Source: Chrysoperla carnea | Lineage: Eukaryota > Arthropoda > Insecta > Neuroptera > Chrysopidae | Length of the DNA stretch: 64,000 nucleotides | Assembly: GCF_905475395.1 (NCBI RefSeq) | Contig: NC_058340.1 | Span: 71,960,181 to 72,024,180, forward strand | Direction: 5' to 3' | In this document: positions 1 to 64,000 of the stretch, piece by piece | How positions within the stretch are numbered: the stretch's first letter is position 1 | Layout: every line of letters begins with the position of its first letter | Notes under the pieces: generated by a model | The model's input: the letters and a program-made list of their open reading frames with translations, nothing else | Databases searched by the model: none | Told to the model about the DNA's origin: nothing | Program-made: the position numbers and the translations under genes

Positions 1-2240
1 TAAATTTTAAACCTTTTTTAAACTGTCAAAAACGCGGGCATCCAATTTGATGACGTAATATCGGTATCACTATATGAAATAACACAAATAATTTTGACAG
101 ATATATTCATAGACATCTGATTATAATATATATAAATACTTATTATCTATGTATATATTATATCCAGTTGTCTACACTGAACTAACTGATGATCTATGAC
201 TCATACCGCTATGACATCGCAGCAAGGCTTACCCGCGTTTTAGGTCACGTGATATACAGTTTAAAAATCACGATTTTTAATTTTAATATTTTAAAAGAAA
301 AATGTGTTTTTATGGCTCAAAATCAGAATATTTAAGTATATTTTTACATAAATTTTAACTTTTTTCAAATTTCATGATTTATTTTTGACTAACGATAATA
401 CCCTATTGATAAGAGGTTGCTATAACTAATCAGTCGGGTGATATAACCTTTGTTAAGGTAAAATCTCCGTTACAGGAGAGCGTCCATAAACTACTAGAGT
501 TTAATATTGCCAATAGAAAGGCGAACCAAAACATCATTGAAATAAATTTTTGGATAACACGAAAATCTCCGAAAATATTAAGTATTTAAATTTACAAACA
601 GAAAGAGAGAAGAATAGCACGTGATGACGTCATAACTTGCGATAGCCATAGAGACTACATGTCAAAAGTGGTTTTACAAGTAAAAAGATCAGATCTTGTC
701 ATCTATTCTCGTACATTTTCAAATTTTAACGAAGATATACATTGAAATCGACATCGGGGCAAAGGCCTATTCAAAAAGAGGGACTAAATTTTTGCTGGAT
801 ATTATGGCATAAGGAATTTTGTAGTCCGAAAAGTGCGTACTTCTTTATTACACATTATGTTATAGATTTAAAAAAGTTACCTAATTTGATGTAAAATCCA
901 ACATAGGTAATTTTAAATGACACATACTGAAAAATAGCACGGGAATTTCCAAACAATTATTACCTATATGATCCCATATCTTATTACTATCAAAAAAAAT
1001 ATTAGGTTAAAATCATCATAATATAGAAACACCACGTATTTTTATTATAACGGTTAAAGTTAACGGTACATTAAAAAATTCACAGAAATATTCAGGAAAA
1101 TACACTTTTGGGAAAAATCTTTAATACCTTGATTTAGTAATAACATGGTTATTAAAAAAGTAATTATTGAGTAGTTTTTATTTAAATTTCCATCGATTAC
1201 CTGATTAAATGATTTTTCCCAGAAAATACGGTTTTTTCTTTACAATTAAAACTATGAAAATTATCTAATATTATGAAAGATGTTGAGAACTATCTTAGAG
1301 GGTGTGGCACAAAAATATGGTAAATTTTAAGTTGCAATTAAAATGGAAATGTTAATTTTTTATTATCGCCTCAGAAAAAACAATAAAGATCCCCGCGCTA
1401 TACTTATCAGAAATGCTATCGTCAAACTTTCTGAAACTTTAGGAAAGTGTGAAAGTTAGTTCTAACTGAAAAAATTCAACGGTCTTTTGTAAAGTTTTTG
1501 GTTTTGAAGATGTACCCTTTATCAAAAACCCCCTTTACAAAGTCTTCTAAGGAAATCGTGCCAATCATAAATTAAATTCTGTATGCAAAACTTTAGTTTC
1601 GATTCTAGATTTTAACGATGCTAGACATATCTAAAAAAAAAATACTCTTCTAATCGCTAAATGAGCTTAATTTTTATGTTTATTGAGTCCCTATTACCCT
1701 ATTATTCCTTTTAGAGTATTTAAGTCCTAACTATCCTAAACATTCTTAGCCACGTGGACAATTATTTAAATTTAGACATATCTCGAAAAATACTTTTGAA
1801 TTATTATATGAGTTGAATTTTTTTAATTTTTTTGATATTATTTAGCCTAAATAATCAGAATAATAGCGACATCTTTATTACATTAAAGTACTTAATCAAA
1901 GTGCAACACTACTACTATCAGTGTATATCAATTGAGTGAAATTAAAAAAATGATAAAAGATGGCATTAAGATCGATAAATATTGTGTTCAAAATCCCCCC
2001 ACACTTGAGAATGCTAAAATAACCATAATCTAAATTATCCAATTTCAAATCCAGATTTCAGATTTATTTATAACGGCAATTTCAGTGATTTTGAAAAAAA
2101 TAAATTCTCATATGTATTATGATGGTTCATGACTTGGATGAAAACACTGAAATGAAAAGATCAAAGCGCAAAACAATGTTAGGTTAAAGTATAAAAGTTT
2201 TGCTTAAGTATAAAAACGTAAATAGTTCCAATATTTTAAT
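1..2240. other. AT-rich non-coding stretch, left edge
   Basis: No convincing exon is seen on either strand. Positions 200-400 contain a CACGTG motif followed by an A/T-rich tract, and positions 620-640 contain a CACGTG next to TGACGTCA. This resembles insect interspersed-repeat sequence, but no second copy lies in the window. The C-terminal exon of the CYTH gene that starts at 2731 should lie here or beyond the left edge. I looked on the minus strand for the expected C-terminal motif and did not find it. Confidence 0.4.
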
Positions 2241-2248
2241 TTACTTAC

Positions 2249-2494
2249 CTCTAATTCGATGAACGATCCTAAACCGTCAACTTCATCGACATGAACACGC
2301 GTTTGTCCAATAAGAAACAAAAGGCGTTTCTTCGAAACTGTGCCTTGAACACCAAGCGAAGCCGAAAGGATTCCATTTAACGAGTCGTATGTTTTTGAAT
2401 CCACATCCATTTTCTTATAATTACATAATTTTGCGCCTGTTGCATTAGGTCTTACATAAAATATCAATTCAGCGATAGGTTCATCTGTTTTATC
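2249..2494 (-). CDS. CYTH gene, coding exon 2
   Basis: It is preceded by a TTTCTAG acceptor (2502-2495) and followed by a GTAAGTAA donor (2248-2241). Eighty-two codons begin DKTDEP and include the GQTRVH and DEVDGLG blocks. The 57-bp intron between the two exons is a normal minimal insect intron. Confidence 0.75.
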
Positions 2495-2731
2495 CTAGAA
2501 ATATTTGATTTTGAAAAATTTGAATTTTTTTTATTAAAAACTAAATCATACCTCAAATTTTCTTAACTTTAAACGACCTTCTTGTACATTGTAAAACGTA
2601 TCAAATTGTTTGATTATTTTTCCTTCTGTATCAGCGAGTCCTTTTATAATTTCCAATTTTTCAGCAACATTGTCTAATGTGGCTTTCATTTCTATATTAC
2701 GTGCATCTGTGACTTGGGATGTAAAATTCAT
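2249..2731 (-). CDS. CYTH-domain protein (CyaB / class IV adenylate cyclase-like), 5' part
   Basis: Two exons on the minus strand, 2552-2731 and 2249-2494, join in phase 0 to give 142 codons of a CYTH fold. The CYTH superfamily (CyaB cyclases, thiamine triphosphatases) binds triphosphates and Mg2+ in a beta-barrel tunnel. Seen here: an N-terminal RNIEMKA segment equal to the family's ExExK-type first strand; QFDTFYNVQEGRLKLR, matching the usual D-T-F-F-N-V-x-x-G-R-L-K-L-R block; IFYVRP; and GQTRVHVDEVDGLGSFIELE, the most conserved family block. The reading ends at a donor (GTAAGTAA) right after the ELE motif, where the family continues for about 35-40 more residues to its C-terminus. That exon is not visible between here and position 1. 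The start is the only ATG upstream of the first conserved block. Cyclase activity in animals is not established; the cellular role is unknown. Confidence 0.8.
2552..2731 (-). CDS. CYTH gene, coding exon 1
   Basis: ATG at 2731. Sixty codons end in ...LRKFE, followed by a GTATGATT donor at 2551-2544. It carries the first CYTH beta strands. Confidence 0.75.
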
Positions 2732-3008
2732 TTTTAAGTGTAAACTTGGGCAAAACTTGAATAAAAATAACGCAATTCTATTTTTAAAAATTTAAATACT
2801 GAAGGTATAAAGATAAACAAAACTGAAGCTAGGAATAGAAGTGGAGTAGTACCAATTGGCAATAGTAATTCAAAAAACCTCTAGGGAGTTGTATTTAGTC
2901 ACTATAATACGGAAGCCTGAATGCCTCAATAGCTTTTTTTTAAAAGTGTCTACCAACAAATATAAAACCAACTAGTTCACTTTCAACAAGTGCACTTGTG
3001 ACTTGTGG

Positions 3009-3037
3009 GCATGAAGGTTTCTTTATAACCTTCATGC
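3009..3037. repeat. Perfect short inverted repeat
   Basis: GCATGAAGGTT (3009-3019) and AACCTTCATGC (3027-3037) form a perfect 11-bp stem with a 7-base loop. There is no gene on either side. The function is unknown and chance is possible. Confidence 0.5.
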
Positions 3038-5137
3038 TTGTGAGACATTCTGGAAACAAACCTTTTTGAAAATGTCAGTCGGTAATGACTATTCTTTAAT
3101 TAGCCACTACCGAAACTGTCTGGAATTAATAATGATTAATAATTGTATGTTCCGATTTAATGATAATAATTAAATTTAATGATAATGTTTATAATTTGTC
3201 TAACGTAGTTAGTTAAAAATTTTTATTAATATTATTTAAAAAATTTTAAAAAAAGATCCGATAGATTATCTGATATGAGTACTGATAGACTTTTTTATTT
3301 GAAAAAATGATTAATTTTGTTTCGAGTAGTATGTCAAATATTTGAAAGGTCTGGTTCATATGTCGAAGGCATTGAAATTGAAAAAAATATCAAGATAGAT
3401 TTCGATGAGTTTGTTAATGAAAATTTTCGAATCAATCAGATAAAAATATAAGATTTGAGCAATTACATTCAGAATTAATGTTTAAAGATGCGATATTTGA
3501 AAAGTTTTCGCACCTACCGATCATCTGCAATCTGCATGATGCATAGCTATATATTTGGTTGAACTATGATTTTCGAGCATTGTAATTAAGAATAATCTTT
3601 GGACCTTCAATAAAATATTTCCCATGTTACTGCTATTATTAATTGTAATACCTTAATAATATTGAGTAGGTACTAAAGATCAAAAATTATTTCTTGATAA
3701 AACAAAAAATTTAAGAATAGAAATTCTCCTAATTATCAGTTAAGATGATAAAACCAAAATAAATACGATTTTTTAAAACAAGTCCAAAGAATTATTATTA
3801 TTAAATAACTGCGAAATTCTATTTATAATTCTAAAAAGTAATTATGTAAATTAATTTTATATTCTTTAAAAAATAGTTTTTCTCAAATTTCTCTTAACTG
3901 AGACCTTTTCTACTGAGACTCCTTTAAAATTTTTACTTTTTTTAAGTATAACTAAATTTTAAGATACTTAGTTAATTTTTCCCTTAAGGTTGATCGGGCA
4001 GCACACTGCAATTTTGCAAGTAGACTTAAAAAAATTTAACAGAAATTAAAAATTGTATTTTGTAAAGTATGAATTAGCAACTAATAACACATCAAAATTC
4101 AGATTTCTATTTAAACATTGCTTTAATGTCCGATCAACCTTATATTAAGCATTATCCGACCATTTTTCTTAGCTATAAAAACTAAGCCGGTGCTGTACAC
4201 ACCTAAATAGTGAACTTTAGCCAAGTGTTATTAGATAAACAACAAAGTTTTTTTTTGTAATCAATAGAACAAAGAATTATAATATGTTTGATTTATCTGT
4301 TAATTATTGTATGGTTTTGATGAATCATATTCTTAATAATACCATAAACAAAGGATTAATCAAACAAATTTTAGCACCAGCTGTTTAATGTACCAAAATT
4401 ATTTTTAGTATAATGGCAAAAAGCTTTATTGACCAAGAGACTAGCCAAATATGAGTATTTACTGATGAAATTTAGTATGTGAAATTACAGATAACAAATT
4501 AGGAGCTTTACTAATTAAAATTATCTTTTCGGTTTAAAGTTATTTCAAGAAATTATTGTTTCCAGTCAAGATATCCAGCTAAAGAAATTTACGAAGAAAA
4601 TATCGAAATAACTTTTTAAGACAAGATTTCTATCGATTCTTTTAGCAACCTAATGAATGATATTTGAGATATACTTTTTTACGAATTTTTCCAATAAACA
4701 ATGGATATTTATATAAGTGATTCCATATGTGACTGACTTATTAAAATATTTATCACGTATCACTTGACATTTTTTCTTACGAATCTACAATGGTTAGACC
4801 TAAGCAATTACCTCACATATTGGCACGCTTAAAATCGCTTGACACTCAGTCTATATAACTCTAAAGTCACTAATAAAAATTAAAGTATTTGGAATTTTAA
4901 CATTCTTATAAACATAAATAATGAAATTTTATTGAAAACTTAATATTTACGAAGATACTGAAAACTTTAAGTACTACAGTGTTGGCACCATATTAAAGAG
5001 AATTATACTATCAAAACTAGTAATATTTTTTTCCATTCATGGTATCCTTTCCATGAAATCACTCATATGATTCCAAAATTTTAAGTATTGCTTTCTGATT
5101 TTCTTTTTCCACAAAAATAGTTTTGTTAGCGTATCTA

Positions 5138-5175
5138 TAGGCAATTTTAAGTTACGATGTAACATAGATTGCCTA
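5138..5175. repeat. Interrupted hairpin
   Basis: TAGGCAAT (5138-5145) pairs with ATTGCCTA (5168-5175). Inside it, GTTAC (5151-5155) pairs with GTAAC (5159-5163) around a 3-base loop. Confidence 0.4.
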
Positions 5176-6314
5176 CATTAGATAGTCAATGAAGTTTGCC
5201 TAAATTGCTACGTAGAACGTAATGTTAATAATTACGAAACTCTCTTATCAAAATGTTTTTTAACTTCCGATAAGATCACTTTAAATAAACGACCCATTCG
5301 ATCTTTATTAATATAAATTTTCCATTTTCTAGTTAAAATTAAATGAAACCTGTTTGACCTAAATAATCTTAAAAAGAAATTGATTTTTTTTTTCTGTTGG
5401 TCAACAAAAAAATAATTTTTTTTTAACATGCAATCATTTTTATCATCTTTTTCTAACTCTAAAATATTGTGTAAAATCAATAGATATTGTTTTTATTTAT
5501 AAACACACAAGCTAATTGTGATAGCCTTTGTGTTTGGCCTTTTGTAATTTTTTATATTTATTACATAAGGATTATAATATTAATATGATCGATTTAGATC
5601 TAAATGATCCAATAAAAAAGAAGTGTTTCTGCCCTGAATATACACGATTTCTTTTCTGAATTATATATTTTGTGTTTGTGATAAGCAAGAGTGATGAAAA
5701 GAGTCGATAACAAGTGGCAAATTTCTCGAAAAACGTCAAAGATGGAATTCATTCTCAAGTAAATTAAGTCTTTCAATCGCTACGTCAATCGTCATGTAGA
5801 ACGAAGAACTATATAGATAGTAAACTCACTTTATTTATGAAATAAGTCATAAAAAATTTCCCCAAAAATCCAGTAATAGCCCACTAAATTCGGTAGACCG
5901 ACTTTTTCCTGAATTGCGTATCTCTAAACTTAGATTTAGGCCTAGACTAATATCTGAGTCTTGTCGAATTTTCTAATAAGAAATTCCGATTGTGTGATGT
6001 CACCCTGAAAATGCATATAAATAAATACACAAGCCTTCTCTTTACATATTAGTAAACAGATGTGTTATTTGTAGCTAAGTGTACATCCAAGTTTTTAAGG
6101 ATATTCGATCACGGTACCGGAGTTGGAATAACATTGGGAAAATGTTAATTTTTTTTTAAATTTTGGTTCTCATTTATTTTTATTATTTTTTTTATCGAAA
6201 TTTCTCATTAAACTCATAATTTAAAAACTTCGCGAACTTCTTACAAGTATTAAAAGAGAGAGGCGTTATGTAGATCATTTTTTCTAAGTTTTGAGCTTAA
6301 AATTTTTTTAAATT

Positions 6315-6543
6315 TACGTCATGGTTTTAAGATCCTTAATGACCAAGAAAGGTTCATTTTCTCTAACTTCGCCAAAATCATTTACATTTTTAAGCTCGGG
6401 TGCTCATACACCCTTAAAATCATCAATAATTGACCATGGTTTAGCGGTGACCTGTATAGAAAGTAGTAATGTAATAATTTTTTGTACGTCATTAGCTGAC
6501 TTGACCCTAATATTGACATTTGGAAAAATTTCAAGCAAATAAT
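6315..6543 (-). pseudogene. Decayed protein-coding fragment of unknown family
   Basis: Read on the minus strand, about 75 codons are open except for one TGA. Composition is protein-like, for example VQKIITLLLSIQ, VTAKPWSIIDDFKG, then the stop, then NVNDFGEVRENEPFLVI. I do not recognise the family. A single stop in an otherwise open, non-repetitive frame in AT-rich DNA suggests a degraded transposon or retrogene piece rather than a live exon. Confidence 0.25.
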
Positions 6544-6712
6544 AATATAATGTTGAAAAAAAGTTTATAATATATACTAATATTTTTATTTATCTCATTT
6601 ATATTACGCCAATTCAGTAAATTATTATTTATTTTTAAAACATCACAATTTTATTGTAGAGTTTATTTAAGTAAAATTGAGCCTTCAAAACTATTTTATT
6701 TTTACTTTACCA

Positions 6713-6866
6713 TTATATATCAGCCTCTTAAAATAAAAAAGGAGCTGATAAATGAAATTATCAGTGGAAAAGGTGGAAAAACACATATATGGTATCACAA
6801 ATGGGCTCTATAGCCGAAGTGTGCCCTTCCTAGATACTCAATATAACCTAACCTAAACCTAACCTA
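6713..6866 (+). mobile_element. LINE/SINE 3'-end relic ending in AACCT repeats
   Basis: It shares its layout with 17764-17928: a TATA-rich start, CAGCCTCT, an AATTATCAGTGGAAAAG-like block, then ATCACAA..GG..CTATAGCC.AAG.GTG, ending in (AACCT)n. The last part also matches the ends at 19515 and 24975. It is a 5'-truncated retroposon copy in plus orientation. Confidence 0.6.
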
Positions 6867-7740
6867 TCATTATTTAGGTAAAGCATAGTAATCATGCAAA
6901 AAATAGCTATAGGATTTTCCACAATATTTCATGTTTTAAGGACCCCTGAACAAATTTTTCTGTTTTAGAAATAAGATATTACTGTTCTGAAAAAGTTACA
7001 CTTTTCATGATATGGCGACTATTTGAAAGTCTCACCGTAGCCAGTATTTGCTGTAATAAAATTATCATGAATATGATCCTAATATAAATAAATTTTCTGA
7101 ATTCATCATATCTGATTTTTTATTCTCTTTTGAAAATAAACTTATTTTTGCAAAATTATTAAGTGTGAGTTAAACTAGCTAAACCATTCATTCATTAATA
7201 TTTCATCAAATTAACTAATAAAACGTAATTTCGTTTCTCAGAACCAGTAAACAAGACTTTAATGAGATTAAATTTTCTAGTGTAGTGTTTACCAAAATGT
7301 TTATGAAATATTTTTTTATAGTCATCATTAAGTTATTGTTGTTTACAAGAAATACTATTTAGCAAAAAAATAAAAATTTTATCATAATTATAAAAAAACT
7401 AATAACACTTGTACAAGAGATTATTGACGATAATCATTAGGTTAGGTTATCATAGAATTAATACCCGGAAAATTTGGAGATAACAGTGCTATTTTTGTTT
7501 GTTATTTATTTGACTTCCAAAAAAGGACATAATTTGAGAGCATTAACGCAAATTATTTTTTTAAATTTAATTTTATGAAAAAAAAAATCGTCCTTAATCA
7601 TTATAGGACTTTAAAAATACCAGTTTCGTAAGATTTTGGTAAACAGTGGAATTCAAAAATTTACGTTATTGTTTCTTTCTTATTGCTATGTCAAACTGAG
7701 TACTATAAAGATGGGCGGTTGTTTTAAACACATATAATTA

Positions 7741-7915
7741 CAAAAAATATAATATCTTTATATACTTTTGATAGATAGGCATAATCAATCTTTACATCAA
7801 TATTTGTTTTGCGTGTTTGTCTAAAAATAATCGCACTCGATCAAATATTAACAATTGATGAGATAGAATTCAAATACCTTCTTATTTGTCGTTAGATTAC
7901 TAAAATTATATACTC
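7741..7915 (+). repeat. Interspersed repeat, copy A
   Basis: It matches 9285-9465 in the same orientation. The shared core is CTAAAAATAATCG.ACTCGATCAAATATTAAC, followed by AATTGATGAGATAGAAT.CAAATACC. Family unknown. Confidence 0.6.
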
Positions 7916-8043
7916 TGTTGGCAATATTCTGGATTAATAATAGAAGTAGTACCTATAAATCTTAAATATATCTGTAAAAATTTGATTTGCATCAAAAGTG
8001 ATAGTGGATAATATTTTTTTGAATTGTACTTGATAAATTGTAA

Positions 8044-8082
8044 CCATTTGACGATTATTAGTGAGTGATAATCGTCAAATGG
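8044..8082. repeat. Near-perfect 17-bp hairpin
   Basis: CCATTTGACGATTATTA (8044-8060) pairs with TGATAATCGTCAAATGG (8066-8082) around a 5-base loop, with one G:T-type mismatch near the loop. It is isolated from any gene. Confidence 0.6.
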
Positions 8083-9284
8083 GTAATCCTCTCTACAGTT
8101 TCACTTATTTTTTAGGGGGCCGATTTTGCTGGAGAAAATCGGTTCATCAATAGCTGAATTATTGTCGTGAAATTCGTATATTGAAATTTAGCTAAATCGA
8201 TTTACTGATATTTAACTGATAATTGGTTCCTTGATCAACAAAAATTATATTTGGTTAATAAAGGAGTACAGTTTAAGATGACTTCCTAAATCTATAGTAT
8301 ATCTACCCAAAAATCAATAATGATATCTTGAGGCTCTGCAAACATTACAACTGTACTCTCACATAATTGCCTATAGCTAAGCATCGTAAGCGGAGCAAGA
8401 AATAAGCAACTAAAATAAAGAAAAAGTAGGTATAAGTTTTTTATTTTTTGTATTCAATATTTTGAATAGGTTCAATTAAACTTTAACCTATTGCTCTCAA
8501 TTTTCCATATATTTATTGCAGCTGTTAAAGCTTTAGAATATGTTGTTACCTTGAAATGTAATTAAAAATAAATTAATATTAATGTTGGAATTACAAATTT
8601 TTATTTGAAGTAATTTCACAATAATTATTGTATTTTGACCTTGAACAAAGCTGAATATACAAAGTCTAAACTTATTATAATTTTTAACATGCATGAAGAA
8701 TTTTTAGTAAGCATTTGATATACTTTTATTTGAAGGAAAAGAAAATTGATTTTCTGGAAATTCTAAGTAGTAGAAAATTTTGCTCTCGCTAAAACTGTCT
8801 TGAAATTAGCACAAAGAAATATCCTAATTTTTTAAAAGCGTAAGGCAAAAAAGTGTACAATTACTTTGTTTATGAATTGTTCTGGGTTTTCAGAAACAAG
8901 AGTACAAGCTTGTGTTATTTTATGTTGTTTCTGTTTCCGCATTGAAAATTAATTAATAATTTTCGAGCTTTCGTTAGCTTATTATTCAAAGAAGGGCGCA
9001 CATTCTGCCACATAAAGTATCAAAATAACTTTCGATTTCTTTAAGATTTTAATATAAGAAAAGGGCGAAATAATGAGAGTGTCGATGCCGATTTGCAACG
9101 GTAGAGATCTGGTAATTTGCTCGCTTAAAACGCTATTAAGCAAATTCTAAATTTTTTCGTATTTAGGTACATTTATAGTTCCTTTTGGCATATTCCGTAT
9201 GTCTTCTGGATTCTGTAGAGATGAGGCAGTAAAAGCTTTATTACTTTAATATTATTATAAGTGAGCGCAAATATTATTATAAAA

Positions 9285-9465
9285 ATATAATATTATAATA
9301 TCTTTATAATCTATTGATAGATATGGGCATAATAAAAGTTAATTTCAATATTTATAACGCGTGTTTTTTCTAAAAATAATCGTACTCGATCAAATATTAA
9401 CTAATTGATGAGATAGAATACAAATACCATAATTATTTGTTGCTAGATTAATAAAATTATAAAAC
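9285..9465 (+). repeat. Interspersed repeat, copy B
   Basis: Diverged partner of the repeat at 7741-7915, about 1.5 kb away. The order of blocks is the same, with small indels. Confidence 0.6.
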
Positions 9466-10319
9466 TTGCATAACTGCTGTTTAAAAATAATAAAAAGTTG
9501 TAGTATACCTTTTATAAAGCAGAAAAATACATTTGTAAACTCTATTGAAAACATTTTGAATATCATCTAAACCAATGGGCTTCTAAAAAGAACCACACCA
9601 CTGTTTTTGAACCAATGAAGACTGATGATAAACATACTACGTCATCGCCTGATAAGAGCCCAACTGTTAATAACTAACACACATATACATACAATTAAAC
9701 CAGATGTACTTAAGTTTACTATATTTTAATCCATTCCACGTCTAGATTCCATTGTACATAGAACGTATAAGCTAGAGAGTGACAAGAATATACGTATATG
9801 CTTATACTAAAAAAAGAACGTTGCACACTGACATCTGGTTTTCTCTGAATTGAGTAAAATGTTGTACAAACAAGGCTGTTTCATCTGCACATCAATTTAA
9901 ACGTCATAGAGAATAAGGCCTATTGTATAGAGAGTTATTTATTGCTTTGATGAATGTCATCCTACTAATAAATTGTTGGAATGTTTGCACGTTCAGGTCA
10001 TAAAGGTTGGATTGAAAAATTTCTATACTCAACCTAGATGATTTTTTTTTACTGTTAGAAATATGAAAACTTTACTACTCTGGCGCCAGTCAAAAGTAAA
10101 ACATACAAAAAAGTCAATCAAGACCACCACCTTTCTTTCTTGAAATGAATTTGAATTGAAATATTTCCTGGCATTAATGCCAAGGTCTTAAAGGTTGTAG
10201 GTAGTATGTTCTGACACAACCTACTAGGATTGTTTTCAATTTGATCAGACTATCGAATTACAGTTGGATCTAATTTTCTGTTATTTGCCGATCTTCATAG
10301 GCCTTTTATATTCTGGTGA

Positions 10320-10430
10320 GCATTACAGCAATATTTCTTATATTCTGTCTAGGTATATGACACTGCGTTCTATCTTCCATATTCCAGCACATTACATCAT
10401 ATTTCTTACATTCTTTCTTTGGATATGTCA
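10320..10430. repeat. Short diverged tandem duplication (~66 bp)
   Basis: GCATTACAGCAATATTTCTTATATTCT (described in two parts: GCATTACAGCAATATTTC and TTATATTCT) near 10320 recurs in diverged form near 10386. A 100-codon frame over it (10264-10566) starts with TTG and has no recognisable domain, so I do not call it a gene. Confidence 0.4.
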
Positions 10431-12649
10431 CAAGATTCTAAAACATTCTGCGGAGTTACCTAATGCTCAATTTCACTCATCGATCTTCGCAAATTTTCGT
10501 TCGGTGGTTGCCATAAGTGTAGTATTTTATTCAATCACTTTAGACATACCAAAAGAAAGAATGTAAAGAAATTATTTTTCGAAAACAACACTCCAATACA
10601 GTTTCTTTTCTTCTGTTTTCCTCAAGACTCTTCTTCATATGCCCATATGATTTGTTTCTTGTTAGGGAATAAGTTTCATTGACGTTCGTTTCGTACTCTT
10701 GTGAATGAAGTCTGTTGAGATCCATTAATAACCCATTAAGACAAGGGTAGGTATGTTTTGAAAAATAGATAGCTTAAACAAAAAATTTTAAATAAATTTT
10801 TTTTTCTAGTATATTCTAAATGGATAAATATTATAAGGATTATTTATCAGGTAGTTAAAATTTGACGATGTTATCTTAGTGTTGGCATTGGTAACTAATA
10901 ATGGTTTTAAAGTATATTTTATGATAACATTAAAAGTCCAAACTTGTACGTACATGTTATCAATGAACATAAAATTATTTCAATAAAAATAGATAAAAAA
11001 ACGGGTCTATTTTAATTACGGTACCTGTTCTTTAAACTAAAAAGGAATAGTTTTACTTACCTTCTCTAATGTCTAATCCAACATAAATGGGGGTGTGTCA
11101 GATTAGTAATAGTCTTCACCGTTGAATGACCGGCGCTCACGGTTTATAACCGTCATTCGATGGATTTCCATTTGGCTTGTACTAACTTGCTTTACTCAAA
11201 AAAATTTTGATTCTTTAGACATAATTAAGTACGTATTAGCGTCAATTGGAATCAATATATAGCAAAGTCGCAAAACTAAGTTGTTTTCGTAAACATCTTA
11301 TTTTAACAATAACAACGTATTTTCCACTTCCCAAGGATTGTAATTTATTAATTTGTTTTAACAAATAAAAAGTTTAAAGTTTGTTTAATTTATTGGTTGA
11401 CGCTTATACCAAATCATTTTGAGATTAACATGATTGAAATAATGCTTTTCTTATCAGCGCTGCTAAAAATCATCAGTGCTCAAACTTTCAAGCTAAATGT
11501 TGTAAATACCGTCTAAAATCATTGAAAGGTTGGAAGACAAATCCACCTCAAGAGTTATAAAACTGAAGTAAAATAAGTTTGAAAGCGTTGTCTAGTTCAT
11601 TGTTCTATGATAGTTAAAATGTGAGAAACAATCTAAGCATTACAAAGTAAAATTTAAAATTTAAAAAATTGTCGTGCCATTGACATTCAATCTAGCTAGT
11701 ATCACAAAGGTGACAATAGTATGAAGACCTTAATGTTGACACTAACTATAGATTTTCTTTTTAAGTGCGTAAAAGAATGACTTTTTTGTTAGCTACGAAA
11801 TCAATCTATTATCAAAAAACATATTGTCAACATTTTTTACATAAATTCTACCATCAAACATAATTCATGAATTTAATTAATTGATACTGTCAATATATTA
11901 ATTAAAAAATGTGGACGTTATCCTAAATAAATTGACACACGAATCATCAATAATTTTTTTAAAACATAAAACAAAAGATAAACTAACTACACAATTGAAT
12001 TATTATAACAACAAAAAAAGTGATATTCACACACAGATATCGAAAAATAATTATTACTTACTAATCTTTTTAATTAAAATATTAAAAAAAATCATTTGAA
12101 ATGAGAGTCAAACCTTATGACAATAATAAATCAGACAACTTGGTAAATAATAAAATTAACATTTTTCATTTGATGAGAATTGATAGGAAGTTAAATAAAA
12201 ATGTTTTATCACATATTGAATATTTAAAATGACGTTTAAACATAACCATACTGTATTTTATAATAACACATGAATAAAATATTATTCGCATTGTGATATT
12301 CATGCACCTCTCTCTTTTACATACACATCTTACATGTATGTCTTACTTTATTTAAGTGACACATGTAGTAGGTAAAACCGTTCGATTAGTGCGGTGAGGC
12401 TGGCTGAAATTGAATATACAAAAATCGATGAGCAATTTTTTTCTTTTAATTCGCATGAACTAAATTTATGAAGTAAAATGGAATTCGAAAGGACGAACTC
12501 TTTAAAAAATTGATGCTTGCTTTTCTAAACCAATTACGAAATGTTACCAAATCTTTTATTTTGGGAAACACGATATTAAACAATTCCTCTCATTTGTTAA
12601 TGTAGTCTTAATTTGTCCAATTTCTGGTAAGGCGCAATTAATAGCATAC

Positions 12650-13435
12650 AATTTCTCAGCAAAACGCAATAAAAAAACAAGTAAAAACAAACAATTGACC
12701 GAGTAAATGGTTGAAATACCGTGTATAGATAGTGTTGATTACACTGTCACACTACATATCTATACATGTCACAGATACATAACTGATAATCCCTTATAAT
12801 TACATACTGTGCAATTTGAGCCTAATTTGCGACCTCACAGGTAAACAGAGATGTTAACGAAAGCATGTTTCAAACAAAAGTTTTATTTTTTTATAAGGAA
12901 CATTTTTTATAATTAAATTTTTGCTCTATCACTAACGGTTTACAAGATGGGTCATACGAATCCAAGAGCTAATAGGGCTTTTCATTTACAAAATGATTCT
13001 TTTTTGTTTCGGACTTTTTTTAATCAAGTAAAGACATATCCTATATCTTCTATCCTTGCCAAAAAGCGCTACTTGAAAAAGATAAAATATATTTAAATTT
13101 CTTAGGTTGAATAGTTTTTTGACAACTGTCCGAAACAAAAGCAAATCGATGAAAAGGTCTATTGACTTATGTTGCTCATTTACGAATTCGACTTCACTTT
13201 TTACGCCCTGAACACGCTATAAAGATATCAGCTTGACATCTTTTTTCGTTTTTAAATTATCGTGCTCACATATGGACAGACAGACAACTGCAAATGCACT
13301 AATTAGGTGATTTTAAGAACACCTATATCAAAATTTTGTTCGTAATATCAATATTTTTAAGTGTTACAAACTTGAGACTAAACTTAGTATACCTTCATAT
13401 ATATTACAAATATACATGGTATAAAAATTCTCTCA
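12650..13435 (+). repeat. Interspersed repeat family R, copy 1
   Basis: It aligns over most of its length with 61735-62330: AAACAAACAATTGA near the start, TTTTTTTATAAGGAACATT, TACAAGATGGGTC, a run of GACAGACA units, CTAATTAGGTGATTTTA, and an end in ACATGGTATAAAAATT. No coding capacity is seen. Copy 1 lies just upstream of brummer exon 1. Confidence 0.7.
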
Positions 13436-13523
13436 CCGGTTTGTTGTATACTCAATACAAATAGGAGTCTATACTTTGTTAGATTATTTTACAATAAAAT
13501 TATTGTACACATGAAGTTACCGT

Positions 13524-13557
13524 TCAGTAGTGAGCTGAATTCAAACGAGGAAAGTTC
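13524..13557 (+). promoter_or_regulatory. Candidate Inr + DPE core promoter of brummer
   Basis: TCAGT at 13524-13528 fits the arthropod initiator. AGTTC at 13553-13557 sits exactly at +28 relative to the A and fits the DPE consensus RGWYV. No TATA box is seen. This would give a 5' UTR of about 200 nt before the ATG at 13726. It rests on motif match and spacing only. Confidence 0.35.
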
Positions 13558-13725
13558 TCTGCTTTGTAAATAAAATATTTTTTGTTATTTGTTTGTTTTT
13601 GTAAACAAAAACATAACGATTTATAGAGAGCTGTCAAATAAAAAGAAGAAAAACAAGTGAACAAATTTATTTTTTAATGTGAATTTGTGTTTTGTGATAA
13701 TTATATTATTTATACGGAAAGAAAA

Positions 13726-13885
13726 ATGAATTTATCATTCGCTGGATGCGGATTTTTGGGTATCTATCATGTGGGTGTTGCTTGCTGTTTTCGACAATAT
13801 GCTCCACAATTATTATTGGATAAAATATCAGGCGCATCTGCTGGAGCTTTAGCAGCATGTTGCCTGTTATGTGACTTACCGTTAG
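13726..13885 (+). CDS. bmm: brummer exon 1
   Basis: It carries the oxyanion loop and the GASAG nucleophile elbow and ends inside a Gly codon (G|GT) at a GTAAGG donor. Upstream in-frame codons begin with a GTG at 13687, which is not needed. Confidence 0.92.
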
Positions 13886-16800
13886 GTAAGGCTTTAACAA
13901 TATGTAAGGATTTGTATTGTAAAACAAAAATTATTTTCTGGAAATACTTTCGACTAATAAGTATCTTTTCTATTTTAATATCTTATGTTAAGTTTTCTAA
14001 TACTAATTTCACTAATTTTCTTCTTTAGTTCTGTAAGATTATTACTTTTACCGGCTTCAAATTTGTTGTTTGTCCCAATTTAAAAAAATTCTTTGCAATA
14101 TTTTTAAATCCTCAGTAGAGCAGAAGAACAATATATCTCTATTTCTCTTATGTAATTATAACGATATTACTGCATAGTGACGTAATAGTTCACTATTGCT
14201 AATATCAAACACACATATAAATATATTTTGCAGTCCTCAGAGATTTGAAAACTTCATATTTGAGACTGACTCTCGATAAAACTAATTAGAGTCTAGGCAA
14301 GGATTTTGATTTCGGATTTAAACTCTTTAGAAACTCTAGTTTTTTGATCATGCCTAATGGCATTCCCACGGAGCTTTAATCAGAATCTCTTATCAAATTT
14401 CACTTTGCCGGGATTCAACTTTTTGCTACCAAAATGTTCTAATTTAATCGACTGTATTGCAGTCAATGCCTATAGTTTTGCAAAAATTTTAAGGCGTAGG
14501 AGAGCTTCGCAACATAGAGTGGCAATGGCTAAAAGTCATTGTCATCCGTCAACTCATTTTTAAACGATAGTATTACTGACGCTTTGTTGTTGCCAAATAG
14601 CCCAAAAAAAAGAAGTATTAGGGTGTTCCGAACAGAAAATATTATAAATTTTAATAAAAAGAAAATTATTAATTTAAAAATAAATTTTTATTATTATTTA
14701 AATTAAATTTTGATAAAAAAACAAATAATTAAAAATGATAATATTGGAATGTTATACTTAAAACTAGATCAAACCCGTAGGGGACTAAACCGAACAAAGT
14801 TTTTTTTCACACCATTGCACATAAATAGAAAATAGTTTAGGTTTTATCTCTGTAGAAAACTCTCTAGCAATACTTACTTTTTCTATGCAAAATTTGAATT
14901 TCCATTGACTTATAGGTCTTTGTGAAGAGGATATCGGACATCGTATGCTTAAGATAATTACACCTATAATATTATTTATATTATTTCAAAAATTTATTGT
15001 GTGAAAGTTTACAAAATGTCATTAATCTTTTTTGTTTTAATTTATTTATCCTATAAATGGATAAACAACAGTGGCGGTTCTCTTGACCTTACTAGGAAGT
15101 TCTCTTAGTCAGATAATGTCTTTGGTAAATACAAATATTTACAAGAAACAATTTGTTGAAACAGTAACTTGTTGTTACCTATATTTAGACAAGGATTATT
15201 CAAAACTAGCTGAAAAACAAATTTTGCACAGAATGCAAATAAAGAATAGATTACAGCAGTCTTACTTAGAAAGGTCGCATTGTCAGTTACAAGGCAACTA
15301 AGACAATAAAGATTTAGACTCAAGAGTTGGCCTCAGTTAAGTAGCCGAGAATGAATGATTTAAGGGTCTACTCTTAGAGGCTTTTAAGGACTGGACTAGG
15401 GACCTATCAATTAGTCTGTATCACGGAGTTTTCTCTTTTATTCTGGTTCCACTGTAGTAAAATGCCAATCGAAAATCGTATAGAACGATTAATTCTTTTT
15501 ATTTATTTTGTTGATTTGGGCCCAATATTATACCTCCCTTCATATAGGTAGTCAATCTGAAGAAAGACTTAAACAAAAAGTAGGTGTAGAAGCTGTTTAC
15601 AAATCTTACTTCCGTATAAGGCTCTTGAACTTTCCGGTACGCCGCTGATGTGTAAAAGCAATGATTTTTTTTTGCCATAGACCTTTATAATGTTATTGTA
15701 CAAAACAGGTATCGTAGAAGGTCAATAACTTTCATCTTATAAAAATAATTGTATAATGATATATCTATTAAATACCTTTTTGTAAAAAGTATTAAAGACA
15801 TTTCTCACGTGTCACTTAAAATTTTTAAGTTTTAATTCACGTTTCTTTTATTTTCTTTATTCCAATTTCATCCAATTATTGTACTATTTAAAAAAATTAA
15901 GAATTTTAGGGGGAGGAACCAATAGGGGAAGGACACATTCAGGCTCCCAAAAAGTAGTGGGAGTAAACTGATTGAGTAGATGAACCTAAGACCTCCTAAA
16001 ATCGATTCTATAGATAAAATAACGTAGGAACGACCTTTTCCTTGCGTAAAACTTTCAAAGTCATGCCAATGTTTACGCTATTAAGAATTTTAGATATACT
16101 TTGGATATAAATATTAAGTGATATAAATATCGAGCATATTTCCAGGATTAGGTTATTTTTTAACGATACTCATCGGGATCGTTAGGTTTAGCTAACCGTC
16201 TTAACTAAGAAGATGGTGTTTATTGTCATAATTGATGTCATGATAGCATTGTCTATCTATTAAGACAAAAATTGAGTATTATATCTGACTTTCTCAAGTT
16301 AAAGAAAACTGTAGCGAATTGTTTACACTGAGTTTAGATTTTGTTTTGCTTTGTTCTATCTACCTAGAATAATTAGGAACTCTCTGGGTGGCACTACCTG
16401 GTGCAGTTTCTCTATTCAGTATACTGATAATAAGATAATAATCTAGCTAAACCTTCTTACTTCTATTTAAATTGAACTATGTTTTTAGTGTATGCTCTAT
16501 AGCTAGAATATAGAACAAATCTATCTGAAGACTTCTTCATGTTAGAGTTAGTCCAGCTAGACCAAAGCTCGTACTTATTAGATCAAATCTTGCTATAGTT
16601 CAGTTGTGCCTTTATCGTCTTTATAACGATACAGACAGTCATCGCGTTAACTTGTTAGAGTATGGGTAGTGGCTAATATAATAAAAGTATGAATATAAAA
16701 CAGAAAAATTTTAATATTAAAACGAAATACTTAAAGTAGACTTTATCTTACATGTGTTAATAATATGGATTACTGACAATCTTTAATGATTGAAGTAATA

Positions 16801-17705
16801 ATATATAATTAAACTATGCACCATAAATTTAAAAAAAAATACATATGTGTTCGTTCTATCAATTTTTTAGATAATCTATGTATGTACGTCATAGTTTATT
16901 TTCTCTTATTATTAAAGTTATATTTACAAAAATTAAAACACAAATTAAAAGTAGTATAATATATGATGCCGTACCCACATTAGCCACGTTATAATCCGGC
17001 TACCCACCATCTACGAAAAACAACCCTAACCTGAGTTACTCATTCAACTTGCGGTTGATTCAATCTACGCTATTGCGAATTTAGAATCTGTGAAACCGAA
17101 ACACAAATCGGTCGAAATTACGATCTGCCTACCACATATATATTTGAGTTTCTGTTTTTATAATTTTTTTTGATTAATTATTCCCAAATCAACAAGAGTA
17201 TATAAATAAGAATTCAATTAACATTTTTATTAAAGGCTATGCAAGATAAAAAGGTATGTTTATATTTTTGAAGTTGACAAAGGCTATATATCTCGTATTT
17301 TTTCAATACCGTTATATTGAGAGTGATAAAATAATAATTAAGTCAATATATTAAATTATTTATTCAATAAATTAATTTTAACAGTTATAAGACATCTTTA
17401 GGCGCCCTTTTTGAAATTATGCCTTTCTATTTATGTTTTTTATAGTATAAAAAGAAATTTTCCGACTGTAAACTTAGCTTTGCCTGCCTTTATGTTTTCT
17501 TGTGACTTAGAATCTAGCATTGATATTTACTTATAAGCAAGATCAGATAACTCAGGAGAAAATGAAGAGAGTCAACCATGGTTGCTCAGTTGTTTAAAGC
17601 GAAACCAATTCCGTTGGTAGTATGGCTAGGTTAGCGGGTTTGATTTCCTCCGTCGCAACAAAAAAAAAAATTTAATTATTGGTTGTGATGGGCTGGTGTA
17701 GTGCA

Positions 17706-17778
<73 letters not shown>

Positions 17779-20700
17779 TGAAGGAGGTGCACTCAGCCTC
17801 TGAAAATAATTGAGCAGTTAAAAAAAGAAATTATCAGCGGAAAAGCTGATAAAACACATGGATATCACAATGGACCCTATAGCCTAAGCGTGTCTCTCGT
17901 GGACAGCCAATATAACCTAACCTATGGTGATGAGATTACGAAAAGCGCTGTACTGGATATCCGACAACTACAATTCAGTAGTCTCTTAGTCCTACTGCTA
18001 TCAATCTGGTATAATTCTCCTTGTTACTTCTTTATGTTTCTCCCTTTTCCCGTTGAAAACTTCACGCATGTCTATCTACTCCTAAGCTTCCGTTATTAAT
18101 ATTCTGACATTTCCTACGATTCTACACAGACCATATCTGTCTTGTCATATCACAAGTATTATATCGTTTATAAGGCTCAGATAAGAATTGGACAGGATGC
18201 GCACATACGTCGTGCATCCTAACAAAGGTTTGTTTACAAATCTATTGTTTACAAGAACCAGAAATTTTTCGTAAACACAAAATAGATTAATCATCAGTAT
18301 GATTAGGAAATTAGCATATGTCATCAACAAACATTAATGATGCATAGATTGAAGGTTATTAATTTGGTTTTATTATGTATGTTAGGTCGCATCGTATTAA
18401 GCATACTGCAAATTAGAAAAACAACTCGTATATAGATTTGTTTTTCTCAACTCTAATATTAAGGTGAAGTACTCTTACAAAGTATGTGAGTAAATATTTT
18501 ATATTTTTCATAAACAAATCAAATAGATAATTATGTTATGCATATGTGAGTGTAATGACTCATATTGTTTGTTTATAATTAAATGTATGTTTTTAATAAA
18601 ATATTTTATTTTTCAAAATTATTTTTATTGATAATTAAAAGCACGTTTGTATGTATGTTTGTAAGTTTTCTTCAAAAGGAAAATTTTGTAAATAACTTTA
18701 ATGTTGTAAAAATACAATTCAGCAATATAATTCAAATAAGTTAATAGTTTGAACTAATTATTATAAACTATTATTATACTCTTTCTTCAGTAACGTAACT
18801 GCGTAACAATATTGGTTAATGGTTACAATCCGGCCTCTTTCTCTTTTAGTAAGGGAGGACACATTCAAATGTAAATCGGATCCTCTTCCAAATATAAGTA
18901 TTAGTAAAGAAATAATGATTGAGTAATATATGCATAGACCAAGTCTTTCGGTCTTATGAGGCAGAAAGTATTTTCCTTCTCACATCTAAAGCTTATATGA
19001 GAACTTCATTTCTAAGAAGAAAGTTAAATAAGTGCCTTGATAAACTACAAAGCGAGGTCATTATTTATTAACAGTGTATAATAATGTATTCAGCATATAT
19101 TTTAAATTATCAAAGTCATAGGAGAATTCGCTTCCAAGGGCCTCTATTAGCAAAGTTGTTGCGGCTATTACAGGACACTGGCCGGGCGGCAAGCATGCTG
19201 AACGCCTAGGCCTGACAGTGTATCACGACTATTACAGGAGCTGTCACAATGTGGAGGAGGAGACGACGATGTCTCATCTTCTCTGTCACTGTCCAGCTTT
19301 TGTCATGAGGAAATGGACTTATTTGAGCCAGCCTCTCTCTTTTCGACAACCTCTCTGACAGAAAATCCGTTGACGCCAAAGCACTCCTGATATTCTTAGA
19401 CAGCTCAAAATGGTTCATGGAGTAGTGGCCGAAGATAGGTCAACTCTTTTTCGGTATCACAAGGGATCAAATGGTCTAAGTATGTCCCAACGCAGGACAG
19501 CAACTCTAACCTAACCTAACTAGGGGATTCAAGGGTTTCGATTTTGTAATATATAAGTATTTGTCGTATCTGATGATGATTATAAGGAAGGAATTCTATA
19601 GGATTTTACTTTTAATGAAATTAAACAATTGTTCAAAAGCTTGGGGAAATAAACTGAGATACGTACCTGGACTTAATGTGTTATTTATTATAATAAAAAA
19701 TTATGAGTTTAATTCAAAAGCTTAATTGATATTGTAATAATTAAAAACGGTTTTGCAATTTATAATCATTGATATCGATTAAAATTAAATAAATCTTTTA
19801 TTTCCTAATAAAAATACTTTTTAATTCATTTTCATAATTATGATAATGTTTGCAATCACGCTCGCAAATAATGTTCAAGAAATTTTAAAAGCTACAATTA
19901 CGATTATAAATAAAAAAATGTAGGTACTTATCTGGTCTTAACGATGACAAATATTAAGAAAATTTTGCTTTTATTGGTCTCATAAACGACATTAAAATTG
20001 TGATCTTATATAAGATCACGTTTCTTTGAAGTTTTCCATTAATTTTATTTCATTATCTTTTTTAAATCGTTAAAAAAATCATTAAAATTGGTTGGAAGTT
20101 ATTTGCAATTCAAATATATTACAGTTAATTTATTGTAAAACCTAAATTACATAAAAATTGCTATTTTAATACACTTTAGAAATATTTTTATATGCAACTT
20201 TGTATGTTATTATCAATTCGACCCTGAATCTTATGTAAATAAATAAATTTTTCATTTAATTTTTCTTTTAAAAGTAATTTTAAAATAAATATAAATGTTT
20301 ACACAAATTACGAATGTTTATTTTTTCTTTCATCAATAAAATTTCCGGCCTTTGAGACTTACTCTCAAAAATAATCGTTCTTTTTCTCGGATAGTATTTT
20401 TTTGCTGTTTGCAGTTGGCATAACAACTTGAACCAAATCCATGATTTTAATTTCATAAATGCTACAAAATTGAATTTTACTCGAGAAACGGTGATTCTAA
20501 AGTCTAGGTGGAAATGTGATGAGTCAAAAATAATTATCTATTGCTGCGGGAAATATGATGTCGGTGGTTAATTAGCGGAATATTTTAAGATTAACTATAT
20601 TTTATGATTGAAATATGCTTAATCAGCATTTGTTTTAATATTGAGTGATACAGGGAACCGCACTTATATTCAAGATTGTTCGGTAAAACTATCTCATTAG

Positions 20701-23700
20701 CTTCTACAATGTTTGTGTCTAACTTATAACGAAGTTAGCAGATATCTTCGCGGTTTATACAATCCGCTTTAACGATTATTGCTGATTATGCCAACCGAAA
20801 CAAAATTAGTTCAGTTCTGAGTGGAGATTGTTGGGAATTGGAAGAAACTTGGAAACCAAGACTTAAGCAAGGGTTGACTGGCAAACTAAAACTTGACAAA
20901 TCAATGTTGCACCAACGCCGATTCCATCGGAATGCTTGATGTCTCCTACTGGTCCGGGAGCGGACTGAAAAATCACTTGACCCATCAGTAACCAGCTCAA
21001 ACTTTGTAATAAAGCGGCAATCAAACACGTAAAAAGAATGGGCCATGGCAACCCTGCTAAACCGGGGAAGGAGGGAAGAAATTTGTTACGAAGTTATAGC
21101 TTTCAATATACCTTTTCAAGAAATAATAGGTAATACCTTTTTTCAAACGTCGCCATACTTGATCCACAAAGGTAACCTGGCAACCTATTATTTCTTGAAA
21201 AACTAAATTGAAAGTTATAACTTCACGTGAAAACACCCGGTTACTCTATGGGTAAAGTTGGTATCCCAATGTGGCATTACAAATTTCTTCCCTCCTCCCT
21301 CCATCTGGTAGGGTTTTACAGCCCACTCTTGGACCATACTTGGATTATGCGATGGAAATATTTAACTCAAAATTTTCCTATCAACTGAGTATCATTAAAT
21401 ATTGTAATTTCCTTGGGAAATAAAAAATTTTACTTGTTTTTGGCTATCGTTTTTTCTTTTTAATTTATTTTTTATCACAAAAATTTCTGTTATATATTTT
21501 TTTGTATATTATTGATGATGATTGTGACACTTAAATCAAGTATTTATTTTTGTAATAATTTTCTCACATACCACATATATTGAATGTTAGTTACATGGGG
21601 GTTATCTAAAATAAATTTATATTAAATATTGTTCTTATCAACAATAATAAATATTTTAGTTTAGTTATTGCGTGTTGTTGATTGATTACTGAAGGTCATC
21701 AATATAAAATAATATACATATACTTACTTACATATTGAGTTGAGAGTCACTATTTTCACTACATCATCATCTTTTATTATTATTATACTTATAATAATAA
21801 CAACTTAATTATTTTATTACTGTTTATTACTTCATCATTAATATATGTATAAAAAAAATAATATAAAATATTATAAAAATATGACACAAACATTCTTTGA
21901 GATAAATAAAATTTGTAATAAAATATTCTAAACAAAGAATTATTATAATTGACTTCTACAAGCGTTTTTCGCCATTTTATACCATGCATAATCCACATAA
22001 ATATCAATTTGAATGTCTCGGTAATGCATTTTATTTCGTTAACTACGATATACACCAATAGATGTCAGGAAGAATCCTCTTTTGCAGTGTATGTTTCAGT
22101 TTTTCATGAAAACACGGATAAAACGATGTTTTTTAAAAATGAAACCTAGGTAGATCGACTTTTCGTCCAAAAACACTCCTACATACTCATTTTCATGAAA
22201 ATTGTTGGGACCATTTCCAAGATCGTTGATATATATATAAATATATACAAGAATTGCTCGTTTAAATATATAAGATATATCGAGGCATACATCAAGTTTG
22301 TACCTAGCGTAGCGCTTAAAAATATTTATAGTACGAACAAAATCTTGGTATAGGTGTTCATAAAATCACCTAACTAGTCCATTTCCGGTTGTCCATCTGT
22401 CTGCCTGTCTCTCCGTCTGTCAACACGATAATTCAAAAACTTAACATGAGATCTGAGACATTCTTTATTTGCTTCCATGGTGTATATATTATTATTCTGC
22501 TCGACGGAGGCAGAAACGCTCGGAGGGGAGAAAAAGTCTTATACTCACGGGGACAGCAGTAGTGGGTTTTAATACTTATAGTATGGTTGTTCATCCACTT
22601 TTATAACCTTGTATTAAGGTAATTACATCCTCCGGATAAAATCTCGTAATTGGGGGTTTAGCCAAGTTTCTTATTTTAGAATGTGTAGAAACGCCTTCTT
22701 TCACTTACAGAATTAAAAGATTTAAAGGAATATAAATTTATTAAAACTTGTGTACATAATTGTACGACTAATCTCGTAGAAGAACGAAAAAATATTTTTG
22801 TTTTCGGCACGTGCATCGTGTGTATAATTAAATTAAAATTTATGCAAAATAATAATAAAAATTTTGTTTGTAATTTTTTTTAAACACGTGAAATAAAAAG
22901 TCGTAATTATATTCAAATAAGCTTTTTAAAAAAGGATTACATTCATTAATTCAACATACAAGGATATTAAACTATTATTAACATAGAAACAATTTATTTT
23001 TGTAATTGTATTCACAATAAGTGGAATAATTGATGATAATCGTATTATTAAAAATAAACAATTGATTTTTTTTAATCCCCATGAAGTTAAAGTACTCAAA
23101 TGCTTTTTATTTAAACAATAAATTTAAAATCATTTTTTGTCTTATCTGAATCAAATTCGGATAAAATAATTTTGAATTACGTACAAAAAATAATATAAAA
23201 AAATTAATTTTTGTGTCTAAGGGTTAATTTTTTGGACAGGGGTGGGTTACAGATTTATTAAAAACAAAATGAATATTATTTGCACCTTTAGAAAGATACA
23301 AGAATAGACAGATACGAAAAAATTTTGAGGCAGAGAAGTCAAATTTTTGGGATCGTAATTTTGCACCCATCTTTGGATAAATCCTGGCAAACAAGGTGTG
23401 GATTATCGGTGCTGGTTCTGGCCTTGGCAGAATAGGGGATAATCCTGATGTCGAATTGGTTATATTACCCCAAAAATGTAAAACTAGACTTGATACCATG
23501 ACAAAATTTAAAAGTGAACTTAAAGTTGGTTAAAAAACGAAGAAGTTATAAGCAATCAAAGATGCATTCCAAGGTTTCCCATCTCCTTTTAGCAAAACAA
23601 AGTTTTATATATAATCTCTATAGTGATACCCACGTATGACGTCACTAGTGGGTATCTTGCTCTTTGTTTAGTTAGGAATTTTTAACGTTCATATCTTGCA

Positions 23701-26700
23701 TACTAGTAAAGATTTTTTAAAACCAATTTCACTTTTCTATTCGTGAAGTGAGAATTCTTCATCTGAAGAATTATGTAACTGCATCTGTTTATAAAAGCAC
23801 TTTAAACCTAGACACGCTACACCTTTCGGTGTAGATTTGTTCTAAAGAATGGCAGTATCCGGTAACCTTATTGTTTTGAAATTTTCTCATACAATTTGCA
23901 CTTTTTTAATACCTGCGTGCTCTGACTGGCACGTGCTGTAAATGAAATTAAAATACGATAACTTGATCATTTTAATGCAATTCGAATGATTGGAAAGTAA
24001 AAAGAAACACATGGTGGAAGCCCTACATAATTTAAATATGAAATTTAAAATTAGCAAGGTTGTAGTATTTTTTCAATGATATTGTTTTTGTAGGTCATGA
24101 ATAATAATGAATTGACCGTCAAATCATTTTGTACGTATCACATGAGTGTAGTAAAAAAAATCACACAAACGTAAAATTTTAACGCGATTATAAAATACGT
24201 CAGCAAAAAAAATTTTAATTAAAAACAATTTTTCTAGATAAGATACTATCATGAGAGTGCTATCAGTTTGTAGATAAAAGTTGTTTTGCGAAATATTACG
24301 AAAATAATTGGGTTAATCTTTCAAGGTTGCTCAATTTTTTTATTTTTACTTCTGGGTATAAAAATGTTTACTTGTTTTTTTATGTGGTCTTAATTTAAAA
24401 TTAGAAATTAAAAATTATCTGAAAGGTTTTTTGAACACAATATTATTTTGTTTAGATGATTTCCCTGCGCATTTGTTTCGAATATTTCTTTGATATACCC
24501 ACTCCGTTGGTAAAGTCGAAGGTCTATTATTCGATCTTCCTTGGAAGAAAATTTAGTTCCTACCATATTTTGATGAAGAATTTGCTTGTAATCAACAAAA
24601 TACTTAATGAATATCAAATAATTTCCTCAAGAGCTAACCATACTTTTCTTTCGAGGCGGAACGCCAGGAAGGTCGCAAACTTTCCTTTGGAACCTGGCTA
24701 CTGTGGAAATCTTATTTTGCATTGTTGCTTAGGCTGTGGATTGAGGGACATAAATCTAAGGTTTTCTTTCTAGCTCCAAGCTCTACATTCTTTTTTGCAT
24801 GCTTTCTATGTTGTTACAACTAAAGTCCATCGACGTCAAAGCTCTGCTGCTGTTCTTAAACAGCTCCAAATGGTTCATGGAGTAATGGTCGAGGATGGGC
24901 CGACCCTTTTTCGGTATCACAACGGACCCTATGGTCTAAGTGTGTCCCATCCCAGGACAGCCACTCTAACCTAACATAACCTATGTTGTTACAAACATTG
25001 CTTTCTTTATGACTTTATGAATCTTTATCTTCAACTTATTGATTTCTTTTCTTCTTCACTTCAGAAAATTTTCATATAAATAATTATATCTTGATTTTTC
25101 AGGTGACATGACCAGTGATGTACTAAGGATAGCTTGTGAAGCGCGCACATCTGTACTGGGACCTTTTCGTCCATCATTCAACATTCAAAATGCTTTATTA
25201 GAAGGAATTGATGCTGTAAGTAAACAAATTCCTTAAAAAAAATTTGATTAAACTTCAACTTGACTAACCACAATTATTTTTGGTAGATTCTTCCCGACGA
25301 TGCGCATATTCGAGTTTCTGGTAAATTACATATATCGTTAACACGTGTCTACGATGGTAAAAATGTCATTGTCTCACAATTTGATTCACGAGAAGATCTT
25401 ATGCAAGCATTATTGGCATCTGCATTTGTACCTGTATTTTCTGGCTTAATTCCACCAAAATTTAAAGGAGTCCGATACATGGATGGTGGTTTCAGTGATA
25501 ACTTACCAACATTGGATGAAAATACAATTACAGTGAGTCCATTTTGTGGCGAAAGTGATATTTGTCCAAGAGATGATAGTTCACAATTATTTCATGTAAG
25601 TAATTTTCATGCAATTTCATACCGCGTTTTCGTTTTTATGAATAAATTTTAAAGAAAATTATTTTTGTTTGCAGATAAATGTAGCCAATACTAGTATTGA
25701 ACTCTCAAAACAAAATATCTACCGTTTTGCAAGAATATTATTTCCACCACGTCCCGAAGTTTTATCAAATATGTGCAAGCAAGGTTTTGATGATGCTTTA
25801 CGATTTTTACATCGTAATAATTTAATAAGTTGTACAAGATGTTTATCCATTCAATCGACATTCGTCGTCTCCGAAACATTAGATGAAAGCTATGAATATG
25901 ATCCACAATGCAAAGAATGTAAATTACACCGACAACAAGCTTTATTAGGAAATATGCCAGACACAGTTTTAAGTATATTTCAAGATGCGATTGAATCGGC
26001 AAATAAAGGATTGGTTAATTGGGTATTCAGACATCGTGGAATGAAGATTTTATCCGTATTGACATTACCCTATACATTACCTGTAGATATCGCTTATGCC
26101 ACATATTCCAAGTAAGTGCAATTTGTATTTTTATAATTTTCTAATATCTATCTTTGTGGAAATATACATTTTTCAAATTCAAAGTTTTATGTAAAAGCGT
26201 TTTCAAGAGAGAATTTTTCCTGTCAAGTTAGATGATTACTCCCTAAAATAATATTTCGATTGCAACGTTTTGTTGAAAATGAGGTTTTCAAAAATAAGTT
26301 ACTTAAACTTATAAACCTTGCAGAAAGATTCTAAGATCTCATTCCAAATTTTGAGAATAAGTCAGTTTAAATTAGCCAAAGAGTCGACTATGTTATTGAT
26401 GCTACTTTTGCTCATCACTAGCTCAGGAATGGCCGGAATTTTAGATCTCTACCTTAAGGTTTTACCGACTCTTATTTTGGTGAATAAAGATAGCTTTTAA
26501 TTGCGTGCGCAAACAGGTGTCGTCAGACTACTGATACCTTTCGAAGTAACAACCTTAAGGAAAGGATATTCAAGAAGGTTCTTCCAAAAGTAGTATATGC
26601 CAGGGATGCACACTCCAAAGAGCTTCGTTTCTGGCGTCTCTTACCCTTGTGAATAAAGATTACCCTTGACTGCATACATGAACAAATGTCTTAAGACTAC

Positions 26701-29412
26701 TGATACCTTTCGAAGTATCTTAGGGAGACGATATTCGTAGAAATAAACTTACGGTAAAGATTCTCGAAAAGTATGATATGCCAAGGATGTAAATCCCAGA
26801 GACACGTATTTTAAGTAATATAAAAAGAATATATTAAAGGCCTTACTAAGGACGAAAATTAATTATCAAATTGAAATTTAAAAATAACTCGTTGAAACTT
26901 TGAATTTGTAAATTTTTCATGGGGAAAAATGAATCAACTAATAAAAATAACTAATATTTCCTTCCACGCTTTAACTAATTTTTACTAATAGAAAACAAAA
27001 ACCAAAATAATGAATAAATTTTGCAGACTGACATCTAATCGCAAGGCATATGTATCACAATTAACTGAAACTAGTTTTACCAATATTATTGGCAATGCAT
27101 TTGAAACTCGTTCATTTCAGTTTCGTACTGTGGGTAGTGTTTCAATTCAATGCGAGAAAAAAAGACATATCAATCAATATTTAGCCCATGAAAAACAAAG
27201 GTATCGGATTATTACTTAATTTTTTTTTTTTTTTTTTTTTTTTTGAAAATTATACGTTAGTATTGTATTATGTCCTTTTTCATGCCTTTGTTTAAGCTAT
27301 GAGAGATTTTCTTTTGCTAATTCAAGATTTGAAGTGTTTAACTTATCACAGTTGTCACATTAAATTAGCCGCGATTATAGTGAGTTAGATTATAACGCGG
27401 GCGTGAACAAGTGTAAACTTCTATCTTTGCAAAAAAAATCAACTCTATAATGAAAAAAATTTGTTGATATATGTAATTGGGGGTGTACTATGATCTGTAT
27501 TTGGACCCAGTTTGAAGGTAGAAAAATGTAGACAGTTTTAGTTCCTGATCAGAAAACTCTACCAAAAAGTATTAGTTTTCGATTATCAAACTGAATTTCC
27601 CACGCTTTATGTTCTTTATTGATCATAGTATATTTAGAAATTTCTGTAAGCTAGATTTTCGAATCAAGGTTTATTGTGCTCAGAAAAGTAGCAGTTCATA
27701 CATTTTGTAAACGTTTATTTTGTTCATAAATTTGTTGGGTTTTGGACTTAAATTATTTGCTTAGTAACTGGGTCATGCTTTTTTATTTATAAAAACGAGT
27801 ATTCGCAATTATAAATTGCCCGTTGTTAAAATTCAGTAATGAATCAATTTATTGCGAATGCTTGTTAGGTAGTGCACACTTTTTGGGTGAAAATGCACAT
27901 TTGTATGGAACATAATTAGTTTTAAGTAAATTTGGTGTAATTTTAAATAGATTATCATAGAGGTCAATGACTCACGCATTCGAATTCAATTGGGTTTGTT
28001 GTTAAATAAGAATTCCGTATCCAGATAATGTAGATATCAGCGCAATCGTTGTTAATTTTCTGACGATGACTACTTTGTAATTGAAATATATCTCTGTGTC
28101 ACAAAAAAACGCACATTTTAGTATATAGGCTCATGTAAATCCGTGCGATTTTTGTGACACAGAGGTACAATTAAAGCCTGGTGGTAGAGGTGCATTCACA
28201 TCATGCCACATGTTACGCCAATTGGGAGAGGATATCTTGGTTATATATAATTAATTTTAACTCATTAATTTTCTTTTTTTTAGATTAGTGACAGCCGCCC
28301 CCAAAATGAAAACAAATGTATGGGATATTAGTAGTTACATTTTAGAACAACTTGCCGCCATAATGAATCGTAATTCTTATCGACATGAAAAACATAATTC
28401 TAAAATTAATTGCAAATTAGCGATTACCCAATACAATGGAAGTAAGTATACTAGTTTTTTTATTTTTAGATATTTGACGATTAATCGAATTAATCATATA
28501 ATTTTTTTTTTAATATTAATTTTTTGTACTTTGTGATTGTAGATACTGGTGAAAATATTCCAGATTTACAGAATAAAGTGAATTTGGACTTTACAGTGAA
28601 TCTAGATAATAATGATTTTTGTCAAAGTCCAATCAATAAAGTATTATCACGTAGTCCAAGTGTGGTCATGAATAAAGTGGAAATTGGTGAAGATGATACG
28701 TTTGATACGATCTTACAAGTTACAGCACAACATGAAGCTATTATGGCGTACTATTATACTGACGAAAATAATAAAGTAAGTTTCTTTCGAATTTTTCGAT
28801 AGGCTTAGAAGATATGTCACGTCCACATGACGCAACGATTAACGTCCTATGTATATTTATATTTATGATTTTTTGTTTAGGTTAATTGGACTGAAATCTA
28901 TGATATGACAAATGCGGAATGCGAAGCATTGCATTCAGAGCATGAAAAAGAATTAAATACACAATTAGAATACGATGATGACTGGAATGATAACGCAACG
29001 TGGATGTCACAAAATGCTATCGATGACAAAGGTACGTAAATAGATAAATGATAATTCAAAGGGAAGGTGGGGGCGATACTGCTTCGAAGATGGTATACTT
29101 AGATATATTCCACAACCAAGCATTTTGTCTTCCTAATTATAATTTGAAATTTTTTTTGTTCCAGAATACTATTATGAAGATGATAATAGTTTAGCGGGTG
29201 TGTCTGATATTTCGTTAGAAGAAATAATTGAACGTGAATCAGCAAATATATTCTCTGATCCAGAAAGTGAATGGAATGCATCGTCATCAGTGAAAGTAAC
29301 AATTCCAGAAGATATTAATTTACCAGATTTACGACCAGAATCCGATCAACCATCAGTTTTATCAACGACCACAAGTACTTCACATTATAAATCATGTTTT
29401 ACTGATATTTAA
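13726..29412 (+). CDS. bmm: brummer / adipose triglyceride lipase (patatin-like phospholipase domain, PNPLA2 type)
   Basis: Eight exons join in frame to 602 codons: 13726-13885, 25103-25215, 25287-25595, 25675-26111, 28284-28441, 28543-28775, 28881-29031 and 29165-29412. A likely extra exon at 27027-27200 would make it 660. The enzyme hydrolyses triacylglycerol on lipid droplets. The patatin domain opens [18 protein letters not shown] (the glycine-rich oxyanion motif), followed by GASAG with Ser38 as nucleophile. Asp157 in MDGGFSDN completes the Ser-Asp dyad. [14 protein letters not shown] and ICPRD blocks ([19 protein letters not shown], residues about 170-188) are hallmarks of the ATGL/brummer branch. 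The C-terminal part is acidic and insect-specific. The ATG at 13726 starts the conserved motif directly. Fly brummer is about 507 residues, so this one is longer at the C-terminus. All core residues are intact. An AATAAA follows at 29481. Confidence 0.93.
15890..16060 (+). repeat. Possible short interspersed repeat related to 18790-18990
   Basis: It shares AGGACACATTCA followed by GATTGAGTA at similar spacing with the 18.8-kb locus. The match is partial and I treat it as tentative. Confidence 0.3.
17578..17672 (+). mobile_element. tRNA-derived SINE head with poly(A)
   Basis: A pol III A-box-like TTGCTCAGTTGTTTAAAGC (17582-17600) and a B-box-like GGTTTGATTTCC (17637-17648) lie about 37 bases apart, as in a tRNA. 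The sequence then reads CTCCGTCGCAAC and an 11-base A run. The T arm and acceptor are degenerate, so this is not a working tRNA gene. It is best explained as a SINE, possibly from a tRNA with an AGCTCAGTTGGTTAGAGC D arm (Lys-like). Confidence 0.6.
17708..17775. repeat. (TA)n microsatellite
   Basis: About 34 uninterrupted TA units, between the SINE head and the LINE-type 3' relic. Confidence 0.95.
17764..17928 (+). mobile_element. LINE/SINE 3'-end relic ending in AACCT repeats
   Basis: Partner of 6713-6866. It includes CAGCCTCTGAAAATAA, AATTATCAGCGGAAAAG, ATCACAATGGACCCTATAG and the tail AACCTAACCT. It may form one composite unit with the SINE head at 17578. Confidence 0.6.
18790..18990 (+). 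repeat. Possible SINE-like repeat
   Basis: GGTTAATGGTTACAATCC and CCGGCCTCTTTCTCTTTTAG resemble the TGTAGTGGTTATACGCCGG segment near 48270 and are followed by AGGACACATTCA, shared with 15.9 kb. A tRNA-like A-box reading is possible but weak. Confidence 0.3.
19100..19515 (+). pseudogene. LINE ORF2 C-terminal relic with 3' UTR and AACCT tail
   Basis: One plus-strand frame across 19150-19310 reads [16 protein letters not shown]..., then [13 protein letters not shown] and [12 protein letters not shown]. This is the C-terminal cysteine/histidine cluster typical of Jockey/R1-type LINE ORF2 proteins. The frame then shifts, and SKWFME, the usual last residues of such ORFs, appears near 19400. The 3' UTR ends CAGGACAGCAACTCTAACCTAACCTAAC. 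The copy is 5'-truncated and frameshifted, hence dead. Confidence 0.7.
20000..20019. repeat. Perfect 20-nt palindrome
   Basis: GTGATCTTATATAAGATCAC is its own reverse complement. It lies in brummer intron 1. It could be a cruciform-prone site or a dimer-binding site; no function can be assigned. Confidence 0.6.
21060..21305. mobile_element. Fold-back (MITE-like) element
   Basis: The left arm 21090-21131 and right arm 21183-21224 are inverted copies matching at 38 of 42 positions around TCAAGAAATAATAGGT. An outer pair, GGAGGGAAGAAATTTGT at the left (21070-21087) and its reverse complement near 21278-21300, extends the symmetry; about 50 bp lie between the two right-arm segments. There is no coding capacity and I could not define a target duplication. 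Confidence 0.6.
22270..22460 (-). repeat. Interspersed repeat family R, inverted fragment
   Basis: On the minus strand it carries the same GACAGACGGAGAGACAGGCA-type run followed by CAACCGGAAATGGACTAG and TTAGGTGATTTTATGAACAC as copies 1 and 2. Only the 3' half is present. Confidence 0.6.
24837..24975 (+). mobile_element. LINE 3'-end relic with AACCT tail
   Basis: It is nearly the same as 19377-19515: AACAGCTCCAAATGGTTCAT (SKWFM), TTTTTCGGTATCACAA, GGACCCTATGGTCTAAGTGT, CAGGACAGCCACTCTAACCT. It lies about 130 bp upstream of brummer exon 2. Confidence 0.65.
25103..25215 (+). CDS. bmm: brummer exon 2
   Basis: TTTTTCAG acceptor, GTAAGT donor. It encodes GDMTSDVL...[18 protein letters not shown]. 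Confidence 0.92.
25287..25595 (+). CDS. bmm: brummer exon 3
   Basis: Phase 0 at both ends, 103 codons. It holds [13 protein letters not shown], the catalytic Asp157 in YMDGGFSDN, and [13 protein letters not shown]. Confidence 0.93.
25675..26111 (+). CDS. bmm: brummer exon 4
   Basis: TTTGCAG acceptor. It encodes [39 protein letters not shown] and ends two bases into a codon (AA|GTAAGT) after YATYS. Confidence 0.93.
26475..26815 (+). repeat. Diverged 169-bp tandem duplication in brummer intron 4
   Basis: GACTACTGATACCTTTCGAA occurs at 26526 and 26695. The blocks around it (GTGAATAAAGAT, GATATTC, GTATGATATGCCA.GGATG) repeat in the same order. Confidence 0.6.
27027..27200 (+). CDS. bmm: Probable extra brummer exon (4b), cassette or constitutive
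   Basis: Between exons 4 and 5, a TTTTGCAG acceptor (ending 27026) and an AAAG|GTATCG donor enclose 174 nt (58 codons). It is open in exactly the phase left by exon 4 (AA + A CTG) and leaves the same phase for exon 5 (AG + A TTA). Inclusion or skipping therefore both keep the frame, giving 660 or 602 residues. The peptide ([27 protein letters not shown]) is basic and protein-like. The polypyrimidine tract is weak. Expression is not shown by sequence alone. Confidence 0.6.
27223..27244. repeat. Poly(T) tract
   Basis: About 21 T residues just after the candidate exon 4b. It could be the poly(A) end of a minus-strand retroposon, but I could not identify a body upstream of it. Confidence 0.7.
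28284..28441 (+). CDS. bmm: brummer exon 5
   Basis: TTTTTTTTAG acceptor, A|GTAAGTAT donor. It encodes [22 protein letters not shown]. Confidence 0.88.
28543..28775 (+). CDS. bmm: brummer exon 6
   Basis: GATTGTAG acceptor and AAA|GTAAGT donor. It is Asp/Asn-rich and ends [16 protein letters not shown]. Confidence 0.88.
28881..29031 (+). CDS. bmm: brummer exon 7
   Basis: TTTGTTTAG acceptor and G|GTACGT donor. It encodes [20 protein letters not shown] with an acidic continuation. Confidence 0.85.
29165..29412 (+). CDS. bmm: brummer exon 8 (C-terminus)
   Basis: TTGTTCCAG acceptor. It is acidic and Ser/Thr-rich and ends HYKSCFTDI with a TAA at 29410. Confidence 0.87.
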
Positions 29413-29480
29413 AAACATTTTTCATGTATGTAGATAAAAATTTTGAAAAGACTTAACTAGAAAAAAAAATGCATTTCTTA

Positions 29481-29486
29481 AATAAA
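29481..29486 (+). terminator. Polyadenylation signal of brummer
   Basis: First canonical AATAAA after the stop codon, 69 bases downstream. Confidence 0.55.
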
Positions 29487-32400
29487 TAGCCCATCATCCG
29501 ATCATCTGATCGATACGATGTTAGAAAATTATTTAAACTAATTTATCGTACAACTATTTGATTCGTAAGGGCGTCAGTAGAGCTCTACGGAAATGCGGGA
29601 AAAAAATACGAATTCATAGAAGTCTGAATTTTCGTGCCTTAGGTGTTTACATGACGATAAATATCTTGATTTCCTATAAAATTATGGAAATCTAAAATGT
29701 CTGATGATTTCTTGTTATTAACAAGTTTTTCGATCACGGGAATTAATTTGGAAAATAGATTGACATAAGTAGATAATCATTCCGAAAAAGTCATCTAATG
29801 TGGGGAAAATTAAATAATTTTGATAAATTAGTCATAATTTTCATCACACTCAGAGAGAAAGAATTTTTCTTTGTAATTTTAAAGAACTATATTTATCAGA
29901 ACTGTATATTATTTATTAAGTTCCTAATTTATAAGGATTATAATTTTTTTTATGATGAAAAGCCAAATGTCCTTTTTTGATATTTACAAATTTTGTAGTT
30001 ACCTAAAAAAAAATATTTATAGATTTCTCGCACAAATATTAAGGCCTCCGTTATCAATACTGGCAGAAAATAGAAATTATTGAGAAAATACAACAAATTT
30101 AAAAACTCTGGAAGACCTTTTTCACATTTTTTTTTCTTTTTTTTAAATGAAAGTAAATGTCTTGATAAATGGGCTAATTTTTTTCCCCGATTTTTTTGGA
30201 GCCATATAACCGAAAAAACAGACAATGAAAATAATTACAATTTAAATTGGCGAAAACGATCCGGAAACACACGATGTTACACGAAGGTTGGTTTGACGTC
30301 ATTTAAAGTTGATAATAATGATATATTAATACAACTGTTGACACTGTTTTATTGTCATTGCTTGTCGGATTGACATCACAGATCACGTGTGCGGTGGAGC
30401 CAAAAAATTCGTTTGAAATTATTTCAAATATTGTGACTTTTTTGCAATTTTTTCCATAGTGTTTTTTTGTTAAAAATGCGTAATTTTCGAGTTACAGGCT
30501 CTACTCGACATACATTTTCATAAAAAATTATCAAAAAGCATTTCTGTTTTCCATGAAAAAGGTCTATTAGTATATTTAACCCTTCAGACTGGTCTAGTTT
30601 ACAATATATTTTTAGGGTTATGTTTTCGTATGAAAATCGTTAATTCATATCAAAGAATAATATATTAAATTTACTTTTTTATTAAATGTTCTGGATAGAT
30701 TAATGCCACTTTAAAATATATTTTAATAATAATTAGCATTAATTATTATATTATTATTAATTATTAATTTAATAATTTAACAATTGTCAGCATATCTACG
30801 GAGATAGCCGAAGTATAACGAAGCCATTCGAATTGCGTTTGTTTTTTAATCGACTTTACTGAAGTGATGAGAAAAACTCTCACAGTTGTTAAATTTTTTT
30901 TTATGCTTTACACTTTTTAAAATTTTTATTCACTATCTTGTAAAGCATGAAATTTTCTGAATGTCAAAAATTTGAGAAATGTTTATTTTGAATTTGAAAT
31001 TTTGAAAAAAGTTTTAAAATATGAGAATATCAATCTACACAACCGTTCTGAAGGGTTTTAAAATAATTCATTAAAATCAGATAAAATCAAATTCGATTCT
31101 CTTTGGAAAAATTTATCAGTTAGTTAGAGCTCCAGCACAGTAAAAGCTAAGACAATGGCATCATATTTAATCAGTTTTTTTCGTGGAAAAAGGTTTTTTG
31201 CTGGTTTCAGTTTCGTAGGACCTTCAAAAAGTAGAAAAAAAACACAAAAATATGAATATGCTCTCCTCCCCCTTTTTAAAGTATAAAATATTATATTTTT
31301 TTAGTTGAAGAAAAAAGTGTGAGAAAAAGATTTCACCTTTATTTTGGAATATTTTTTTTTTTGCATGTACTGATTTTCTATATTATCTTTACTCGTAATA
31401 TGATTAATTTTTGTTATTATTTTTTTTTTTTTTGTATTGAACTGATAATTATATTTTTTATATCTAAATGGAAAATTTTCAAAATAAAGGTAAATTTTAA
31501 GCTGTGATTTTAATATTTACTACTCAGGGAAAAATATAATGTTTTTTTCCTTGTTAAAAAAAATATGTATAATAAGATTTAGGTAAATGAATTTTCTTTT
31601 TTGAATGTAAAATTCAATTTTGTTATTTTTATTATTTATTATATAAATTTTTTTCTTGTTGTATTAGGTTGTATTAATATAAATTTTTCTAGTATTAAAA
31701 ATAAATAATTTCAAATTAAATCGGTCTTTTTTAATTGTATAATATTAGTTTCCGGTTCAAAAAATAATATCCTAATCCACAAAAATTCATCCATAAAAAA
31801 CATGATTTAGAATTTTAATGTAGTTGGCTACTAATTATTTTGATGTAAATAATTTTGATTAATTATTAAATGGTTAGTGATCAGGTGGTCTAAATTGAAA
31901 CTACTGAAAAAGCGGTCCACTTCCTGTTTAATAGTACAAATGTGTATCTCCAGTTGGCGAGATTTATATGATTTGAATTTGAATAATTTTATTGGATTTA
32001 AAAAATGGTAAGTATAAGTACATCTGGTAGTTGAAATTGTAACTACTGAGTTCAGGTCTTTTCTGATTTTAATTAGTACGAATTATTATCACCAGTTGGC
32101 CAATTGCAACTCCCAGTTATCAATATTAAAAGCTCTTCTTACCCTTTTAAAACGAGTTTTTTTTGTATTTTATTAATTTTTAAGCCTCTAATTTCGAGAT
32201 ATCTTAAGGTATTAAAGGCTAAAAAGTAATTTATTTCGATATTTATGAAATACAAACATTATTTAAGCAAAATTTTGAATAAAGTAGTATTAAAAAAAAT
32301 CAACTAGTTCGAAGCCAAGAGTATAAGAGATCTTGTAATCTTTGGTTCGAAGTAAACTTTAGACCAAAACCAACGGAGGATTCGAACCAAACATCATCTT

Positions 32401-33383
32401 TGAGACGTTTTAGTATATAGGTATAGATGACAGTACTATCGAATAGTGTCTAGTATGCAATTATGCCAGTAGTGTACAAATTTTCAAGTTTTCTCAATAG
32501 TCTTTCCGTAAATTTTTGGTTTTTTGTGTTACACTTTTTTAGTTTTTACCTCCTAACTCGCAAACAAATCAGAACATAGTTCCAAAATTTTAATTAGTCT
32601 CTTCCAAAACAATACCTCCTCGGTTGAAAATTGGCTGTAATTTTTGTGAGCTATGGTTTGAATTTTTCCGATATAATTTTCTATTCGAGCCGAACCTCAA
32701 ACTATTGTTGAATGATTCGGCAGGAATTTTATTAACTCTAGCAAAGAAGTATTCATAACGTGAATTCAATAATAAAGCCCTTAGACTTTTTTATCAAAAT
32801 ACTTAGAGATAGATACAATACTCTTGCGTTTCATTATTTAGACTTGCCAAACTTTAATTTTATTCATGTGCTCTTAATTTTCAGTTTGGAGGGTAAGGAT
32901 CGTGAAAGGAATTGTGGGGTAACCGAGTAAATATAAATTAACAAAACATTCGATTTCAATTTCTATTGAATATATATTTTAAATCTCTTTATTTCAACAT
33001 AATAATATATAAACTATTTAGGTTATAATTCTCATTTAGTAGTTTTTGTTTTACAATTAAAATATTGTATTTTAATAAATAATTCATTTCATTTTTAAAT
33101 ATCAGTCTGAAATATTTATTCCTAATTTAAATATATCAGAATTTAATAACATTTAAATATAATTTAATAATTTTCTTGTATATAAAAAACTAGAAAAATT
33201 TTGCTACAAAGTAATAATATCTAAAAATATCTAAATCTAAGTTTTTTTTTTTTAATATAAATAATATCGTTTTCTACAGCCCGAAAAAATGGGTTGGGAT
33301 TTGATTCTAACACACATTAATTGTTGGAATTCCCTTAAAATTATTAGTCCTGATAAAAAACTATGATTGAATTCCGATTCAAA

Positions 33384-33523
33384 TTTTTAATTCATTCCGA
33401 TTGAATTCCAATTCAATCCAATAGAACCCAATATGAAATTTTCAATTCATGAATTGCAACCAATTGGAAATTTCCAATTAGTTCTATTGTATTGAATCGG
33501 ATTAAATCGGAATGAATTGGAAA
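33384..33523. repeat. Imperfect ~48-bp inverted repeat
   Basis: The left arm 33384-33432 (AATTCATTCCGATTGAATTC, then CAATAGAAC) is the near reverse complement of the right arm 33476-33523 (GTTCTATTG, then AATCGGAATGAATT). The 43-bp centre contains its own small palindrome AATTCATGAATT. It may be a MITE or a simple-sequence-derived palindrome. Confidence 0.5.
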
Positions 33524-35336
33524 TTTTTTTCCAATTAAACTAGACCAGAATTCTTTTCAGAAGAAATCAAAACAATTGCTTTGAAATCCAAATTGTGTTA
33601 AAATCGAAGTTCCAACCAATTTTTCGGCCTAAGGACCGGTCCACTATATTATCTACAAACATTTTTCCTTTTGTTTTTAAAATATAATATATATGAGATC
33701 AAAAATTATTTACGAAAATATTACACTTAACATTAAACTTAAATTACTAATTAGGAGGTACTGTACATTTATTTATTGCACCGGTTTTTAAAAAAAATTA
33801 GAGTTCTCTATTCAGGGGTTTTTTTCTTGAGTATTATTGAGTCAATGTTGTTTGTTCTTTTTGGTCATTAAAATCATAGATACAACATTAAAAATTTGTT
33901 TATTAAATTTTTGGCACTATTTGTTTCTATTGTTCATGTGACAAATAATTGAAAAAAGGGAGGAACTTTTCTAATTTAATGGATTTTTCGACATAAATTT
34001 GTACACATATTATAATTATGGCAGTAAATTAGTGCTATAAATGCTACGTAAAATTATTTTTACACAAAAATGCATGAAAATTTTATAAATTAATAAAATT
34101 TTATGAAATAACTGTTGTTCAATAAAAGTGAACTAAGCTGAAAATATTTTTATAATTGACTTTTTGACGGAATATTTTTAACTTTGTTCAATTTTATTGT
34201 GAAAGAGTGTACAATTTTGTTAAAACTACGTATTTCAATTAAAATTTTTGACAAATTCAAGGTGATTTTCATATAAATAACAGAAATTCTTTGAATACGG
34301 AAAATTTTGTATGCATCTTTCGAATATGTATGTGTGTACATAAATGGTTATCTGCTCCGCCTTACAATTTACGAAATATTTTTAGGAAGCTCAGACTGAA
34401 ATAATATGAATTTATCGCACTAGTGTGGGTAAAATAAAAGTATAAGTTAGTTTTACTCGATTTCTAAGTATGGATTTACATTGGAACTAAGATATTTTAC
34501 CCAATTTTCTTTGATTTTACGAATTACAGAAACAAGACGTAGATTTTTAAATTGATTTTATTTTGAGGAGAAAGTTCCAAAGAAATATCCCGCCCATGGC
34601 TTTTTTTGGTTAGAAATAGCCCGATTATTGCAAATATGTATATTCTTCTATTCAATGGTACATTTTTGCAACTGATTCATTTTTTTACCTTAATAAGTAA
34701 ATATCACTATTAATAATAACATAGGCAACTTGTTTTGCGTAAAAGCTATAAAAGTTGCATAAGTTCCTTAATAATTTTACTGCAAAACAGAATATTTTGT
34801 TATTAATTTAAAAAAAATAATCAATTCGCTTGAGTTTTTTAAAATTAATTACAAAAAAAAACAAAATCCTTTTGACTTTGTTTATAAAAATTTACAGACT
34901 AGTTTTATCTGGTAAACATTGTCTGGGGTAATAAAAATGAATCACGTGTTATCAATTTAAACATTCTGAGTTGTAAAAAAAAATAACAAGTATATTATAT
35001 GATTCCTTGTTGCTACCTACATGAATATTTTACCGCGCTCTCTTCAGACACCGTTGCTCGTTAGTTTACGATCTTTACTATCGTTTTCTTGCCATTAGTC
35101 ATTCGTAAATGATGTAATAAATATATACTTTTTTTTTATTGAGTATGTAAAAAATATTTTATAAATTGTAATATTATTGTGATCAGAAGCGGATATATTA
35201 TAAATTTTTTCTTCCAAAATTCACAAGAGATATAAAATTAATCGGAAGTTATCCTTTCTGAAAATTTGAATCAAGAAAATGAAATAAATCTCTTACTTTT
35301 TACTAAAACTTGAATGTTTCATAGATGTCAAATATT

Positions 35337-35399
35337 AATAGGCAACTTGTATTACCAATATATTATACAAGTACATATATGTAATGGAAGTTGCCTATT
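35337..35399. ncRNA. Hairpin with microRNA-precursor-like geometry (tentative)
   Basis: AATAGGCAACTT (35337-35348) pairs perfectly with AAGTTGCCTATT (35388-35399). After a 2x2 internal mismatch, ATTAC (35351-35355) pairs with GTAAT (35381-35385), leaving a 25-base loop. The 63-nt span and the stem resemble a pre-miRNA. I do not recognise the arms as a known insect miRNA, and it could equally be a small fold-back repeat. Confidence 0.25.
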
Positions 35400-36084
35400 A
35401 TCTAATTTTTTAATCAACTTTACATGGATCGTTTTATTTAATTACCAATTTATTATCTATTAACAAATAGAAACATTTGCGCAACTAACTCATAATTTAC
35501 GAATGACATTCGACACCATGAGGTTTTAGCAAAAGGGGAGCCAGTTTATTTAATTTTCCTTAGCTGATTTTTGTTACATATTTTACTGTGATATATTTCT
35601 GGTTTGCCATCGAAAAGACCGAAGACTCCCGATTATTTATGATATTATTGCGAACGTATTAGTTAAAATTATATTTTAAATGACATAAAAAAGACAAATA
35701 TTGTCAGATAAATCCGTAAAAATATCGCAAGTATTCGGGAGCCACCGGTGAAATGGAAAGCTCAATTTTTGATTGATTTCGGTTGATTAATTTCCGAATA
35801 ATCTAATCAAAAATTATTTTACGTTATTTAAACAACAAGTTTCCAATCTAGATTTTAATACAAACATCTATGGATTAACGAAATTGTTTTTATTATTTTT
35901 TTGGCAAATTCACATGTCGAAACATGCGACAGATCTGATGACATTTTGTTTTTCAGGAGTTTAAATCCGCCTCTGGATATATTACATATACATTTTTATC
36001 AACAAAATTTTCTTGAATGTACACAGCATTTTATTTTGTATATTTTTGAATATATTTATATAAAATTTTCAAACGAACATAGAA

Positions 36085-36130
36085 ATTATAAACAGACAAA
36101 CATGAACGGACAGACAGACGGACAGTATAT
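36085..36130. repeat. GACA/GACG-rich simple repeat
   Basis: Repeated ACAGACA/GACGGACA units between AT-rich flanks. It is similar to the core of repeat family R but without its other blocks. Confidence 0.5.
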
Positions 36131-36642
36131 GTATATGTGTACGTTTAGAAACATAAATTTAAACATTCAAGTATTATAAATAATAATTTTCACGGCCTTT
36201 GGGTAGAGAAAAAAAAAATGTTAATTATATCGATGATGAAATTATAATATTTTTAAAATTTGTTTGTATATATATTTTATACAATGCGAAAATAAATGCG
36301 ATTTTCATTTATTATATTTTCAATTAGTGAAAAACCCTGAATTTTTCTACGATTTTTTTTCGTATTCTTCAATACAAAATAGTTTTAAAAGCGATTGCAA
36401 AACTTTATGAGAAAAAACAATTTTGTTTTTTGGTTTCTACATTATCACAAACCTACAGACAGGTCACCGCTTTCATAATTATTCTAATGGAAACGCCTTC
36501 CTGCTAGAAAATACTTCTTTAACTAGAGAATATTTTGCAATTGCCTTAAACATATAATTTAATTATCAAGCGTTTCAATTGGACTAATTTTATAAAGTTG
36601 GAGGGGGGGGCGGGGTGGTTAGACTTTGAATTGAAGAACCGA

Positions 36643-36648
36643 TTTATT
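36643..36648 (-). terminator. Candidate polyadenylation signal of the SBK-like kinase gene
   Basis: AATAAA on the minus strand about 350 nt after the stop codon at 36997. Others occur further on; this is the first clear one. Confidence 0.35.
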
Positions 36649-36996
36649 AAAAAAATACTTATTTTACAAAAAAACGAAAAATGTATAAAAAATGCATTAA
36701 GTATGTACAAAAGCATCGATTTCTTTAGGGTACCATAGTGTAAAAACCTGTATCAATTTATCGTATACCTATGGAACCCTATTTTAAGTGTACATGTTCG
36801 GACATGCACTTAATTAAAGCATTGATTTTTTTTTTTTTTTAATTTCTTTATATTGGTACAGGAAGAATTCGTTTAACTCATAAAAATTTGAGGGAAGAAA
36901 TTTGGATTTACTTCTTTTGGTGTGTTGGTAAGTAGCCACTAGAAATTATAATTAAGGTAAGCTCGAATTGTGGTTCTATTTACTTGAAGGTGATTC

Positions 36997-38425
36997 TCAA
37001 CAAACTGGTAAAACAGCCATTGAACAGTTTGTCGATTGTTGGGATGTGTTATCAATACTATTTGTTTCGGAGACCACAGGATGTGCTTCGCATGATAATA
37101 CCCAATCCCATACCCTTTTTGTGACCACACTCTGATCGACGGTAGTTTCCAAACCATAACTGCTCAGTAACCGTTTTAAGCGAGTTTTACCAGCATCTTC
37201 ACTACCACGATCTCGACTTTGTGGTGAATCAGCTCGTTTTACTTGAGCAGAATTTTGTTGTCCTGTTGTTCCCATACAATTTCCACTTCCTTGTTGTGAG
37301 ACATAAGCTGGATCAATCCATGCATCATTTAAATATTTATTCACTTCAGCCACAGGCGATCGTTTTTCTGGTTTATGTTCAAACATACGACGGAACATGC
37401 GTAGTAATCGTGGTGTGAAACGCTTAAATTGATGTGGAATTTTGGTAACTCGCCTTTTTTGGTACCTCCAAAAACTTGCATATGCTAAATCTCCAATACA
37501 ATCAGCACTTTGCCAAGGCGGACATCCAGTTAAACATACAAATATCAATATTCCCAATTGCCAGGTATCATTCGCTGCTTTACAATGGTATCGTTCGTTG
37601 CTAAGCACTTCATATAACTCTGGTGGAACAAAGGGTGGCCATGCACAACGTGGTTTTGAAACAAGGGATCCTTCTTTTCGCGTCACCCCAAAATCACATA
37701 GTTTAACTTTAGATAATTCCGCATCGAATACCAAAACATTTTCTAATTTTAGGTCACGGTGTACTAGTTCTTTTGTATGCATAAAATCTAATGCCGATGC
37801 TAATTGTCTTGCGATTTCCTTACAAGCTTTCTCGTTTAAACCACCACTTCGTACACATCCACTTAAATCGCCAAGTGGAGCGTATTCTTGAGCAAAAAAT
37901 AAACATTTATCTGCCCGGAAGCAAACGGCATACGACGATAAAATATGTGGATGGGGACTTAGATGATAGCTATAATGATATTCCCGTTGGAAATCCTTAA
38001 CAGTTGTTAATTCCGTATGTACACCTTTTAATACAACCGTTGTATTTGTATCACGATGTTTCGCTAACAAAATTTGGGCAAAACATCCTTCAGCTAATAT
38101 CCGTTCAATTTCATATTCTTCATTTAACGATAATTGTGGTATTTGTAAGTCTTGGATACGATGGATATTCCCACCTCCTCCAGCCCCAGCTGAAGATGAT
38201 GAGTGATGATGTTTCACTGATGTTCTACTAGTCGTAGTTTGATGACTCTCAGGCGGATTGACAGTCGTCGAACTACCTCCATCTGAATGCACAGATGTAG
38301 CGATTGCTGGGGTTGTTGTAGACCGTTCAATTCCTCCAGCACCACAACGAGATTTCCCACCATGTTGATTGCCATTGCAATCTTTCTCCTTTTTCCTTCG
38401 TCCAGACAGCCTCATACTGATTGAT
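36997..38425 (-). CDS. meng: SBK-like kinase, main coding exon 2
   Basis: A single 1429-nt exon with a TTTTGATTACAG acceptor (AG at 38427-38426) runs to the stop at 36997. It contains the entire kinase domain without introns. The open frame extends upstream through the acceptor (38451), but those codons are intronic. An internal ATG at 38415 (MRLSGRRKK) would also serve as a start if exon 1 were absent. Confidence 0.93.
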
Positions 38426-39365
38426 CTGTAATCAAAAAAGAAAATAATCAATTAATTTTTTTATTAATCGAATCAGTGACGCAAATGTTTGATTGTAGGT
38501 GGCAAAAATAAATGACAGAAACAAATGAAAAACGCACGGGTGGGTTGCTTGTCATAAGAAAAAAATGTTGATTTAAATTAATTTCAAGAAAATATAATAA
38601 TTTTCCTCAACCTACGCGCACCTTGGTGGTGAAATACAGTACAGACAATGAAATATACAGATTGAATTACGTGTTTATAACGCTTCCACCCTTTTATAAC
38701 CCATTCCACCCTTCAAACACCTCCACCTATCTCTGTTTTATGAATATGTATGCAATGTTTGTTATTATTACATAAATTTATATGTAATAAAATTATTAAT
38801 ATAATATTGCTCGGAGATGTGGGTTGATTTATTAAATGGTAAAGATTTTTTTTCTTCGAATTGGGAAAATAATTTTCTTCGAATTGAGTTTCTTGGGGTT
38901 GCACTTATTATACCCTGTATATATGCCCAAATATATATTATATATTTGATATGAGTCAGTCAGCACGATAAGTCAAAACTAAAAAGAGATATCGAGTTAT
39001 ATCGATTTTTTATGCTCAAAGTGTAAACAGTGACTAAAAAAAGAAAAAGGGGTTTCAACTAGTTAGTCTTGTAAAATATTTTGATAAAATGAAAAAAAAA
39101 GAAGATTTATTTGTCGAAAATTTTTTGAAAAGAATATTCAAATGGCGGCCTAAAGGTTATTGGTTTTCTTGTGGATGCACTTATTTTTTGTTAAATTAGT
39201 TTCATTTACGGGTAATTTAGAGAAATTGATTTTCCGGATATCTGTTACACGCTGTACATGTATTTTTAGTTGCATATATGTTATATTTAGAAATGGCGCC
39301 TATACGAGTTATAAATGTTTAAAAATAACGTATAAATCGATACAAAGATACATAAGAAATATATA

Positions 39366-39413
<48 letters not shown>

Positions 39414-42400
39414 GATAGCATACGTTATAGGTGTACATCGTTAAACGAGTTATGGTTACTGTAACCAGGTAAATATACCAAGAAATGTGACATAGATGAG
39501 AGTACTGTGTGTTCTAAAAAAAGCAAGCAAAATTCGAACTAGATGAAAATCGATATCCCGGATTTGATTGCAATCTTAGTCAACGTACTTAATAAACGTA
39601 AGTTTAAAAAAAAAAATAAAATAAAATAATTCATATGATTGACATTAATGCGTTTTTTTTATTATATATTAAGTAAAAGTAAAATCTAGAAAATTTATTG
39701 GAAAATATCCAAATTTCTGTTTTTCATCAATAAAAAATTGATTTTTGATTTTGTTGAATATATAAAATGTCATAAATTACTTCCATATTTTTAAATTGAG
39801 CTGCTTGGATGAATCATTTTAATATCTTTTTAGTTTAATAATAAAATCGTACAATTGAACTAAAAATATATTTAATTTGTTAATAATTGCGCTCTTTTTA
39901 GAATATTACAAAAACAGTTTATACAGAGTGTATCAAAAGTTCTTTGGTATGTATTTTTAATCATAATTTAATTAATAAATTTTAAATGAGTTTTTTGATC
40001 TCCAATAGAGAATATCGATGATTTTTTTAGCATTTCTAAACAAACTATGAAAAAACCGTAAAAGAGATGACAAAACGTGCAATTAAAATTAAAATCAAGA
40101 AATACGATCGGTATAAGCATTTTAAATTACTAATTTGACATTAGAAGGAAAGATTGAACATAGTATTTGACGTCATATACTATGATTGCCTTATAACTCT
40201 ATGCTAAATTCGTTTTGCTAGAAAGAGATACAAAGAAATCATTGATGGCTTTTATTTCGGTTTTAAGCAAAAACGAGGAAATTTGTCATGGTAGTAAGTA
40301 AATAGTTTTTTGGTTCAAGAAAATATTTACTTGCAAAACTTTACTCTGTAAAATTTTCCTGGTTATAAGAACAGCCAAGTAAACGCATTTTGGCGTTTTG
40401 TTGTGTTACAAAATTTTTCAATTTTTGCTGTGTAACAAATAAAATCGTTGAAGTTGGTCTAAAATTTTCATGAAAATCGCTATTTATTATTTGATTGGTC
40501 ATTTGAAATCGCTTGAGATACTCGAGAAAATTTAGTCGAGAATTCTCGTGCCCCAAGAAATATAAAAGGTCAGAAACTAGACTCACTAGTTTGAATGCAT
40601 GGGCTGTGAGGAAAGAGTTAATGTCCTTCGAAAGTATTACATTTTTCCAGAAAATTACAGATTTTCGATTATTCCTTGTTAGTAACAAACCCTAAGTCTG
40701 TATTATTATGATCGTAGTAAATACTAAATATTTTCTTCTTTGAAAAATATGTTTTTTTAGAAAGTGGGTGTGAATTTTCTACACCCCTCCGTCGTAGGCT
40801 GTACCACGTGATGAAATAAAAACAAAATAATGTGTAGGCCGCTAAATTGTTATTTTTATACTCACATAGAATTTATATTTGATGTGACAACTAAATAACC
40901 TTTGATGCTTATGATTCTACTCGCATGTAATCGTCCTTTTAATGTGTGTTGTTAAGGATATATTTGTCGACAAATTATAGGATCACCTTCTTCTGATCCT
41001 AATCTAAAGGTGTTGCAATGGGTGGGTATATGCAGGTGAGACCTACGCACCACATAGAGGTAGGTACATATCGATGTTAGTTTGTGTAGGTAGTACGGTT
41101 TTCAATCCAGCATGGTTGTAAAATAGTATATTGTACTACGAGTCCGTTAAATTGTCAATTGAAAACACGTGAAGGGAGTTAAAGACCTTTTGTCCTTCGA
41201 GTGTAATAGACAACTGTCACGAGTTGCATATAGTACGAAATATGGCACCGTCAAGGAAAACTTGATTTTAAGACGGATGGTTTCTGGCATCTAAGAGCGT
41301 TTGCTACGTTTACTAGAAGCAATTTAAAAAAAACATTGCTGAATAATGCTTAATGTAAATTATAATTGAAGACAGATTTGCCGTTGCTAAAACCGCGAAA
41401 GAAAAAATTTTAATAACTATACATTTTCGAATAATTTTAATAGGGCAGTAGTTTTTAACCCCCGAACCAAAAAAAGGGGTGTTATAAATTTGACCGCTAT
41501 GTATGTGTCTCTGTCTGTCTGTCTGTGGCATCGTAGCGACTAAACGGATGAACCGATTTTGATTGCTTTTGTTTCGTTCGAAAGGAAATTTAATGGAAAG
41601 TGTTCTTAGCTATGTGATCTTCAAAATCGGCTCAGTTTGGAGAAGGCTCGAAGGAAAAATACCATTTAATGGAGAGTGTGCTAAGATGTGTTTTAAGTGC
41701 GAGTTTAGGGTTCCGAATACGAAAAATTTGTCTAGGTTTTTTAAATTTTGTAAATTTCAATTGTAATAGATGCGATATTACTTCTGTTTTTCTGCACGAC
41801 TAGCCGTGCAACGACAAGTAGCTATCGCCACTTAAGTGACAAATCATTACAAGGAAAATCGTGTTGAAAAGGAAAACTAATCCCGCTTTCCTATGATGGA
41901 CTTATGAGGTAGATGTATCCCATTTCATTTGTATTTCTAGATACTCTTATTTTCAATTGACATATTCGACACTTGTTGCACAATATACTAATATAAATGG
42001 GTGAATTTTATTATTCGAGGTAGAAATTCTATTTTTATATATTTTTATATCTTTTTAAGGTTTTTATTTTTATATATTTTATTTGATTTTTATTATAGAT
42101 TATTATTTTATGTGAAATATGTTCGCACTAGTATTAAATATATGAAATGAAAGTATTTTTTTCTTTTACACGTGTGACATATTTATTTTATTATTAATAT
42201 AATATCTATATTTGCTGAGGTGAATATAAAATTTTCCATTGTGAATTTATTTTGTCCCAGATTAATTTGGTAACGTCACGAAAATATTGTTTTCAGGTCA
42301 GCTTCTTTTCGAATTGAAATTTAATCTGGTATACCGAGAGCCCTGGCGTTTATTGCATTTACTAGTGCTCTTTCCCGAAAAAAGCTTCTAAAAATTGCTG

Positions 42401-45400
42401 ATTTTAAAATCATTTAAGGACAATTTTTTAAAAATCATTTTTCATGTCCTTTTGGTAATATAAATTATAATTGCGAGACTGTTTTGCGGTTTTGAATACT
42501 GCGTCAGATATTATTCTAATAATTAAGGATAATTACCTGGCGGATTTTTAATTTTATTTGAAAAAATTTTCCTCATTTACGAAGATTTAACTTTCATGAA
42601 AAATTGAACATAAGGAATAAAATAATTAAAATAAGTGTTCTTATTGTTTCAAACTATATCAAGGATTAGAAATTAAAAAGGTCGAAAAATTCGACAAAAA
42701 TTTTGTTTATTCAAATTTGATAAAAACTTGTAATATAACAAAATTAAACAATTTTTTTTTACCTAATAGTCTAAGTTGCCTGTAAGGAGGGTGAAAATTG
42801 ATGACCTTTTTTGCATTAGGGAATAAAATAAGAATTTTCAAGGAAGTTGAAGAATTATTCTTCCCATTATAATATTGTTTATAAGAGTAAAGTTCTTATA
42901 AACTCATGAAACGTAGTGTTTTAGGTTGATTTTAACGAGCTCTTAAAAAATAATTTAATAAGGGTAAAATTATTAACATCCTAATTATGAAAAGTCATTA
43001 CATTAAAAAAAATAACAAAAAATTGTTGAAAATTATTTTTATATATATATATAGCAGCACTACAGGCCTAGTAGGCCCATGGCTTTTATGGAGACTTAGT
43101 CTCCCTCTGCTTCCTTTCGTAGATAACTATTTATGTTAAATAAACGTATATTCATGTTGTATCAAAACGTTTACGTAACTATAAAAATTACACTCATACA
43201 ATTCGTTAACATAACGTGATACAGTGCAGCCACTTAACAAATCACAAATTTTATAAATTTTTCACATATTTTGGTTTTAATTAACTACCAGTCCACAGAA
43301 GTTAAAAAACAATGAAAACTTTAACACTTATGACTATGTGGCGTAAGAGACTTTCAAAAAAAACAACTGTTTCACACTTTTGCATGAAAAGGATTATAAC
43401 TTATAACAGACAACAAAAGATAAACTATAAATTTTTAACTTTTAACAAAATAACAAACGATAAACTATAAATTTTTAACTTTTAACAAAATAACAAACGA
43501 TAAACTACAAACTTTTAAACCATAACAATATGTAAACTTTAACAGACACGTAACACACTATAAACTTTAAAAATTTAACTTTTCTTTTAACATTTTAGAT
43601 TTTTTGCTTTTGAGCAGATTTGTCTCCATCTGATTCTGTTCTCAGCTGCTTGTTTCCAATTATGGATTCCTAGCTCTTCCAAATCTTCTTCTGCTGATCT
43701 TAACCACGTGTTTCTGGGCCTGCCTCTCTTTCTTCTTCCTGAGTTTCCTCTGACTAACACCTGCCTTGCTGCTCTATCCAATGGTAATCTAAATACATGG
43801 CCCAACCATCTCAATCTCTGCGCTCTAATGGCGTTTGTAATACAAGGTTCTTTATAGAGTTCGTAAAGTTCCTGGTTTGGTCTTCTTTCCCACAAATTCA
43901 TCACTTTCTTGCCTCCAAAAATTGTTCTTAATATTTTTCTTTCCCATATATTCAGGGTGTTCTTTTCTTTTTGGTTTAATTTCCATAACTCGGAACCATA
44001 CATAACTGTTGGCCGAATTATGGATTTATAAACCCTAATTTTTGTATTCTTAGATAAATTTTTGGAAAAGAAAAATTTTCTTAGGGCTCCAACACTTCTT
44101 GAACCTTTGGCGATTCTTTCTTGTATTTCTGGAGTTTCGTTACATTGGTTGCATAAAGTAACACCTAAATAGTTAAACCTTTGAACTTCTTCGAACTTAT
44201 AAACCGTATCGTCGCTTACTTTAACTGTAAGTACTTGTTCCGTATTCGATGGGGTGCTTGACGATCGAAGTTTCATGTATTTAGATTTATTCTCATTTAT
44301 CATTAACCCTTTCGATTTTGCTGCCCGTTCAAGATTTTTAAAAGCGGCAAGAAGGTTTTCCTTTGTTCTTGTAAGGATTGTGATGTCATCTGCATAAGCT
44401 AGGCATTGGTTTAGGTGGTCGTATATTGTTCCGCATGCATTAATTCCGCTCTCTCTGATCACAGATTCTAGGAGTATGTTGAACAGTGTAGTGGATAGTG
44501 GGTCTCCTTGCCTCAGCCCTTTTTTGACGTCGAATCCATTTGAGGTGTAGCCATCAACCGTAATTTTATTTTTGGTTTCGTTAAGGGTCATTTTCACAAG
44601 CCTTATCAATTTTGGTGGTAATCTCAACTCATCCATTGCCTTGTATAGCTTACTTCTGTTCAGTGAGTCATATGCCTGCTTAAAATCAATGAACAGCATG
44701 TGAAGCGGTAGATTTTGCGCGTAACTGCTGTCTTGGATCTGCTTGACAGTAAAAATTTGATCAATAGTTGACCTATTTCTACGAAAACCACACTGATAAT
44801 CCCCTATTACATTTTCAATGACATTTTCAAGCCTATTTTTTATTGTTATAGCCAATATTTTATATGTTATGTCTAGCAGTGCGATTCCCCTGTAATTATC
44901 ACATATTGATCGGTCACCTTTTTTAAATAAAGGTAATAGCAGCGCACTATTCCATCTCGTAGGCATTTTTTCCTGCTTCCACACCTCACATATAAGTTCA
45001 AAAATCTTATTATGCATTTGATCACCTCCCTCTTTAAGCATTTCTGCCGTTATTCCATTTTCTCCTGGGGACTTGTTATTTTTTAGTTTCGCAATAATGT
45101 TCTTGATTTCCATAAAGCTGGGAATTTCTTGCGAATCCTGATGATCCCTTACATGGACTTGTTGTTCAATGTAATCTTCCTTATTATTGAGGATGTTTGA
45201 GAAATATCTTTCCCAGCGATTTAACTTTTGATGAATTTCACCAATGAGCTCCCCATCCTCGTTTCTAATAAAAACTGGGTTCCTTTGTGTGGTTTCATTT
45301 AAACTTTTCACACCTAGGAAGAATTCTCTCGACTGCTTTTTTGAAAAATGGTCTTCAATATCTATTATTTTCTTCTGTAGAAACAATCTTTTTCTTTGTC

Positions 45401-48400
45401 TGCATAGATTCTTCGCTGTTTTCCTTAAAAACTTGTACTTTTCTTCGTTTTCTATTGTTTTGTTGCTCAACCATTTTGTTCTACTAGCTTTTCTGGCTAT
45501 TATTGCAGCTTCGCATTCTTCATCGAACCAAGATCTCCTATTTACCTTTGCCTGGCCTTGTAAGGTAGTCCCTGCCATCTCCAATATTCCTTCTAGATAT
45601 TCCCAGTCTTGATTAATACTAAGGACTTCATCATAACATTGTAAATTTTCATTAATTACCTCTTGGAATTCAGTTATCTTATTTTCGTTTTTCAGTTGCT
45701 CCGAGTTAAATTTTATTCTTTTTGTTACAGTTTTGTTGACTGTCTTCGGTTTCTGAATTCTCAATTTTGCTGCTATCATTATGTGGTCAGTGTTAGCATC
45801 AGCTCCTCTATAACTCCTAGCGTCGGTAATGGTTGTGAAATGCTTATTTTCAATTAGGATATGGTCTATCTGGTTTGTCTCTCCAGTACCGGGTATTATC
45901 CATGTGCCCTTGTGAATATCTTTATGTTGGAAAAATGTTGTTACAATTTTCATCTCGTTTTCCATAGCCAGCTCGATCAGCTTTCTTCCGTTCTCATTTG
46001 TTTCGTTGTGTTTGCTATGGTTGCCTATTACTGGCTTATATATATCCTCTTTTCCTATTTTGGCGTTGAAATCACCTAGCATTATCTTTAAATCATAACT
46101 GGGAATGGTTTTATATAGACTATCTATTTTTCCATAAAATTCATCTTTAATTTCTTCGCTTTTGTCTTCTGATGGAGCATGAATGTTAATGAAGCTAATT
46201 TTTCTATACTTGCTTCTGATTCGTAGCATGCATATTCTGCCAGATATCGGCTTAAAATCAACCACTGTGTTCTTCATTTTAGATCCTAATAGAAAACCTG
46301 TGCCAAACATTCTATTCTCATCGCCACTATTAAAAAATATGTAATCGCCGATCTGACTTGTGCTATTACCTTTTTGTTTAGTTTCCTGCATTGCCATAAT
46401 GTCTATTTTGTACTCCTTCATTATTCTGGTTAGATTCTGTAATTCACCTTCAGCAAAAGTCCCTCTTACGTTATATGATGCCACTAACATTTTTTTGTTT
46501 CCATGTTGCTTACTCCTTAATTTTTTATTTCTGTTTACTATGTTTTCATTCGTTGTATTTTTTCTTGCCATATTCGTTATCGTTTGGTCTGTGCATTTTA
46601 CATTTCCTACTTTTTTGGAGCTGCGTTTTCTATTTCAAGGGTGTCCATCTCTCTGTTCCATACCCACTTTATGCCATTTATAATTAGTTTGTTAAATCCT
46701 ACTTTAGCAATATTTCCCTTTTGTCTTTCATTTCTGGCAACATCTCGTATTTGTTTCTGGATTCCTCGTTCCTTCACCGTTAAATCATTTTCGATATAAA
46801 TCTTTCCCCCGGCATAACTACGTAGCTTATTTTTATTTTCCATCACTTTTATTTTTGATTCGAAGCTAGCCATTTGCACAACAGAGACCACATCATTTAA
46901 TCTGTGGGCGGATGCTATTTCGACATCAACTTGAAGATTTTGTTTGATGAAATTTTTTATGCCTTCCGTTATCTGAGAACCGTTATCTGAGTTGAGCTTA
47001 AGACCCTTTATAATAATGTTTTCTTTGCGTTTTTCTTTTTCATATTGCTCTAATTTATTTTCAACTTTTACCATTTTATGTCGAGTTTCTATTAATTCTG
47101 TTTTCAACTCTTTCACTTCCGTTTCTAACTTTTCCATTTTCTCTCTATATTCTTTGTTTTCTCTCCTTATCTCCTTTATCTCAGATAGCATTATCTTTAA
47201 CATCTCCTGTGTGCTTATGTCATCCTCATTACGATTTGTTGCGGGTGAGCGCAACACTTTTTTACTTCTCTTGAAAACTGATCCGCCATCTTGCTCCCTT
47301 AATCTTTTTTTGTCTCCAGATGTGAAATCTTCGCTATCCGACATCTCAATTTCGTTCTTATAGAATAAACTTATAGTTTCAACAATTATCACTCAATTTT
47401 CCTTAAATTTCAAACAATCAGTAAATTATAAACTTTAACACTCTGGGAACTGTAAAATTTTCGGAATTAACGATCTCTGAACCCTCCAGCGGTTAACAGA
47501 TATTTAAAAAAACCAAAAAAATTCCAAATAAAAGAGTTTTTATACTTATTCGATTTTAGGCTTTTGCTTAAATAATAATCTGTGATATTTTTAAAATTAA
47601 CAAATCATATATTATTTATTACGTAGAAAACTATAAAACTTTAAAAATCAAAAATCTAATTAACATTTCACCAGCACTATCAACATTAATAAAAAATCCT
47701 CAGTTTTTTTTTTTTTTTTTTTCTTTTTTTTTTTGAGTTTATATATTATTTATAACGTAAAAAAGTATAATACTTTAAAAATCAACAATTAAATTAACAT
47801 TTCACAAGCACTTCCAACATTAATAAAAAAAACCTCAAAATTTTGAGTTCGACCCTGCCCAAATCACATTTGACAAACACAATAAGGTACTAACACGTAA
47901 ACAAAAATGACACCCGAATCAACTTCTCGGAGGTTATATGTCTGTTTATCAGCCTATACACCACAAAAACTATTTAAATGATTCGAAAAATTTATGAAAA
48001 TAGTATTACACTGTTTATTTAACACTGTTTATTTAACATACAAAAACTTGTAACACTCACACCAGCTCGAAATACTCCAAGTTTTTGAAAATAATTTCGG
48101 AGCTGTTAGAAACACGACTTTACTTAAACACCGCCAGGACCGTACCGTATATAATTATAAAAAAATTTTCAAAGTAATTTTCATATAATATTCATAAATA
48201 ATAAACAGTACTGACGTCAATTGAAGAAAAAAAATAATATTTTTCAAAAAAATTTCAAGTAGTTTTATGTAGTGGTTATACGCCGGTCTCTTATTCTAAA
48301 AAAGGGTCGTGATTTCGGTCAAGGCAGTACCAATATCAACTAAAATCAAGTATTCCTTCAAATTAAAGTTACAGTTAATTCGAATTATAAGAAACAAACC

Positions 48401-51400
48401 TGTTAAAGTCAAATCTGTGAAGATCTATTTCCCATCCATTTTTTTAGTTGGCTCGCCAGTGGCTTTACGAATTACACTTTGTCTTGAGAATATTTTCGCC
48501 TAGAGAAAATTGTATTGTTTCGGGAATTTCTCGGACTCTTAAAGTATTGCTGTATTGATTTTGATTTTGACGAATGATGTTTTCAAGATACGAGAAGCGA
48601 AAACAAGAAGCGTAATTTGTAAAAGCTGAATTTTGTCTAGATATTGATAGCAAAAAGATTAAAAACTGAATTTCAAATTATTATAAATAATTCAAAGTTA
48701 AACTGAAATACAAATTGTAGGACTGGGCTGGAATTATTATAAGAAGTTATAAGAATTATTATAAGATTTTTGTTGTAGAATCTAAATCGGAACACACAGC
48801 TCTTTTTTTGAGCTAGATATCGGTCTATGTTGTACCGAGGTAAGATGAAAATTGTAATGATTTGTTTATAAATATGATTTTATACAGCTTTTTAAAAAAC
48901 ATGACTGCCAAAATTGTTTTAAATTAATTGTTAATTTATTATTTTATTTATATTTAAAGAGAATGTTATATATTTTACTCAAAAATATTTGAGTTTGGTT
49001 GTAGGCATTTAAAATTTATTAAATCCTGTACGATTATAATTATTCGAAAATATAAATTAAACAGATATGACTTTTTTTTTATTAAATATATAAAGCTTTA
49101 TAAAATATTTTGGAAAATTTAAAATTGTGAATACGCATTACTCAGAAATATTACTCATATTTTTATTCTTGATCGTTGAATAATCGATATATTTAAAGCT
49201 TATAGTGGTCTTGTACCCAATTTTATGTTCAAAATTAAACGATCGTTACGTATTTTATTATTTTTGAAATTTATTAGAAAAGGACGTGTTTCATCAACAG
49301 AGATGATTATTGATTTCTAATTAAGAGAGAAATTATTGAAAGGCCAAGGTAAATTGATTTAAATTTAACAGATTAATTAATTTGAATCCTTAGTATGAAT
49401 TACTACAACCAATTATCGGAAGAAGAGAGAAAATGAAGGGTGAAATAGATCACTAAACGATACCGTATGTTAAATAAATTCCTAGAAATTTAATTATTTC
49501 ATGGTAGTTTCTAAACAATATTAATGTAATTAGAGCGCATTAAATTTTCAAAATTACAATTTAAGGGAGCAATTTCGAATGGGATTTGTCAAGAAACGAA
49601 TCGATGTAACTGAGAATCGTGGTCGATTAACGTAGAAAGCATTCACTTGAGCTTTCCACTTTCTCTCTTTGCAAAACACAAAGTGGTGTAAATATTTTCA
49701 GAAGTTTCTTATAGTATATTCTTTGAAAGGGTTCATTTAAACCCTTTAAAAGTTGATTAAAAAATATATGAACCATCAGAAATCACGGTGTAGGTTTTAA
49801 GTTCGATATTCCATAAATAAGAATAGTATTAATTATCGATTATAATTAAAAAAAATTTTCGTAAATTACTAGACGAATTTTCATCAAAATCGATTACCAA
49901 ATTTATAACGAAAAAACCTTTTTTATCGCGATTATAAACTTTTTTAATTTATATAAACTTTCAATACATTATGCCACTTTAATTTGAAATTACCTAAATT
50001 AAATTAATTAAAATAATAAATTAAATATAAAATAAACAGATCTGTCTGTTATTTATATATTTAGAAACAAATTAAATCAATAAATATATTGAAAAACTAT
50101 GCAAAAAAATAATAATTCTAAATTTAATATTAATTAATTTCAATTATAAATATTTAAATGAAAATTCTAGACGTTAAATAACAGAAAAAAAAATTAATTT
50201 AATTTAAATCAGAATCTGTTCATTTTTTTTTTACAAATTTATTATAAATATATTTATATTAAATTTTCAATGTTAAAATTAAATTTACAAGTAATTTTCA
50301 ATAAATTTAATTTCTTATAAACATTCATTTTATAACCGATAATTTTATTTATTTTATATTATATAAAAAAAACACAATAGTTACGTCATTAATGTACACC
50401 CGCACTCATGTGTGCGGTTGTGACATAATAAAAAAAAAACATCATTTTTTATAATGACGTTATAATGATAATATAACAATGATGATGAAATTGATAACAT
50501 AATTCTGTATGTTTTTTAAGTTGATTGAACTGAAAATTTAATTATTTACAGTTAATAAAATATTAATTAAATATTGACACGTTCTGTATAGATATAGATA
50601 AGATAATCTTCTCTTTCGATGTGATGATGTAATATTTACAGGTCATCACGTGATTATAAAGGATTATTAGTGTGGTGAACAAATATTTGTTCTAAAATTT
50701 TAAGCATCGAAAATATAGAGAGATATTATCGTTAAATATGTGTTGAAGATAATAAAAAATAATTGGTTAGGTCAAGGAAGGTTGACACATAAAAAATTCT
50801 TTCATGTTCGTAAAAAATTTTTTTAATGATACTTATTGATTGATTTTTGTAATTATGTCAAGTTCGGCGATCTGTTGGTGGCCAGAAATATTTATTGATT
50901 TCACTTATAGATTACAGATTTTTCAAAAACAATACGTAAATTTTTGAAAATTTCTTCAAAATTCAAAAGTTTCTATCAAGAAGATATCAAAAATTTATTG
51001 ATCCTAAAAATAGAAAAATTTGTCTTCCCGCTCACTGCAATTTTAGTTGGAAGCATTTTCACGAGACAATTCCCTCTGAAAGGAATGTTTTATGCATAAA
51101 ACGACATTAAACACAAAATTTGATATATTTGGGCGAATATTGATTACAAAGAAAGTTAATCTTAGTACAATTCAATACTATAATGCGAATATAATGTTCT
51201 ATTTTTCTCTTCTTTTAACCCTAGAGAATATTACCATTACGTCATAGAATTGTACTTGTAATTGAGTATCCGGCTCGAAGGACCAAAAGTGAGTTTATTA
51301 AGTCCATAATTATTTTAGATTGCGTGATATAATTTTAGAAATAGAAAATTCGTGTAGATTAATATATTAATTCTTTAAATTTTAAAAATCGGGAATCAAT

Positions 51401-54400
51401 AGTTTTTTGCGTAATTTTTAGTAGATTTTTGAAATAAAATTCAATAAAACTTTCTTTTCTTAGTTTCAATGAATTTATTTATGATAATGGATCGCTCAAA
51501 TACACTTTTTTTTCGCTGTGTCATAAGATATCAAATTTTGAGACAACCTCGATTTATTTTGTCTGTATGAAAATTTATTTTTAGTTTGTTCGAATGAAAT
51601 ATAAAAAAAAGTGTTAATTACTACTTACAACAAACATTATGTAAATTTTTTGTTGTTATATTTTCTAAAAATAAATACACAATGATTATTTTTGGATACG
51701 CTTGTACAACTACTGTTCTTTTACATTTTAAGCGCGCAATGACGTCAATCAACTGAAAACTGCATGTAAGTCTATCGGTCTGTTTGTTTTAATTTTTTGT
51801 TTGTTTGATGATAGAGATTTATAAATAGCTTAGCTTTTTTCATTTATTTACAATACTATGTCATTGAACTAAAATCCAAAAATAAAAGTTAAGGCTATTT
51901 TATTTTCGAATTTAAAAAAAAAAATTTTAATTAGTTCGTAATCTCTATTCAATCATTTTGTCATTTTCAGACTAGGTAATGACAAGTGCTTGACATAATA
52001 AATCAAAAATTTTCATTATGAAAAAAAAACAAATTTTTTAATTTGTTAATTGGCCTTTTTCTTGTCTAGTTTGGCCTACTTATCGAATGTTACATTATAA
52101 ATACAATGTAATTTTTCAAGATTACATCCTTGAGTAGTTATAGATTTCATGTTCATTCAATTCTCTGCGCATCGCTTCGTTAATAATAATTTAACTTCCT
52201 TCGTTTATTTATAAATTAAATATAAATAAAAACTACCCAAGTTTCTGCATATGAAAACTAAATAAATTTAATTATCGTACTCGGAAAACTATTAATAAAA
52301 TGAAAATTGTTATGAGTTTTTACATCTGTGTGTACGTACAGACATCGTACATGGGAAATTGGATGAAGTATGTGTTTAAACACTGTTTGTAAAATGTCGT
52401 GTACTTAAATTTGTTTACTTTTACAATCTCACAATATAAACATTTGCATCCCCCTTTTTTAAATATACAGAAATGTAAATATAACAAAACTGGTGGAAAA
52501 TACTTCGTTTAATCATTTTAATTAAATCTAATTTTCATGAATGTTTACTTTTGTCATTGGTGTTCAGGGAAATATTAGTTTTAAATTTTCTTGATATAAA
52601 TCATTGACGAGAGAAGACTGTTTAACTGAAAATTAGTTTAGAAATAGTCTAAATATTAAAAAGAGCAATAATTTATCCGGCTCGAAGGACCAAATACAAT
52701 AATATCCTCAAGGTAAGAATGGCTTCATATTAAAAAAAAAAAAAAAAAACTGCAAATGACTTAAATTAAGAGTAATGAGTTCTTAGAAACAGGGCAATCT
52801 TAGAAATTGAGAATCCTTGACAATAAGATGTTTTCGTTATTACTCTAAAGAATGATACCTACTTGTAATAAGAATAATTTTGAAAAGTTCTGTCATCCTA
52901 TCCATTCTACGAAACGTAATGCTTAAATCTTTTGATGAAGCAATATTTTGTTGAATTATTAACGGCTCTTATTCGATACAGTTAAATTTGTGCTCCAAGA
53001 AAAAAAAACTTGATGTTTTGACAAAATTTTGGCTAGCCTCATTTCGAAATGATTCATCATCACCATGACAAAATTATTATATTTATACGCTACTGGTTCG
53101 TTGGCCGACTCTATGTGCATCGTAAAAGTGAAGAGAGAGTTAACTCAAACTTAATATGACTTGTGCTATAATATTATATATTCAATTTAAAATACGAAGA
53201 TGATATTTAAAAATAAACTTATTTGTAGCTAAAATTAGCGCGTGTCGTTTTATAAATAAAATAAAATGTGCATGAACAACAACAACAACAAAAAATAAAA
53301 AAAAATAAACAATCAACATGAACATGCCACCAGCTGTTAACAGTGTACAACAGTTGACATTAATTTTAAATGAAAATTTTTCAATTCAGTTTCTATTTTC
53401 AATTTTGTACTACTATAATTTTATCTTTTTATAAAACGCGACGGGTTATTTCTCATTAAGAAAATAGTTTAGAAAGTTGAGGTACTATATTTGTGAAAAT
53501 TTATTACAACTTGAAAATTATGATTATGAAAAGTTCGTCGAAAAATTGTAACGCCTACCTTTGGGAATTGATTTATTTATTAGTTTTTAAAAATGCATTT
53601 ATGTATCCGGCTCGAAGGACCAAATTTGAAATTATTAATAATCCAAATCTCCTATACTTGAAGTTAAGTTTACGTCCAGAAAGCTAAATATTTTAGAAAT
53701 TAATAAAAGAGAACTCTAAATATGATATGAAACTCTAAAAAACCTTTTTTCAAAAAAACAATTCTTTAAAGTATTTTTTTTCTTTAATCATATTATCCGG
53801 CTCGAAGGACCAAATATTAAAATTTATTAAATGTAATTTTAAAATAGAATTAAATAAAAAAATTGCAATGCTTCCCGAATCATATTTAAAATATCCTTAT
53901 TGTATCTTATTTTCTGAAGGGTTTTCGAAAAGCCTGTAGAAATACATTAAAAAACTTTTTCTAATGATTGATCTAAACTACGAAATTTGTACTGAAGAAA
54001 TGTATTATATTATTACCGTATCGCCTAAACTATAATTTTTTGGTTTTAGAATACCAGGTTACTTCCCATTAAGAAATAGGATATTAATTTTAATTTTTTT
54101 GAAAAAAAATAACATATGCCGTCACACGTGAAAATAATATTTCTTAAACATCAAAGAAAACTTTTTTTTTTCTAGGCCATCTTTCATTTATGAAATACAC
54201 AAGAGAGGAAATGATAATTAAATTCGAAAACAAAAAAACTTTCAGTTCAAAAACTAAACAAAAAGTTTATATTTCCATGTAAATAAAAAACATTGCCTTC
54301 AAATCTAATAATTAAAAAAAATATCATTTTATTTCGAAATGATTGGAAAATTTCTTCGTTGGTTTTTTCCCTAAACAATATTATTGTGTTAAAAGGTTTC

Positions 54401-56960
54401 ACCACATTGAATTATTAATTGGATTATACAAGACATTGATTTATATTTATTTTGGAGGATGGAGTTTGTGGTTGTAGAAAATGATTAAGAAACTTGTTGG
54501 AAAGTTCTATAAGATACATAATTAAACATTAGTCTACATAATATAAGCTTAGATAAAACTATTAGTTGATTACGAAGATAAATAGGGTGATTCATTCAGT
54601 TAAAAACAGCCGAAGAAAAATTTTTATTTAAAAGTATTAACATATCAATGTTTTTGCGAATGATTTCGTCGGTTATGACCTTAAAAGTAATATTTTTACT
54701 AATTCAATTATAATTTGCATTGACTAAAGAGCCTAGAAAGTTTTCGTAACGAAATATTTACAATTTTCAGAAACAGTTTGAAAATAATCATCATTTATTA
54801 ATTACTTTTTATGCGTGTATTTTTTTATCCGGCTCGAAGGACCAAATGTGTGTATATCATATACAGTTAAAATAGATGTTGATCAACAGTTTGCTTGTTA
54901 AAGTTTGGATAAGTCAAGAGTATAATTTTGTTTCAACTCCAAAAACATACTACTATTTGTGCCCATGAAAATAAGCTATCCGATTTTAGCTTAATTACCT
55001 TGTATTTGTTATATATTATTCTTGCGTCATTTGCATTTTCCTTCTTAATTATTATTCATTATAAAGATATATCTCCCCTCTTTCATTAAACTATAATAGT
55101 TATTGGCAGGCATGTTTTGTAATAGTTTTTCCAGGCGAACTGTTTTAGACAGACGGACTTGGAGGTATATTTTATGTAGATGATATAACATTGATTGTTT
55201 TTTTGAGGGTAAGTTTTAGGTCAAGGATTCTTTTTTAAAAGCTGTTCATAATTTTTTTTCCTTAAAGCACTTTTGTTTTGCTATTATAATACGTGTGAAT
55301 AACATGTTATTTAATTTTTTTGTATTTGAGAATAGCCTTCACCTGTCTGTGTAATACTTTCAAAATAATCTCAGATTTTTAAGAATGTATATTTCAGATA
55401 TAATAAGGTTATTATTATAGGTTGAGTCGAAAGTTTGTAGTGGCCCATTTCATCAAATCCGTCGGTATTTCTCTTTGTCTATATTGTTATGAATACAAAA
55501 AGAGCAAGGGGTGTTGTGGGACACCCGATAAGAACTATATTCTTTCCGCTATATATTATGTTTTTTTTTTTAAATTTTAAAATTATTGTATCAATGAAAA
55601 TTCAATTTCCATTGGTTTCAAATGACTTCAATTTCAACGGTAGAAGATTTGTCGCATCGATTTGTTACTAACACCTGCAATCAATCATTTTATGGAAGCA
55701 CTTATTTTAGTGTTCAAATAATTTTTTTGAGTTTGTACCATTTCCCTTAAGAGACAAAAATTTCGCTTTTTCACTTTTCAAAGACTTGAAAAAGCACCCT
55801 AATGGAAAATATACCTTTTGTTTTGCTACTTTTTTTTGGTACCCAAATCAAAGAAATTTGAATAAAACGCCATGTAAAAATGTACACTCTGTATACAATA
55901 TACAGGGCGTATCATCTTTCTTCGGTTCTTACATATATACGTCATAAACTTTCCACACAATATAATCGAAGTAGGTACACAAAGCACGTGACGTTATTGT
56001 TTCAACAGGGGGACGATTATATTCATACCGTCAACAACGTGAAACACAAATTCATACACACTGTTACGCGTGTTGATGCTGCGTGCGTATGGGTGGAAGT
56101 GAATGTGTGTATGTATATGTGAAAACGATGACGTCAAACGTCTCAAAACGATAAAATGCGATATTTTCTATTTTCATTTCAATCTAGAATTCGATAACAT
56201 AGAGAGATGAGAATCTCTATTACATACCGGTAAATCCTATGAGGTAGCTACGCATACGCAATAATTGTACGTAATTTTTTTCTTTCGCGACGACATTCAT
56301 TTATCGGTTAAGCATGAAAGTTACTCATATGGAAAAGGGTTCTTGAAAAACGTAATTTTGCATAAAAAAACACATTTATTTTGTCTCTTTTATTGTCAAG
56401 GTGTTTAATTGTGAGGTAAACTCCTTCAATTTATTTTCTCACCTAGTTTTGCTTATAATTTATATTTTAACCCAGAAAAATTTTCTAAATATCATTTCCC
56501 AAAGATTTTTAGTTGCAAAAGTGAAAGGATATATTTTTAGAAAAGTTATTTAACCATAAAAGATTAGTTAAAAAAAATTAAAGAAAGTTTTTAAATAACC
56601 CAGAAAGTCTCAACTAAAAACTTTCGAAAAAATCTAAATATTATCAGGAATTGAAAAATTGAAAAAAGTATTATCAGGAATAATACTTTATAACAATTTT
56701 CACAAATAGTTTTTGGGTTAAAGCTAAAGCGCCATCCTACATTGTTTTTCGAAAAACTTTCGGTATTGTTCGGAATCAAAATTTGACATTAAACGATTTG
56801 TATGTACACAAGAAAGCTCTCTATTGACCTTGAACCCCAAATTGAGAAAATATATCCCCGGGTTTTGATGTCAATAAAAGAAAAAGAAGAAAGATTCTTA
56901 CCTGACGAGCATTGTGAGCGGTTTTTTTTTCTCCAGTATTTTTTTTACCAAACGTCTCAT
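36997..56960 (-). CDS. meng: SBK-type serine/threonine kinase, meng-po (SH3-binding kinase 1)-like
   Basis: Two coding exons, 56902-56960 and 36997-38425, give 495 residues across an 18.5 kb intron. The N-terminal stretch is short and basic, followed by a low-complexity region rich in Ser, Thr, Gly and His (residues about 24-110). The kinase domain starts near residue 122 with EEYEIERILAEG. The glycine loop is degenerate (AEGCFAQ). The ATP-binding lysine is Lys153 (TVVLKGVH). FAQEYAPLGDL is diagnostic of the SBK family. The catalytic loop HRDLKLEN begins at 242 (Asp244), DFGVTR at 264, and the activation segment ends PPFVPPEL. All catalytic residues are present, so it should be active. In flies the orthologous group is linked to neuronal CREB signalling and memory; that is family knowledge. 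The C-terminal tail is Ser/Gln-rich. Confidence 0.85.
39359..39411. repeat. (TA)n microsatellite
   Basis: Over 20 TA units. The short frame across it (39160-39414) is an artefact of the repeat (YIYIYI). Confidence 0.95.
41455..41760 (+). repeat. Interspersed repeat with (CTGT)n and ACGGATGAACCGATTTT motif
   Basis: GGTGTTATAAATTTGACCG, then TCTGTCTGTCTGTGGCATCG and ACTAAACGGATGAACCGA match a repeat type that I know to be common in many insect genomes. Only one copy lies in this window. The small frame 41563-41766 is part of it, not a gene. Confidence 0.5.
43421..43510 (-). repeat. 40-bp tandem repeat in the LINE 3' UTR
   Basis: Units begin at 43421, 43461 and 43501 (the last is partial). The shared unit starts TAAACTATAAATTTTTAACT on the plus strand. 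The two full units are identical. Confidence 0.85.
43587..46571 (-). CDS. LINE ORF2: APE-type endonuclease and reverse transcriptase
   Basis: 994 residues, uninterrupted. The endonuclease/exonuclease/phosphatase domain spans about residues 26-270, with SYNVRG (Asn34), QETK (Glu63), GDFNA (Asp167, Asn169), QIDHIL and a terminal TDH (261-263), so its catalytic set is complete. The reverse transcriptase lies at about 495-800: SPGENGI, CDNYRGI, GFRRNRSTIDQ, FIDFKQAYD (Asp629), GLRQGDPLS (685-693) and the catalytic YADD (726-729). The C-terminal part has WERKILRTIFGG, RLRWLGHV and a GRRKRGRPRNTW motif often seen in insect endonuclease-reverse transcriptases. There is no RNase H and no zinc knuckle. 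It would nick target DNA and copy the element RNA by target-primed reverse transcription. The ATG lies 35 bp after ORF1. Confidence 0.93.
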   Translation of the reverse strand: MARKNTTNENIVNRNKKLRSKQHGNKKMLVASYNVRGTFAEGELQNLTRIMKEYKIDIMAMQETKQKGNSTSQIGDYIFFNSGDENRMFGTGFLLGSKMKNTVVDFKPISGRICMLRIRSKYRKISFINIHAPSEDKSEEIKDEFYGKIDSLYKTIPSYDLKIMLGDFNAKIGKEDIYKPVIGNHSKHNETNENGRKLIELAMENEMKIVTTFFQHKDIHKGTWIIPGTGETNQIDHILIENKHFTTITDARSYRGADANTDHIMIAAKLRIQKPKTVNKTVTKRIKFNSEQLKNENKITEFQEVINENLQCYDEVLSINQDWEYLEGILEMAGTTLQGQAKVNRRSWFDEECEAAIIARKASRTKWLSNKTIENEEKYKFLRKTAKNLCRQRKRLFLQKKIIDIEDHFSKKQSREFFLGVKSLNETTQRNPVFIRNEDGELIGEIHQKLNRWERYFSNILNNKEDYIEQQVHVRDHQDSQEIPSFMEIKNIIAKLKNNKSPGENGITAEMLKEGGDQMHNKIFELICEVWKQEKMPTRWNSALLLPLFKKGDRSICDNYRGIALLDITYKILAITIKNRLENVIENVIGDYQCGFRRNRSTIDQIFTVKQIQDSSYAQNLPLHMLFIDFKQAYDSLNRSKLYKAMDELRLPPKLIRLVKMTLNETKNKITVDGYTSNGFDVKKGLRQGDPLSTTLFNILLESVIRESGINACGTIYDHLNQCLAYADDITILTRTKENLLAAFKNLERAAKSKGLMINENKSKYMKLRSSSTPSNTEQVLTVKVSDDTVYKFEEVQRFNYLGVTLCNQCNETPEIQERIAKGSRSVGALRKFFFSKNLSKNTKIRVYKSIIRPTVMYGSELWKLNQKEKNTLNIWERKILRTIFGGKKVMNLWERRPNQELYELYKEPCITNAIRAQRLRWLGHVFRLPLDRAARQVLVRGNSGRRKRGRPRNTWLRSAEEDLEELGIHNWKQAAENRIRWRQICSKAKNLKC
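46607..47344 (-). CDS. LINE ORF1: coiled-coil RNA-binding protein
   Basis: 245 residues from the first ATG at 47344; the open frame extends 16 codons upstream but without ATG. There is a basic N-terminus (KRLREQDGG, FKRSKKVLR). A heptad-rich coiled coil covers about residues 45-105 (MEKLETEVKELKTELIETR). Then an RRM-like ENIIIKGLKL strand (108-117), SAHRLND, and a C-terminal YIENDLTVKERGIQKQIRD segment as in L1-type ORF1 proteins. It should trimerise and coat the element RNA. The layout (coiled coil, RRM, C-terminal domain) is L1 ORF1p-like, while ORF2 is not L1-like. Confidence 0.82.
   Translation of the reverse strand: MSDSEDFTSGDKKRLREQDGGSVFKRSKKVLRSPATNRNEDDISTQEMLKIMLSEIKEIRRENKEYREKMEKLETEVKELKTELIETRHKMVKVENKLEQYEKEKRKENIIIKGLKLNSDNGSQITEGIKNFIKQNLQVDVEIASAHRLNDVVSVVQMASFESKIKVMENKNKLRSYAGGKIYIENDLTVKERGIQKQIRDVARNERQKGNIAKVGFNKLIINGIKWVWNREMDTLEIENAAPKK
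47607..47860 (-). repeat. Two ~134-bp tandem units in the LINE 5' UTR
   Basis: ATATATTATT begins at 47607 and again at 47741. Between them ACTTTAAAAATCAA, TTAACATTTCAC, GCAC and AACATTAATAAAAAA recur in order. Each unit ends in a poly(T)/TTTTGAGTT tract. This resembles the monomer arrays that drive some LINE promoters. Confidence 0.7.
48265..48345 (+). repeat. Possible SINE-like fragment
   Basis: TGTAGTGGTTATACGCCGG, then CTCTTATTCT, then GGGTCGTGATTTCGGTC have weak A-box and B-box character and resemble the 18.8-kb sequence. Tentative. Confidence 0.25.
50379..50465. repeat. Nested imperfect palindrome with ACGTCA motifs
   Basis: CCGCAC..GTGCGG around TCATGT sits inside a wider symmetry, TTACGTCATTA at the left against ATAATGACGTTAT at the right. 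It is GC-richer than its surroundings. Confidence 0.4.
51267..51287 (-). repeat. tRNA-Tyr 3'-end / PBS-like 21-mer, copy 1
   Basis: On the plus strand it reads T + ATCCGGCTCGAAGGACCA + AA. The 18-mer is exactly the 3' end of insect tRNA-Tyr (T stem, acceptor strand, discriminator A, CCA). On the minus strand, the strand of the host kinase transcript, it reads TGGTCCTTCGAGCCGGAT, a textbook 18-nt primer-binding site for tRNA-Tyr. The flanks are unrelated to the other copies. Confidence 0.9.
52674..52694 (-). repeat. tRNA-Tyr 3'-end / PBS-like 21-mer, copy 2
   Basis: Identical 21 bases, same orientation. Preceded by AAGAGCAATAATT and followed by TACAATAATATCC. Confidence 0.9.
53604..53624 (-). 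repeat. tRNA-Tyr 3'-end / PBS-like 21-mer, copy 3
   Basis: Identical 21 bases, same orientation. It lies inside a small chance frame (53493-53687). Confidence 0.9.
53794..53814 (-). repeat. tRNA-Tyr 3'-end / PBS-like 21-mer, copy 4
   Basis: Identical 21 bases, 190 bp after copy 3, same orientation. Flanks AATCATAT and TATTAAAATT. Confidence 0.9.
54826..54846 (-). repeat. tRNA-Tyr 3'-end / PBS-like 21-mer, copy 5
   Basis: Identical 21 bases, same orientation. Flanks GCGTGTATTTTT and TGTGTGTATATC. Confidence 0.9.
56129..56136. promoter_or_regulatory. CRE-type palindrome TGACGTCA
   Basis: A perfect cAMP-response-element octamer in the kinase intron, about 770 bp inside the first donor. It lies in a GC-richer block (55980-56150) unlike the surroundings. 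Function is inferred only. Confidence 0.3.
56902..56960 (-). CDS. meng: SBK-like kinase, first coding exon
   Basis: An ATG at 56960 opens 19 codons plus two bases, ending at a strong CAG|GTAAGAAT donor. Joined to the acceptor at 38426 it reads through AG|A into SISMRLSGRRKK in the same frame. An in-frame TAA lies 9 bases upstream of the ATG, which fixes the start. The encoded N-terminus (MRRLVKKILEKKK, then PLTMLVRSIS) is short, basic and partly hydrophobic, which could aid membrane or protein docking. A second in-frame ATG is at 56912. The exon is predicted from donor quality and frame only. Confidence 0.65.
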
Positions 56961-57332
56961 TAAAAATTAAACAAATCCGGTTTTTCGGTTGTTTTTACTT
57001 GGTCTCAAAAAATGTTCAAAAACAATTCGATTATAAGTTTCTAACAGTGAAAATTTTTAAATGCACAATTATTTTGGCCTTGTTTTTTTAAAGTTCAATA
57101 ATATTAAGGACTAAAGTTTTAAAACCATTCTTTATTTATAAACGTCTATCACTAATTAAACATTAATTAATTATTAATATTTTTTATTAATTATTAAAAT
57201 TTTTATCAAAAAAAACACTCAGTGGTTGACACAATTCGGACACACTAGAAATACAAAAAAATAAAAAACAACACGATTTAACTTCGTTGAGTTTTCCTAA
57301 CTGTTGTGTATATTTTGTTCAGAAAGTCACAC

Positions 57333-57397
57333 TGAATTATGATCGTGAGTCTAGCTATGCCCAGGGTTTATAAACAGTCGTCGTTTCTTTGACGTCA
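57333..57397 (-). promoter_or_regulatory. Candidate TATA + CRE promoter of the SBK-like kinase gene
   Basis: On the minus strand, TGACGTCA (57397-57390) is followed by TTTATAAA (57374-57367). Two initiator-like sites follow: TCA at A 57340, 32 bases from the TATA start, and TCAGT at A 57333, 39 bases away. The resulting 5' leader of about 375 nt reaches the ATG at 56960. TTTATAAA is palindromic, so plus-strand use cannot be excluded. Confidence 0.45.
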
Positions 57398-57547
57398 TTA
57401 CTTTATAGCTATCTCACTTGCGACGCTATATATTATTCACTCTTATGTATGTTATAAACAACGATATATTCCGTCGTTGTATAGTACGAATTCAGTTTTT
57501 GTACGGCTTAAAACGTATCAATATTTCTAATTTAAAGTCTCATTCCA

Positions 57548-57589
57548 CTTCTAGACCAGTAGCAGGTTTAGCTACTACTGGTCTAGAAG
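57548..57589. repeat. Perfect 15-bp hairpin near the kinase promoter
   Basis: CTTCTAGACCAGTAG (57548-57562) and CTACTGGTCTAGAAG (57575-57589) form a perfect stem with a 12-base loop, about 150 bp upstream of the TGACGTCA site. Confidence 0.65.
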
Positions 57590-57599
57590 CCTCAATTGT

Positions 57600-60500
57600 A
57601 GGCAGTTTTCAAACTAAGACTACGAGAAAATGAAAAACATTTATGTAGCTATTTCTTCATGTGATATTTATTGGCATTTTAAAAGTCAAAAAATTAAAAA
57701 TTGTAAGTAGTGGCTACGGAGAGAGAACAATAGAGAGATTTATCAGGAAGAGTCTCGCCAAATTTCAAGGAAATCGGTCGAGTAAAACTTGACATATCTT
57801 GCCAATCATCTCCAAACATGTACTATCAAGAAAAACGCGTTTTAATTATGAGAGACAATTCCAGCACAGTAACTCGGATAATAATATTACTCATTTTGGA
57901 TTTGGATCGGCGATCCCAGATCCATAAATTGGACCTTCTTCTATTTCAAATGCAATGCCTTGCAAAGTTATTTCTGCTAACGTGCTAACCGAGCTGTTTT
58001 GCCTTCATTTGAATTCAAACTTCGTTACTAGAAAATTCACTGTATCTCCGAAAATAATTCAAATTTTGAAAGATATTTTTAAAGACATATTCGCAAAGGT
58101 CTGACCCTGAAAAATATCCGCCGATTATCTTAAACTTCTACAAAATGCACTTAAAAAATTACTTTTTATAAAAATAAACGATAAAACATTAAAAAAAAAT
58201 TAAAAATCTTATAAAAATCAAAATTTGGTAGCTAAAGGTTATAGTCTTCATTCGTTTAAATTGAGAGCAATATAGATTTGAAATACTTTAGTGTTTTGAA
58301 CTGTACATTAAGATGAAAAAAATGTTTTTATTCGTGTAAAACTACACATTGTAATATTTTTGTTTAGTTTTTCGTTCGTGATAATGTGCATGTTTCGTTG
58401 TAATTCTGTTTACCTATCAACTAATTTGAAAATCCTACTAAAGACACATATTAAAAAAGAAATGATTTAAAGGATTCCGTTGTCTGCAGTACAAGGTCTA
58501 ATCGCTTGCATAATAAGAAAAACAACTCATTCGATATCAAAATCCAATAAAATGATTTTTTTTAATTTAAAGGAATTATTTTCTACTTTTTAGTTTAGAT
58601 ATTTACAAAAGTGTGATTTTTAGTTTTAAACTATTATTTATTTTGTGTTTTTTTAGTTTTTTAGTAGATTATTTATTTATAAAAAATTCAATATAAATAT
58701 GGTGGAAGCGCAAATAAATGTATGTATTTTCAGATATGGAAATCGTTAATGCAGAAAATCTTGAAAAGGCTAATCAAATAAACTTATTAAATTATTGTAT
58801 TGACACCGATCCTTGATAAGTATGCCAAATTTCGAGATAATCCGACGTTTTGAAGGGGGTCAAAATCATGTTCAAAGTTTCCGTTACATGTTAACATACG
58901 TTTGAAGTTAATAAAAGCGTGTAAAAAGTGTTTGATTCGTGGGTATTCATTTTTGGCTTTATTATATTTTTTGTTGAGCCCAAAAATTCGTCATTTATGG
59001 TGGAAGCGACGGAAAAAATAATAATAAGGCTGAAAAATCTAACAAAAGTAAGACAACTTTCTATTTTAGTTCAGTAACGTTTTTCGGAATTATTTCTTCT
59101 TGTGTTTTTTTTCCCTTATAACTTTTTAAAAGATAATAAATGCTGTACTTTTTTAAAGATAAAAATGTCTAAACTTTTTGCTTTTGAATCCTTTTATGCC
59201 CATACTTTGAAACAAACCACTAACAATTAAAGGTAAGTGATAAAAATCGTTCTACGGAACTTTCGAGGTATTCTATCAAATTAACACTCAATTATTTTTT
59301 TGTGTTGATATACATTTTTATTTACAACGAATTAATTATTTATTTTAAATCGAAAAAAATAGATTATTAAGAATATATTTGTAAATTAGGACACGGGAAC
59401 ATTTGTGTGTTTATAGATCCAATTTGTATTCTGTTTATCCTTGGATATACACAAATAATTGGGATATACCTATTTTTAAAATTTGATTATATAGTTTTTT
59501 TAATTTATATAAATAAATATAATATAGATAAATATTGATGCATTTTCTGATTGATGACTGATCATGATAAAATTGATTTTTTTTAGTATTAAATACAAAT
59601 TAAAACATGTCTGTTTGCACGATTCAATTTGCAATACTAGTTGAGATAATTTGCATGCTAGAGTGTTAAGGAGATATGCAAGGATTGAATCATACTAGGG
59701 ATTTCAATAAAACTTTATAAATACATTTTTTGATTAACAAAGTTTTCGAAAATCACATAAAATTCGTAGGTCATCGGGCTTTTTATTATTATTTTATCGT
59801 TTAAAATTGGCTGAAAAAATGATGAATAAGGTTATCCTTTTCAATTGGATATTTCTATATCAAAAAATCTAGAGAGTGTGATAAAAAACTATCTAAAATA
59901 TTTAGACAATCTTGTGGTTTATAATAATACGTAGTTTATATTTCGCTATGTGATTAGCGGCGACTAAAATGTGACCGGGATTACATCAATAATTCATAGT
60001 TCAATATATTTTGGAAAATATTTTTGGAAAAATTTAAGAAATATTTTTCCAAAACAATTTTCAAAATACATTAAGCGAAGTCTTAAGGCACCATATACTC
60101 ACCTTTGTGTATGTTTTACTCCAAAAATACATATATTTTTTCACTAAATGCGTTTGTTTTTCACGTTAGCATGTAAATATCCACATAGGCAATATAAGTA
60201 AAATAAGATAAAAAATACTCAGAATTTGTTTAATTTTTTAAAAATTAAATAAAGCGTAGCCAGTTTTATGAAACATTTTGACAGTTTCAAACAAATCTTT
60301 ATATCACACATTGAAATCACTGTAGAATATTACGTTTTTAAACGTAATTAATTTTTCTTCGAAAGTATATTAGTGTAGAATCATCATTGATTTTAGTTGG
60401 CATTTATAAATAGAATTTCTTGGGAGTAGAAAATTGAAAATTTATCTCGTTGGTTCAATCGAAAGGGTGTGTGACATGCATTTAAATAGAAAATTATCAT

Positions 60501-61730
60501 ATATTCGGAAATTATGTATTTAACGGGATTACCAATTTTATTTTTCATATAATGCTGAACATTTATTTTGTTTGATTTTGCAAGCATTCAACTCTTCAAA
60601 CAGATTAAGAAGTCAAATTTTCCAAAATTAAAAATACGTTAACCACGAAGAGGTTGAAGAAATTTCAATGGTCCATTTATATGGGTGTCTAAAGATGTCA
60701 CATTCAGAAAGAGGAAAAGTTAAAGTGAGTAGGCAGTAAAGTTTGTATAATTTTAACGTTGAATTAACACAGTATCTAATTGGTAGTAGACGAACGAAAT
60801 GGGTTAGATTTTGGGTTGATCATGGATATGTATTTAAAACAGGGGAACCCTCGAGTAAAAAAATTCACGAACTCCTGAAAGAAGTATTTCAAAATTCATT
60901 TTTTTCGCCCAAAAATGCCGTTTTGAACGTAGGCAAAATTTTTCGTTGTCTCTCTGAAAAGAATGTGTATCCTGTCGGTGAAAAATTGATGGTTTTGTGC
61001 TTAGATACTTGGCCTACAGAAAACTTTGGAAAATTAATATTTAACTAATTTGAGAAGGTAGGAAGAAACATATATTTCTCGAAATAATTCTATATAAACA
61101 TAACAAATAAAGAATATTTCCAGAAATATTCTATTTAGATTTAATTAGAACAATTTTCTTTTATATTAATTTTATTCAACATGGGAATATTATTTAATCA
61201 GAAAATACAATTTTTATTTTTCCAAAGGGATTTCCTTGATTCATACCAACAAGAAATACAAATTCGCCCACGTAAAAATAAATATCTACCTATTTCGTGT
61301 TATTTCACAACACATATTACCCATTTGCTAATAAACTAAGTGTACCTTTGTGAAATTTTTACGTGTTAAATATTTACGCCCACTACTGATTTTTATGTAT
61401 TAAATAAGTCTGTGGTATAATTTGCCTCAAGGGAATTTGTTCTTTTTTGCAACTTTTTTAAGGGGTACCTCTTTAAAAAAATCGAGAAAATTAAAAAAAA
61501 AATTTTTGTTTTGGAATTTGATAAAAATCAGTGGATGGGGTAATTTCGATCTAAAAAGTATATAAATCAGGTTAATTTAATGATTGGATGCAGAGTTCCT
61601 GAGATATCGCAATATTTGGATCGATTTTAATGCGTATCTCAAAAACTATTCGACCAGTCATCAATTGCACCCGATTTTTGTACTTTTTAGATGAAAATTT
61701 ACCTTATATACTGCGTTTTATCAAAATTGG
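57600..61730. other. AT-rich stretch upstream of the kinase gene
   Basis: No supported gene apart from an orphan frame at 60693-61048. Otherwise low complexity. Confidence 0.45.
60773..61048 (+). CDS. Orphan reading frame, possible exon of an unknown gene or transposon
   Basis: About 91 codons are open after a possible acceptor (AACACAG, ending 60772) and stop at 61048. The frame begins YLIGSRRTKWVRFWVDHGYV and includes KKIHELLKEVFQNSFF and KNAVLNVGKIFRCLSEKN. Composition is protein-like, with no domain I recognise. There is no ATG at its head. A short upstream ATG frame (60693-60724, MSHSERGKVK) ends at a GTGAGT donor in compatible phase, but the intron between would be only 48 bases. It could equally be a transposon fragment. 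Confidence 0.3.
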   Translation, partial: YLIGSRRTKWVRFWVDHGYVFKTGEPSSKKIHELLKEVFQNSFFSPKNAVLNVGKIFRCLSEKNVYPVGEKLMVLCLDTWPTENFGKLIFN

Positions 61731-61734
61731 AGAT

Positions 61735-62330
61735 AAAAACAAGTGAAAACAAACAATTGAGTGAGTTAATTGTTGAAATATCATGTATAGACAGTGTTGA
61801 TTACTGTGTCTCATTACACACACATGCATGCCACACATACATAACTGATATTCCCATATAATTCATACTAAACAATTTGTGCCTAGTTTTCGCCCTCACG
61901 GGTAAACAGTGATGTAAACAAAAACATTTTTCAAACAAAAGTTGTTTATTTTTTTATAAGGAACATTATTTATATTTAAACTTTTGTTCTATCTCTAACG
62001 GATTACAAGATGGGTCCGTCGGATTCAAGACTCAATTGACCCATGTTCTTCATTTACGAACTCGACCTCATTTTTTACGTCTTAAGCACGCTATAAAAAT
62101 TTCAGCTTGATATCTCTTTTTTTTGAGTTATCGTGTTGACAGACAGATAAACGGACAGACCGACGGACGACAGACGGACAGACAACCGGAAATGGGCTAA
62201 TTAGGTGATTTTATGACCACCTATACCAAAATTTTTCGTAGCATCAATATTTCTAAGCGTTACAAATTTGGGACTAAACTTAATATACCTTGATATATAT
62301 TACATATATACATGGTATAAAAATTATGAA
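61735..62330 (+). repeat. Interspersed repeat family R, copy 2
   Basis: It matches 12650-13435 block by block, with a longer GACAGACGGACAGA-type run (62140-62195) and the same end, ACATGGTATAAAAATT. No coding capacity. Confidence 0.7.
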
Positions 62331-62886
62331 ATGAATACATGTAAAATACTGATTAAAATTCTAAAATTAATATCTATGAAATCATAGATATCACGGAAAA
62401 ACTTTTTACACGAATTAAAAAGTTTCTTACACCTCGTCGCTACATCATTAAACTGATAGGTGTGTCATCCGTTAAACGCCTCTATATCATATCTTGGTCT
62501 GTAGTAGATGAGTTCGTCGCATACAGTGAAGTGAGTTCGTCGTGCTAAATAAAGATTCTGATTAAGTGTATTCGTATACTCATATAATTCATTGTAACAA
62601 GAAAGTGTGTTATGAAGCATTGTCTCGAGTAGTGAAAAATTTATGAGTTCATGAAATTATATATCTTTTGTATTTTCTCAAGTCATCATAACGTAGTCAA
62701 AATAATTGTAATTAGCTTCCGTCACTTTTCATAGAATTCTAATATTTATCATAGAGATGTTCGTACTGAAACTAGATGTGTCAACTTAGACGGGGTAAAT
62801 TGAATATTTTTGGAGTAATAAATAATTTTGTTCGTACTTTTTAGTTTTTAGTTGGTTGCGTTGTCTGATAGAGAGTCTGATAGCGT

Positions 62887-64000
62887 AAAATTAAATTTTT
62901 TGGATTTTGATGATGTCATAAAGTTAAAAAATTCGATTTTTTTGATAACACAGGCAAATTTGAGAAGATCTTATTGGAATTTTTTTTGAAACCAATTAAT
63001 TTTGGGTCATTCTTTTCAGGTGTGATATAAGTTTTTCGCTAGCTATCACATATGTGCTAAATACCGGGACCAAGACTCTACATTTTTGAAACGTATTAGA
63101 GCTAGGCTAATTTTGATGACAAATTAGAAAAGAATGGCCCAAATTTAGTAGGAATACATACCTTCTTTATCAAAATTGGATAAAATTTGGGTGTGATAGA
63201 GCAAAATTAAATTATTTGGATTTTGATGCGTCATAAAGTAAAAAAATTTGATTTTTTTGATAGCAGGGGTAAATTTGATCCAATCTTATTGCAATTTTTT
63301 TTGAAACCCACTAATTTTGGGTCAATCTTTTCAGCTGTAATATCAATTTTTCGCTAGCTATCAATTATTTGCTTAATTCCGGGACCAGGACTCCCCATTC
63401 TTGAAACTTATTAGAGCTAAGTTATTTTTGATTACAAATTCGAAAAGTATGACCCAAATTTAGTAGGATCACATGCCTGGTTATTCAAAATTGAAGAAAA
63501 TTTGGCTGTGATAGGGCAAAATTAAATTTTTTGGATTTTGATGACGTCATAAAGTTAAAAAATTCGATTTTTTTATAACACAAGCACATTTGATGCCACT
63601 TTTTTTGAAACCCACTAAGTTTGAGTCATTCTTTTCAGCTATGATTTCAGTTTTTCACTAGCTATCACTAATGTGCTTAATACCGGGACCAGGACTCCAC
63701 ATTCTTGAAACCTATTAAAGCTAGGTTAATTTTGTTCACAAATTTGAAAAGCATGGCCCAAATTTAGTAGAATTACATACTTGGTTTATCAAAATTGGAT
63801 AAAATTTGGGTGTGATAGAGCAAAATTAAATTTTTAGGATTTTGATGACGTCATAAAGTTCAAATTCGAGAACATAGGCAAATTTAATCCGATATTATTG
63901 GAATTTTTTTTGAAACCCACTAATTTTTAATTAATTCCTTTCAGTCGTGACATCAGTTTAGCTATCGATATCATTATAGTGCTTTATACCGGGATCAGGA
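62887..64000 (+). repeat. ~315-bp satellite array, open at the right edge
   Basis: The block AAAATTAAATT..TTGGATTTTGATG starts at 62887, 63203, 63518 and 63822, giving periods of 316, 315 and 304 bp. Inside each unit TTTGAAACC.A.TAA, CTAGCTATCA, ATACCGGGACCA.GACTC, TTGAAAC.TATTA and CCCAAATTTAGTAG recur in order. At least 3.5 units are present and they are moderately diverged. TGACGTCA occurs intact in the third and fourth units. No reading frame is conserved. Confidence 0.9.

Follow-up and report, generated by a model that had tools for sequence, protein, structure and literature searches.

Clustered copies of a tRNA-Tyr primer-binding-site sequence in Chrysoperla carnea as candidate sites for a nuclear DNA-binding factor

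Why should an intron of a kinase gene carry five identical copies of a sequence that corresponds both to the 3′ end of mature tRNA-Tyr and to the primer-binding site (PBS) of Pao retrotransposons? The question is raised by a 64-kb stretch of DNA, hereafter the window, which belongs to C4 of the 559.5-Mb Chrysoperla carnea assembly. We have analyzed this array together with the copies of the motif found throughout the genome, comparing their flanks, their variants and their arrangement.

The array and its host intron

The kinase ORF at 36997-38451 of the minus strand is Chrysoperla carnea meng-po, identical over 98% of the ORF length. Its first coding exon (MRRLVKKILEKKKPLTMLVR) occupies 56901..56960 (minus strand), while the second coding exon, which contains the kinase domain, occupies 36997..38424 (minus strand), its start being set by comparison with P0002. 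The intron between them (38425..56900, minus strand; 18.5 kb), the first coding intron of the gene, holds the five copies, each composed of a T, the 18-mer and AA, at 51267..51287, 52674..52694, 53604..53624, 53794..53814 and 54826..54846. The exact 18-mers start at 51268, 52675, 53605, 53795 and 54827, all five on the plus strand and hence antisense to the gene, and the array lies 2.1 to 5.6 kb downstream of exon 1. Including around each copy ~50 nt of decayed yet related flank, the array extends over 51217..54896 (plus strand). A first-pass annotation of this DNA had described five identical 21-mers of one orientation in an intron of a host kinase; the identity is exact and real, with all five 18-mers extending to a single 21-mer, and the host is meng-po. 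The restriction to one intron applies to these five copies, but not to the motif as a whole, which occurs as 53 exact 21-mers across the genome.

No further match to the 18-mer with up to 3 mismatches was found in the 64 kb, for which shuffled sequences gave a mean of 0.01, nor did the window contain matches to the motif with 1-4 mismatches. Three matches with 5 mismatches, at 24644 (minus), 41190 (minus) and 41641 (plus), may be decayed copies; the reversed control gave none, and the latter two share the meng-po intron with the array, ~10 kb away from it. Neither tRNA genes nor Rfam families were found in the window (0 Rfam matches), and searches of viral_contigs for the exact 21-mer and the exact 18-mer returned 0 and 0 matches.

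Other features of the window were also recorded. A non-LTR retrotransposon at 43587-47392 (minus strand) occupies the same meng-po intron, oriented like the gene, and its two ORFs, encoding a 1015-aa endonuclease-reverse transcriptase and a 261-aa upstream product, are long and open; a 40-bp tandem repeat at 43397-43518 comes after it. From 62878 to the end of the window at 64000, a 315-bp unit is tandemly repeated in 3.6 copies; this array contains TGATGACGTCATAA, which is present at 622 as well. At 13724-29385 (plus strand) appear exons resembling a patatin-like lipase gene, which we take to be brummer-like.

The assignment of the 18-mer to the 3′ end of tRNA-Tyr with its CCA could be confirmed, as it equals positions 59-76 of the mature lacewing tRNA-Tyr. 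With introns allowed, ARAGORN detected tRNA-Tyr(GTA) in the three loci given (L050-L052), whose genes end in GGTTCAAATCCGGCTCGAAGGA with the CCA absent from genomic DNA; run without introns, it assigned L050 to tRNA-Leu and made no call for L049, L051 and L052. The base before the 18-mer is T in 5/5 window copies and A58 in the three tRNA genes read, in agreement with the mismatch that had been pointed out in the first-pass annotation. A genome search with the tRNA-Tyr 3′-end pattern yielded 127 places at up to 3 mismatches; at one tRNA-Tyr 3′ end, C2:80934493-80934517 (minus strand), a genomic CCA follows, perhaps by chance or as a retropseudogene. A control 18-mer from the 3′ end of tRNA-Lys gave 0 genome matches, a result of little weight, as its letters may not be those of the lacewing tRNA-Lys.

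The limits of the match are suggestive in themselves. Many eukaryotic tRNAs carry m1A at position 58, where reverse transcriptases either halt or misincorporate, the latter varying with the next base and T being among the outcomes (PMC13191261, PMC4787781). Provided that lacewing tRNA-Tyr is assumed to bear m1A58, a PBS would be limited to 18 nt and could have T as its next base because of this stop or misreading.

Genomic copies and the resident Pao elements

The exact 21-mers are distributed almost evenly between strands (28 plus, 25 minus; reversed control 0), and 343 places match the 21-mer at up to 3 mismatches (control 0). For the 18-mer, the same tolerance gave 509 places (control 17), a count that can take in tRNA-Tyr genes, which differ from it just in the last three bases. 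Exact 18-mers number at least 100 and at most 141 genome-wide, the upper bound being the 145 places obtained with A>G allowed minus the 4 variants among the first 100.

Flanks were read for 49 of the 53 exact 21-mers (5 in the window, 24 in loci L009-L028 and 20 in L029-L048). Twelve of these 49 copies belong to two repeat families, F1 with 10 copies and F2 with 2, where the LTR end of F1 was judged and F2 was assigned by eye from the flanks; the other 37 are solitary. In the F1 locus L018, an ORF in the PBS sense adjoins the motif and encodes Peptidase_A17 (‘Pao retrotransposon peptidase’), DUF1759 and RVT_1, and DUF1759 is also found beside the motif in the F1 loci L025 and L026; the one short frame scanned in a further F1 locus, L024, had no domain match. 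Since these Pao domains adjoin the motif in the PBS sense, the F1 motif is a PBS. The window copies, too, possess the 18 nt, complementary to the 3′ end of a tRNA, by which a BEL/Pao PBS is known. The proposed resemblance to a Pao-type PBS was therefore well founded, resident Pao elements of family F1 carrying the motif themselves.

It could be argued that all copies are ordinary 5′ ends of BEL/Pao elements. This holds for F1 and F2, that is, for 12 of the 49 copies read, but not for the window array, at which no LTR element was recognized, as had been noticed earlier, and where we saw neither an LTR end near the PBS nor Pao frames beyond it. Likewise, in 16 solitary 9-kb loci, inspection by eye of ORFs of at least 90 aa noticed no Pao frames. 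A weaker version of the argument regards the copies as remains of old Pao elements or PBS regions that were retained by chance. The presence of the motif in two repeat families, one of them a Pao element, speaks for such an origin; nevertheless, solitary copies outside F1 and F2 share no flank with either family over the 120-150 nt compared, and among the 71 solitary copies no TG end recurs at a constant distance, T being found at offset 20 in 35/71 and G at offset 21 in 11/71, which equals background. We regard such relics as a quite improbable source of the copies, also in view of the cores considered below.

The copies are strongly clustered. In a sample of 100 listed places (60 exact copies and 40 C>T variants from C1, C2 and the first 10.5 Mb of C3, with the F1 and F2 copies kept in), 54 had a neighbour within 5 kb; over 1000 random placements this number averaged 0.42 and never exceeded 4. 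Of 35 adjacent pairs at up to 5 kb, 27 have both copies on one strand and 8 have them on opposite strands. Several arrangements occur: copies dispersed over kilobases, as in L014, L019, L027 and the window; tandem copies with a 24-bp period and 6-bp spacers, two in L062 and three in L063 (C1:5.715 and 5.717 Mb); and, in L061 (C1:595650-595900), a perfect 24-bp inverted repeat whose arm consists of CTCTTTCA and 16 motif bases, with a loop of 8 nt, which could be the source of a small-RNA hairpin. Around L013, a FERM_N exon (minus strand) and PHAF1 exons (plus strand) flank the cluster on opposite sides. Clusters fall in the outer tenths of C1 in 22/34 cases (6.8 expected) and of C2 in 8/19 (3.8 expected); we dropped this enrichment at chromosome ends as evidence for being unspecific, 7/12 of the F1 and F2 copies sitting there too. 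An analysis of 8-mer enrichment around the copies, meant to reveal a further common motif, yielded just weak, mainly AT-rich words.

Decayed flanks, intact cores and sequence variants

The first-pass annotation had held that the window copies share nothing beyond the 21-mer and stand between random flanks. This part could not be maintained, as the flanks retain residual homology: at 3-27 nt from the motif their pairwise identity is 0.429, compared with 0.343 in composition-preserving shuffles (0/3000 reach it) and 0.311 at random local positions (0/4000 reach it), and at 3-51 nt it is 0.385 versus 0.331. The comparison was extended to 17 strand-sets, made up of copies with up to 3 mismatches from the window and the 9-kb loci, with the four F1 loci dropped. 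In 8/17 strand-sets (L010, L013, L014 plus, L014 minus, L015, L017, L021 and the window) P was below 0.01 at 3-27 nt, L027 (0.027) and L011 (0.057) were marginal, and in 7/17 (L009, L016, L019, L020, L022, L023 plus and L023 minus) the flanks were at background, a result compatible with independent origin and with saturation alike. At 3-51 nt the values were 0.013 for L015, 0.22 for L027 and 0.55 for L011. Random-position controls alone made L009 and L011 significant too, and composition accounts for both. Judged from these identities, several clusters, that of the window included, look as if they had grown by local duplication, L021 (0.92) being a recent case and the window, with its flanks near saturation, standing at the other extreme.

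The five window cores, on the other hand, show 0 differences. This suggests that the array arose by local duplication long ago and that its core is under selection, and the main evidence for constraint is precisely that five identical cores stand between decayed flanks. Of the two options formerly offered for the strict identity, recent spread is contradicted by flanks near saturation, whereas constraint agrees with them; the same intact cores argue against relics. Ten duplicated pairs point in the same direction, with a flank divergence of 0.169 and a core divergence of 0.061 (Fisher 8e-5), but they carry little weight, having been found through their cores and six of them coming from two loci, and with one copy of each pair taken as fixed the expected core divergence is ~0.085, so that most of their force is lost. 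Homotypic regulatory clusters are marked by cores that are conserved while the flanks of the clustered copies are not; this combination was found here, together with flank homology in 8 of the 17 strand-sets.

The identity of the copies also involves bases outside the tRNA match. T was found at −3 in 17/29 loci (one copy each, drawn from the 71 solitary copies), and among 34 solitary copies unselected for these bases, 19 have T at −1, 22 have A at +1 and 26 have A at +2; F1 and F2 have identical bases at those outer positions. As the preferences extend past the tRNA match, the recognized unit looks nearer to the Pao PBS context than to the tRNA. The T at −3 and −1 and the AA after the CCA, shared by solitary copies and F1/F2, are equally what relics would display.

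Could the copies instead be retroposed fragments, that is, products of reverse transcription of mature tRNA-Tyr that ended at m1A58, giving T at 58, and were inserted as 19-mers? The exact 18-nt limit and the T at 58 fit a stop or misreading at m1A58 (passages in PMC4787781 and PMC13191261), and the five window copies, taken alone, have short direct repeats (P 0.001 to 0.07). However, 66 solitary copies show no excess of flanking direct repeats (P 0.09 to 0.55), and clusters, common flanks and preferred bases beyond the 18-mer are unexpected from naked insertion. Target-site duplications, suggestive in the window alone (P 0.001, 0.014), were discarded as an indication in view of their absence over the 66 copies, which also speaks against the earlier idea of a tiny retroposed or mobile unit. 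We rate this origin as very improbable.

Variation within the core is markedly one-sided. In one genome stretch, the single-type variants beside 60 exact copies comprised 40 C>T, 9 G>A and 2 A>G, six of the nine G>A places being the ATCCAACTC form, which may be another family. The 34 variant solitary copies in fetched sequence exhibited 31 C>T, 8 G>A, 5 G>T and 4 C>A changes, the rest being 3 A>G, 2 T>C, 2 A>T and 1 T>A. C9>T is the commonest core change and G10>A is rare, a difference incompatible with CpG decay, which predicts both to be equally frequent. G·U wobble with an antisense guide was rejected too, for C>T fits it but A>G is rare. A recurrent form, ATCCAACTCGAAGGACCA, with two fixed changes (e.g. 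C1:67052485, C2:14576033 and C3:241768), perhaps represents another PBS or tRNA family.

This spectrum bears directly on the most serious alternative, in which tRNA-Tyr 3′ fragments, catalogued as ‘miR-2779’ or ‘miR-7550’, would pair with the motif complement in pre-mRNA, resulting in guide regulation or a sponge. The complement is present five times in the meng-po pre-mRNA, and small RNAs equal to or containing the 18-mer come, according to passages of the respective reports, from a mosquito cell line, thrips, silkworm and corn rootworm. As printed there, the 18 nt appear as miR-2779 in the Aedes albopictus cell line (PMC3888459) and as the tpa-miR-7550 primer (PMC5042526), and they are included in an Ostrinia 20-mer (PMC4614346) and in a silkworm 20-mer with T at 58, ATATCCGG... 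(PMC3699532). Corn rootworm has dvi-mir-2779a-f, with six named loci (excerpt of PMC9170749), whereas for three Lepidoptera a passage of PMC4408404 states that the precursors were unconfirmed as homologous and the miRNA was dropped. In L027, an exon-like stretch at 1324-1491 (plus strand), with an ATG and a splice donor and no Pfam match, has motif copies on the minus strand at 3133-6492, 1.6 to 5 kb downstream, the same antisense arrangement as at meng-po (n = 2), and the L061 hairpin with its 24-bp stem is possible.

Nevertheless, C>T in the motif means G>A in the target, which breaks pairing with the tRNA fragment and yet is the commonest change. Variation that would preserve pairing through G·U, namely G>A and T>C in the motif sense, was not borne out for G>A in the stretch analyzed (40 C>T, 9 G>A and 2 A>G), and the one-sided spectrum is the opposite of what pairing with tRNA-Tyr 3′ fragments allows. 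Moreover, close pairs are oppositely oriented in 8/35 cases, and host-gene orientation was obtained for two genes alone. Flanking stem-loops were rejected as well: no precursor stem could be derived from the flanks of 62 copies, four of them F1 (10.55 versus 10.37 shuffled, sd 0.30), the exceptions being L010 and L061 with its 24-bp inverted repeat. Of the earlier suggestion of a decoy, a sponge or guide-target sites, the complement in the pre-mRNA stands, but the variant spectrum weighs against the function, and we deem it unlikely.

A putative reader of the primer-binding site and its known counterparts

The reading that we favour, tentatively and with slightly more doubt than confidence, is that the array is a homotypic cluster of sites for a lacewing nuclear DNA-binding factor that also reads the Pao PBS. 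The recognition site would comprise an 18-bp core within the consensus TNT-ATCCGGCTCGAAGGACCA-AAW, and the putative reader would be a sequence-specific nuclear factor, for example a zinc-finger protein, recognizing as well the identical tRNA-Tyr PBS of resident Pao retrotransposons. Selection would then act via protein binding to DNA, the factor would silence Pao, and the cluster in meng-po intron 1 might function as a silencer, enhancer or insulator. Such a factor by itself does not account for the tolerance of C>T but not of G>A changes in the core. A further step, which we consider rather doubtful, is that the PBS has turned into a genome-wide cis-regulatory site of the host, so that a factor originally selected against Pao elements now depends on bare 18-bp clusters near or in genes, meng-po among them. 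The reports of ‘miR-2779’ precursors suggest that other insects may have such sites too.

Should selection indeed maintain the core in host DNA, then a sequence dictated by the chemistry of reverse transcription (18 nt, as far as m1A58) would now serve the host as a regulatory site, and this would link anti-retroelement recognition with gene control in insects. It would also offer a possible explanation of the puzzling ‘miR-2779’ entries as a tRNA-Tyr 3′ fragment mapping to bare genomic copies. A full-text search of the mostly open literature retrieved no description of such arrays in titles and abstract openings.

A host DNA-binding reader is plausible because there are two precedents. One is the repression of retroviruses by ZFP809 and ZNF506, both of which bind PBS-Pro (PMC10602909, PMC4587795). 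In these KRAB zinc-finger repressors of mouse (ZFP809) and human (ZNF506), as described there, a host protein reads the PBS of a retroelement as DNA, the mode that we propose for the lacewing; they differ in concerning tRNA-Pro and vertebrates, while the lacewing reader is putative, and in that 37/49 lacewing copies lie outside the two repeat families. The second precedent comes from gypsy, whose leader contains a zinc-finger site that is also clustered elsewhere in the genome, Su(Hw) binding gypsy plus many endogenous sites. The likeness ends there, as the sequence is another one, the Su(Hw) site is not a PBS, and an insulator role in the lacewing is hypothetical.

The remaining relatives of the motif are the PBS itself and the catalogued small RNAs. 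Like the BEL/Pao tRNA-Tyr PBS, it has 18 nt complementary to the 3′ end of tRNA-Tyr, and the F1 PBS shares with it the T at position 58 and the adjacent AA (TT spacer). Achilles of the olive fly is an LTR element using a tRNA-Tyr PBS, BEL and Pao being among the terms listed in PMC4580426. In contrast to a BEL/Pao PBS, solitary lacewing copies lack an LTR end at any constant distance and are clustered 24 bp to some kb apart. The miR-2779 and miR-7550 entries of several insects, in the passages cited above, comprise the identical 18 nt, or 20 nt containing them, with predicted precursors, but they are catalogued as microRNAs; we consider them probable 3′ fragments of tRNA-Tyr, in part carrying an m1A58 misreading, for which genomic copies of the lacewing kind may be the mapping sites.
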